DNA from: Tubiluchus corallicola
Lineage: Eukaryota > Priapulida > Priapulimorpha > Priapulimorphida > Tubiluchidae
Length of the DNA: 64,000 nucleotides
Assembly (NCBI GenBank): GCA_030141605.1
Contig: JAQGDQ010000001.1
Location: 620,001-684,000, forward strand
Reading direction: 5' to 3'
In this document: positions 1-64,000 of the stretch, one piece after another
Numbering within the stretch: the stretch's first letter is position 1
Layout: every line of letters begins with the position of its first letter
Notes under the pieces: model-generated
Told to the model about the DNA's origin: nothing
What the model saw: only the letters and a program-made list of their open reading frames with translations
The model's database searches: none
Translations under genes and position numbers: made by a program

Positions 1-249
1 AAATATTGAAATGAACATTTTTTTGCCACTTTTCTTACCACAAAAATAGTCTTGCCTTGCACTATTGTTTTATGCATTAGCAAGACTGTTATTTTTGCAA
101 ATATTGCTGCATCATTATCAGTCGTCCAGTATTCACGGACAACTGTATAGTATATTTTCTCACATGTATGCATTATTATTTCAAAAACCTTTATCACCAT
201 ATGTATTAAATGATATAGAATAGACATCTAGTGTTACTCATTCTTTCAG

Positions 250-434
250 CAATGAAACGCAGAGTTAGTGGACAGATTGTGCCTATAACCATACCGCCTT
301 CACTTGAACTAATTGATGACAAGGATTCTAGCCCATCTGATATGCCAAACAACTCAACTAAAAATGTTGAAGAAGCGATGTCAAAAACTAGTTCCAGTGT
401 AACAGCGAAATCTGCAATTTGTAGCATACAGTAG
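250..434 (+). CDS. Last coding exon of an unrecognised gene (partial)
   Basis: A pyrimidine-rich acceptor (ttctttcag) ends at 249 and opens a frame that runs to TAG at 432-434. It codes for about 61 residues, starting with the last two bases of a split codon and then MKRRVSGQ. The peptide is hydrophilic and Ser/Thr/Asp-rich, with a basic RRVSG motif of the kind phosphorylated by basophilic kinases. No domain is recognised. A good poly(A) signal (AATAAA) lies at 739-744, which fits a ~300-bp 3' UTR. The rest of the gene must lie before the window start. The alternative is a chance open frame, but the acceptor, stop and poly(A) order argues for a real terminal exon. Confidence 0.5.
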
Positions 435-738
435 AAATAGTGGGTTAAACAATGCAAACAAATTTTTTGTCACCTAATAATGTGGAAGTCACAATTGTTT
501 TTCTCTAGTATACTGTTTTTACCTGTGCAACTTTGTATACTTTTTATCACTTTACATTTATCTAGTCATAATATAAGTATAATGTTGTAATTATGTACAG
601 ATTTTTATAGCACTATATGGATACCCGACATTTGAACTTGATGTTACTATCAATACTATGGTTATTCACACGAGAAATAATCAACATTCACAACACTGTG
701 TAATTTGAAAAGTTCTTGTTTGAATTGTATTACTGCCA

Positions 739-744
739 AATAAA
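739..744 (+). terminator. Poly(A) signal of the leading + strand gene
   Basis: AATAAA lies about 300 bp after the stop codon at 434, a normal 3' UTR distance. Confidence 0.45.
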
Positions 745-3700
745 CTACTTGCCTGCGATTGTATTCTATTCTTACTTATTTTCCACCTAGACATTACTTT
801 TCTAGGGCTTAATGTACAGTGTTCATAAATTTGCAAGTTTCACATCTTCTAGTCAACATTTCACGAAATTATACTATCTACCAGGTCTGCAACACTACAA
901 AGCTTGGCATTATAACTGCGCTGGTGGTATAATATGAGAAAAATTAATATCAATGATCTACCATGGAATCCTTTATATTGGGTGGACAGAAAATGTCCAA
1001 AAGTTTTGACTACATTAATATTAGAAGCAAATGCCCTACAAAATTGAAATTTTACAGCCTGATATTACAACACATTTCACTTTTGGCTGCAAAAGTCAAG
1101 TTTACAGTTTTAGTCGTTTTTAAGTCAAGTACGCTAAAAAAATCAAATGCCAGATCAATGTCAGCAAATTATCAGCGGAAACACAGCAACGTTGATAAAT
1201 AAAGCAGTTAATATGTGGCAGCAGAATGATAACCTCTCAACCAACTTACATCATGATCTTCACCACAGAAAATAAAACATTTATAAGACTTGTCAAGAAA
1301 AAATGGATTTAATTTTCTGGGTTACAGTATGCAGAATTCCATTGAAGAGAAACAGCACAGAGCCGGTTGATACAGAGAAGCTAAAAGCAAAAATTCTTAG
1401 TGCTGGAATCAAATCTCCTTTGAAGAAGTGAAAAACTTTGTAAGCTTTTGGAAGGCACTCCTTCGTCCTGTTTGCAGTGAAAATGGTGGACACATTGAGC
1501 ACTTGCTATAAATTTTAACAATAGTAACAAAATTTTTCATGCATTTATTTTTTGACTTGTTTTTCGTATATTTGTTTTTTTTTCTAAGGGAGTAACCTAA
1601 AATTTTTGATGTTTGTATACACAATCGCCCGTAATAGCAGCGTGATAATTTTCAAGCGATTCCACTATTTTCTTATATTGTTATCAAAACTTTGCCATAT
1701 TTTTTGCACTACCCGATATCTTAGTTAATATCCTGATGATTTGCTCATAAAAGGCAGTAGTACAAAATTAATGCTTTCCACACAACAGAGTTAGTAAAAT
1801 GCTAGCTACATAAATTAATCATGGAATTATGTTTCTTTTGCAACTTAAGAGCTGTTTGTTTTTGTTTGAAGGTAACAATAATGGCTGTTGTTGCAAAACA
1901 GGATTTCATTGTACATCGAGTAGGTGACACTTTTGTGAATTTGTAGCAGTCTTGTAATGTCAAATGAACTTTTGTAAATGGATTTAAGCAAGGTTGTTAT
2001 TATTCCCTCTACGGTTAAGACATGGAAATCCAAAAAGCAAAATGGGACACTGTATTATAACGGGGAAGGTGATGACATTTGATCTCGATCACTCTAAATT
2101 TGGTAATACAACATCATTTGCACTTAGCTACATACATTGAAAACAGAGAAATATCTGGATTTTAATAATAACAATAATATAATATTTACATAATTATATT
2201 AATCTTTACGCAACTAGCAATTAGATCAGGTTCATAAAACAACATGATGCAGAACTGTGTAAGAGTATCAGATACATTAACATTTTCGCCATAGACATGT
2301 TAGATATGTACATATATATGTATCCATTATGAGCTAGGAATCCAATGGTTTCATCAATTTTGATAACATATAAACACCGAATGAAAGGTATTATCAGATC
2401 ATTGATGTGTGTTCTCGCTAATTTTTCAACTTCTCGTTTTGAAAGTTTTTGTAAAAAATTTATTTTACAGAACAAGAAGTAGCTTGGACTGCTGTAGTCC
2501 ATTTGGATGGTGTGCACAACGATAGTGATTTCAGTTAAATCCCAGTTACGAGTAATGTTTTTCAGAAATTTAACTAGTCATTAAAATTATTTTCTGGAGC
2601 TGTTTACATTGCAAGTAAAAGTGTGTTTGCACTGAAGACTTGCAAGCCCAAATGACAGGCTATTACTTTAAGAACCAGCAAGAGTTCCATGATGGAGGTT
2701 ATTGTACAGGGCTTGAAAAAACTGGAAATAATCATTACTGATAACATACAAACCATTGCCAGTAGTATACCTCTGGCCACTACAGAAAAATAAAAAGCCT
2801 GAAATGAAAAGTGGGTAGAAATTTACAAATAAGCAAATCTATATAACCTAGGAAAGCAATTCTGTTACCAAGTATGTTTACAGATATCACTTTTTTAGTT
2901 CCAGATTTTGTACTTCTAAATATGCCTAACTAAATGTTAGTTTTTCATCCAATGATATTATTTTATTGTACAATGTACATGACATTTATGTATAACACAG
3001 AAGCGCACATCTAACAACAATTACTTTTACAAAGCTGTCAGAAAAACATTTCAGTAGTAAAAAAGCATTATATGGCTATTTGAAATTGTTGTAAAATATT
3101 GACAACGTTAATCTTTAACAAACCAGTTCTTACCACTCTTCATATAAAAAAGTTGTTTCGCAAGTCTATTTGTAAGAAAACACAAATGATTTTATTCAGA
3201 AAACATGCTTTGCTTGCAGTCTTAAATGAACAAAAGCAGATACTAACGTTTAAGCTAAATTTGTGCGAATTTTGAAAAGTAAATTTTGTATACATTAAAC
3301 TATCTTTGATTATTTAGAAATAACAACAATAGTTTTCAATTGCATTGTCATTTACACACAAAAAAAATTTTCAGACTATATTATATTTAAAAAATGCATG
3401 GTTTTATCTTGAAAATTCGATTAGTTCAGCATAGATGAGAAAATGTCAACAAAGAGGCACTGCTTTCAGAAAAATATTTTCCTGAATGCACCATTCATAA
3501 TTAACAACATGCATCACAAAAAGTTAAATTATAACGCATAATTACATCACCATTAAACTAAGGTAAAAATAAATAAGTAAATAACTAATAGACAATGACT
3601 AAAAATTATAATCCTGATGTCTATCTACAACGTTGTTATGAAACCTAACAAATTTTCATCAAGACAAAAGTTACAACAATGACAAATGTGACTATCAATT

Positions 3701-3790
3701 TAATCACAATGCGTCTATAATTAAATAAATACTGACTACAGTACTAAGTAATATATTACAAAGTGCAGCAATTATACTGTATTACTTGTG
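745..3790. other. Intergenic / 3' UTR region, no gene seen
   Basis: AT-rich sequence between the + strand terminal exon and the stop of the minus-strand Polycomb gene. The part nearest 3790 should be that gene's 3' UTR. TTTATT on the + strand (AATAAA on the minus) occurs at 3191-3196 and again near 2962, both possible poly(A) signals. The short open frames here lack splice or domain support. Confidence 0.5.
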
Positions 3791-4363
3791 TTACTCACGT
3801 TCTTTAAAGAATCCATCACAGGTAGTACATTCACGAACTGTTACAGTAACACAATTTGACGTGACATCTGTAATTAGGACATTGTCCATCAGGGGATTAG
3901 ATGGGTGCCACATTCTTGGTTCCCAGCCTATATCAATACTATCTGTGTCAAGATTTTCAGCATCGGAACCTGAATGATCTGTTGCTGTGTGCTCTACCAC
4001 AGGCAACTTTGGACTGAGACTGCTGAGTCGAAGCAGAGGGGGAGGGCTTGAGAAAAATGAGACACTGTCATCAGCAAGCTTGGAAAATTTGGATTCAGGT
4101 TGGGTATCAACCGGAGAATCAAGAGAACGAGAACGTTTCAAGCTGCAGGTACTGGTATCATTTGTGTCAACACTATTTGCATCTTGTGTGTCACTGGTAA
4201 GAGATAATCTTTCCAAATCATCTCTATCATCAATTGATGACAAATTTTCACCAGCACTGGAGTATATTTCCTTGTCATTACTCTGACTGCCATGGTAAGC
4301 ATCATTGGTTGCTAAAGTTTGAGGTTTCAGTTCAGTTTTCCTTTGAGGAGTATTATTTTCAAC
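3791..4363 (-). CDS. Pc: Polycomb exon 5 with Pc box
   Basis: 573 bp, opening in phase 0 at ttttgaag|GTT and ending at TAA. It encodes 190 residues: an acidic, Ser-rich, disordered middle and a terminal Pc box. The stop falls one residue after the box (GFFKERE), a normal end for the family. The last codons read GAAC|GTGAGT, which resembles a donor. Splicing there would only replace the last two residues, so the TAA is preferred. Confidence 0.9.
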   Translation of the reverse strand, partial: VENNTPQRKTELKPQTLATNDAYHGSQSNDKEIYSSAGENLSSIDDRDDLERLSLTSDTQDANSVDTNDTSTCSLKRSRSLDSPVDTQPESKFSKLADDSVSFFSSPPPLLRLSSLSPKLPVVEHTATDHSGSDAENLDTDSIDIGWEPRMWHPSNPLMDNVLITDVTSNCVTVTVRECTTCDGFFKERE

Positions 4364-7300
4364 CTTCAAAATAACAAAGTCAAATAAATGTTACCCCAAG
4401 AGAAGTTTAACAAAATTGTAAATCTCATCATGTTCATGCTACACGTATATGTACATTGCACTTTTTGTGTACATCACTATACTACATAAAAAACACAAAC
4501 GTCATTTTTGGTGAATGGAATAGCTAAAGTGGCTACAAACATAGTTAGCACTTAGCAAATGAATGGATGACCGATGAGAAAACCGTTCTGGCAGTTTTAA
4601 TATTGCTTCTAGCAATATGTACATAGATCCGAATGTGGCTAAAACACCTCTGTCATCCAGTGTCCCATCTAAGAGTATTCTTTGATCCCACTACAACCAT
4701 TTGACATTAATGGTAGAAACAATCACTTTTACAATTAGCAGATGAACCCACCCACACAGAAACACATTCATTAACATGGTACACTGTATTTTGAAGACAG
4801 ACACATTTTCCCATATTCACAATTATGAAAACTTGCTCCCTAAATGACTTACTAAAGTAACTCAGATCTTAAAAAATAGATTTGAAAACTCTTAGTACTT
4901 ACATATCCTGTAAGTTGCAAGCATACATTACTTACAATATAGATAAACTGACATTAGCAGACTATATTGTGGTACTTTAACTAGATAGAAAATTTGTTGC
5001 ATTTAGCATTCAGTCCACCAAGATTTTGCATAACTGTACGCCTATGTTTTAATCAGAGCTATTGGAAACAGTGCCATAAATGTAAAAGTAACATGTTAAA
5101 AGTATGTTACATCACCTGTTGTAAATGTTTCTTTGGTTTTGGACCTCGTTTTAGACCTGTATATCCACGCACTTGTAAACTGCAAAGAGAAACAACCATA
5201 ACCCTAATTTTCAACAAAATAATAAATGTTAGCACAAGAAAAATATACATCCTATATAGTCGAGAAGTTATCACTCGAAAGTTGAAAAAACCTATTTAAA
5301 AAGTTTGATAAACCCTTATGACATGATAAAGCACGGTATAAAACCATTCCAAAGTTAATAACCAGAACATCGTGAAGCTTAAAACAAATAAAAATAACAA
5401 TAAAATTATTAAAACCTTTTCTCAAAAGCTTTAAGCAACCTGTCATCCAGTATGTTTTCTTCTGGTTCCCAAGTGTTGTATCTAGGAAAAGTTCAAGAAA
5501 TATACAGTGTTATTACAATACATTATGAAAATATGATACGAGTATTATATTTGATTAAAAAGAGTCAGGAATCACATACTGTTTAGTGAAACATAGTGCC
5601 ATAGTAGTGTCGCCGGCTTGAGATTAATAGTATATTGTCACACTTGTTATACTTTTGTGCTGCTTAATTTTGGTCACTAAGTGCACTTTTGACTTCTCAG
5701 CTATTCCTCTCCTTCAACAATCATCAACCAAAATGTAGAACAACCTTTTTATTTTAAGTTATTGGTAATATACATATTATATATGTGATGTTTGTGCTGC
5801 GTGCCCTTAGTGATCACATGTGGACAAAAATGCCAGTAAAATAACTGTTAATTCTAGAAGTAATACTCCAGAGAAGCAAATAAATGAAAAAAGTTAAAAT
5901 TAAGCAACTGTTCACAGTTGTATACACGCTTACTATCGTTTAAAGTGAGTATATAATTATGTATATATGTCTTACTTAGGACTCCAACCTTTCCATTTTA
6001 CCAGATATTCAACTCTCCCCTGAAACAAAAAAAATGCTGTACAGCCTTTACAAAAATTTTAAATAAAATTAAAGTAATAAATGTTAACAATTTAAAATAA
6101 AATTAAAGTAATAATTTTAGACTATAAAATTTAATCATCACAGTGGCCTAGCAGCAAGTCCCTGCAGTGTTGTCCCCTTCCACTTTGGAATTCCTTTTCG
6201 GGTAAATACAGTTTTCTGAAATTTGAGCAATATGTTGGTGCTGCTAGACTAATGCCACATGGCTAGGATTATTTCACCTCTTGCTAGAGGACCCACTTAA
6301 GTATAGTTGCGCCACCAAAACATTACGCATAGCAAAACATTCACAAGTAAATCAACCAGGTCTTTAGCTTTTGTCCACCTAAAATTAGCTATGAGGAGTA
6401 CAAAATTCTAAATGGCAGCATTAAAGTGTGCTTGCTTGATGGAGGGAAATACGGCTACTGGAATAGTAATAAAAAATAAAAAGAATGAAAAATTGATCAA
6501 AATAACTGATTTTGAACTACACGAAGTGGTCGTAACAAAAACGTTTTTGTTTTACAAGTAAAAAATACAAAGCAGCACGAAATGTAGCTGTACTTTTAGA
6601 ATCCCATATTTGTCTCAAATTTAGAATTTATTATTATTTTGATAGTTGGTACACTATTTACATAAAGTACAACATATCAAGCCAGAATGTATTTGCAGCA
6701 CTTAACAGTAGAGCATCAACTTCCAAAAAACATGCAAATTACTAAGCTGAGATTTTATAAAAAAGTCACAATTTAACATTTCTTCCAATATCCAGGCTTC
6801 AGTAAGCTGATTACACAAAATAATTTTAATTTAAAACATTAGTTTAAGTTTTAAAAAGATTAATTTCATTTTTTTTCTCACACTGAGTTTGTCATCTATA
6901 GATCACATTACAGGTGAACAAGTGATTAAGAAAAACTATTATATGCAAAAATAATTATACCACCAATAAGTATGCCATAGTTAAATTATTTATCTAGTCT
7001 TTTCGACAACCAAGTACAAGTTGCTCATAATATAAACAACTGTCTATTCTACGTACACTCATATCTCAGTTTACCGGACCTCACTTTTACGGAAATCGGA
7101 TGAAATCTGGACAGTTAAAAGTCCCGCATACTATGGCCACAGTCCGTTGTTTCACGAGCTCACCATTAGTTGGAGGCCATCACTTTGTTTACATCACTAC
7201 ATCAGTGAAACCAAACAGCATGTAACAACATGCGTGTAGCTTGTATGTCAGAAGTGGCCAGTACTACGTTTTTGAGGCAATTGATTCTACATTACCACAA

Positions 7301-7991
7301 GTCTAATACACAGGGCCTACTGTATTAGCTTACAATCGGTAAATACGATAATCGGCAAATTTGGACGAAGACTTCCCACTTTTATCCAGCAAACCAAGAT
7401 ATGAGTGTACAGTTTACACTTTATAGTTATCTATATGCACTGCATAAAATGTATATAGAAACAATTTGGTTATTCGTGGACTGTTTGCATTTCTTTGAAG
7501 TTCTGCTCTCCCATATTATTAGTCACTAATAAAAAACTTTTCCCAGTACCACATCTACTTCTACAGAAGAGTGAATAAATATTTAAATTGTATTAATTAT
7601 TAACTTGTTTAACTTCCCGAACTACAGTAAGTACACATATGTGTATATTATAACAGTTACAGTATTACAGTTACATTATCATAGTATCACAGTTTTAAGT
7701 AATCAATTAGTGAATGACTTTTGTTTTGGCAGCCTGCATGGTGCTAGCAGTACGCAAAACGTTGCAGATTTACATAGTTATTAAGGCCTACAATATATTT
7801 CATATATAATAAGATGCCGAAAAAATGTTGCTCATTTTGTTAAACATATTTTTCTAGCACATGCAAGCTCTCTCACAGCTTGTCGCTTACAGTATTGCGC
7901 GCTTTTCTTATCTTACTTTTCGAATGCGTTTTTTCTCTATGCGTTCAGCAGCAAACACTCGTTCACCAACTGAGGAGAGCTCCATTTTCAT
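3791..7991 (-). CDS. Pc: Polycomb / chromobox (CBX) protein, complete 5-exon gene
   Basis: Polycomb-type reader of H3K27me3, a PRC1 subunit acting in chromatin. Minus-strand coding exons are 7991-7917, 6019-5976, 5481-5416, 5179-5116 and 4363-3791. Phases agree and all joins are GT-AG, giving 273 aa. The chromodomain spans about residues 10-62 and contains VEYLVKWKGW and TWEPEENIL; the aromatic cage residues are F13, W34 and W37. A basic KRGPKPKK stretch (72-79) follows, as in CBX proteins. The middle (about 85-240) is Ser/Asp-rich and low complexity. The last ~30 residues (TDVTSN...GFFKER) form the Pc box that binds RING1 proteins. HP1 is excluded because there is no chromo-shadow domain. 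A second in-frame ATG at 7985 could also serve as start. Confidence 0.93.
5116..5179 (-). CDS. Pc: Polycomb exon 4
   Basis: 64 bp with acceptor tttgcag and donor CAG|GTGATG. It encodes LQVRGYTGLKRGPKPKKHLQQ; the KRGPKPKK stretch is characteristic of Polycomb/CBX proteins just after the chromodomain. Ends in phase 0. Confidence 0.88.
5416..5481 (-). CDS. Pc: Polycomb exon 3
   Basis: 66 bp with acceptor cctag. It completes the split Lys and encodes YNTWEPEENILDDRLLKAFEK, the end of the chromodomain and its C-terminal helix. The donor AAAAG|GTTTTA is weak after position +2. Confidence 0.88.
5976..6019 (-). CDS. Pc: Polycomb exon 2
   Basis: A 44-bp micro-exon with acceptor tttcag and donor AA|GTAAGA. 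It encodes GRVEYLVKWKGWSP, the chromodomain strand with cage residues W34 and W37. Starts in phase 0 and leaves 2 bases of a codon. Confidence 0.9.
7056..7407. mobile_element. 352-bp MITE (Tc1/mariner/pogo-type TIRs) in Polycomb intron 1
   Basis: The left end CACTCATATCTCAGTTTACC and the right end, read in reverse complement (CACTCATATCTTGGTTTGCT), match at 16 of 20 positions. Each end is flanked by TA, the target duplication of Tc1/mariner/pogo elements. The inside is non-coding, so this is a non-autonomous element. Confidence 0.75.
7917..7991 (-). CDS. Pc: Polycomb exon 1
   Basis: 25 codons from ATG (7991) to a donor AAA|GTAAGA. It encodes the start of the chromodomain (RVFAAERIEKKRIRK), including the first cage aromatic, F13. 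Phase 0. Confidence 0.9.
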
Positions 7992-8639
7992 TTTAAAGGT
8001 TGTAATATAACGGCAAATATGAAATTAAAAAGTCGAATTGCAAATTTTCGTTAATTCGTGGCCGTCATGATTGTTTTGTTTTCACAGTTCACCGTCACAG
8101 GCACAGCGTAGAATGAGCGCACGATTCAGTGTTGTCAAAAAAACCCGTCGGTTTTATGCACTATGGTTCTGGGCCCTAGTCACCTGTCAGTAATCAGCAA
8201 CCCATGGCTCCCTGTTGAACTACTGTATTAGCGGACAATATACGGACAAGAAATGTGTTGTGTATGAATGAATAACTTTATTAATTCAGTGTTTAATACA
8301 GTTACACAATTTGGACCCAGCGAAAATGTGGGCATCTTATTATATGTAGCTGACATACTAAGAATCGTTATAATCGTGAACAATTAGAAATAAACAAAAT
8401 CTGACCTTTAACATCAAGAAGACTCAGTATATGATGATTAAAATGTCTAACAACCAAAACAAGAAGAAGAAATAAATATAAGACTAAGAAAATGACTAGT
8501 ACAGCAAACGAAAGAGTATAAATATTTAGGTGACAGGATAAATAAAAACCACAATAATAATTATAGTAATATGTTGCGTGAAAGAAAAACAAAATTATTA
8601 ATTTTGGTAATGAAGCTAAGGTATGTACTATTCCTACTA
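7992..8639. other. Upstream region of the Polycomb gene
   Basis: Expected promoter and 5' UTR of the minus-strand Polycomb gene. I see no strong TATA box or named site, and no coding exon. Confidence 0.35.
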
Positions 8640-9404
8640 AATGTAAATAAAGATGCTTGAAACTATGATAATAATAGCTTTACTGTCAATGTGAAACATG
8701 GACCAATACCAATATTAGAGGATGGAAACTATTAGAGTTCATTATAAAGCACTAAACAAACTGTTAAAAGTAAAAAGAATATACCACATTGGTTGGGAAT
8801 TACTAGCCAAAATGATGTATAGCCAATGAAACAAAGAGTATTATTCAATATTCTCAAAGAATGTGCTAAAATCAGATGATGTCAGATTAGCAAAGCAAAA
8901 TTCAATAATAGAACAGAAAGAAAGAGAATGCTCTAACCGCTGGCATGCTGAAATCATTAAAAAAAGTCATAACTGAACACCTTGCAGAAGATTTGTTACA
9001 AATAACTAAATTACAATGGACTAAGAAGGTTATATTTATACTAATCGGGGATATAGAACAGGAGTTTGAACAGAAACAAAGTTAATGTCAAAAGTAAGAT
9101 TTCTGAAAAAAAGTTATTTAAAAAAAAATCATATGTATTAACTGGTAATGAAGCTCAAGTGAGAGACTTTATGTACATTAGACTAAACATGATAGAAGTT
9201 AAAGGAAATTACCAGAGTAGTAACAAAAGTAACCTCAATTGCCCTATATGTTGTAAGGAAAAAGTACAGAACATGTGTTGGGAATGTGAGGAGCTAAAGC
9301 ACTTAAAGGTGTGGCAAGTGGATGCCAACGACATATCAAGACCGACTGGGCAAACCTTGCAGCAGGCACATGAAACTATCGAAGGAATACTCAGTTACAA
9401 ATAG
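8640..9404 (+). pseudogene. Decayed LINE (non-LTR retrotransposon) 3' coding end
   Basis: Frame-interrupted + strand sequence reads as the C-terminal part of a LINE reverse-transcriptase polyprotein. Fragments resembling LNKLLKVKRIYH, WELLAKMM and LKSDDVRLAKQ come first. A longer open stretch (9066-9404) then contains RDFMYIRLNMIEVKGNYQ followed by a Cys pattern (CPICC...CWEC) like the zinc-knuckle tail of these elements. In-frame stops and at least one frameshift precede 9066, so the copy is dead and 5'-truncated, as LINE copies commonly are. Family assignment within LINEs is not possible by eye. Confidence 0.65.
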
Positions 9405-12739
<3,335 letters not shown>

Positions 12740-13753
12740 GCAATTAATGACCATAGTATACGCGAGGATTTTGCTGAGTGATTGCTAAATGTTCCTGTTC
12801 TTACTTTGCAGATATATATTTGATGATCTGATATTGAATTTTATTTCATTCTCGTTTCTACCAACTTTTCTGTTTTAACAAGTATTTCAAAACTTGCCAA
12901 AACAGTTACTTTGAGAGAATTTATCTTATATGCCAGTGTTAACACGTACATAAGGATTAGCCGCATAAAATACTCCAATTCGTCTCCATACTCATTAGAA
13001 AATAATCTACTGTAATCATTTAAGTTGAATCTCATTTCTCTCTTTGTGTGCAATCAGCAAGAATTTACGATCACGTCCCAACACTAACTTTAAATGCACC
13101 AGGAAAATGCAACAGAACAGTGACCAACCGATTATTGCTTCTACAATGTGTCCAGACGTTATTAATTCATAGCGTGGCTTTTTAAATTTGAAAAGGGTTA
13201 TGAATATCGCCACAAATTAGGACAAAACTTCTGGAGTTAACGGCGAAGATCTTGTCCAGACAGTCGAACAGTGTTAAATGGATTATGTACACATTTTGCG
13301 ATAGGTTTATTGTAAGCCCACACCTTGCATTAACTACTGTAACATTCATCCACTTTTTAGGCAGGAAAGTTTGTCGGTATCGTTCTGTGGAAATGCTGAA
13401 CAAAGTATGCTAAATTTGATCTTAGTCGCCGCGTTGTAGACCAACTCTTGTTGACGAAAGTTAGGAGCCTTCCTAATATAAATCTTTGTCAAATGCACAT
13501 TAAGGTTAAATTTGTACAGAGTTAAAGTCTGCCAAGAACTAAATGAAAACTGAGATACTTGTTTCCAAGACCAGGTTTTTCCTTGACAAAGTATTTATTG
13601 TTCTTGACGGTAATGAACCCTAATCCATGAATTTGGGCTCATGAAAACAGAACACTGGATGGAATCAAATTTCTGATGCACACATTCAAAAACAATCTTG
13701 TGTGCACATAATCCTGCCATTTTAGGAACAGCGTCGAACTAATGTCATAACCA

Positions 13754-13798
13754 GGTGTGTGTGTGCGTGAGCGTGTGCGTGCGTGCGTGCGTGCGTGC

Positions 13799-13839
<41 letters not shown>
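13754..13839. repeat. (GT)n / (GTGC)n microsatellite
   Basis: Alternating GT with an internal GTGC block, about 86 bp. Z-DNA-prone purine/pyrimidine alternation. Confidence 0.95.
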
Positions 13840-13841
<2 letters not shown>

Positions 13842-16544
13842 GTATGTATGTACTACACCATAAGCAAAGCACGTAGTGAGTTTGCATTTCTGACATTCTT
13901 ATACAGGATTGCGGTATACCACGTTTGCGTTTGAGTTATCAGAAAGTTTCACATTGCCACCACTGCAACCGGATAGTAGTGAACACGCCGTTTGGAATCC
14001 CGAGCTATCACTGATATATAGGCACTAAGTTTTTATAGTTATGGTGTATATGTATTACTAATAGATTTGTAATTTTTTTAATGATTCTGTTCATATAACC
14101 ATTAATGAGAAATGCTCTGTACCGGGGAGAGCACTTGTGTGTAACAAGGTAAATCAGCGAAAATTCTGGATAATTTTCGTGTAAATTCGAACTGGGTGAA
14201 TGTGTGAGTATTGATAATCCCAATATCGATTAGCAGCTCTACAGCTACAGCAATACGGCAAGTCGTACGTGCCAATACACTTAGCCGGATTCGTGGAAAC
14301 CTCGGTTGGAAAAACTAGTAAGTCCAGAGTGTGATTACAGCAGTGTCATCTTCAAACAACGCAGAGACGCCTGTGATGTTTTGAACCTGGATTTACATGC
14401 AGCGATATTATAAAGCTTCATGGAACGCCCTTGTTGGGGTTTTGTAAACGTGCATGGGCGTTAATTGTGATTTGCTCCTGATAGTTTCATCAGTCGCAGC
14501 AAGTGTGATTTAACTAAAGCTGCGCAGTTTCGCCGTGATTTGAGGAATTTTATTAACATGAGAGATTATTACCAATTCATAATGAAAAGTGGAAAATTTA
14601 AAAGATGACTAACTGACTTGATTGCTCTATTTTGTACAAGCTAATGTATTTTGCTTCTTGATGTTCATATTGGAAATCAATGAATTCAGACGTAGGTAAG
14701 CCAGTGAAGTGTAATAGTTCCGGGAGTATGACTCTAAGTGTCAGCGTTTATTAAACTTACGCACTTAAATACATATTATGTTATACTGAAAAACATGACT
14801 TTAAGATTCTATGTATCTCAGAAAAGTAAAATAAATGATGAATAACAATACTTAAAACATTTCTGCGTAGGCTATGCATAACTTACGTGTTTCCATTGTG
14901 GTCATTGGCCAAAATTTACTTGGGCTTATAATTCTACGTAATTTTTCTTAATTAACTAATTGGTTTTTGTAAAGACTGTGCTGTCCTGGAGTTTTCCATT
15001 TACAATCGTGTGGAAGAGATGCGTCTGAAAACTCAAAAACTTCAGCTGAAGTTGTAGAAACTTTCGGTGACTAAATAGACAGCTGAAGATTATGAAAGCA
15101 AATGCTCTAAGCGCATTATTTGTTAAAACAGGGCAAATCCAGCTTGGCAAGTGTTGATACGGTGGACTTGATTCACTGTACGTTACTGCACCTGAGTTCT
15201 AGTTGAATTCTTTTTTATATCACATCTTTTTGCCAAATTGCAATACAGCAGTCTCAAGTAAAATTTGCAATTGTTCGTGTACACCAGTTTCATATTCTGA
15301 CTGAAACGAATTCTTCTAGACACTTATGAGCGTGTACAAGTGTCCCAAAAAAATCTGTGTATCATTACCATTATTGCCATAATTGTCACTATCATTAGCC
15401 TAGTTGTAGTTATTGTTAATTGTTTTCGCTGCTGTTACAGGCACTCATCCTGATCATGTCATATATTAATAAATTCTACTGCCAGCAATTACACTATGTT
15501 TATTCGTCACGTGTTCGAACATTTTATATTCTTTCTTAACGGGGTCATAGCCTACAGGGCATGGGAAAAGAACTGAGCAAATAAAGGCACTGTTGAACAA
15601 CGCAATCGGCTGTATTTTTGATAATTAAAAATTTTCCTCTAACATTAAATGATCAAGCAAGGACGTATCGGTGGCTTGCAAAATTATCCAAAAACTTGCG
15701 GCGACATGCGACGGCGAGGATGCGAGTAATAAAAAAACGTGGTTTCTCAACTCTTCGTTGGTAACAGCCTTCGAAAATAGTTTGTACAGATTATTGAGTT
15801 AAGTTCGAAAAGCATGGAATAGTTTTATTAAAAGCCTCGCTTGCGTGATTTATAGTCAATTTATGTAAACTCATGGTAATCATTGAATTATGTAAGCTAT
15901 GTGAAAGCATTAGCAAATTGAAAATGTCGTTCCTATGCAGCTGTTTATCGATTTTCCAGTTGTTATCTCATGCTTAAATTGACGATCGTAAATACATGAA
16001 TTAGAATAATGTTTTACATGGAATTTTATTTTCAATTCAACATGAAAAGCAGATGCTGTACATTATTTACAAAACTTAATGTTGCCATGAAAAGCTAGGG
16101 GTTTTTGACCTTTGAGCAGACGGCAGAATCTTATTAATGCGAACATTTCCAATGCATTAATGCTTCTTCCAGTCATGATTAATGCATGATTTGCCGGCTG
16201 ATCTGAAATCAACCAAGATTTTTAGCAAACTAGATTTTGCATAACGCATGTCACTTAACTAACTTTTTACAAAAGAAAATTTAAGACTAAGTCAGAATTG
16301 CATATGATGTCTTTGAAAAATGACCATTAAATTTGCTTTTTCATAAGCCGACGCCATTTTTATTCCGAGGCATTTATTGATTGGCTAAACTCAAGATCGT
16401 TGAGCATTTCATTCTAGTGATGTTACGTTAGCGTTAATAATATTTTTGTGTCTGTTCACCTGCTTTCGTCTGTAGTGAAATGAAATGAAATCAGATTTAT
16501 AAAAATATATAAAATATGATCGATAAGATATGGTGTTCTGTAGT
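13840..16544. other. Intergenic, no gene seen
   Basis: AT-rich sequence without a supported exon on either strand. It may include 5' non-coding exons of the Rab gene, which I cannot place. Confidence 0.35.
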
Positions 16545-16725
16545 GTGGTATGGTATGGTATGGTATGGTATGGTACGATATGGTATGGTATGATATGGTA
16601 TGGTATGGCATGTTATAGTATGGTAAGGTAAGGTAAGGTAAGATAAGATATAGTGTGACATGGTTAAAGGTATGGTATGATATAATGTGGTGTAGCGCGG
16701 TATATCATGGCATGGCATGATATAG
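16545..16725. repeat. ATGGT pentanucleotide satellite
   Basis: TGGTA units run almost unbroken from 16545 to about 16640, then decay into AAGGT, ATGAT and ATGGC variants. Weaker copies trail to about 16860. Confidence 0.9.
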
Positions 16726-16860
16726 TACTTGTAAAGTGGGGTAGGGTACGTAATATACGGTACAGACTAATATTAGTTATCATAGTTAGGTATAATGGGA
16801 CTTGATGTGATGTGTGATGACTGACAGGACGCGGCATGACATAACATGATATGGTAAGAT

Positions 16861-19800
16861 ATGAAATAAGACTACACAAAACAAAGTAACAGAAATAAAC
16901 TGATTTAAAAAGTGCATGGAATCTTGTACTATTTAAAATCACCTATTACTGATACCTTACAATAACTTTATTGAAATTACTTACCTTATTGCAACATATA
17001 ATAAGTAACAACATATCTCTTGCAGCGAGACTACCACTACTTTTTATAGAAATACAAGCCCAATAAACACCCTTTGTGCTAATGCATGCAAATGACTTAG
17101 AATGGATGGGAGTCGACATATCTTTTGTGACTGACTGGAATAATTAATGCAAAACGAAAATGACAGTCTAGTGCGATATAAGTGGTTTCCTGGCTTCAGA
17201 GCAAATTAATGATTGTTTAGTTTGCTGATCATATTTACTATATGCAAATATTATACGGGTAATTACATTCTAACTGATATGCGCATGTAAATTAATTACC
17301 AAACTTCTTGACATTATTCCTATTTTACAAAACCTTAATGCATTTTCAGGAATAAGTAATGGGCAGGCTAGATAAACTAAAAACAAAATCACACAACTTT
17401 GACTTTATATTTACGTAGCTGAGTTGTAGGCTTGTAGTGTTAGTGTAAAGTATATTTCAAGAACGTAAAAGTAAAGCCGCATAATTTTTACTTTATATGC
17501 GTTTATATGGGTTGTAGAGTTAATATAAAGCGTTCTTTCAGCTCCCATGCACTGCTCTTAGAAACGTACTTTATACTCTCTTTGACTTTATTAGAAGAAC
17601 GGAACTAAGTTACCTAAATCTAAATGATTCATTAATTGAATAGTCAAAACTGTCTCAGTTAGGCAAGTTTAGGTGTATTTTGTTCTGATTATTGCATGAG
17701 GATTTGTAAGTGATTAAGGGGTTTTCTGAGCTACCCAACACAATGCTAATTCTGGAGATTATTTAATGAGAAGAGTCATTATATTCATTTTGCAAGTAAT
17801 GCTTACATGCTCGTTGTGCTACACATATGAGGTAACGCCAAATAACCCAAAGAATGTTAATATAACTTTTTGCTCTTAAAATTGCATAACACAGATGCAT
17901 GTTAAGGTTAATAGTGTAGATGTGGTTCGTAGCAGAATATCAATTTTGTAATTTGCAATTTTGGCGTAATTACTCGGCGTAATATCGCTGAGTCTGCGTT
18001 TTGCATTTTCTTCAGTAGAACGGCAGTCTATAATGACACTAAAATAGACATGTTAGCCTGCGTGCGTAGTGCTATCTCCGGCATCACTGTAGAATAGCGA
18101 ATACACGTAAAAAAAACAATTTTCATATAGTGACGTTAAATTATTCATGCATGTACAGGGTTATATTCGGCTAAAATAGATTGTCAAGTCGTAAAATCGA
18201 TCGGCATAATTATTATCACTTAGCCATAGTGATAGTGAAGTGGGAGGAACCTAGCCTGTTATCCGTTGTTAAAGACGAGATTTCCATCTAGAGGATTTCA
18301 AGAGCATCAGGGAGCATATCCGATTCTAGTTTCTCGCGAAGGACGCGGCATCATCTGCAAAACAGAGGTTGGTGAAAAGGTAGTGATAGTATGTGCCACC
18401 ATGAGCACAACAAGTCAGTGGCTTGTTCATTCAACAGTCAACAACAACGTTGAAGAAGTCAGGTGCGGCTTTGACGGGCATCTGACGTTGTAGCAAAGGC
18501 CTGAGTGACCTTCGCGAACGTTGCAGGTGGGATCAGAGTACAGTGCTTTGAGAATGGAGATAAGCTTTGTAGTGCTTATCCAATTCTTATAGAAGAAGCC
18601 AGAGAGCGCTATGGTCTAAGAAAGCCGTTTTCGGATCAATTACTGGCTACGTATAGAGCTCTGCAGAACTCTTTCTTTGCAGGGCTAAGATCCTGAGGGC
18701 AAGAATGCAGTCAGTGGTGGAATGCCAAGAGATGACGGCAGCTTGCTGAGGCTGGCCTAGTGTAATGGGATGGTAACCGGATGTGGTAGGGGATATAAAA
18801 CGAGGAGATGTTTTTGTTTTTTGTAGCGGAGATGAGGCACTTTTTTAGTTAATGGGAACAGAATCAGAAGGTCAAATCAATGTGCAGAAGGCCAAATCAG
18901 TGCTTAATTGTTGTAAAAATGGAATACTGGAATATATCTTACAGTATCAGTACCAACCAATGTATTCAATTAAATCAGTTAAAAAACTGACCTTATTAAC
19001 TATCAAATATATGTTTTTACCTGTGGTTTAAGAGACGTGACTAATTTTTGGCCCCAGCAGGTTCTATCTTGAACTGATACATGTGTACATATCTCAAAAG
19101 TACCAATCCGGATTTTGGCCGAAATTTGTTGGAAGGTACCTGAATTTGTTGGAAGGTAACAGAAACTGAACAGAAAAATTCTATTGCAATTGGTTCTAAG
19201 CTACTTGTTATCAGTTAGCAGCTTGCAATCAACAATTAAATTTAAGAGGAGAATTTTATCAGTCATGATTTAAAATGACAACATAATTATGATCTTATGC
19301 TGAGTAGAGAAACAATTTTGTAACTCGGCACTATAATATTATAACTACCCGCAAAGGAATCGATTTTTCCTTAGTTATATCTCTGTAGGAGCATTATGTG
19401 TTGGCGGCTGAATTGGGCTCATTTCAATTTCTCAAGCGAAAGTTTACATCGAGCGCGGTTGGTGATATTTTGTGATTGTTTTTGCGATATTCCCTCAACA
19501 CTATTATTCTGTTACTCCTTCAACAGAATATTTCGTTCCTTTGCGTAGCTAAGTCATTTATTTCTCACACTGTTAGCAGATTTGTCGGACTCTGTGGTTA
19601 TGGTAATTTGTAATTTCCTTTCGTTTCTGTACCCTAAAGCTATATCCTAGTTTTTTAACACCCTCTAGGATTAATTTATTTGGTAATCTCCATCAACATA
19701 ATGTTTGTGTTAGCTTTACTAAAATCAAATAAATCATTATTAAAGTTCAGTACTATAGGTTCATGCAAGGCATCACAGCACTAAGTAGTGATATAGCACT

Positions 19801-20876
19801 GTTTCAGTATAATATTACTTACTTGTTTATTGATCATTAATTATTATTACATTGGGCTGTGTAATTGATGATCGCGCAGATCGTTTTGTTAATATGTACC
19901 AACTAGCTTTGCAAAAAATTCAAAGATTGACCAGTTGATGGTTCTGATCTAAGTATGTGAAAAGTATGGCTGTGTATAATAACGGAACAGTCCCGATTTT
20001 ATAGTATGGGTGCAAGTTTTGGGTTATTTACTGAGAATGATAAAGTTAATCTATTAATGGTGAGGAGTTTCGCGGAAATTGTTTCAGAATCATGATCACG
20101 ATGGACGATCACGAAATTGATTGCTAAAAAATGAACTTGTATGGTTGTGGCTATATTAAATTTCGTTAATACAATTGTCGCCATTTTGCATTGGGCATAT
20201 ATTTTTTCCACGAATTGTTAAAAAGAAGGGTTTCAATTAATTTTCATAGCGTCCCTGAAAACCCCTGAACTTAACAAATCGTTTTTAAGCAAAACTTTTT
20301 GTAACGAAAAGCATGAAAAGTTTTCACAAAAAACCCCTAGGTTTTTAGCACAGGGATTTAATGCAAGCTGCATCATCAAGCTGTTCCATACATTCCCACT
20401 ACAGTACACTACAATAATAGTAAGCTTGTTAGCTCATTAATTTACTTGTGTCATCAGCACCTTGCAATTAAGAATGCAAAATGACTAATGGCTAAAAACT
20501 AAATCACATGGTTCGAAGTCAGTTAAAATATTGTGTGTGATTCCACCCACGAATTGAATTACTACATTCCTTTTAACAGGTAGTTGTTCGTTTTTTAATC
20601 GTGACCAACAAATAACAACTTTATTAAATTTCAAAGACGAACAAGGAATACTGAGCTAACCACATTGAATTGATGAATCTACGAAAGATGTAAAAGCAGA
20701 AGATCTCATTGCTCGCGTTTGTGCGTCCAAACGTTTTTTTTATTTTCAAGCCAATCAAACTAGGCAAATGACTAGTAGTACGAAGGTCATTATGATACAC
20801 TTGTTGTATGTATTATACATGGTTGTGGATAATATATGTTTAACAGCGTACTGATTTTAATTTATTTTAATTACAG
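16861..20876. other. Region before the Rab gene; one unexplained open island
   Basis: Mostly AT-rich non-coding DNA. Around 18266-18700 a stretch of higher GC carries two consecutive + strand open frames (75 and 63 codons) separated by a stop and a frame change. I do not recognise either peptide. A short tandem duplication (aatttgttggaaggta twice) lies near 19121-19158. Confidence 0.35.
18266..18696 (+). pseudogene. Possible broken coding remnant, unrecognised
   Basis: Open frames 18266-18493 and 18505-18696 together look more codon-like and more GC-rich than their surroundings. The second contains EEARERYGLRKPF. There is a stop between them and no clear splice sites. It could be a decayed gene or transposon fragment, or chance. 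No homology is recognised. Confidence 0.2.
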
Positions 20877-20893
20877 GAATTTCCTCAGCAATA

Positions 20894-20998
20894 ATGACAA
20901 ATGAAACCACTGGGCCAATATTAAATGGTTCAAAAGTCGACCAAGAGGTGGCGCCATCTTGTCACGAATCTACTTATGATGAAACGTTAATCCACAAG
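20894..20998 (+). CDS. rab26: Rab cassette A, start exon (A1), donor GG instead of GT
   Basis: 35 codons from ATG, with an in-frame stop 24 bp upstream. A good acceptor (ttttaattacag) just before, at 20876, suggests either a 5' non-coding exon or a chance site. The end [10 protein letters not shown] parallels the YYDFACK end of cassette B and the YD...K that precedes the P-loop in Rab26/37. The expected join after AAG is in phase 0, exactly as needed. However the intron starts GGAAGT where GTAAGT is expected (+2 T to G). The nearest true GT (21003) shifts the frame and hits a stop. In-frame GTs inside the exon (20936, 20951) would remove the conserved YD...K end. The exon may be dead, non-canonically spliced, or affected by a base error. 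Confidence 0.6.
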
Positions 20999-23900
20999 GG
21001 AAGTTATATTTTGATGATTACGTTCATTTATTTATTCATTGGTTCGTTCAATCATTTATTTGCTTATTCGTTCACTCGTGTGCTTGTTTGTTATTATTCA
21101 TTCATTTTTCTTTTCCAATATTATCTCCGTATCATCCCCGCTGTTTTTCCTGTCCCACCTTCTTCTCTCTCTTTCTACTACCTCACCAACATGCATGCAC
21201 TATTACACTATGTACACAAATGTACGCTACACTAGTACATTTGCTTAAAAAATTATAGCTTACCTAAAATGCTAATAACTTTTTACTACAGATAAATGTT
21301 CTCCAGAATAATTAGTTGGTTGTCATGATTTCTATAGTTAGCTATTTTACTACGTTCAAGTGTTTTTTCCTACATCCTATTAGTATATGCAATTTAATGC
21401 GCATTGTTACATACTAAATTGTAAAAATTACCAAGTGTGTAAAAGCTCACTACTTTTGTAAAAAATGAAAAACTACTTTGTCAAAAATTACTGGCTTTTA
21501 TAAAAAAAACCTGGGTCGCTATTATTGTAAAAACGTTAGCCACTTTTCTAAAGCATGCCGTTTTTTACAAAAAATAGCCACTTTCGTAAAAATGTCACTA
21601 GTTTCGTAAAATCTCCAACCAATTTTTGTAGCGAGGTTACTATTTTTTAAAACATTTCCCACTTTTGTGTGAAAACAATCGTGTGGTTAATTTTGCAAAA
21701 GCGTTAACCACTTTTGTCAAAACAGTAGTTTTTGCCTTGTAGTTTGATAACTGACATGTATTGCCTTGGGCTGATGATATTTGACGTTGTTTTATAGTAT
21801 ATAATTAATTGGTAAGCAACTAATTGTAGAAATTATATTTTAAATTAAAATTTTCATTTCTGTAGGCAAGGGTGACATGACTTGTTTTACTTTTATAGAG
21901 TTCACAAAGATTAGAAGAAGTTTGGCTAGGTTAGGATGTACCTTTTAATTTAAGTCGCTGTCGTTGCTTAATGGCCGGCTAATGTGGCAGTTCGTTGTTT
22001 TCTATTAGTCAAGTTGCCATTCAGACTCAATGGCTCCCTGGTTTTCTATGCAGCGGCACTCGCTCGTCGCACAGTACCGTCTGGTCTTAAAAGAGAACAT
22101 TGTTACCGTACCTTTTTAGAAAGAATCGTTTTGAATCTTTAATTAGATCTTTTATTTGAATCAAAGGAGCCACTACATGCCCCATCTTCTGCTAAAAAGC
22201 CCACACTGTCCTATCACTTCATTGATTATTAAGGCGATTTTTGTTGTTGCTCATAGGTCCTCTGACTCTGTATAAATCTTATTCATGGTTTTTGGGCGTT
22301 TCACGGAACATTTACAAGAATTCTAGGCTTTAAATTGTGTCAACCCTGCCCTCTATGATTAATTACTTCCAAATTTTTGACATAAGCCGCCTTACTTACT
22401 AATTGCGGCCTAGTCTGGGCTTCCCAGTAGAAGACAGCTCTTACGTACCTTCTCAGGCTGCAGTGTTGGCTTCAATAAAAAGTGTTTATTTTTATATAAA
22501 CCTCCGTATTAATGGTCTAATGTTTCTCATTGACCAAATTCGATTTGGATTTTGTAAGTAATTTACCACTAGTGGTAAATTTTGTAAGTTTGAATTCGGG
22601 GATTTGAAATTGAATATTGAAAAATCTTATATCACATCACCAGATTCCTGCAACATTTATACTACTCTCTCTTGTGGGAATGCTTTATCGCAACGTGCAT
22701 GGTAAGAATGTAGTGAGAAAATATTGCGCAAAATTGTGCCACCATGATCATGCAATGCACGTGCTTCATGTATTTTTGTATCTGGTGTAAATTAATATGC
22801 AAAGAGACCATTCTTTATATTAGTGGCGAGTTTTACAAAAGTGGCTAACGCTTTTACAAAATTAGTGACCCAATTTTTTACAAAGCAGGATTGTTTTTTA
22901 CAAAAGCAATAGCCTCTGGTTTTTCAACGGTGGGCAAGATTCTTTTATAAAATTAGAGACATTTTTATTAAAGCTGTTATTTTTTACAAAAGTAGTGAGC
23001 TTTTATAAACTTGGCAATTTTTACAATTTTGATTACAACACGCGTTCCTCGCTGGATCTCCAAAGCTGGCACAATTGCAAAAGCTGTATAATTTGATTTC
23101 ATGTAATTTTATGAATTGCCTATTTCATTTTAGACGATTCTAGTTGGAGATAGCGGAGTCGGGAAAACTTCATTTCTTGTGCAATTCGATCAAGGAAAAT
23201 TCACCGCTGGTTCGTTTTCCGCTACCGTCGGTATAGGATTTACGGTGAATACATAATTCAATTTGCAATTTTTCAATTAAATTTTGTTTTTCATCTATTA
23301 GTACGTCGTATTACGTGAAGCAGCTCAGCAGCGCCGTGTATCATACGAATCTGACTAGTACTCACGGTACAAAATTTTCGCCTGATTTTATGTTGTTTGA
23401 ACAATTTTCTTTATTGACACAGTTTATTTTTGTGTTACTTGTGCCTATGCAATTGCGTAAACAACATAAATCGCGTGGGGGGGGGGGGATTGTCAACTAA
23501 TCACAGCGAATGATAGGAATCATCAGATTGGAATCATGTGAATAGGACAAACTTTTAGTAAATGTGCGATTATTTAGAGACAGAGCAGTGTAAATAAACA
23601 AACTATTCACTAGAAAGCAAGGTGGAAGCAAAGACAGCAAATCACTAATTAAAATATGAGGATGAACAATACTGTACATGCCTACATGTAGAACGATAGC
23701 GTGTCAGCAAAATGTGGTAGATATTGCATGACAGAAACATCAGATAGAGTCCATGGACTACGATTACGGCATTAATAAGTCAACAGCTCACTCTCAACAA
23801 CAATAGTACTAAATTCGACTAATTTATCTTCACTGAAACGTGACTAATTTATGTTAATAGATTATTACTGCCAGATATTTAATTAATACCTGCTACTCGA

Positions 23901-25631
23901 TTATGAACTAGAATATCAGAACAGCCTATGACATGGGGAGTTATATGGCAGTTATATTCTTATTGAATCGTACTAATTACTGTATTACTTCATTATCTTG
24001 TCACTACCATGTTGACTATGTAAGGTCCGTCAAGAACGCTGAAAAATGACTCAGCAACTAGATCTGCATCTAGATCGCTTCTTCCTATTTGGGTAGTCAC
24101 TAAATGAACATGACTGTGCTACAGGCAGCTGAAGTTTATATGCTGCGGTGTATGTGTGGTCTAATCAGCTGATATCTGTAACTTTTTAGTAGTCTGCGAG
24201 CACTATGTTAAGTTTATTATTTAATTTTGTTAAAGTTGTGCAATTAGGTATTGTGCATTTAGTTGAATGTATTTTGTTTAAAATAACATTTCTTGAGTTT
24301 GTCTGCTGTTCAACGTTCACAACCGACTGGCGAGAAATGGAATTTTGATTTCATGGTCAGGTTACCGAACCGCTTGCCGAATTTGTTAAGACTTATGTAA
24401 GCCTTATGTAACGTTATTTAAAATTAACATTCAATTTTAAACAGCATTTCAAAGTCAAACTTTGTGAATGTTAAGAAGCCTACTAACTATATACTTTAAT
24501 AAACACTATTTTGTTCTGCACAGTAGTGTCTGGCAACGTCCTGCTATGTACAGTGCTGAAGTCGATATATTATATTACCACGTTATAAAACAACGTCAAA
24601 TTTCAAATTTAAAAAAAAATAGAAACTTTTACTACTCCGGAAAATACAATATGTTTTTTAAGTTTTTAATGGGTTCAATTTTTCTTGAGGTCTTTAGCAT
24701 GTTTCATCCATCAGCAATATCTCTTTTTTGTCTAAGTGAAAATAATCTAATCATGTATGTACGCACTTTCGCAGTAATATTTGGTATGTTTAAATATATT
24801 CTGCATACGCGTTTACGGTAATTACATCGGTGGTTGTGGAATAGCCAGCCAGTTAAAGTGCCTGATTGGCCATTGTGAGGTGGAATCCTCTAGGTGATTG
24901 ACGTTTTGCGATCCCTTTATTCCACGTTGTCTGTGGCGGTTCGTCTAATACCGATGACGTCACGATCAAGGCGCGCACTTCAAAACCCATAGGATGAAAA
25001 GCAGTCTGTTTCGCGGCGAGAAATTTGAGTTCACTCACATCTTAAGGAAGCCATAAATTTAATGAAAAGGTATGCGCTTTTACTTTTACTGACTGTAAAA
25101 GCATTAATTTAAACATTACATTACAAAATGCTTCCATGTGCCTTGCAAGTGATAGCCTCTTATATGTGTAAGTTTTAACAATTGTATTGTGACCATCCGA
25201 TACTTACATCATTCCGCTACGGTTTACTGTTTTAACTGAGATCAAATCTTTTTGTTGGTAAAGGGATCACATTGAATACCATTGGGAATATTATACCGTA
25301 ATAGCACAGATTTAACAACTTTATTAACTGAAATCAAAAACGCTCTAGGCGTTCTGTAGAAAGGTAACGAATTGTCATGCAAATTTTGAAATTGTATGAT
25401 TTCTGCTTTTTCGGCAGTTTATAACTAGCCGTTGCAAACACACAGTAATCTCAAAGTAAAGCCTGTAAGATGGACAGTTCGGAACGCTGCATTATTGAAA
25501 CGTAGTGCCATCTATTGGGTGCATTGAGTTGTTGTTTGCCATCAATACATGTAGTATCCCACTCTCACAAATACTTCATTTGTGCTGCATGATCTCGATC
25601 CACAAACAATATACCCATAATATATATACTG

Positions 25632-25675
<44 letters not shown>

Positions 25676-28600
25676 TTATCAGAAATTATAGTTTAACGGA
25701 AGAATGTTAGGAGTACATGTACGTGGGCTAAATTTACAACTAGAAATCCAGGGAACTCTATTGCTGTAGCATTACAAATCAGGTTTTGCAATTATAATAT
25801 CAGTTACTGTTATCTAATTTTTCGTAGGCTTGGTAATTTTGAGTCATCGATGCAATATACGTGATTATATACCAACTATTAGGCCCAAAGTTGTAGTTTT
25901 ACGGAATAACCCTCGAAATTTTTGGCAAGCCCTTTGGGGCTTTCAATAATTTTGAGGGTCGCATATTGCATTTTTTTGTGTTTATCGCTAAAATATATCA
26001 AGCATTTGAATGATTATGAATGATTGGTGTCACTAGTGACTAATTAATTATATGTGAACTAATATGTAAGTTCAGTGTAACAACTAACAAGTCCAACTTG
26101 TCTAGCGAATTTTGTGTTTCAAGTTTTATTTAATTACTTTGATATTTGTCTAAAATTACACCTAAAATCACTGTCCTCATTTTGTGCAACTTCATTTCGC
26201 GTACGTTTCTTTCTGATAGAAATAACGATGTCCATTTTTGAAACAATTTGCAAAAAGCCAGCAAAATGAGCAAATGCGACATTTTCGTCGAATTTGACAG
26301 TTGCACGCGTATTGCTGGCTAAGAGAAAGGAAAACTTGCAAAAGAGCTCTTTACAAAACTGCTGGTAAAAGCTGCTTTGACTGAAATAACTGTATATGGC
26401 TTCGCACTGTCCCTAACCGATTCTCTTGGCGTGCGCATTAAACTACTGTTCCTCTTATGCGTGAACGTCTGTCAACGTTCGACTACAGGCATGCTCGCAT
26501 CCTGTGTCTGAGTGGTACACCTGTGATGGCTTAACTGCAATGATTATATTTAAAAGGTATGTCTACGCCTGTCACTCCGAATGGACATGTAAACAGAGTC
26601 GGGTCCCTTTCTCCTGTAAGCGAATACTATGACTTCGCATGTAAGGTAAGTGATTTTGGTATTACTATTATGGTTTAGGATTGCAAGTACTGTCATAGTG
26701 TTAGTGTTTTTTTAGAATAGTGATGAAATTAGAATTACAGTTTATCACACATTAGTACAATACAGTACAGTTAATACAAGCCTCAAAGCATAGCTGTGCA
26801 CAGAACGAAAAATTAATTTATACTGTAAATGGGCAGCACTGAACTCTATACCTGCGGATAATTCTACGCCCCACATATATAATCAGCAGATATGCACCAA
26901 TTCGTTTATACCAAAAAATACAATAGAATCATCGAATTTATGTTATACTGATCAACAAAAATTGAAATCACTTCAGTTTTGTTGTGAACTCTGACTGAAA
27001 GGGTATTATGGTCCCAGACTCGGTTTTTTTGAGCGAGCGAGGGGGTGTTTCGGGGAATTAGAACTAATTTTCGGCATTGTATACCCGCTTTTTGCCAAGG
27101 TTTATGCAATGTAGCACTTCGGCTAGGGCAATAATTTAACGAAAAAACAATTTTGTGACCTTCGGTTTGAGCCGTTAACTTTCGTGCAGAAAACAGTAAG
27201 AAACACGGTCTTGTGTGAAAAATATTACTGAATTCGACCAAGTAAAAACTAACTATTTTTGACACTGTCATAGGTAAAGGTCACGAAAAACGAAAGGCCA
27301 TTCTTCTAAATACGCTTACAAAAGCAAACTGTTGGTAACTTTGTATAACAGAGAGTCATCTAGCTCATGTTGTTGATTAATAGATGGTCTCAGAAGAAAG
27401 ACGCACACAGTAGCTTGCCAACTTAATTGCTTGATATCTGTTGCTTTGTGTAACACATTATTGCAAGAAAGGTTAAGGTGTAATTGCAGCAAAAATGATA
27501 TAAAATACTTCACCCTGAACAGCATATTCAAACTTAGCAGGCTAAGAACTATATTATTAACCATTTTTTGCAATCAGAATGTATCATACAGCCTTAGCCC
27601 AAGAAAATTTTACGCCCAATATCCGCACTGTTTGCAGTTGCTGAAGTAGGATAGCCTTTTGCAAACAGTCCAAATACTATTATACACACTACAGTTATGT
27701 GCCCATGAAAACTTGCTGTTGAAAGCACGCTTATATATAATGGCAGAATTGACCACAGCATTAGACAAAAATGATTTATAAACTTAAAAATACCATTATA
27801 TCAAAAAATAATAAAAAATGTAAACAATAATAAATAATGAAAAAATAAATAAACATTTCAAGATCAGATTATACAACGAATTTTGACGCTAAATCTCGTT
27901 ACTCGATCGAAAGGTTAATGTTCTGGCTTCCCTGTAAATGATTGTGGATTGGTAGTCAGTATGGGCTCTTGTGCCCGTTCACACTGATTGACATGAAAAT
28001 TGGAAGTAATTTGAAACATTTGAATCGATTACTGTAAGTGCTGTTGAAGTATTCGTAATGGCCTCAACCAAATGAGTGCTCTTGCAGAGTCACGGTATTT
28101 GTCACAGATCTTCAACCAAAACGTTCAAAAAATGTAAAACCGCAAAAACAGATCGAGTTTTAATAGAAAGTGTTTAAAATTGTAAAACATGATAGAAATC
28201 GTTTCGTATGTCAATATTAGTTTTTTCGGCTTGATGCTGAAGCAAAAATGTTATTAGTTTTATTTTTTGCATGCACAGTATCTAATGAACCATAGCTAAA
28301 ACAGCATGTGGCACCAAGAAATAACGCGTACAGACAGTTTGGACATATATAGGCTGGTTATTATTTCTTAATCTGAAATTTCTAGTTGTAACTTGCTGAC
28401 GCTTTCTTTTATACCTTTCATTTGGTAAGTACTCTTTAAAATTAATTTCAATTAGTATGTATTACGGCAAGCTTTGACCAAGGCATTTATTGAATCGGTA
28501 GGTGATGCTGATTGGAGATAGTGGCGTGGGTAAAACTTGCCTCCTAGTCAGATTCAAAGATGGTACATTCCTCGGCGGAAGCTTTATTTCTACCGTTGGC

Positions 28601-31600
28601 ATTGACTTTAGGGTAAGAACGTCAGAAATTTCTCATTATAATTCAGCCTGGTTAAAGATGCTAAAAGACATCTTTTCTATGCATGCATAAGCAAGTCTGG
28701 TTGTATTAAATTGTGGATAACTGCGACAGCTCTAGTTGCTGTTGTTGTTGGCCAGTCACCTGTCGCAACTTCTAACTTAGATGTTGTGTTTTATGGTACC
28801 TTTCCCGACTTAAGGTTGCTCTGTAATGTGTAATGTGTAATGCACGCCTTCTACCGCCTGGGTCTGCATTTTACATGAGTAAATGCGTTCTGGTATTGAT
28901 ATTTGAGTGAACATTATTTCGTAGCTTTGTTTCGATTTTATTCTTTTTTTTAAACCAATGTTATATACTTATATATCTCAGGCACTTTTTGCCTTTCGCG
29001 TATTTGTAATTTTTGGAATAAGAATTTGGGCAGTGTATGTTAATTTATAGGGCGCCCGGCCAGAAAAAACAATTCGTTATTGCCAAAATATGTATCCTGT
29101 TCTACCTTGTAAATGCAAATTGTGTGCGTAGTTCCGAGGGATTAAAATTATATTAGTTACGACTCTGTTAGCTGTTTTTTAGATACATTACCAGGTCTTT
29201 CATGATTAAGCATATACTTGGTAAGAGTTAATGTGTAGGTTATGCTAGATTAGGGTTACGGGATTGCGCAGATGATCCATGTTTTGAAACTCTTTTTGAC
29301 CACTGAATGATGACCGTAGAGACTCAAATGAGTAAGCTCACAATCTAGCAAAAGCCGCTTTGAATAAACGAAGACCCCTTTATTCCATGCATTTCATGTG
29401 GGATTCCACTCCGCATTTACTTGCTTTCAAACTAGATGAATTCGCACTATTTGTTATCATCCATTTAGATTATGACATACTGATATCAAATAAATTACGT
29501 TTTGCATTGCTATTAGTTACCGCTAAACAAGCCAGCCGACCAGCATGCGGCATGTGTCATACAGCAGACGGAACGCAATGAAGCCAGGCTCAAATTAATT
29601 ATTCCACGATGAATCTGAAAGGCGTAAAACTAATTGGTGACTGTGTCGTAAATAACCGACCATTTTAACGTTAATATTTGCCCATCTCTGTCGCTCTGGA
29701 TAATTAGTTCATTGCCTGAATAATTGTTCTGAATGTTATAATGGATTCATATTTGCCAAGCAGGTGGGTTGATATATGATATAGATAGATGTAGCATATT
29801 GGTCAGTAATACGCTTGCATTAGCTAGAGTACGGTCAAACACTTGGCTATTCAATGATACTTGTAGGCCCACTGTGTCATTGTGTAAATTTGGGGTATTT
29901 ACGACGATTATACGCCAGTGTAAATCAAAATGATTGGACATCTTAGCCGCACGATTGAAATCTACAAATTGCACAGGATATACCATAAGTCAGAACAGTA
30001 AAGAAGGTTACTTTCTCATTTTGTGTGTAAAAATGGAATTTACATACACCCAAGTACAGCAATTAGCTTATATATCTAACAGTTTTCGTACAGTTTATTC
30101 TAACCATACCTAACCATTTATTCGAGACCCTTGGCTTTCTTGCTTGATTAAAACAGGCCGCGTCAAGGGACCGCACTTCTGTCAAATTAATTTTACACGC
30201 GTTTGTCTTCTGTACAAATTCGCGTGCATCAATGTTTCGTCTCTGATCATACTGTTGATATAAAGTCATAAATAACCGGACATTTCTATTTACATTTGTA
30301 ACCTTGGGGATTGCAGGATAAATTGCAAGCAGGGCGAGCTCACAGTTTGTAAACAGCAGTATGTGCTAGTATTGTTACGCGGCTTACAATTTAACAACCG
30401 TAGAACATAAACACATTTAATACTGGAAATCAAGACAGCATAATATATGAGAAATAAAGAACATCTTTTTACAGTTCTCCAACATTGTCTGTTGCAATAT
30501 TACTCTCCTTGTCGTGGGAATTTTCCCAATGGGCATTTGATTAAAATTACCAATGTGTAGAAAGTGCATTTACTGTGCACGCGACGAAGTGTTAGTCCTT
30601 TATGCAGATTTGTTTTTAAAAATCTACGTTCAGTAGGTCTAAGACTACATTATTAACAAAAAGAAAGCAGTTTGACCACTTTTTAGTGTAAAAGATGAAA
30701 TTCAAAGAACGAGTTCTTCTATTTTCTGTGTTTACGTAGACTATAATTACACGTATTTCGACTACAATTTATGCATAAATTACTGTGGCGATACATTTAT
30801 AAAGGGATTACAATATTTATTATCAGTACTGACGACATACAGAACATACTTTTGATTTACGAATAATGTAGTGATTTGATCTCATTCGTAATAACTGCTA
30901 AAGTGAAAGCAACTATTGCACAGTTTTCAATCTGGGCTTTTGTTGTTTTTTTAATGCAAACTTACAACGTTTTTGTGAGCAAAAAGTTTATGTGAAGACA
31001 TGGAGAGGCAGCTTGATATAAAATGATTACTGTTTCGTTGAACAATATAATGAATAGATTTAGGGTAACTACATTTTTGAATCATGTATTCAACGTATAC
31101 GCTAGTGTTAAGACTTTAGTGATAGGACCATACAAAATATAGCACACGAATTTGCTATCCGAGCTGTATGTGTATAATCACCTGATCTAATCTGAAACAG
31201 GATAGCTAAGTTAGCGGAAATTACGCTTCCTAACAGTAGCAATCCCAGTAGTCATTTCCTGCTGTATAACTTGAGAGCCTCGTCAAACTGTATGTATCAG
31301 GGTTACGAATATGATTGACCATTATCTACCAGCCTAAGAACGTTGCAGGTCGTTTCGGCTTTTCCTAAAGTTTTTGAGTGAAACTGCTTTTTCACTTTGC
31401 TGAAGTTCGTTATCAAATTCAATATGTCCTAAACGTAATATCCTTCTTGTGTAAAATAGTCATTTATTTAGGGCAAAAAAAGATTTACTGAATGGTAAAT
31501 GATGCTATAACTGTAATAAAGTCATGAACGCTTTGGTCTGCGTCAAAGCTATGCAAACTTTGCGAGTGTTGTTCGTTAAAAATAAATTATCAAACTCTGT

Positions 31601-34600
31601 GCCTAGTCCATTGCATGATGTACTTTGGCATTTAATAGAATGCCAAAGCAGCTAAAGTAGGCCTTCAACAAAATTGGAGACAGTGTACATGTACTCAGTT
31701 TTCTCATTCATTACTTGGCTTTTACTGCACATGATTTACCTTCTTATTATGTCTTAATCAGTACATGGATGAAGCCTTAATATAAATCAGGCTAATTTTA
31801 TGTAAAGTTCTCTCTCAGCCATGCATATCAGTGTAATGCAAGTACAAATAGAAACCTGTGACGACCGGTGACTACAAAATAATGAAGTTAACAACATTTA
31901 TATTAAATTTATTTTGTCGCAATATTTATCGTACGGATTGCCGGTTTAATAACATAACATAATAATCTTGGGAATTTTACGTGGCCTCTTCTAAAGATGG
32001 CTGAGATTTGCTCAGCAATGTTTGTAATTTATTTGTAGACAAACAAACCCACGTTGTCAAAATAACGGACTTATGTCGATAACTTACAAGGAGCAAAGAC
32101 TTGTACTGAAATATGAAACGCAATTACTAGAACAAATTTTACGATAAGCACTGTTTGCCATAATTTGTACTTTTGATGATGCATTTAAAGCAATAATGAT
32201 AAATCTTTAATCTAGGTAGAAACACTATTTCTCTCGGCTTTCTTTTTGCATGCGTGATAAGTCCTTGACCTTAATCTTGTTTTTGGAAATTCTCCTGTGT
32301 GGAAGAAGTTGGTTTTTTTAAAGAAAACATTGCGCTGTGCAGTAATGATTGATTTTTCCTGTTTCATTTCACGATGCCTTTTCTCTCCCGGCTAGTGAAT
32401 TTGTAGTGATAGTGGGTTAGGACTGATGCTGCCTTTGGTGGGTGTTGGGCGGTACACGGCTATGTTGTGAGCGTTGGAACAATTGCTCTTGAGGAATTTC
32501 TTTAGCCGTTAAATCGCTCAATACTGACCTGTATTTCTGCACTTGTTTTGGAATTAAATATTTATTATTACTTATACAGCCTCATATTGCTCTTATGCAT
32601 TCATTTAAGTGTTATTGCGTCAGCTGTACCGATATTTTCTCTGTGCATATATTACTGTGTTTCAAAATCTTGTCCTAGTCCTAACCCAATATTAGCTATT
32701 GTTGCCTAAAATTGTCACAACACGCGTAACAGTTGTGTTCCATCAAGGCAAGCAAAAATTTTAGGTCATTCTTATTATTAGTATCCGCGTCGCTGTCAAC
32801 GACAACGACAATAAGACGCAACCGATTTTGTAGCATTTGTCTTCCATGAAACTATCGGTGTCAATATTATCATCATCATCAAGCACCTCCATTGCTACCA
32901 CTAAGGGTGCCACCATCACCCCTCCGTCGCTGCTGCTAGGCCCTGCTACGTTTATGCCAAAATTGTCACCATTTGGCATCATTCTCTGCATCAACACGAC
33001 CACCACCATAACTGCCACCGCAGCCATCGCCACCGCCATCGCCGCCACTACCACCACCACCACCACCACTATCCAACCATCATCATCTTCGTAATGTGCC
33101 TAAAGCTTGACAAACTTTTTGGAGACGACCAGTTTGGTCACACCTAAATGACTACATGCACATGTAAGAGAATATGGTAAATGACCTTAAACTCTATCCT
33201 GTTCTCCTAAATTCTAGCTTTTAACTCAAAGTTACATGATCGTTCCCAAAGTTGCGACTTCATGAATCATCTCTATATGTATGCTATACGTGCGCACTGT
33301 TACTATATATGTCCAGTTATTTATATTTAATGCAATAATTTATACATGCTTCATGTATTATGCGTATTAAACTTTGATGTGGCTATGATCAATTTTGCCG
33401 TGCCTTAATTTGGGTGTGTATGTTGATTGAGTGTGACAGAGCTGAACAATTAATAACTGCATTATATACCATAGACTGTGCCTTTTTCGATAAATAATTT
33501 ATGCGTGCCTGCAGTTCATTAGAAAAATAGTGAAACTTAATACGCCGGTGAAGCCATGCAGGAGATCTTTTTGGTAAAATCACATAAAATGCTTTTTAGG
33601 TTCTATTAGTCACCACTTCTGTGGTCGTAAGAGTGAGGGCTAGCATATATAGACCTTCTAAAACTGCAGATTTATTATCATTCCATGTCTGTTTTGATTC
33701 AAGCTTTGAGAAGTGAGCTTTTTTACTTCACTTTCAGCAGAATTTCATCCATATATGATACTATCAGTTGTATCATTTGGTACAGTTAGTGCCCGAAAAA
33801 CAACTCACAGAACCGTCTGTGTTAATGACGCATGAGAATTAAATATATTATAGAGCTGTAATGTGGACAATAACCAGGGGGGATTAAACCATTAGGCTAA
33901 TAAGGCATTAAGCCATAATTTTGGTAGACCCTCATAGTCGTCAGCCCGATGACCAATAAACTGAACATCCTGAAGACAAGTAGCTTATATTTTTTCCATT
34001 TTTGTGCATTTCCAGTAAGCACTTGAATGATTGAGCCTTATATTGTATTGTACACAAAATATTTCATTTTTCACTGTAGACCCATAAACTTCGCCACAAA
34101 ACATTTAGACACATGTAGTCTTGGCCACATAGGCCCGTGGGCTTCGTTTGTTTTGGACGCAAATCATTTTGATACATGGATTCACACAAGAATTTAACCC
34201 TTGTAAAGAGTAGGACCATCTAGACATGTGCAACATACTTCTCACTGTCCAACGCTCTAGAATCTTCATTAGAGGTAATAAGCAACTCAGTGATAAACAG
34301 CAACTCATCTTTTGGTTAACCAAGGCGAAAAGGCATGACAATTAAAGTCATTCTCGTTCATCACGACTAACGACAAAGGCTTTAGATAAGCCTATACAAA
34401 AACAAAAGAACAGCTCCATAACAATTAACATTTTTTAAAATTTCGGAGACGTTTGATGGCAATCTGACCTGCAAATAAATCCCTTGGTTTCTTGATAGCT
34501 TTAGGCCCGCGAAACCCTTACACCGCCCCTAATAATAGCTTATGAAAATACAATAGATTTAAGGGCGTTGGACGTTAAAAACCGATACCAATCTGTCTCT

Positions 34601-37600
34601 CGGTTTTGTATCTCTCAACCGAGATCAATAAATGAACACGCACAAAATTTCGTTAGACTTTGATGCCCCCAGTAAAAGTCTTTTATTGTTTTAGTCACTG
34701 GGTTGGTTCCATGCGACCTGATTGTGTTTTTACCAACATGGGCAATCAATTGCTGTTGCATTAATAATTCTAAATTATTTAAAGCCAGCGCACAAGTACT
34801 TGGATAAAATCATTATTTATGCTGAATCACGTCTGGATGCTTTGGTTTATAGTAATATGCTTCTCTGTATGTTCTTTTCAAGGTGAACTTTGTGTCTTCT
34901 GCTTGATTGCTCAGAGGATGCAACACTGAGTTGCGTCAATAAAGATGAAAATAGCACCGTTTTCTCAGTCTATCGTAACATCAGTACATCTGAGAATTAC
35001 TGATTGCAATTTAAACATTTAAACTTGTCTCATTTTAGCTGTTGCTACATTCAGTGATAAACACAGAGAAATGATATATTTTTTAATTTGGACAATTTGC
35101 TGCGACTGCACTTGTATGCGCAGAAATTCGGACATTTGCGCATGGTAATTTGGCAATTGCACGATTATTCTCAGCTGCAAAAAGTCCAGTTATGAAGGCT
35201 ATGTGAACTATCACTTATTAACTACCAAAGTTCCACGTTCAAAAATGTCATGGCCAAAGACACTATTTTTGATTATTCTCCACACGAAAGAAATTACTTC
35301 ACGAAGCGAACTGAGAACTGCGTAGTTTGAATTGTACAGGAGTTTATAAAATAAATCAGTTCCAAGGGTGTACTTTTGGGGAAGGTAAAGGACACTACTG
35401 ATGCAGATATGATTTCGTTGAATTGCCCTTAATTGCAAGAAATACTATTCAAGGATTAATGTAATTCTTTGTAATAGGATGAATACAGTGGGTATACTCA
35501 ACGTTATATTTTAACGAAGTCAACTTTTTTGGTCTTTTTGCGGTCTTGAGATACTGTCAAGAAAAAAAATGTTTCAATTAGCACGACTACCAATAACACA
35601 AAAACGCTCCATCTTTGTAAACCGATGTTCAGAAATGCCCAAGTTAGCGGCGCTAGCCAATTTTGAGTTCTGGGAAAGCTGTCACTGTGTTGCAGGCATC
35701 AGTAATCAGTAATCACTATAATCTTGTTTCAAACTTTTTTTTTCAGAATAAAGTTGTTAATGTTGATGGGACAAAAGTCAAATTGCAGGTTTGTAAAAAT
35801 TGTTCTTCAGTTTCTTGGTTCACGGTCATTAACAATTTAGTCTCATATAAATGCTATTTATATAAGTTTCATATAAGCAAATGAAGATTTATTGAATATG
35901 TGTGGCGCTTGGGAGCACATGCAGAGTATTAACATTATTTTGCGCAAATGACAGCAGCACCTGTTAATTAGTGATTTTATACGGAAAAATACCATTTACG
36001 CGTCCTAACATGGCTCTTATTCTGCACTAGATTTGGGATACAGCAGGACAAGAACGATTTAGAAGCGTTACACATGCGTACTACAGGGATGCACATGGTG
36101 AGTATGGGGTGTCCCCAATGTCAATTTAACCGATGGCCGCTTAGAAGAGGGTGTCACAATGTTTACGACCTTCGTTCGTCCAGAAAGGTCATAAATTTTG
36201 CTTCGTCAATAAATAAGTAAATAATAGATACAAGTAGAAGGAGGGCACTCAGTAGAGGTACAGAACTACGCTCTTACGTGTAATAACGATTGGGCAAAAT
36301 TTTAGTTTTTGTAACTTGACCTTTGACTTTTTCCACCAAAAAGCAGTGGGTTTCCAGATCTTGCTAAGACCTATCACTGTCGCCAAGTTTGATGATTATA
36401 ACTTCATCTGTTTTGATTTTATAGGTTTGTTTTGATATTGTCGCATTGACCTATGGCCCTTTGAATCCAAAATCAGTGAGTCTCAATTCCTACCCGGATT
36501 AATCCTACCCGTGGTGACAAAATAATGCATTTAAATTTATTTTTGGCTTGACACATGGCTTTCGACAGAAAACAAGCAAAAGTAAAAACATTGATAAGAC
36601 AAGCATTATTTTTTAGACCAAACTGCTTACATTCAGCTTTCCAAAGGTACCTTTGGTCCTGGTGATCCATGCACTCTAGCATTTGACTAAGCTTGAGTAA
36701 CCTAAACTTTCATCACCATGTGATGGAGTAATTGGTTTGTGTCATTTGACTCTGTCTGTTCAAGCGATGTGTCGCAATTTTCTTTTGTGAATTACTTTCG
36801 TGAGTTGGTTTTAAAAAGCACACTACTGTTTTCTGTGAAGGAAACGTTTTTTGTCAGTCGGAAAGCGATGGTTCGCGATTTAAGGCAATAAGTGTATTAT
36901 CTGGCTGCCGAAATACGTCGATATATTTATTGTAAATTAACATCTCTGTCCTCCATTGAACAGCAAGAAAGACTTAATATTTTTTCTTACTATTCTTTTT
37001 GTCATTCATATGGGTTCGGTTATCTGTTACAAAAAATGGTTCTTTTAATAAACAAAAGGTTGCAAACATTTAAAGGTTTTTTGCTATTTAATATTTTGAC
37101 TACTGACCAGTCGTTCACCAAACTGATTCAAGAATGGTTGCATCATGCAATTTTGAAGAGCGGGGTTCACAAACCAAAACGTCACAGGATCTGTGCCTGA
37201 ATGTAGACGAAAGCAGAATAATCTGCTGTTCACTGAACTTTTTGAATCCAGGTAATACGGGTTTATGAAAAAACTGCTTGTTTATTGGTGTAAGTTATTT
37301 CCTCTAAACACCAGTTTATTCTTTTTATTGAACTTGGGTGCTAATTTCGTCGTGCTGACAAATAGTGTCATCTTTGAGTGCCAATTAGTTGGTATAGTTG
37401 GCAAATAATAGCAAAAAAGTTGTCTGAAAAGAAAAGCCGTTTTCTTACAAAAGCTTGTTTATCTTGATCTTTTTATTTCATTTGAATAGCTGTTTTTATT
37501 TTAAATTATCAAAAATTGTCATTGTTTGAGTGTTAAAGCATTTTAATTCTGTCTGCGCGTTGCTGTTTTTCTTCTTCTGGGGATGGCTACGATAGTAATA

Positions 37601-40600
37601 ATCCTCTAGGCCTTTTGCTAACAGACTTGCTCGAAGTACTGTTAACGCTGGAAGTACTTCGCTCGAATAGATGGTTTAGTGCACTAAAAAGCCTATTAAA
37701 CCGAATTAATCCATCATTAATAATGATCATAAGCTGTAAAGGAAATCCTAGTTTTAAAAAATAGATCCATTTTAATCGCAAACATAATTTCACTTTTTCA
37801 CAGTTCTTTGTTAATATGGAATTATCCAGGGATGTTTAGTTATGTAGCCAAAGTTACTGTAGATGTTACCTCAAACAAACCACTGAATCACTTAAACTTG
37901 ACTTACTGACTCAAACTAAAGGCCTGAACATAAAATTTATGTTCCCTGAATTAAGATAACTCAGGAACATTAATGACCGTATAAAATTCTAAGCTAAGCT
38001 GTAATTATCTGTTTACTTCTACAACAATATGGTTTATTTACGATGTTTTATATGTCTTAGATCAATGTAAAACCGCTAGTAAGCTTCTGCAGTATTTATT
38101 ACGTGATTCTCACATCTTTCATGTGCGTCTAGAATTTTAAAATGCGAGTCCCAGCTGGCTTGAACCACGTAAATGCTTTTACCAGAACAAGCATTGAGCC
38201 GTATTAAAGCGAAATCTTGACACATCGTAGCAGTCGTATATCAACTGGTCTGAATGTATGAACTCTAATGACATGCGCGGTACTGCCTGATGGTAGCTAA
38301 AGCTACTGCATCAGAATTTGAAAAAAACTTGCAAAATACAAAATTGTGAAAAACTAAATTTTTTTGAAGTGTCAAAGACCATTATGATATCCTAATATAA
38401 ATAAATACGCTATTCACACTTTCATTATGTATTGTCAATGAAAACCATAACTAAAATGTCACATTTCTGCACAATATACATAAATAGAGGAACAGTTTAA
38501 TGCCAATATAAGATTTATTATAATTTCAACATTGCAATTAGCTAAATTTTCACAGCCAACATGCCCAAATGGATCACAACTGGGCTCAGTTACGACTGGC
38601 CATTCATTATGACCCTATTTCCGTTTTGTCCACCTACAAAGGGCCACATGTGGCCTACCTACTGAAGACAAGACATACACCCAGATGGTGTGCCTAATAA
38701 AAATCTAGGTACTACAGGGATCAACATGGGCTTATTTATCTGAAAGGTAGGTCCCATCTAGGATTCTTGGGCCCAAGTGAGCTTGCTCAGTTAAAATAAA
38801 GGTCTTATGCACGGTGTCTATGTGAGCTTATCTAGTTATAACATAGCTCCTATATGGAGTCAAAGTAGATTTACACAGTTAAACCTGAGCTTCTATGTGG
38901 GCCCATATATACTTAGGTGCATAATATGGTTAACCGTGAAAAATCGTGAAATACCGCACCAGTTTCATATAATCTACAGGGGCGCCATAACATCAAGCGC
39001 ATACAGGAAGAATAGACCGGACGTGTACAGTCTTGCACACAAGAAATTAAATTTGTACGTTTTTTACAAAGTGTCGACTGGTAACAAAAATTTACAGTTC
39101 TTCCTGCACAGGAGCATTGCAAAACTAAATTATTATTATTTGTTAAGATTTGGCCCATAATCCTCTTCACCGATTACTCTATTGTTTTTTCTCCAATGTC
39201 TCCTACGAAAATAACCTAAAATAACAACAAAACATCTTTGTTAAGCATTAACGAAATTAGGACTTTATTTTCGAAGTCATAAGCCAAAAGCCGCTTGCAG
39301 TCGTTTGTTTGATTCTGTCAAGAAATTCATACGAAATTTCATAACACTGCATTACGAAGACTTTGTTGAATTTAAACATTTGGTCATCAACAAAATGATT
39401 ATATGTGAACTGCACTGAACGTTTATGTCCAGTCTTGCTGACGGCTGCCCAGCAGTGGAACTTATGCAGTTTAAAGTAATTTCTTTACAAATTTTTCTGA
39501 GTTTCCAATTTTTAAATAAGGCCCTACACAAAATATTACTTTGAGTTTACTTTACTGTTATCACTTAAACTTTGCAAAGTATTGTCAAAAAGCCGTAAAG
39601 TTAATTTTTACTACAGTGGTGCAGAAATTTTCAGGCGCGGTGGTTGCCGCCGTTTACTTGAAAATTGAGACGTAACTGCCTAACTAGTGAACTTCATGAC
39701 ATTTCGGAAGAGCTCGTCGCTTAAACTAATTCAAACTTCTGCATCGTACCTAATGTTCGTGCAGAATATCGTAAAATTAGTTGTCTAGTTTTTTTGTAAA
39801 AACTTATAATGTTTTTGACGGAACTGACAGCGAGCTGTTTTTCTTCAACCGTTGAACGACGTCATTGGTGGAAGAATGGCCGTTCAAATGAGCGCGCCCA
39901 AGCGTGAAATCATCGGGACTTTAAAAGTGATTTTACTATTTATACAAGGTGCTTAATACAGTTTTATTACTAAATCTTCGTAACTTTTTTCGCGGCGTAA
40001 ATTTTCGTCGGCAGTGTGCCTGCAGCCTATCTAAGGATTACATATTAATATTATTATCTATGGTATTGACGGCCTCTTCGCGTACTCCAATGTTATGTTT
40101 TTCAATAAAATACCACTTGAGGGGTGGCGATTTACATTAATTATAAACTGCATTTTGAAAAACTGCATCTCATAGTGTTAGTTTGTTCAAATTACGTGTA
40201 TTTTTTATTTCAGCTTTATTATTATTATACGATGTTACGAGCAGACACAGTTTTGATAACATACGGGTAAGTATCATTCTTGTAATTATTACAATTTATT
40301 GATTACAAATTAATAATTGATTACAAATTACTTTTGCAACGAAAATGGGTCGCTATGTTATATTCTTTATTATGGTTATAGGAAAGCAAAAGTCAAAATG
40401 ACCTACGGATCTAAATTATCTTCACCATAAGTGTTGTTTTTAAACTTGATTTTTAGGAATAAGTTATTGTCTTAAGAACTTGATTTCTTTATAGTTTCCT
40501 TACTTGGGTAAAGTCGCCTGCTTCCTGTATGTGTATAGTAAGAGATGTATTGCAACAGCTGAGCTATGTATGATAGCTATTTTATAAGGTTTTCATGGCA

Positions 40601-43600
40601 ATTATGGTCAAACCTTCTGGAGTCACGCTTTAGCTACCCGATGACTAATTGTGCTCGAGGACCGTTAACTAAAGGACAAGAAATACGTTTATTTGCATTT
40701 ATAAAGATAAAAAATTCGTATTAAAATTTTGTATCACCTATATATTACCTTATTACGCACAGAACTGCATTAGCAGCAACGCTGTGTAGAACTTGAAAAT
40801 TTAAATTACCACTACGACTGCTAATTAGGCGCAGCCATATTGACCGTAGGTCGTTTGAAACAAATTTAGACAATATTGCATAAAGTCTGAAAAATAATCA
40901 CAGCATTCGTAGCGCACATTTCACTAACTAAGTAAAAGAATAAATTACTGTAGCTTGCCAGTAAAATTAAAAACATGTTTTTGGTGAGTCTGTGGTGGCG
41001 CACACTGAGAAGGTGAGTCAATGATATTTTACCAGTTGGCACGAACATTTTAAACTAAGAATTTTCTTTTCTAGTTACATAAGTTTTCAAGCAGATAAGC
41101 GTAATGCTGAGTTACATAACATTGTGTGGAAAGTTTTTTGGGAACATATTTTAAAATTTCCTTTTCTTGCCCTTTAAATGTCTAAGCAAAAAACTGAATA
41201 TGAAAAATTGTTAGGAAATTATAGGTAATCAATATACGTTTTGACTATTAATCAAAATGAGTTATGGTTTAGAAATGGTTTTGTTTTTCTTCAAACTGAA
41301 ATATATAGCTACTTTTAGAAGCTGCAATGCTCTTCTTGCACTTAGAATATGGTATTATTGTCTTTACTACAATTCTTGACACGTACCCCCTTCTCTCATG
41401 CAATAAATTAAAAAATTGCGATCTCTAGCCTATGTGATGGGAGATCTTTTAAATACCGTGCTGATGAATCAATAACATTCGATCCACTATACGTTTTCCG
41501 TAGTGCAAACATCTCCCCGATGAGAAAATGAAATTGGCTTCTAGCTTACTGTTTACTGAATCACGTTCTTTCATTACTTGAAATTTATTCCATTATTTAC
41601 TTGTTGCCTATTATCTGAATGCGAAAGTTACAGATGAAACTCGTACATATGACAGAAATTGATATTCATGAAAGTTGAAGGGATTATTGTTAACAGGCTT
41701 GGTTGTCAGAGATCAACGAATATGCACAGGAGGATGTTGTTATCATGTTAGTAGGCAATAAGTGTGACTTGTCGGAAAGAGCTATACGAACCGAGGACGG
41801 CGAAAAATTAGCAAAGGTAAGCCTTTAATGCCCAAACGTACCTTTGTGTGTATTTGGATTCTTGGTAAAAAGTTTGGATGTCTGTAATTAGCAGACTGAG
41901 CAGATAACGTTTAATATTTATCTCAGGTTTTTAGTGCAGCGCCGCCCAATGCAAAAGCCAAGAATTACAATTTTTCACTTAAATTTTCAACCTGTAGCTT
42001 TGATGCCGTCATTAGCAAATTGTTAATAGTGTGGATGCGCCCAGGTAAAATATTCCAAAAGAAAACCCAAATCCTGCATAACTTGATACGATAAACCTGA
42101 AGTGTAAAGTATAAAAGTGTTGTAAAGCAAAATGACAATAGAAAAAAAATTAATAGGTGAAAATAAGGACTAAGTGTAGCTTAAACAAAAATAAGTCCAA
42201 TGCCTAATCTGCGTTACAAAGATTAATTTACAGTATCACAAAATTAGTAGTTGTTGTGTAAATTTAGAGGAAAAGATGACAAAATTTAAATTAACAAAAC
42301 TTGCAATTTGGTGGCTAAAGTGGCATCCTGGAATGACAAAAAAACAGTAATTATTACTTTCACCAGCGTCAAAAACGGCGAACAGAAATCATACACGTGT
42401 AAGTTCTGAGCAGGTAAATCGGGTCAGATGTTAGAAACGGCGGTTTGTTTGTTTATTTTTGTAATTTATCTAATCGAAAAAGCGGTTTGCTAGACTTGAG
42501 CTTAAATTTTGCCCCACGTTCAAAAACCGAATGTTCGTCATAGACCCAAATAAACGTGAAATTATTAGTATTGGATTTTTCTACATGGTTGTATTGTTTA
42601 GCTAAAGAAAAACCAGGAACATATGATTAACATACATGCAAAATCATGAAACATAATGATAATTACATAATGGTATTTACTATGAAATGATTAAGTAGAT
42701 TTGTTACATTCGTTCCTCATCAGCTTTTGGCCTACTACATACTAAATAATGGCCGAGCTACGTTAAGGTAAAATTAATATAAATTAAACGTTTACAGGAC
42801 AACGTGATATAACAAGATATAACAATAGACCATACATAGTTACGCAGGCCTCATAGTATCTTCAACAAGGAGCCTCCGGGAAAGTTTGGTGACCTTTAAT
42901 GGGCTTCTGACAGCCGACTGGCTATAATGCAACTAATTTAAAAGGTTAAACTAAAAAGACTTAAAATGTTCACTAGGTGCCACTAGCATCTATGCCATTC
43001 GTTTATCATTTTATAAGTATATTCTGCATTCAACAGTGCACATTTGCAGTTTTGGCCTCAAAACGTCTAATCTATTAGATGCATTAATTGAAAAAAAGTA
43101 ATAACGAGGTGACAGCATGCGGAAGTTTTATAATGATGTCACTGGATTTCCCGCTGTGCTGCTTTATTATTGCAGCATAGTTAAATATGTTGATTTCCGA
43201 TCGTTCCTGCTTCCTGAATGTTTCACTGCCAAGTTGTTCAAAATAGCAAATATTTTTTGGTTTTCCAAAGGATAAAATTGTAAGACATTGTTTGATTCGT
43301 GGGTGTAACCGATGCGAAATGAACTGGGCAGGGCAGAAAGATTGAGTTTGTTCGTTATACTTTACGGATGACGTGCGAGGGTTTTGAGTCTGAAATGTAC
43401 ACTGCCTGATTGTGGAGCAGTAGTGTCGCGGCTTTGTCTTCAAAAGGCATAGGTGTATGGCATACGTAAACAAATTGTTATTAGCTACGACTATTGCTAT
43501 GTTTATTGGTCTGTAATAATTATTAAAATATGTTGTACAATATTCAGCCTATACAAGTGTGTACTCTGTAATGACCAGGAATAAAATAATTTGATTTAAA

Positions 43601-46600
43601 CTACATGTAATTTCTTGCCACGAAATTTTTTGTTGTGGGTTCGGTGGCCGAGTAATCTAGATTGCAGACTGTTTTAGAGTGCAGACTGCAACCATGCAGG
43701 CGTGGCTTCGAGACCAGCGACTGCGTCCTTACCGGTATTGCTGTGAGTGTTGTGTTGACTGAGCAAGCATACTAACAAATGTGCTGCCAGTAGTGTCACT
43801 AAGTTAACAAGTTTCATTTTGTCTGAACTGCAAAGAAGTAGTGCATTAAGTTAATGACAAATGTTCATGGTTATACTTAGTTAAGAATTATGTTGATCAA
43901 TATCGTTGGTTTATATCTTGCTAACAGTGTTGTGTTTATCCAAAAAGTGAGTCTGAGCAAGTTTCACTTCAAACCTGCGTTATATTACGTATTAGTAAAT
44001 GAGTACGTTTCATGCAGACATTAATTGTAATTTCATCAGAAGAAATAAACTTGTAACTTCTAAAATTACTTGCAGTTATTGCAAATACTACCACTGCTAT
44101 GAGGTCCGACCGGAAAAAACTTACGGCTGTTTCTTTGGCCCTGGAGTTGAATCAGAGAATCACTGGAAACAAAAACATTGCCTGTGTAGAAAAACCGTCA
44201 GTTGTACAACTCCTAACTAAAGCGCGCTTGAGAGGCTCAAATAAAGGCTTTGGCTTTATCTGAAATCATCATATTGTTGTACAGTAATATTTTATATATA
44301 TATATATATACATACATATATATATATATGCAAATAACTTGATAGCATATATAAAAACTTTTAAAATTTACACAGATGAAAATTATGTATACAGATGATA
44401 ATTTTGTTCATTTATTTAATAGACAACTTTACATCACTATTTAATCTGCCATGTTAACCAGTGCCCAAGTTAACCGAATCTTATTGCCAAACAAAGGGTA
44501 GCTGACTTGATGATTTTTTAATCAATTCATTACCCTATCTCGTTGACTTTATATTTACTTTATCAACACATTTATTACTCTATCTTTGTATATTTTTATT
44601 ACATGTATACGTTGCTGAAAGGTTATAGAGAAAAATAAACTTCATTTGACTTGATTCGAAATGTTTTTGTGAGTTACAATATAAATAACTAGAACAAGTA
44701 TTGTTATTGCAAAAACACTCTATTTTGCAGAAAAAAAATCTATAGTAACTCACTAGCTTCTAATAATATAGGTTAAACATAGTTTCCATGAAATTTAGTT
44801 AGAATGGTTAATACGTTAATGTTGTCTTTATTTACTGTACGTGCATTAATCCAGAAAGTTGTGGCTAGCAGCTAATTCAGCTATGATAATAAGAATTCAT
44901 CACACTTGTATCGTTCATAAAGGCCAATAACAGTCCATACAGGACTGGACTCGCAGTTTCTATATAGCTTCAGTTTAAAAAGATGATTCCCTCCTACAGT
45001 CCTACTTGATGTATTCAATGTTACTTTTGGGTGTCGCCTGTCTTTGATGTGTAGTTTGGTGTACTTTGTAAATTTAGTACGAGAAATCCTGGTGCAGTAG
45101 GATTTTTATTTGTGCTTTACTATTGAACGCGCTAGAGATACCAGTGATGCCACGTCAAGACTAATGCAGCTTATATTTGCCTGTACAAAGCTCTTCGTCA
45201 GTTTTCAACATGCTATGATTATAAACAATGTATAAACTGCATTTTGTCACACGCTCATTTTGCCTTTAGCGCTGTTTATTTAATATATAAGCTTATATAT
45301 AGTACACCATTATCAACGAATCTAAAATGTAAGTTGACAATTGACAACTTCAACTAATTCTGTAAAACTGTAAATAATTGTGGGGATGAGCACATTAAAC
45401 TACCGCTGTCAGAATAACAACATTCGTAGTGAAACCTTGGCTCTAGGAGTAAATTTAAAGTAGAGTTGTTTGAATGTTCGTTACTGAAATGAGTATTGGC
45501 AAAATACTCACTAGGGAAACGGAGAACACACTTAAAATACTGACATAACATTGTAAATTGCAAAATGCTTACTCAAAACGTGCAATGACAAAACGAAACT
45601 CGCATAAAATCAAATGCTTACGTACAAATGGTCTACATTAACTACTAAGGGCAGCATGTAATGGTAACGTTATTGTACTGGTAAAGTGTTAGTTTCAAAT
45701 ATTCAAATGGCGAAGTGTGCTCTAGTGAAATGTGTCACTGGCAAAATGAGATAAAGATTCCAAACAGCTTTTAAGTTTAGATTGTTGCGTTAATTTTATT
45801 AACCACCTCCGTTAATCCTTTTACAGGATCATGGTGTACCTTTTATGGAAACGAGTGCTAAAACGGGAACTAATGTTGATCTAGCATTTATGGCTGTTGC
45901 CAGGTAAATGACAATTACAATTTCAGGTGCACTTACTGAACAATAAATTAATAATCGCAAGTTAGTTGTGCCTTCGCAAATGCGTGCATACTAGATCCAA
46001 CGTTCTTAAATTTCGCCACATGGTAGAATGAATCACTTGTTGCAAAACATAGGAGAGGTTGCTCGAAAAAGCAGCTTGTTGCATATCACAAGCATCGCAT
46101 GTTGTCAAGCCTTTAAATTTATACCTGTTAGAATGTGTTTTTTTTTACCAAACTTCATAGTTTTGCGACGAGCGTGTGTATTGGAAGGATTTACTGAAAT
46201 AGGTCATAAAAACATTGGTCTTTGTGGGGCTCTTAGGGCTTTTTATTATGAACGCTTTATTTAATGAATAAACTTCTGTCGAAACTGTAAGTTGCTAATT
46301 TAATAGGCCTATTTATAAAATAGATTTGTAGTTAATTCTGAAGCATTTCGCAATGAAAACAATAGACGCACTAATTAATATTTTAGAAGTATGCACTCCC
46401 ACAGATTTAAGTTTTTCTTATTACATTGCTTAAAAAACGAAACAGGATATAGCGTTATATAAACAAAAACGTATGACCTATTATTAAACGGGCCAAAATG
46501 TTATTGAAGCAAGAACACTGTAAACTCAATATTAAAAAAATGAAGTTTAATTTTATATAGAATTGGACTTTTCGTCTCGCTAATTTTGGAACTACATGTA

Positions 46601-48660
46601 ATGCTATGGCAATAGGTAGCTAAAACTAATAGCATGAGCTGAGAAAATCCACAGAAAACATACATTCACCATTTAAATCTTTAATATGACTTAAGAAGTA
46701 TACAATGTACAAAGTTGATATCTTTATTTACATAATTTATACAGAAATTACACACCCATGCAACTTAAAGACTGCATGTAGAAGTTACATGCATGGTGAC
46801 TTGTGTTATTTGATTACATAGTGACCCTACATAGTGACTTGTTTTCCTAATCCAATATCGCACCACAGTCTAATTTTATACGTGATGACTTTAGGCATGT
46901 ACTCGTGCCACAAATTTATGAAAGTAATTGCAACAGGCGCAACATAAAACTCTGTTTCTCAATCATTTCCAGTTACAGGATCTGCTTCACAAATTGGAAG
47001 TAAATCCAATGTTTGACAGTTTACGTTATCCCATTGATAGTCTCTTCCCTTCCACATTTGAATGCAGAATTGGCGGCGCCCAGAATTCGGCTCACCTGGT
47101 GCCCAGTTGGTAAATGCAATGTCCTTTCCTGTAGCTGACCACACCCACTTGCCTTGTTCTGCATGGTATACTCCGCTAGTCCAAAAACCGTGATCATGGC
47201 CTATGGAATCTCCTAGTCCACGATTAATGATGGCCGCCAGAATGTGCTGGTTCTCTTCTCGCGTCTCGATGCTGATAAGGTCTCCACCAAGATTTTGGCA
47301 AAGACTTCTTGCTTTGAGCCAGTTTCGCTTGTCCGAATATCCAGAGAAGAATTTGTAGCAGAAGCCAGATATGTAATCAAATCCCTCTATGCAGTTGAGA
47401 CGGCTTTGTCGCTGTTGGTTTAGTGCAAGATCTTTCTGTGTCACCAACTGATGCTCTGCAAACTGAAAAGACAGCTCACTAATTTGTACTTGTACCTCCT
47501 CTTGTAGTTGTTGAACGGCACTGATGTTGCTTACTAACACGCCAAGTGAGGCGAGAATTCGTCTTTCCATCTTCTTCTGCTCATCATGGAATCTTTCAGA
47601 CGCTTTCTGGATCTCATATTTGATATGCTGGATGTCTGAAGCTTTGCATATGTCCACAACTATTGCATTGGTTTTAACTGTGTCCACTGGACAAACAGTT
47701 TTCAAAAACAAACACGCAAAAAGAGTAATCAATCCAAAACGAATGTATCCCATGACTGAAGTATCTTACTATAATTCATTATCACTAAATTGTACCGAAG
47801 AAGTGTTACGATATTTTTTCAATGATACTTTCTTAGCGGTAGAATATAGTTGAAAGAGAAACTGCGCATTCAGCAGCAACGGCTCGCTCTCTTACTAGAT
47901 TTTTGTTCCAGTAACTTTGTAGTACCAGCTTAACTTCCTGTCCACATAGGACGAGAACGGAAACCGCCGGGGTAAAAAACTTGTCCTTGAAACTGGCCAC
48001 TTAAATATTGGGCCATTGGGGCTGCGTTTCGCTAAACGTAAAGCTTACAAGTGGGTCACTAAATTGATGTCAGTTTATAAGTCTTAAGTATAATATTAAA
48101 TCTTACTGAATCGAGTTGGGTTATTCGGTATTACTTACAGGCATGCTAAAAATAGTAAGATACCTAAAATACGAACAATAACAGTTAATTAAGACTTTAA
48201 AATTTCCCCCATTTTTGTGTTAACAATATTAATGTGTTCATTTCTCAGTTCGTGTTCTGCGGTAACATCTGCAAATACAATTTCATTTGCGGACACTCGT
48301 CTGCTTATCCTTATTGAGAAGTAAAAAGTCTTTATTAATAAAGTAATAGTCACGCTTCAACGTTGATGTGAAGTTTCGAAAATATCGATGTGAATGTCTC
48401 GCCCACTTGACACGAAGGTATCCTCCTACTGAGCCCCAAATGGAGGATTGAATGCGAATAATAGTAAAAGAAAAAAGTAAAAAAACTTTTGCAAAATGAA
48501 AGTTTTTTATAATAGTGGAATAGTCAGCAAATTTTACACATGTTTCTTAATTTATAGAGACCTAAAAATGAGGAAAACGCGAACAGCTGACGAACCAAAA
48601 TTCAACGTGACTGAGTACATCAATGCAGAGAAACAACAGACTAGTGGATGCTGTTTGTAA
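20894..48660 (+). CDS. rab26: Rab26/37-like small GTPase with two alternative 5' cassettes
   Basis: Small GTPase of the Rab26/37 group, whose members act on secretory and synaptic vesicles and their delivery to autophagy. Cassette A: 20894-20998 and 23134-23244. Cassette B: 26559-26645 and 28502-28612. Shared exons: 35747-35788, 36031-36097, 40214-40266, 41697-41816, 45827-45903 and 48558-48660. All phases agree. Isoform B is 219 aa and isoform A would be 225 aa. In B: P-loop GDSGVGKTC (34-42), switch I TVGIDF (60-65), switch [11 protein letters not shown] (82-90), NKCD (141-144), ETSAK (168-172), C-terminal CCL (217-219) for prenylation. [19 protein letters not shown] and [10 protein letters not shown] favour Rab26 over Rab37. 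The gene spans about 28 kb and hosts a lectin gene in its last intron. Confidence 0.92.
21416..23030. mobile_element. Fold-back element FB1 with ~20-bp tandem units in its arms
   Basis: Left arm 21416-21735 repeats a degenerate unit GTAAAA...GTTAGCCACTTTT about 14 times. The right arm, from about 22820 to 23030, carries the same unit in reverse complement (ACAAAAGTGGCTAACG). The outermost ends pair: left AAATTGTAAAAATTACCAAG against right-end reverse complement AAATTGTAAAAATTGCCAAG. The ~1.1-kb core has no convincing ORF. The structure matches fold-back (long-TIR, sub-repeated) DNA elements. It lies in the cassette A intron and stops about 100 bp before exon A2. Confidence 0.75.
23134..23244 (+). 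CDS. rab26: Rab cassette A, P-loop/switch I exon (A2)
   Basis: Acceptor tttcattttag, 37 open codons, donor ACG|GTGAAT. It encodes a complete P-loop GDSGVGKTS and switch I TVGIGF. It has the same length (111 bp), phase 0 boundaries and position in the fold as exon B2, and 22 of 37 residues are identical. Asp of the usual IDF in switch I is Gly here, and the exon ends in Thr instead of Arg. Intact reading frame and splice sites suggest it is used as an alternative to B2. Confidence 0.75.
24955..24962. promoter_or_regulatory. CRE-like palindrome TGACGTCA
   Basis: A perfect consensus cAMP-response element in a patch of raised GC, 1.6 kb before start exon B1. Whether it belongs to the B promoter is inference. 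Confidence 0.25.
25635..25672. repeat. (TA)n microsatellite
   Basis: About 19 uninterrupted TA units in the Rab gene between cassettes. Confidence 0.95.
25910..25958. repeat. Imperfect hairpin
   Basis: CCCTC...AAGCCC, a loop of TTTG, then GGGCTT...GAGGG. The arms pair with a few interruptions. Confidence 0.5.
26559..26645 (+). CDS. rab26: Rab cassette B, start exon (B1)
   Basis: 29 codons from ATG, with an in-frame TGA 18 bp upstream, ending YYDFACK and a perfect donor AAG|GTAAGT in phase 0. The YD-F--K end matches the residues just before the P-loop in vertebrate RAB26. The preceding ~180 bp is less AT-rich than its surroundings and may be 5' UTR or promoter. Confidence 0.85.
28502..28612 (+). 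CDS. rab26: Rab cassette B, P-loop/switch I exon (B2)
   Basis: 111 bp, acceptor atcggtag, donor AGG|GTAAGA, phase 0. It encodes [13 protein letters not shown] and RFKDGTF through TVGIDFR, nearly identical to RAB26. This is the canonical version of the duplicated exon. Confidence 0.93.
28613..35746 (+). other. rab26: Rab intron 2 (7.1 kb)
   Basis: Largest intron. It holds a trinucleotide-rich block at about 32855-33090 (ATC, ACC, GCC repeats) that creates artefact open frames on both strands. No nested gene was found. Confidence 0.6.
32997..33069. repeat. Compound trinucleotide repeat (ACC/GCC/ATC)
   Basis: CCACCA-type runs with interruptions. Open frames of poly-Thr and poly-Val across it are repeat artefacts. 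Confidence 0.85.
35747..35788 (+). CDS. rab26: Rab exon 3 (shared)
   Basis: 42 bp, acceptor tttttttcag, donor [23 protein letters not shown], the interswitch strands. Phase 0 at both ends, so it can follow A2 or B2. Confidence 0.92.
36031..36097 (+). CDS. rab26: Rab exon 4 (shared)
   Basis: 67 bp. [22 protein letters not shown], the G3 motif DTAGQE and switch II. Donor CATG|GTGAGT, phase 1. Confidence 0.95.
36098..40213 (+). other. rab26: Rab intron 4 (4.1 kb)
   Basis: Non-coding. The interval 38715-38925 contains a degenerate tandem array of about 45-bp units marked by TGAGCTT..TC.AGTTA.A. Nothing else is recognised. Confidence 0.5.
38715..38925. repeat. Degenerate ~45-bp tandem array
   Basis: Units TGGGCTTATTTATCTG, TGAGCTTGCTCAGTTA, TGAGCTTATCTAGTTA and TAGATTTACACAGTTA recur at roughly even spacing. 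Confidence 0.45.
40214..40266 (+). CDS. rab26: Rab exon 5 (shared)
   Basis: 53 bp, acceptor tatttcag, donor CGG|GTAAGT. (A)[17 protein letters not shown], the strand and loop after switch II. Confidence 0.93.
40811..41178 (+). repeat. Dispersed repeat, copy 1
   Basis: About 365 bp sharing many blocks with 50680-50998 in the same orientation: GGCGCAGCCATATTGAC, CATTCGTAGCGCAC, TTGGCACGAACATTTTAAA, TAGTTACATAAG, GGAAAGTTTTTTGGGA. Non-coding. Confidence 0.75.
41697..41816 (+). CDS. rab26: Rab exon 6 (shared)
   Basis: 120 bp, phase 0. [28 protein letters not shown] and so on to GEKLAK, with the guanine-specificity motif NKCD. Donor AAG|GTAAGC. Confidence 0.95.
41817..43635 (+). other. rab26: Rab intron 6, first part
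   Basis: AT-rich and non-coding on both strands. The minus-strand 129-codon frame at 43084-43473 has no recognised domain. Confidence 0.4.
43636..43775 (+). repeat. tRNA-derived SINE, copy 1 (head)
   Basis: A Ser/Leu-tRNA-like head with box A TGGCCGAGTAA (43645) and box B GGCTTCGAGACC (43704-43715). A non-tRNA body, GCGTCCTTACCGGTATTG, follows and is shared with the copy at 58233-58452. The tRNA cloverleaf is degenerate, so this is not a working tRNA gene. A possible tail is at 44230-44260. Confidence 0.65.
43999..44220 (+). CDS. Cysteine-rich open frame in a Rab intron, unrecognised
   Basis: A 73-codon frame whose C-terminal ~50 residues hold eight cysteines ([22 protein letters not shown]). 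It could start after an acceptor-like acttgcag ending at 44075. A poly(A) signal AATAAA lies 20 bp after the stop (44240-44245). There is no signal peptide in the frame as read. It could be the terminal exon of an alternative or nested transcript, or part of the repeat that carries SINE copy 1. Not recognised. Confidence 0.25.
   Translation: MSTFHADINCNFIRRNKLVTSKITCSYCKYYHCYEVRPEKTYGCFFGPGVESENHWKQKHCLCRKTVSCTTPN
44291..44329. repeat. (TA)n microsatellite
   Basis: TA run with a short CATACA interruption. Confidence 0.9.
45485..45750. repeat. Degenerate minisatellite of ~16-20-bp units
   Basis: Units such as AAAATACTCACTAGGG, AAATTGCAAAATGCTTACTC and GGCAAAATGAG recur. The layout is like the arms of the fold-back elements, but no inverted partner is clear. 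Confidence 0.35.
45827..45903 (+). CDS. rab26: Rab exon 7 (shared)
   Basis: 77 bp, acceptor ttttacag. [21 protein letters not shown], the G5 motif (SAK). Donor AG|GTAAAT leaves 2 bases. Confidence 0.95.
46723..46728 (-). terminator. Poly(A) signal of the lectin gene
   Basis: TTTATT on the + strand (AATAAA on the minus), 231 bp after the lectin stop. Confidence 0.5.
46959..47753 (-). CDS. Secreted C-type lectin, intronless, nested in the Rab gene
   Basis: Secreted sugar-binding protein of 264 aa in one exon. Residues 1-22 are a hydrophobic signal peptide ([15 protein letters not shown]). Residues about 40-115 are a heptad-like helical stalk suggesting oligomers. Residues 121-255 are a long-form C-type lectin domain with six cysteines (121, 132, 152, 230, 246, 255) in the standard pairing order. 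EPN (221-223) is the mannose/fucose-type calcium site, and the W241-D242-N243 triplet sits where WND is usual. The Glu normally just before the fourth cysteine is Gln228, so calcium binding may be altered. The gene lies antisense inside the last Rab intron (45904-48557), which suggests insertion by retroposition or independent nesting. Confidence 0.92.
   Translation of the reverse strand: MGYIRFGLITLFACLFLKTVCPVDTVKTNAIVVDICKASDIQHIKYEIQKASERFHDEQKKMERRILASLGVLVSNISAVQQLQEEVQVQISELSFQFAEHQLVTQKDLALNQQRQSRLNCIEGFDYISGFCYKFFSGYSDKRNWLKARSLCQNLGGDLISIETREENQHILAAIINRGLGDSIGHDHGFWTSGVYHAEQGKWVWSATGKDIAFTNWAPGEPNSGRRQFCIQMWKGRDYQWDNVNCQTLDLLPICEADPVTGND
48558..48660 (+). CDS. rab26: Rab exon 8 (shared, C-terminus)
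   Basis: Acceptor aatttatag. [20 protein letters not shown]... ending SGCCL and TAA. The hypervariable tail carries two adjacent cysteines one residue from the end, a double geranylgeranylation site for membrane anchoring. Confidence 0.93.
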
Positions 48661-49099
48661 CTTGTCACAGAAAGAAACTCCGGCACTGGGATGTCAATGT
48701 CAGCTCAACTCGCCATTTTGTGCCCATTTACATTCCCTATTTTGTGTCCAATTATATCACTTTATACATGGAACCCAGGAATCTCTTGCAAGTAAAAAAT
48801 AGTCAGTTTTGAAAGCATTACCTAACAGTTGTGTTTGGAGTCATAGAAAAGTGGTCAGTGTTACTATATTTAAATGTTATATATAAAAAATAATTACTAA
48901 CATACGTTAGTCATCGTTAAATGTTCTATTGCTTGTTGACAGCAATGGCCTTAGGTACAGCAGTATTTTGTTGTTCGTTGAGTCTGCAGTGTTTAATTAG
49001 CTAATGACATTAGGCCTAATTGTATACTTACTAATAAGATTAATAACGTCTGACACTCTGTAATGCGTTTATTTTTCTCCGGTGTGTATACGAGTTATA

Positions 49100-49105
49100 A
49101 ATAAA
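49100..49105 (+). terminator. rab26: Candidate Rab poly(A) signal
   Basis: AATAAA 440 bp after the Rab stop codon, in the right orientation. Confidence 0.4.
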
Positions 49106-51383
49106 TTAATGAATGTTCATTGTTATACAACACTTAATTTTTGTTTGTAATGGCTTAAACTTTGAGAAAGCTAAGAGTCAGGATACCGTAACAGACGTTT
49201 CCAGATACATTTGCTCCGTATTTGAAGCAGTTAAAAAGGGGCCTCGGATGCTAAAACTACGTGGCGAATGCGGTGTTAAATTTGGAACGGTAAATTCCGC
49301 ATTCTCAGCTGCTATCAACTACACCACACACTCAACATTGACTGTCTCCGCCAGGAGAATTATCCTCACGCGGTATTGAATATACCTGTCCTAAAAATAT
49401 AGATGATGTAACAAAAGTTATCGAATTTGTTTCACATGTGCATTAAATTTTCAAAACAATATTTAATTGCTGCTGCTAATTAACTTGTTCTGACCACAAG
49501 TAAAAATTTGTTTTAATCAAAGGAAGAAAATAGCAAAAGTAAAAGCGTGTTATAGCTGACGTACACCAATGCTTTCCTGAACATGTCTGGAGGTTTCAGA
49601 AATCGTTTAATGCGTCAAACTACTTTTTCCGTGGATATGACAATGGAATTAGGACTGATGTGATCGCAAGCACGAAAAGTAGTGCGTAATATAAAAAATG
49701 GACATGGACATGTACTTTCTTGCTTTTGGGGGAAGAGTAGTCGTGTTAACAGTGACCTTTTACCTTTGTAACTGTTTAACTAACTACACTGAAACAAGAC
49801 TGAATGAATTCACCTCCAAATGCGCGAGGGTAACATCATTATCATGATTCTATCTGACTATACCCTGTCGAATGCTGTTGTAGCGTATTAACCCACAATG
49901 CCTAAAATGCCCTAAATTCTTAAGAAAAAATTGAATGTAACACGAAGGCCTAGGAGAAGTTGATTGACACTTAAAAAACTGATCTCAACGTCTTTGACCT
50001 TATGTTTGACTATAACCTTGTGCGTTTGCGAGTTAATAGGAATTAAAACTCGAAGGCATACTTTTTGCATTGCGGCTCCTATCTCGGGCCCTTCCAAGGC
50101 CCAAGAATACCAAGTTTTCTAATCATACGGTTGTCGGACCCCCTCCCTCCTTGCGCCAGGCATCTGCCATGTAGATTTCATGGCTCTAGTTAATGTAGCT
50201 TTAGAATTATTTAGTCATACAATCTGGCTCCTATTTGGGCCCTTAAGGAATCCTAGGTTTTTAAAATCCCAGGTGCACGCACTGTGAAACAAATTTAAAC
50301 TTAACTTAAAGCCTTAGAGGCCCGGGAATGACAATCGAAAATGGACTAATGTCTAGTTCCTTGATCCTTCGACCTAGGTCACCTTTAGCATACTATCTTC
50401 AAAGCCTTAGCCGATATGTCTGCCCATTAATTTCGTAACTATCTTGAAACGCTCTCTTTGTTTGCGCGTTAACGTGGATGCACTGATTTCCACATTCAGA
50501 CTCTTGCCTTTAGCCCTTAATCAAATACAACTTATTTAAAGCACATGAAAATCCTTCACTTACAAAAAGCTTAAAAAAATCGTCTTGAAATTTTATACCA
50601 CTTACTCACGGCGTTTTTGCATGCATAGCTTATGTCGGTTATAAAGCTGTATATAATATGTGAATTTAAACTCTCGCGAGGCGACCGTTAGGCGCAGCCA
50701 TATTGACGATAAGTCATTTGAGACATTGCGTAAAGCAATCAAGAGCATTCGTAGCGCACAGGTCACTAACTAAATAAAATTTAAAAGTACTGTATCTTGT
50801 CTATAAGATTAAAAATACGTTTTTGGTTAGTGAGTGGTGCATCCTGGAGGGTGAGCCAGCGACATTTTACCAATTGGCACGAACATTTTAAATTATTATT
50901 TCTAGTTACATAAGCCTTTCCAGCAGGTAAGCGAAATGCTAAGTATTACCGATTTGCATGGAAAGTTTTTTGGGACATAATTTCACATTGCCCTTTCATC
51001 ACATTGCGAGGTAACATGAATGAAAAAGTGGAAAAATGGATGCCCAATATAATGATGAAAAATTAGATATGGGTTCTCTTAGATCCGTGACACTGGCGTT
51101 CAGGGTTAAAAAATTAGTGGTTTCTGCTTTCAGTATCTATCTATTGTGACTGTAAAAATGGCAAAAAACAGTGAACTTCGCAAAATAAGTTTACTTTGGT
51201 TTTTTTTAATAAATCAACAAAAACTTTCACTTACTGATACTGACTCAACAAATTTTCCCTAAACAAACGCCTCTAGTGATATTTAACTTTTAAAATGATC
51301 ACAGTAAAACGATTTCAGCCAGATTTGTGTATTGCTCAGTTACCATTTCTAAATGCTAATTATAAGATGCTTGCACACAAAAA
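49106..51383. other. Convergent intergenic region, Rab to tektin
   Basis: Holds dispersed repeat copy 2 and, on the tektin side, an ATTAAA-type signal on the minus strand near 51210. No exon is supported. Confidence 0.4.
50680..50998 (+). repeat. Dispersed repeat, copy 2
   Basis: Partner of the copy at 40811-41178. It lies between the Rab and tektin 3' ends. The copies differ by many substitutions and small indels, so they are old. Confidence 0.75.
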
Positions 51384-51597
51384 TTAAGCCAGAATCCTAG
51401 CAAGTGACATTGGGAATGCATTTCTTAAACTCATACATCTTTCCTTATCGATAAACAAACTGTTTGCTTTGGCATCAACATCTAACTGCAGATTTTCTTT
51501 AGTTTCTAGTAGAATACTATGCGCGTTCTCAGCTTGTTTTAGTTTATCCTGTAGATCCAGCATTGTGTTGCGGAGGCCATGAATTTCAGAAACCAAT
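51384..51597 (-). CDS. Tektin exon 8 (C-terminus)
   Basis: 214 bp, acceptor gcttgtag. LVSEIHGLRNTM through NSLFIDKERCMSLRN to TAA. Last rod segment and short tail. Confidence 0.93.
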
Positions 51598-54500
51598 CTA
51601 CAAGCAAAAAAGTGTTACTAAAAAAATCTATAGAATATAGGAAAGCATGACGTCATTATGAATTTGGCCATAAATTTAAAGTATACTAAATTACGAGTTG
51701 CATTGCGATAATTTCTCCGGCCATTAACTTCGGCTTGAATGGTTACAGCGACAGCGTGGCTACAAAGAAGTATAAGATAGAAATTTTCTTGACCTAACTA
51801 CTTTACCTGACCTGGTAAACAAAGACCATTTCTTTGTGACGTATCTTTCAATTTCTTACGCTAGATTACATTAACTTGAGAAACTTATTTTTCTTACTTC
51901 TGGTGAGCTTCGTCACGACATAGCTCCACATTGGGCCTATCAGCTCTAACCCTGATTCGCGTTTCGGCCACTTTCAATGGCGCTTCCAAGTCCTTCAAAG
52001 ATTTTCTCAACAAATCAATGTTCTTCTCACTGTCAAATATCTCAGTCAAAACCTGAACAAAGTAAAAAATAGTGATCACTTCCAAGCAGTTACTGACAGA
52101 AGGTATCACTTCGCCAGTGGTACGGTTCACCAGTGTGGTGATTTGCCAATGATACGGTTCGCCACTAATACAGTTCACGAGTGATGCGGTTCGCCAATGG
52201 TACAGTTCGCCACTAATATGCTTTGCCAGTGGTATGGATTGGGCAGTACACACTCGCTAGCAAAATTTCTCTACTATATTAATATATACTATCTCTATAT
52301 ATATTGTAATACCTTATGTATAATGGGCCTAGACCCGAATAGTCAGTGACTAAAGTTTCAAGCCATTTGGGGTATTGCTTAAGAAGTTATGCCTCTTTTT
52401 TAAGAAAACCTCTTTTCGCCACGTCCCAAAAAGTCTTTTTGGCGCTGAACATCAGTGTGGTGGAAAAGATCCCGATCCCTACCCAGAAATGCTACCTTTT
52501 TTCGGAAACCTTGCTACAGTCAGGTAAGATCAGATAAGTCTACATATAACTCTTATAGACAGTGTTTTGTGTTTTGTACAAAAAGATTCCTCCGGACATG
52601 ACTAGTTTTTTTTCAACTCATTTCAATGAAATTCAGTGTGGTAGAGGGCATCACTATGCACCAGCCGCGCAAAAATGGCTTGAATGGAACTCAAAATAAT
52701 GGAAATACGACGATTTAATCTTTTGTTGGAAACGTTATTCGCCTAGATTTTTTTGATAGGTATGCTATTTCGCCCTAATTTGAATTCTAATCATAACACC
52801 GTAACTACGTAGCCGGCTAAAAAGAAATTTTAAATTCTGAAACCGTGTTCGCCTAAATCTTTTTCAGTAAAAAAATCGCTACCTTAAACGGGTACGAATA
52901 AAAGCTAACCCTAGTTTGTAGCCAAAGTTACTATAAGCCTTGCTGTTAGATTCCATTTTTAAACCTCTTGTTTACAAATGTTTATCTTTATAGCATAACA
53001 TCGAAAAGAAATGACTGAGAAACTTGATTTTTGGCGTGAACCCTTAAAATGGACCACATTTTGATCTCTCTAAATATGGTTCATCTGTATTGAGTCTAAG
53101 TTGCCCTTTGGCCTTCAAACTTGATCAAAATTTGGGCTACTTTTTACTAAAAAAACATGCTAGTTTTGAAATTGATGTGCTACAAATCCGTGCAGGAGCG
53201 CCATGCGTCGACATGCTTAACAGACTATAATGAATGACCCATTCCCTATTGGGTCCCAAGTCATTAGCTCCTGGAAAACCAAGATTATGCGGCATCTTTG
53301 TTTAAGTTTACCATTAAGTTAATCTGTACTGAAGCGCCCATGTTTTTTCTGTAGATTGTTTGTGTCACACATCACTGGATTCTTCATGAAACGTGGAATT
53401 AGAACCGGGTCATCAAAATTGCCAGTCGTGTTTTGTTTGGCCAGAAAGTGCCAAAAAGTAGGGTGGTACAATACATACCCAAATGCATTCATTCAGAGTC
53501 TACTGTTCTTTCCATTGTATGATACTTAGTTTGCGAGATACAGTTTTTAAATAGTCCAAAAACTAGGAAGCCCAACCAGACCGTATTTGGCGTGCTTTAG
53601 TGGGGTGGAGGGCCACTCGACAGTATGATTCCAGGTCGTAATCCTGCGATCCGCTTGAGTTATGAGACAGAAAACGTCATTTTGATTAATTTAAAAGTTT
53701 GACTGTACTAGTGGCGAACTGTGCCATTGGCGAACTAACACATTTTGTTAATAAGGTCATAACACAGCACAGAACTGTTACTGGCGAACCGTACCACTGG
53801 TGAACTATACCACTGGCGAACCGAACCAATTGCGAACTTTGCCACGGCCGAACCATACTAGTGGCGAATCATACCACTGGCGAACTGTCAACTGACGAAA
53901 TGGGTGGATATCTTAACAGAATTACTGAAATTTATGCTATAGCAATACCGTAATGTAAAACCATTTTAGTTGTTTTTATTAACTTTACATTTTGCTGCAG
54001 TGCAATGCAGTAAAATTACAACTACCAAGGTTCACTCTTCACACATGTTACTGTGTGATGTGAAGTAGTGAATGTGAGTAGTGAGGGTAGTTCCATCCAT
54101 CTTACCCAGCAAAGAAATGTGTATTATCTAAAATGTTAGACAAAAAAAACAGTAGTGGTGATTATTCTTATATATTATAGATAGCACAAAGGTGTCAGGT
54201 TCTTGCATAGGTCGTAGCAAAATTACGTAGGCAACTAAAATTACGCAGGCTATTTTCGGCAACTTGCTACACAGAATTGAGTACTATTTGGCAAGCACAC
54301 TTCAACTGTGTGTATTGTAAGTGACTGTTAAATCACCAGATAAACCAGGCAACAGCAAATTGAAAAGGGCATAACTACTCTTTAATTGTTAAATTTTAAC
54401 TTTACCCTGGCAAGTTGTTCTTCCGCTCTTTGTTTCGCATCTTCGTATTCTTTCTTTCTTCTTGCGAACGCATAGTTAACATCATTAAATTGTTTCTGCA

Positions 54501-57500
54501 TTTCGTTGAAACATCGAGTCCACATTGCTTCTAGCTCTTTCCTCAGTTGTTCAGAGTTTTCTCTCTCGGCCTGCGCAGCGCGAATGTTTGAATGGCTGTG
54601 AAGAGCCCACGTTCTAGGCTCTGTGTTGCTGAAATCATATACCATTCTTAACAGTTTAAAGGTGATAGCATGCGGAGTTCTTTTTTCCTGCTTCCCCTTC
54701 TCTCTTTCTCCGTCCTCTTGCCCCCATCTCTCGCCTTTTTCTCTCTTTCTGTTTCCCTCTCATTCTTTCACACACTCTTTCCGTCTCTTTGTCACTATGT
54801 CCCTTTTTGCTCCATTTCTCTCTGCCTCTCATATCATGAGTGTGCTCACTCATTACCACACTTAAGCATCCAGGCATAATTACTCTTTCATGAGTCACTT
54901 ACTCACTCGTCTGCTTGCTCGCTTGCTCACTCACTCATTTACTCATTTTTCTTTCTTCTCTACAAACCATTACAATGTAATTACAGAATTGCGTTCTCTA
55001 TTCCTTCGTGGAAGTTTATTCCTTGAGATGTGTTACTCAATTGAAAGCTGGTTTCATCCAGTGATAAAGCTGACAGCTTATCAGTCGTGTCAAGTTCCAA
55101 GTTTTGCAGCATATCTCGATTTGCTCTGAAACAAAATCAAAAATTAAAATAGCTTCTTTCAAAAAAGGTAATTTGTCTCTACTGTTTCGTATTTTCCACT
55201 GTTTAAACACTATTAAGCTGATAAACTAATAAACGCAAACGTGCCCATGCTTACCTTTGTTGTACATCAATTCTGTACAAACCGTTCTTCATTTTATCCA
55301 TGCAGCTATTTGCCAAATTTACTTCCTGCAGCAAAATAACGCAGTTATCACTTACTGTGAAGCAGAATCTTAGGTGATTGTGAAAATTGTCATGTACAAA
55401 ATTATACATTAATGCGTAGATTAGGTGGTCAATTAAGACTTGCAAATGGGATCTTTCGCTATTTACGGCCTAAAAATATTTTCGATATAAAAATATCGCA
55501 CCATTCTATTGAAAAACCGCAAATCCCAAAGGTCTTCATTATTCTGTGATAGTCTAGAAAAGTGCAACCCTAAAGGAGTTTTTTAAAGTTGGCAACATAG
55601 ACAGTCTTATCAATTTGATTATACTGCATACGAAAAACGCTGTTGCCAGCTCAAGAAATTAGCGGAAAGGGGTTAACACTCAAAAAGAAAATGGCCGCCA
55701 AGTTTTTGCACAAACAACGTAAATTTAGAGGAATTTTTAGAAAATTAACATTAAGAAACCAATATGACATCTATTCCAGGTAGCTGAACCCGAGGAAAAT
55801 ATTTCTGTCATCTTCATTACAAAAATGACTATCGTTTTCAAAATGGCTGCCGCGCAACAGTGAAATAATGTCAATCATGCAGTTACATTAGCCGTTTCAT
55901 CATAAGATTCCTTATACAAACAAAAACAATCAACTGGATCTTCTTGAATCCAGAAAGCTGCTACTAGCCCCCAAAAAATGCAAAGCGATTCACTCATCCC
56001 AATAAGTAAAAAAAAAAAAAAATGGCCGCCGGTATCCTGACGGAATTCTCCAGCAGAATGGTGAAAAACCTGGTATTTTCGCCTAAGTTTCAAAACTTTG
56101 CACAATGTTAAAACCAATCAAGGTGATTAATTTTAGATATGAGGCCAATCGAGCATCATCCAACATGGCTGCCATTTTCAAAATGGTCGACAAGATCGAT
56201 GCCTGTAATTGCTAGTTTTGAAAGCCATTATCCTAATTGTTGGCGCAGTTAATATAACAACTTTGGTTTCAAAATATAGGTTAGGTTTTCAATTTCAAGA
56301 AATCAATTTCTGATGCCTAGAAACACCTATGACATCATCTAAGTTAGGATTTCAAGATGGCTGCCGAGATACTTGTAGCCGCTTGTGTAATAGTAATATA
56401 TTTATATTTTATTGGGTAATTACAGTTACAATTGCAATTCACATAATACACACACTGATTACAAAGATATAATTACATACATATATGACGCTGTAAAATC
56501 ATATACCAAGAACACAATATTATAAGTCAAATTCAATAATTTAAATTAAAGACAGAACATCAAACTTTGATGTATAAACCCAATGATAAAACATAGATGT
56601 ACATAAACACAAATTTAATGTAGTTGTGTACACATATAGTATTTAAGTTAGATAAGTGATGCTAGTTATATATATATATATAGTTCGTTTTCTTATTATA
56701 ATTACATCCTAGAACGGAAACATTTTAAAACAAAATTACAAGCAATTTGGAGAATTTCAGAATCGTTTGAGCCTAATAATAATTTAAGTTTGTCATCATC
56801 TGATAAGTAAGTAAAGTTTGGATGTAGAGAGCTAATTTCTGTATGAAGAGTGTTTCTTAGTCGCTCATATCTACTTACAGTGGAAGAGCAAATGTTTCGT
56901 CTTCTATTTCTTGTTCGTTTGGGTCGCATTGTGTACAGTATCTTTCACTGGCTAGGATGTTAATAGGTTTATGATGTCTACCGGTTTCTATTGCAAGTGT
57001 GTGGGAGCTAATACGTAGTTTCGTGAAAGCGATTTTAGCACTCCGAGTTATAGTATAATTTGTAAATAATTTTCTAATTCGTAGCGTTCTTTAACTTTAC
57101 AGTAGGTTCTTAATTTGTTTTCATCGTTGTTATTAGTGCTATGTGTTCTGTTCTGTTAATTTCTTCTTTCCACTTTTTAGATATATATTTTGGAGTTTCT
57201 GTTTAACGCTGTGTAGTAAGCTATATATATATATATATATTTGCTATATTGCCCGACATAAGATAAACAGGATGATGATAGTAGTATCTATATGTAGGCT
57301 GTAGAGGTCAAGGATTTAGGGCAGTACTAATATGATCAACTTTTTTAAAATGGTCCATAAGGTAGCTGTTACTAACTTATAAAAACCATATGTTACACCT
57401 TATGAAAATGCGAATGCCACTGATACTGAAAAAATCAGCTCTGTAAGCAATCTATGCCAGTAGTGTTTGCGACCAGACTTCAGTTTTTACAGAAAGAGAA

Positions 57501-60500
57501 AAAAGAAGGCTTTACCCACATAACAGAAGTCTTTGTGTCTTTAAGAAACACTACTAGAGCAGAACTATTGACTGAACTCATGCTTGTGCTGGAAGGTTTT
57601 GTTGCACTCCTGCATCAATGGTGGGACGTTGACGTCAATTTGTAAAGCATGTAAAGACTTGTTCATTAGAAAGGAAGTGTTTTTAGTGACAACTCCTCCA
57701 ACATATATCACACTGTTGGGGTACACCCGAGGAGGAATATATTAGGCAGGTTGGTCAAGGCATTGATCACTGCCTAACGCCTGATGTGGATTCCTTGACC
57801 TTGAAAAACTACATTTACACACCAAAATCATGATCTTATCTGCACTGACTACTATCGTGTCCCCTTAACTGATGTTAGCGGAAGAAATTTTATCGGCCAT
57901 CTTGAAAATGGTACCGTCATTGGACATTAATCTATAGCTTTTGCTTTTAAGTACTTATATCTAGATACTAAAATTATCATCCTATCTGCCTTAGAGCATA
58001 CAGTATAACTAATGTATTACACTAGCTGCCGCAGTCATCTTGGCAGTCACCTTGAAATTGACCTGGATCCCAAAATAATAGTTTCTTGTAGAACGGCAAA
58101 AAAACTTGTTCACTTCATCTAAAAGTTACAATACTTTGTACAAAGATAAAACCCAATGAAGTGATTAATTTTGAATATGAGGCCAAATGAAAATCACCCA
58201 ATATTACCGTCATTTCAAGGCTGTCACTAATGGCAAAGACAAGATTTATTTACTGCCGCTCATTTAATCGAAAACATTAGCACAACCGGCTATTTAACTA
58301 TTCTTACACTTACAACAATACAAGTAAGGACGCAACACACAAATAACGAATAACATTCAGGTTATATGCCCTGGCTTTTGCAGCCGCTAGTATCGAAGTC
58401 AAGACTGCGTGGTTGCAGTTCGAAATCTAAACCGCTCGGCCACACAACCCAGGACAAATACTGGAATTTTCAATTGCGCTAGTTTTTAAAGCGATATCGT
58501 AGCTGCTAAAGCACGTAAGTGTTTTTTAAGCATTAATTATGGGTTGCTTGGCCCTTAAATCTACATTTAGTCACCAAAATCAATATCTTATCTGTTCTAA
58601 TAGTTAAGATATAGCCTTTATATGTTAGCGAGTCATCTTATTGGTTATCCTGAAAATGGCGTCCATATTGCAGAATTTTTTTTATCCAAAATTAATCAAT
58701 TGGCGGGTTCTAGCATTGTGCTAATTTCATAACTTTTAGAGGAAATAAGCAATTTTTCACTATTCTGCTGGACTATACGTCGGGAACACAGCAGCCATAT
58801 TCTTTTTTGCTTATTTCTTATTATCGGTTACTAATCTACTGATTTACATTGTGTGGCGCCATTGTGTTTTTTGCGTTTTGAACGCCATTCCCCAAATTTT
58901 TCGAACTGGCAACAGAGCTTCCCGCATTCAGCACAGTCAAATTGATAAGATTTGCGATGCTGTCCACTTTTAAAAAAAATGCCCTTAGAAGTTTATAGAA
59001 GCACCTTTTCGTGATTTTATTCTAGTCTAGTGGCAGCCATTTTGATCACGGTCGTCATTTTTGATATAAAAGTTACAGAAATGGGTTCCACGAGTCCTGC
59101 TACCCTGGAATAGATGTCATAATGGCTTTTTAATTTTCTGGAAATTTCTTTTAATTTACGTTGGTTGTGCAAAAACTTGGTGGCCATTGTGTTTTTTTTT
59201 TGTATTTTTAACCCCTTTCTGTCAATTATTCGAGCTGGCAAAGGCTTTTTTCGAATTCAGTATAGGCAAATTAAAAAAACTAGCTATGTTGCCTACTTTA
59301 AAAAAAACGCCGCTAGAACTTTACAGAAGCACTTTTTCAGGATTTCGGTCTAGACTATTGACTCTTTTGACACTATATATATATATATAATGTCTCTTCT
59401 TTGACGAAAGAAGCTGAGTATTTGACTAGAAAGCTGATTAATACGGTTTAGCCTAGGTCTACCTGAATGAGTTCTTTCTCAACACAGTCATGCACGAGGT
59501 CGCAGTTCTGTCTTTGCTCCCGAATGCGGAGACATTCTTCTGCTATGTGAAGAGGCACTTGCATCTCTCTTAGAGACTTGCTCATTCTGTGTCCCAAATC
59601 CGAAAGTAATTGCATTTCTGAAAATAAGTGCTTTTCTAATATGATACGTTCTTTGCATATGTCATCAAGCTACAGTATTGGAGTGTGACAGGGTAGAGCG
59701 AGAAAGTCTGCAAGAGAAAGCCTGGTGGACACGGGTTATTTTAGAGATCTCAGATGGCCATTTCAGAGTTTGTAATATATTGAGACAGTATAAAATCAAA
59801 TATTTTTTGAAAAAATTCGTGGACGATTGACACAAAAGGTCGATTTTTTTATCTGGAACACTGGCTTGCCGTTGAGCCAGCCATTAACTTGAAAGTTTAT
59901 TCAACGGTAGGCGTTAATACATATTACATAGGTTTATAGCAATGATGATTTCATGAACTCCCACAATCATATTTATTATTTTCTGTAATTTGACCAAACA
60001 CCACATAATAATTTCGCAAACTTACACATACATAACCAAGCACCATACATATAAAACGTTGGTGTGTCATAGAGGAAAGAAGAAAAAGATGTGCAAGGTT
60101 TATTTTGAAAATCTCTCCACCGTGACTAATAACAAAGTTCCACTGTGGGAACTTTTATTTGAAAAACCATTATAAGACTTTCTCAGTAATTATCAAATAT
60201 ATTCTCCGTCTCATAGTTGCTTTCAGTACCTACGTGAGTACGGACTTAATATTATAACTGAGAGTAAAGAATAAGAAATAGAATAGTTCTTATATTATTG
60301 ATTGTAATAGTGTTTTTCATTTTGATTTTGATTAAGTACAAAAATGTTTTTGAGAAGCTGATCAACGTAATTATACAATTATTCTAACCTAATATAATGT
60401 TCATTATTTTCACAGCAAAAGTAAAAAACTTTTAGCTTCAGCGTCGCAAATTTCGAATAGAACGGAAATAACTTCCCTATGGTCAGTTTGTTGACTTTCT

Positions 60501-63402
60501 AACAGGCAGCAAATTTAACAGGTCTCGGCCCCCTAATATAGTTATTAAGTTGACCTTACTCAGCACTAAACCGGACACTGAAACGATGCTAACAGCTGGG
60601 AAACTTATTAGTAGTAGGTAGTACAAGATAAATTAAATTAAGTTATACCTGCAACCATCTTATCTGATTCATGTTCCAGTTCATATTTCCAATAGTTTAT
60701 ATCACCAATTCGCTGTCCGAGTTTTTGCCCAGCATCTGCTTGTTTGAGTCTTGTTTGATCCTCTGCGCCTCGAACCATCTGAGCTGCCTCCTTTCTGATT
60801 CTCTCTGATCCAGTTTTTATCTGTAGCATCATGTTCAAACATGAATTGCTTTTTTTTTAAATTTAAATTTTGCCTGTTTTAGCAGTACAGATATAATTGT
60901 GTGTTTTTGTATAGCTTGCTTAGCCCTCTAAAAATATTATATTTCGAAAATGAGAAAGTACGTACGTTAAAATAAATGAAGCAGTTCTATAGATGTACTT
61001 GTAAAATTATCTTATTCAATTACACAACAATCAGTTATATTTTTTATGTACTAAGTATGAAAATAAGTAAGGAATGTTTATTAATTCCTGTAAGAAAATT
61101 TCTTGCTTGCAAGACAACGTAAACAACCTGAGGGTCGGAAGGAATACCTGTGTGTTTATATGCGAAGCTAAGCAACTCCAACCTCGGTTAGTAAATGGAT
61201 GGCTGAAAACGCTTGGAAAACTTTAGAGTTGTCCTCATTGAATGTAGGTAAAAATGACACAGGAAAAAAGGGCACGGGAAAAATGACAAGGGAAAAATGG
61301 CACACATAGTAATATATAATAATTATAATAATATATGTGCTTAGAGTTAGGGTTACAGTGGAGTATAATTATTTCAGTTATTTTTACCTCTGCCAAGGAA
61401 GTTATGCTTTAACACAGTTTGTTTGTTTGTTTGTTTATCTAGTTGTTTTTTGTCTGTTAGGGCAGTAAGCCTACTCGCAAAAGTATCTAACAGACTTACA
61501 GGAAACTTTGTGAAGAAAGATGGGCAAAATGGGACACGTAGATAAACACTATGTGGAACATTCCTGCATTACTGATTATAAATACATTTAAAGAACATAT
61601 ATTTTGTTAGTCTTTTGCTAGTCTATGTAATACCAATACTTGTACATTTCAGTATATTTACCAGATTATCTTTGTGCTAAATTTTTTGAATCAAAAGAAC
61701 CAGATGAACAAGATTCGGATTGTTCGGTTTTGGCAGAGATCTGCTTCCTGCTGAGCTCATTCTAGTTTTATTATAGAAACCAATTGCATCAAATAACGTT
61801 TGTGCCATTTTTCCTACTTTTCCATTTGCGCCATTTTTTCCTGAGCTATTTTACCGTGCGACTTTTTCCTGTGCCATATTTACCTACTTTTCCAGTTGTG
61901 CTATTTTTTCCGGTATCATTCTTTCCTTTCATGTGCTATTTTACCATGCCATTTCTTACCGCTTACCGCCCTGTCTGCTTCCCTCATTAAGGCACAATGT
62001 ATCCGAACGTGAGTAAAACACCTCAGCTTGTTTAGAGTGTCGTCTCAGAGGATAAGCCCTGAGGTCGGGGTTTACTAGGCGGAGAATTGTACAAAAATTC
62101 TTACGCAAATACTTTACAAAAACACATATACTCATCACTAAAAACTTAAAACCGTGTATGAAACATAAGTAATATGATTGGATATACACATCCAAACATT
62201 AACAAAATACATATTGTGACGCTTTTGAGCAGGCTGAGATTTCAGAAGTTAAATATTGCCTGCTCGGGCTAATACCTTGTTAAATTAGCTGCAGAATAAT
62301 TTTTATACAATTCGGATGTTTGTATGACGCTCAAATGCGAGGTAAACAGCCAAGATCGGCATGGCAAATGCAACCAACAGCAGCAGGAATTGAAGCGGTT
62401 TACTCATCCAAAAACTGACCACCCTCAGCGTGAAAGCGTGTAATACTGCAATCACGCAGCCATGTACCCGGCTTCAAAAGTGAGTATCAATAGTGTAGAT
62501 CAAAATAAAAAGGTAAAATAAATCCAACAACCAAATCAGTGAGACTAGAAAAACATGGTACTGCACAGCCTACACAGATGATTTCAACGCAAAATAGTGG
62601 GATTTGGTGTTATTGTGTAGAAAAGTAGCGTTTGGTTACAACATAATTTACGAGAATGACTTTTCATTATAGGTTACATTGCAAAAAGTATTTATTTATT
62701 CCTGTAAATTCCTCTAATGGCAATAAAATCCTGTTGTGAATCTTTTAAATTTCCCGTTAAATACTAGAAAGGGCACCTATATTTTAGCACATGTAACTTT
62801 TTGTAGTGAAAGAGCTATTTTACGAATGACTATTTATATTACAACAGAAGAAAAAATGACGAGCAATCAAACGATCACTTGATAGACGTGCTAAAACTCC
62901 TAAACTAGCAAAACCTCAGTCCGTGAAAAACTAGCATGGTAAATGGGAAAATGTCGTTCTGCAGACCTCAGCAGCCAAAGTGGCAACATGAAATTTTAGT
63001 GGATCTCAAAACATCTAAAATAAGACTTTCTTTTCCTAGAAATGGTTTTGTACACCATACCTCACTAGCCATAAGCGCATTGTTGATACTGGTATTCCTC
63101 CAGTCGGTCGGGTTGGCTCTTGTCAGAATAACCTGTCGAGAATTGTCCAGCAGAGGCTCCAGTTTTAACTGTGAAGACATGGACAGCCTACCCACCGGAT
63201 CTGTCTTCAATCTCTGTGTTGACATAGAATGATAATAATTTCCAGCCGTCCTTGGACGAAAAGACACACCAGCACTTCTGTGTGTTCCTGTTGTCATAGG
63301 TCTATGGGCGCCAGAGTACATCAGACTTTGTGGTAAATAATCAGCGCTCCTGGCGTAAGCATCACTAATGCTACGCGTGTATTGAGAGTACAAACCTGCC
63401 AT
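51384..63402 (-). CDS. Tektin, complete 8-exon gene (tektin-3/4/5 type)
   Basis: Coiled-coil filament protein that lines axonemal doublet microtubules of cilia and flagella. Exons: 63402-63061, 60820-60649, 59617-59463, 55325-55255, 55125-54985, 54628-54406, 52052-51898 and 51597-51384. Phases agree, giving 490 aa. Residues 1-90 are a Ser/Tyr/Arg-rich head. The rod runs from about 115 to the end, with the family motifs DLVHDCVE (exon 3) and RPNVELCRD (407-415, the tektin signature loop). The end NSLFIDKERCMSLRNAFP resembles tektins 3, 4 and 5 more than 1 or 2, and the length equals that of human tektin-3. The exact paralog is not resolved. Confidence 0.93.
51898..52052 (-). CDS. Tektin exon 7
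   Basis: 155 bp, acceptor ttgttcag. Contains the signature RPNVELCRD. Donor AGAA|GTAAGA, leaves 2 bases. Fold-back element FB2 begins about 35 bp upstream of the acceptor. Confidence 0.93.
52087..53912. mobile_element. Fold-back element FB2 with 16-bp tandem units in its arms
   Basis: The left arm (about 52110-52237) is eight consecutive 16-bp units such as TTCGCCAATGGTACAG. The right arm (about 53700-53895) repeats the same unit in reverse complement (CCATACTAGTGGCGAA), including six consecutive 16-mers from 53798. The ~1.4-kb core has no supported gene. The whole element sits in tektin intron 6, just upstream of exon 7. Confidence 0.75.
54406..54628 (-). CDS. Tektin exon 6
   Basis: 223 bp, acceptor gatttcag. 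NTEPRTWALHSHSNI... MWTRCFNEMQKQFNDVNYAF... EEQLAR. Donor AGG|GTAAAG, phase 0. Confidence 0.92.
54629..54984 (-). other. Tektin intron 5
   Basis: A pyrimidine-rich stretch (about 54670-54960 on the + strand) of TCTC/CACTCACT runs. Open frames in it are low-complexity artefacts. Confidence 0.6.
54985..55125 (-). CDS. Tektin exon 5
   Basis: 141 bp, acceptor tgtttcag. DMLQNLELDTTDKLSALSLD followed by LSNTSQGINFHEGIE. The donor ATTCT|GTAATT lacks the usual AG before GT but is the only site that keeps frame before a stop. Confidence 0.82.
55255..55325 (-). CDS. Tektin exon 4
   Basis: 71 bp, acceptor ttgctgcag. EVNLANSCMDKMKNGLYRID. Donor AAAG|GTAAGC, leaves 2 bases. Confidence 0.88.
55551..56200 (+). 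repeat. Interspersed repeat in tektin intron 3, copy a
   Basis: Matches 58640-59365 in reverse complement: AGTTTTTGCACAA.CAACGTAAATT, ATGACATCTATTCCAG, AAAATGGCTGCC, and further on TCCAGCAGAAT.GTGAAAAA. A fragment also recurs directly at about 58080-58225 (GTGATTAATTTT.ATATGAGGCCAA). Confidence 0.75.
56201..58029 (-). other. Tektin intron 3, middle part
   Basis: AT-rich with (TA)n at about 56668-56682 and 57222-57240. The open frames 56702-56929 (basic RPKRTRNRRR start) and 57454-57645 have no recognised domain or splice support. The first looks like a possible transposon remnant. Confidence 0.35.
58030..58225 (+). repeat. Interspersed repeat in tektin intron 3, partial copy c
   Basis: Direct partial copy of 56040-56200: AGAACGGCAAAAAA, AATGAAGTGATTAATTTT and ATATGAGGCCAA. 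More fragments of the family lie at about 57870-57920. Confidence 0.55.
58233..58452 (-). repeat. tRNA-derived SINE, copy 2
   Basis: The reverse complement reads TGGCCGAGCGGT (box A), GCAACCACGCAG and a box B-like GACTTCGATACT. The same body as copy 1 follows (GCGTCCTTACTTGTATTG) and the element ends GAGCGGCAGTAAATAAATC. It lies in tektin intron 3. Confidence 0.65.
58640..59365 (-). repeat. Interspersed repeat in tektin intron 3, copy b (inverted)
   Basis: Inverted partner of 55551-56200. The segment 58850-59045 is a second partial copy in tandem with 59190-59360: both carry GCCATTGTGTTTTTT, then a TTCGAACTGGCAA/TTCGAGCTGGCAA block, then AGAAGCAC.TTT.GTGATTT. Confidence 0.75.
59463..59617 (-). 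CDS. Tektin exon 3
   Basis: 155 bp, acceptor tattttcag. Encodes MQVPLHIAEECLRIREQR and DLVHDCVEKELIQ. Donor CAG|GTAGAC, phase 0. Confidence 0.92.
59618..60648 (-). other. Tektin intron 2
   Basis: Non-coding AT-rich sequence. Nothing recognised. Confidence 0.5.
60649..60820 (-). CDS. Tektin exon 2
   Basis: 172 bp, acceptor gctacag. Contains RLKQADAGQKLGQRIGDINYW, with WKYELEHE as in the first rod segment. Donor CAG|GTATAA, phase 1. Confidence 0.9.
61247..61965. mobile_element. Fold-back element FB3 with ~15-bp tandem units in its arms
   Basis: The left arm (61247-61306) has four units like GGAAAAATGGCACA. The right arm (61800-61960) has about ten in reverse complement (TGTGCCATTTTTCC, TGAGCTATTTTACC, GTGCGACTTTTTCC). 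The ~490-bp core is non-coding. It lies in tektin intron 1. Confidence 0.65.
61966..63060 (-). other. Tektin intron 1, remainder
   Basis: No gene or recognised element seen. Confidence 0.45.
63061..63402 (-). CDS. Tektin exon 1
   Basis: 114 codons from ATG. Head domain ending VILTRANPTDWRNTSINNAL, a tektin DW-motif region. Donor GAG|GTATGG, phase 0. Confidence 0.9.
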
Positions 63403-63463
63403 GACCTAAGTATCCAACTTGGAATCCTTTAAAATAGGACTCTGTAAAACACCAAAAATGCAC

Positions 63464-63552
63464 CAGATTAAAACCTTAAACTCAAAAGGCACGCAGATTA
63501 AAACCTTAAACTCAAAAGGCACGCAGATTAAAACCTTAAACGCAAAGACACG
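63464..63552. repeat. 30-bp unit, three tandem copies, upstream of tektin ATG
   Basis: Two perfect copies and one slightly shortened copy of a 30-bp unit (cagattaaaaccttaaa... cacg), starting 62 bp before the tektin ATG. They lie in its 5' UTR or core promoter. Confidence 0.9.
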
Positions 63553-64000
63553 CAAGAACTTGCTTACACCTTGAATAAGTCAGTTTGCATCACTTTGAAA
63601 AATTGTTGTCCACACATACTGGACGTGTTTATCATTTATAACCACCTGCGATACTGCCAGTGGTCTTCGAGTTTTTAACATATTCTTATTTTGGTTAGGT
63701 GCAACAAAATGACTAAGCTATAAATTTTAGTATTCGTCAAATGTGGTAAGGCCAACAAATACGAAATTCTATAGGTATAATTATTTACCCTGATTAAAAT
63801 GCAATGGATAGCCGTGTAGCCGTAGACCCACATACCGAACAAACGTCTATAGGTGATATAGTCTAAACATCTAAACTTTATATAGCACATAAATTAATCT
63901 CTTGATATCACCTTTATCCAAGGTAATAGTCTTGCAACTCGTCCAGAATTTGTATACATATTCTGACGGTTAATCGTTACTTAAAAAAACTGCAGAGCTT
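63553..64000. other. Upstream region of tektin
   Basis: Expected promoter of the minus-strand tektin gene. I could not find a convincing X-box (RFX site). Confidence 0.35.

Follow-up and report, generated by a model that had tools for sequence, protein, structure and literature searches.

Can one Rab gene make two GTPases by way of two alternative beginnings? This question is raised by a locus of the priapulid Tubiluchus corallicola (assembly GCA_030141605.1, contig JAQGDQ010000001.1), analysed in a window of 64,000 nucleotides whose numbering is used below. A sequence-only reading had proposed a Rab26-like gene in which two complete start cassettes lie in tandem before one body and the choice of promoter would select between them. 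The best explanation of the whole, to which we give a probability of roughly 0.7, is an ancient duplication of the start cassette that left two front halves on one Rab26/37 body.

Gene body and homologous start exons

The locus holds a complete Rab gene of the Rab26/Rab37 type. Exon and frame assembly placed its body on the plus strand in exon 3 (35747..35788; interswitch, 14 residues), exon 4 (36031..36097; DTAGQ motif and switch II), exon 5 (40214..40266), exon 6 (41697..41816; GNKCD motif), exon 7 (45827..45903; ETSAK motif), and exon 8 (48558..48660; hypervariable tail, closing with SGCCL and a stop). The SGCCL end holds the C-terminal double cysteine for predicted prenylation. Two start exons, A1 and A2, and two P-loop/switch I exons, B1 and B2, precede this body. 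The spliced A1-B1 and A2-B2 forms are 225 and 219 amino acids long, stay in frame with no internal stop, and both end in GCCL. Both carry the P-loop GDSGVGKT, the switch I threonine, and the DTAGQ, NKxD, and SAK motifs, and they match Pfam Ras at 9.3e-61 and 2.6e-62, respectively. The PDB structure of Rab26 (2g6b) is the top PDB match of the full A1-B1 form (262.5 bits) and of a 91-residue B2-body piece (171.9 bits), with Rab1 and Rab8 ranked next. The Rab26-like identity is borne out by this PDB match, the Pfam matches, and the motifs. AG precedes B1, B2, and every body exon (8 of 8 acceptors), and GT is the donor in 8 of 9 cases, A1 being the exception.

B2, B1, and body exon 6 were each found once in genome searches. 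These searches returned at least six, three, and four matches, respectively, the remainder being the partner cassette or other Rabs. No second Rab26/37 body was found when the assembly was searched with body exon 6, and the sole Rab26/37 gene found in the assembly is the cassette-bearing one.

The upstream cassette consists of A1 (20894..20998, plus strand), an ATG-open start exon of 35 residues followed by GG, and B1 (23134..23244, plus strand), a P-loop/switch I exon of 37 residues. The downstream cassette consists of A2 (26559..26645, plus strand), an ATG-open exon of 29 residues with the consensus donor AAG/GTAAGT, and B2 (28502..28612, plus strand), the standard Rab26/37 P-loop/switch I exon, which agrees with PDB Rab26 at 33 of 37 residues. 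As the sequence-only reading had stated, B1 and B2 are both 111 nt long, in phase 0, and identical at 22 of 37 residues; they are open, flanked by AG and GT, and share 70 of 111 nucleotides. B1 alone also has 2g6b as its top PDB match, with an E value of 1.2e-8. Together with the Pfam Ras matches of the spliced forms, this match excludes chance.

In B1, the P-loop and the threonine of switch I are both kept. Its RabF1 motif reads VGIGF, and that of B2 reads VGIDF, as in 2g6b. The Asp of VG[IV]DF is thus present in A2-B2 and absent from A1-B1, so it is the gene, and not the B1 form, that is filed as Rab26/37. The predicted B1 form counts as a diverged protein encoded by this gene. Prokaryote contigs yielded at least 91 relatives, of which 80 loci were kept. 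The RabF1 position of these Rab-like loci is Asp in 57, Gln in 11, and Gly in 1, with 23 of the 80 non-Asp. By these predicted proteins, the Asp varies among distant relatives, though Gly is rare there. The closest prokaryotic relatives among the matches listed are 51% identical and, by title, mostly from Asgard archaea; animal contamination was rejected as their source because they are too distant. In viral contigs, 37 stretches matched a pattern and none was confirmed as a relative.

Age of the duplication and selection on the cassettes

When the two cassette regions were aligned, three short alignments were obtained, and only one, of 35 nt at the P-loop, has an E value below 0.1. The comparison of the two 111-bp exons that had been suggested gave a dN of 0.36 and a dS of 1.26 by NG86, in agreement with maximum likelihood (dN 0.36, dS 1.48). 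Both the single alignment and the dS support the claim of an old duplication, and the claim that the reading frame was kept also held, B1 and B2 being open and in phase 0. Nucleotide differences between them fall 10/10/21 on the three codon positions. This third-position excess (permutation p 0.002) is expected under selection on the protein.

The human 216- and 223-amino-acid forms of RAB37 presumably use the same two 37-residue cassettes as B1 and B2, and the 216-residue form presumably carries the B1-like one. B1 is identical at 34 of 37 positions to the presumed 216-residue cassette, against 22 of 37 to B2. B2 scores 28 of 37 in the comparison with the presumed human cassettes. These presumed cassettes also fit the reported lengths, as 24+37+155 and 31+37+155. 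If the human 216-residue form does carry a B1-like cassette, the duplication is older than the protostome-deuterostome split. The assembly has a Hox gene whose tail is UbdA-like, a feature that points to a protostome. COX1, sought as a check of the mitochondrial code, had no match in the assembly.

The end of A1 and the proposed making of two forms

A2 has a usable 5' splice site (GTAAGT), whereas A1 has none at 20998, where AAG is followed by GGAAGT. The proposed junction 20998/23134 is therefore non-canonical and was not borne out. Of the claim of two complete tandem cassettes before one body, the in-frame assembly of both stands and the completeness of A1 does not, given its missing GT donor. 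The next GT, at 21003 (GTTATA, score -3.2), was rejected as the A1 donor, being weak and failing to keep the frame into the normal B1 acceptor. By a frame reckoned by hand, only a poor AG at 23144 (score 0.9) would restore the frame. Within A1, splice-site scoring and frame point to a phase-0 GT donor after 20947 (GAG/GTGGCG; 20948..20949, plus strand), which scores 6.5 against 6.8 for B1's own donor. Its use would give a 208-amino-acid form with a shorter N-terminus. Just before A1 lies the candidate 3' splice site TTTATTTTAATTACAG (20875..20876, plus strand). Its PWM score of 7.5 tops 97.5% of the window's AG sites and suggests an upstream 5' exon. Between 12000 and 23120 lie 23 candidates for a different upstream start exon, each with a GT donor in phase 0. 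The 14 of these that were listed include the in-frame donor within A1 itself, and none of them shares the ending of A1. No second copy of A1 was found by a DNA search of the assembly. A repeat family begins close behind A1. The upstream form in this assembly may use another donor or may be newly lost, or a base may be wrong or polymorphic.

The last of these accounts is a serious but minority possibility: base 21000 would be either wrong in the assembly or a minor allele, with an ordinary GT donor in most individuals. Apart from this base, the A1 donor context agrees with the consensus and the remainder of the cassette is intact, although the assembly yielded a single A1 copy. That the true partner of B1 is another upstream start exon, or A1 spliced from the 20948 donor, is unlikely. 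The good 3' splice site before A1, which leaves room for an upstream exon, and the near-equal scores of the internal donor and that of B1 favour it, but A1 ends in YDETLIHK with the same junction spacing as its human RAB37 counterpart, which presumably ends in FNDHVLHK, and full-length A1 therefore looks ancestral. Somewhat less probable again is a new loss, in which a mutation has removed the A1 donor and left B1 as an orphan exon not yet decayed. The lack of a GT at AAG/GGAAGT, the one A1 copy found, and the nearby repeat family agree with it; against it, B1 is fully open, its acceptor and GT donor are intact, as are its P-loop and switch I threonine, it resembles the presumed human cassette at 34 of 37 residues, and the in-frame donor within A1 could still serve it. 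We consider it very improbable that A1 and B1 are a pseudogene, the front of a separate tandem-duplicated Rab gene that lost its body, since the tandem order and the donor defect that favour this are countered by the failure to find a second body exon 6 in the genome, the kept frame with its third-position excess, and the presumed human counterpart, which would be spliced to a common body and fits the reported isoform lengths.

Under the preferred reading, an ancient tandem duplication of the first two coding exons would have produced two homologous start cassettes. A2 and B2 would encode the standard Rab26/37 front half, and A1 and B1 a diverged one with altered N-terminus, helix 1, switch I, and RabF1 (VGIDF to VGIGF). 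Transcripts that start downstream could contain only A2-B2. Promoter choice alone fixes only this downstream pair, contrary to the earlier proposal. An upstream transcript holds both B1 and B2 in phase 0, and the frame stays open in A1-B1-B2 as well as in A1-B2, so skipping of B2 by splicing would also be needed. Upstream-start transcripts would thus use B1 and skip B2, perhaps aided by the B2 3' splice site, whose pyrimidine tract is poor. The A1-B1 product would be a Rab that keeps the common tail and switch II but presents different partner-binding surfaces. The gene likely encodes two Rabs with differing partner-binding front halves and one tail, and we infer that it has two promoters, that its cassettes are used in a mutually exclusive way, and that the two forms differ in effectors or regulators. 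The CpG observed/expected ratio is 0.65-1.09 over 18-36 kb, with no island at either start exon, and CpG content therefore does not locate the promoters.

Wider meaning and comparison with known systems

With about even confidence, we propose that the bilaterian Rab26/37 gene has encoded two Rabs for more than half a billion years. These would be a standard one and a hidden second, whose front half (RabF1 Asp to Gly) would be at least as conserved as the standard, with one membrane-targeting tail serving two effector programmes. Published Rab37 mutants, in the text available, are T43N and Q89L. Rab functions are usually assigned gene by gene. The numbering of these mutants presumably fits the human 223-residue form. 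Should the second cassette prove as old and as conserved as proposed, part of the Rab26/37 role may have been missed. Such a naturally occurring exchange of RabF1 and the front subfamily-specific regions, with the tail unchanged, would also be a clean test of what these regions determine.

The sequence-only reading overstated the case in calling the arrangement unusual. According to the accessible text of PMC9714508, human RAB37 has coding isoforms of 216 and 223 amino acids with alternative N-terminal segments and different tissue use; that text does not assign cassettes to the forms. The likeness, as far as this text describes the human gene, is one Rab26/37-type gene with alternative N-terminal segments and a common body (PMC9714508). 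Literature text searches found no paper with peptides of the human 216-residue cassette, and none with 'RAB37' together with 'exon duplication'. Human RAB37 probably has the same alternative cassette, and the arrangement is probably common to both. One Rab26/37 gene was found in the Tubiluchus assembly, whereas in vertebrates RAB26 and RAB37 are separate genes. In the Tubiluchus gene GG follows A1, and the comparison with human RAB37 covers residues and isoform lengths.

In tandem duplicated exon substitution, homologous exons of the same phase are used alternatively, and many are described as ancient and tissue-specific in the available text of PMC9741552 and PMC4465641; RAB37 is absent from the main text available for both. 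By sequence, B1 and B2 lie near each other, are homologous, agree in length and phase, and are both flanked by splice-site dinucleotides. What is duplicated in Tubiluchus differs, being a start cassette of two exons that brings its own ATG. RAB6A and RAB6A' are made by way of a duplicated exon. They are a case of one Rab gene making two Rabs, according to the accessible text of PMC7538953. Rab6A and Rab6A' differ at 3 residues, whereas the Tubiluchus forms differ at 15 of the 37 cassette residues and over the whole N-terminus.

Two start cassettes and one body

The Rab26/37 gene is complete in the window (20894 to 48660, forward strand), within an animal-type assembly of 343.5 Mb and 2344 contigs. 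Its upstream cassette comprises the start exon A1 (20894-20998) and B1 (23134-23244), a 111-bp exon encoding the P-loop and switch I; the downstream cassette comprises the start exon A2 (26559-26645) and the 111-bp homolog B2 (28502-28612). Six shared body exons follow: exons 3 (35747-35788), 4 (36031-36097), 5 (40214-40266), 6 (41697-41816), 7 (45827-45903) and 8 (48558-48660). Predicted splicing gives 225 aa from A1-B1-body and 219 aa from A2-B2-body, and Pfam assigns both to the Ras family (9.3e-61 and 2.6e-62). Rab26 (2g6b) is the nearest solved chain for the full A1-B1 form and for a 91-residue B2-body piece. The proposal of two homologous start cassettes ahead of one body, made in the sequence-only reading, is borne out. 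Both predicted forms are open to a terminal SGCCL. The cassette pair is real, old and homologous.

B1 and B2 share 22/37 residues and 70/111 bases. Their differences at codon positions 1/2/3 number 10/10/21 (permutation p 0.002), and NG86 gives dN 0.36 and dS 1.26. When 20500-24000 was aligned to 26000-29500, three short alignments were obtained and no intron likeness was detectable. Only one alignment had E below 0.1 (35 bases at the P-loop, E 0.003), which, together with the divergence of B1 and B2, shows that the duplication is old, as had been claimed. B1 as a stray fragment of another Rab is ruled out, since B2 (63%) is its best other match genome-wide, ahead of an exon read as Rab27 (61%), among the matches listed. 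Body exon 6 was found once in the genome, the following matches listed being 47-59% identical; the match counts for B1 and exon 6 are lower bounds, with only the best candidates scored. No other Rab26/37 body to which B1 could belong was found among the matches listed in the genome search.

The last Rab intron (45904-48557) contains an antisense single-frame C-type lectin gene (46962-47765, reverse strand; Pfam Lectin_C 1.3e-13). Tektin gene exons lie at 51387-54759 (reverse strand), where three open frames match Pfam Tektin. This region also holds two arrays, at 52110-52231 and 53780-53888, whose 16-base units (TTCGCCAGTGATACGG and ACTGGCGAACCATACC) appear to be related and run in opposite directions.

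Predicted choice between the cassettes, and the A1 donor

Promoter choice had been proposed to pick each pair, but this fails for the upstream one. A transcript from the downstream start would contain A2 and B2 alone of the cassette exons. One from the upstream start would hold B1 plus B2, so promoter choice alone cannot select the upstream pair, and skipping of B2 would also be required. A1-B1-body, A1-B2-body and A1-B1-B2-body are all open reading frames. On a textbook matrix, which ranks sites only roughly, the 3' splice site of B2 scores 3.5, below those of B1 (5.3) and exon 3 (6.1). The poor pyrimidine tract of B2 would favour its skipping; this aid is only suggestive, because exon 6 (3.3) is weaker still.

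The junction 20998/23134 in the sequence-only reading overlooked a defect in the A1 donor. GGAAGT, not GT, directly follows A1, the exception among the model's nine donors (GT at the other eight). The GG may stem from an error in the sequence or from allelic variation, or it may mark an intron of the rare GG-AG type or a recent loss. A1 has one copy in the genome search, and hence no second haplotype for comparison; 33 of its 34 matches fall on the adjoining TTCATT-rich repeat (21007-21124), and in these 33 other matches the common repeat starts 9 to 26 bases beyond A1. An in-frame GT donor lies within A1 at 20948 (GAG/GTGGCG; predicted product, 208 aa). The 3' splice site ahead of A1 is good (7.5 on the same rough scale), so A1 is possibly not the first exon, and that of the upstream form may lie 5' of it.

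Predicted properties of the B1 form

B1 retains GDSGVGKT and the switch I threonine, and the B1 form should therefore still bind nucleotide. Its RabF1, the Rab motif after switch I, is VGIGF, replacing the VGIDF of B2. Of the 80 prokaryotic Rab-like loci kept among the matches listed, 57 carry D at the position of this Asp, 11 carry Q, one carries G and 11 have some other residue; the switch I threonine is retained in 77/80. Rab-like GTPases occur on contigs filed as an acidobacterium (L023, 44% identity) and a gammaproteobacterium (L051, 38%), which are possibly mis-binned. The RabF1 position is reached in two of four paralog exons of the animal genome that holds the window, with D in both. 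According to the available text of one study, RabF1 and RabSF regions are regulator and effector binding sites, and inter-Rab swaps alter targeting (PMC2693434). Given this role and the changed RabF1 of B1, we favour a mechanism in which two partner programmes would be carried on one tail. The interest lies in why an Asp-to-Gly RabF1 cassette would persist so long.

Human RAB37 and comparison with known systems

The human 216-aa RAB37 presumably has a 24-residue start ending in HK, followed by a 37-residue cassette resembling B1. B1 is identical to this presumed cassette at 34/37 residues, and the presumed lengths agree with reported RAB37 isoform lengths; text searches found no paper with peptides of this form. 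If the human cassette is as presumed, the pair would be older than the protostome-deuterostome split. An Antp-class homeodomain search of the genome gave 37 matches; among 10 of 14 fetched loci examined, one (L105) has a UbdA-peptide-like tail, ENQALKEMKEQ. The UbdA peptide is a protostome mark. Taken with the single Rab26/37 body found, this tail is consistent with an invertebrate. A polycomb CBX C-terminal motif lies at 3794-4390 (reverse strand; CBX7_C 7.4e-14). Human CBX2/4/8 and RAB37 are both on chromosome 17q, so the CBX-Rab26/37 linkage may be old.

No publication on a B1/B2-type pair was found in the literature searched, most subscription papers being outside its reach, nor any paper combining RAB37 with 'exon duplication'. 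RAB37 appears 0 times in the available main text of three surveys dealing with exons that are homologous or mutually exclusive (PMC4465641, PMC9741552, PMC5740500). Rab37 work has used T43N and Q89L mutants, in the portions available (PMC4773767, PMC11111460, PMC5943352), and the T43N primer given in one encodes V-G-K-N-C-F-L-I, a B2-type cassette (PMC5943352). An exon-array study, in its available part, places RAB37 among genes with splicing differences between blood and solid tissue (PMC2813875). For human RAB37, the text of another study describes coding forms 182, 186, 191, 216 and 223 aa long, cerebellar or broad transcript groups, and two splicing differences that alter the N-terminal segment; that text leaves the assignment of forms to cassettes unstated (PMC9714508). 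Given these isoforms, the earlier claim of rarity was overstated, and the cassette pair adds a new case to a known type of alternative exon use.
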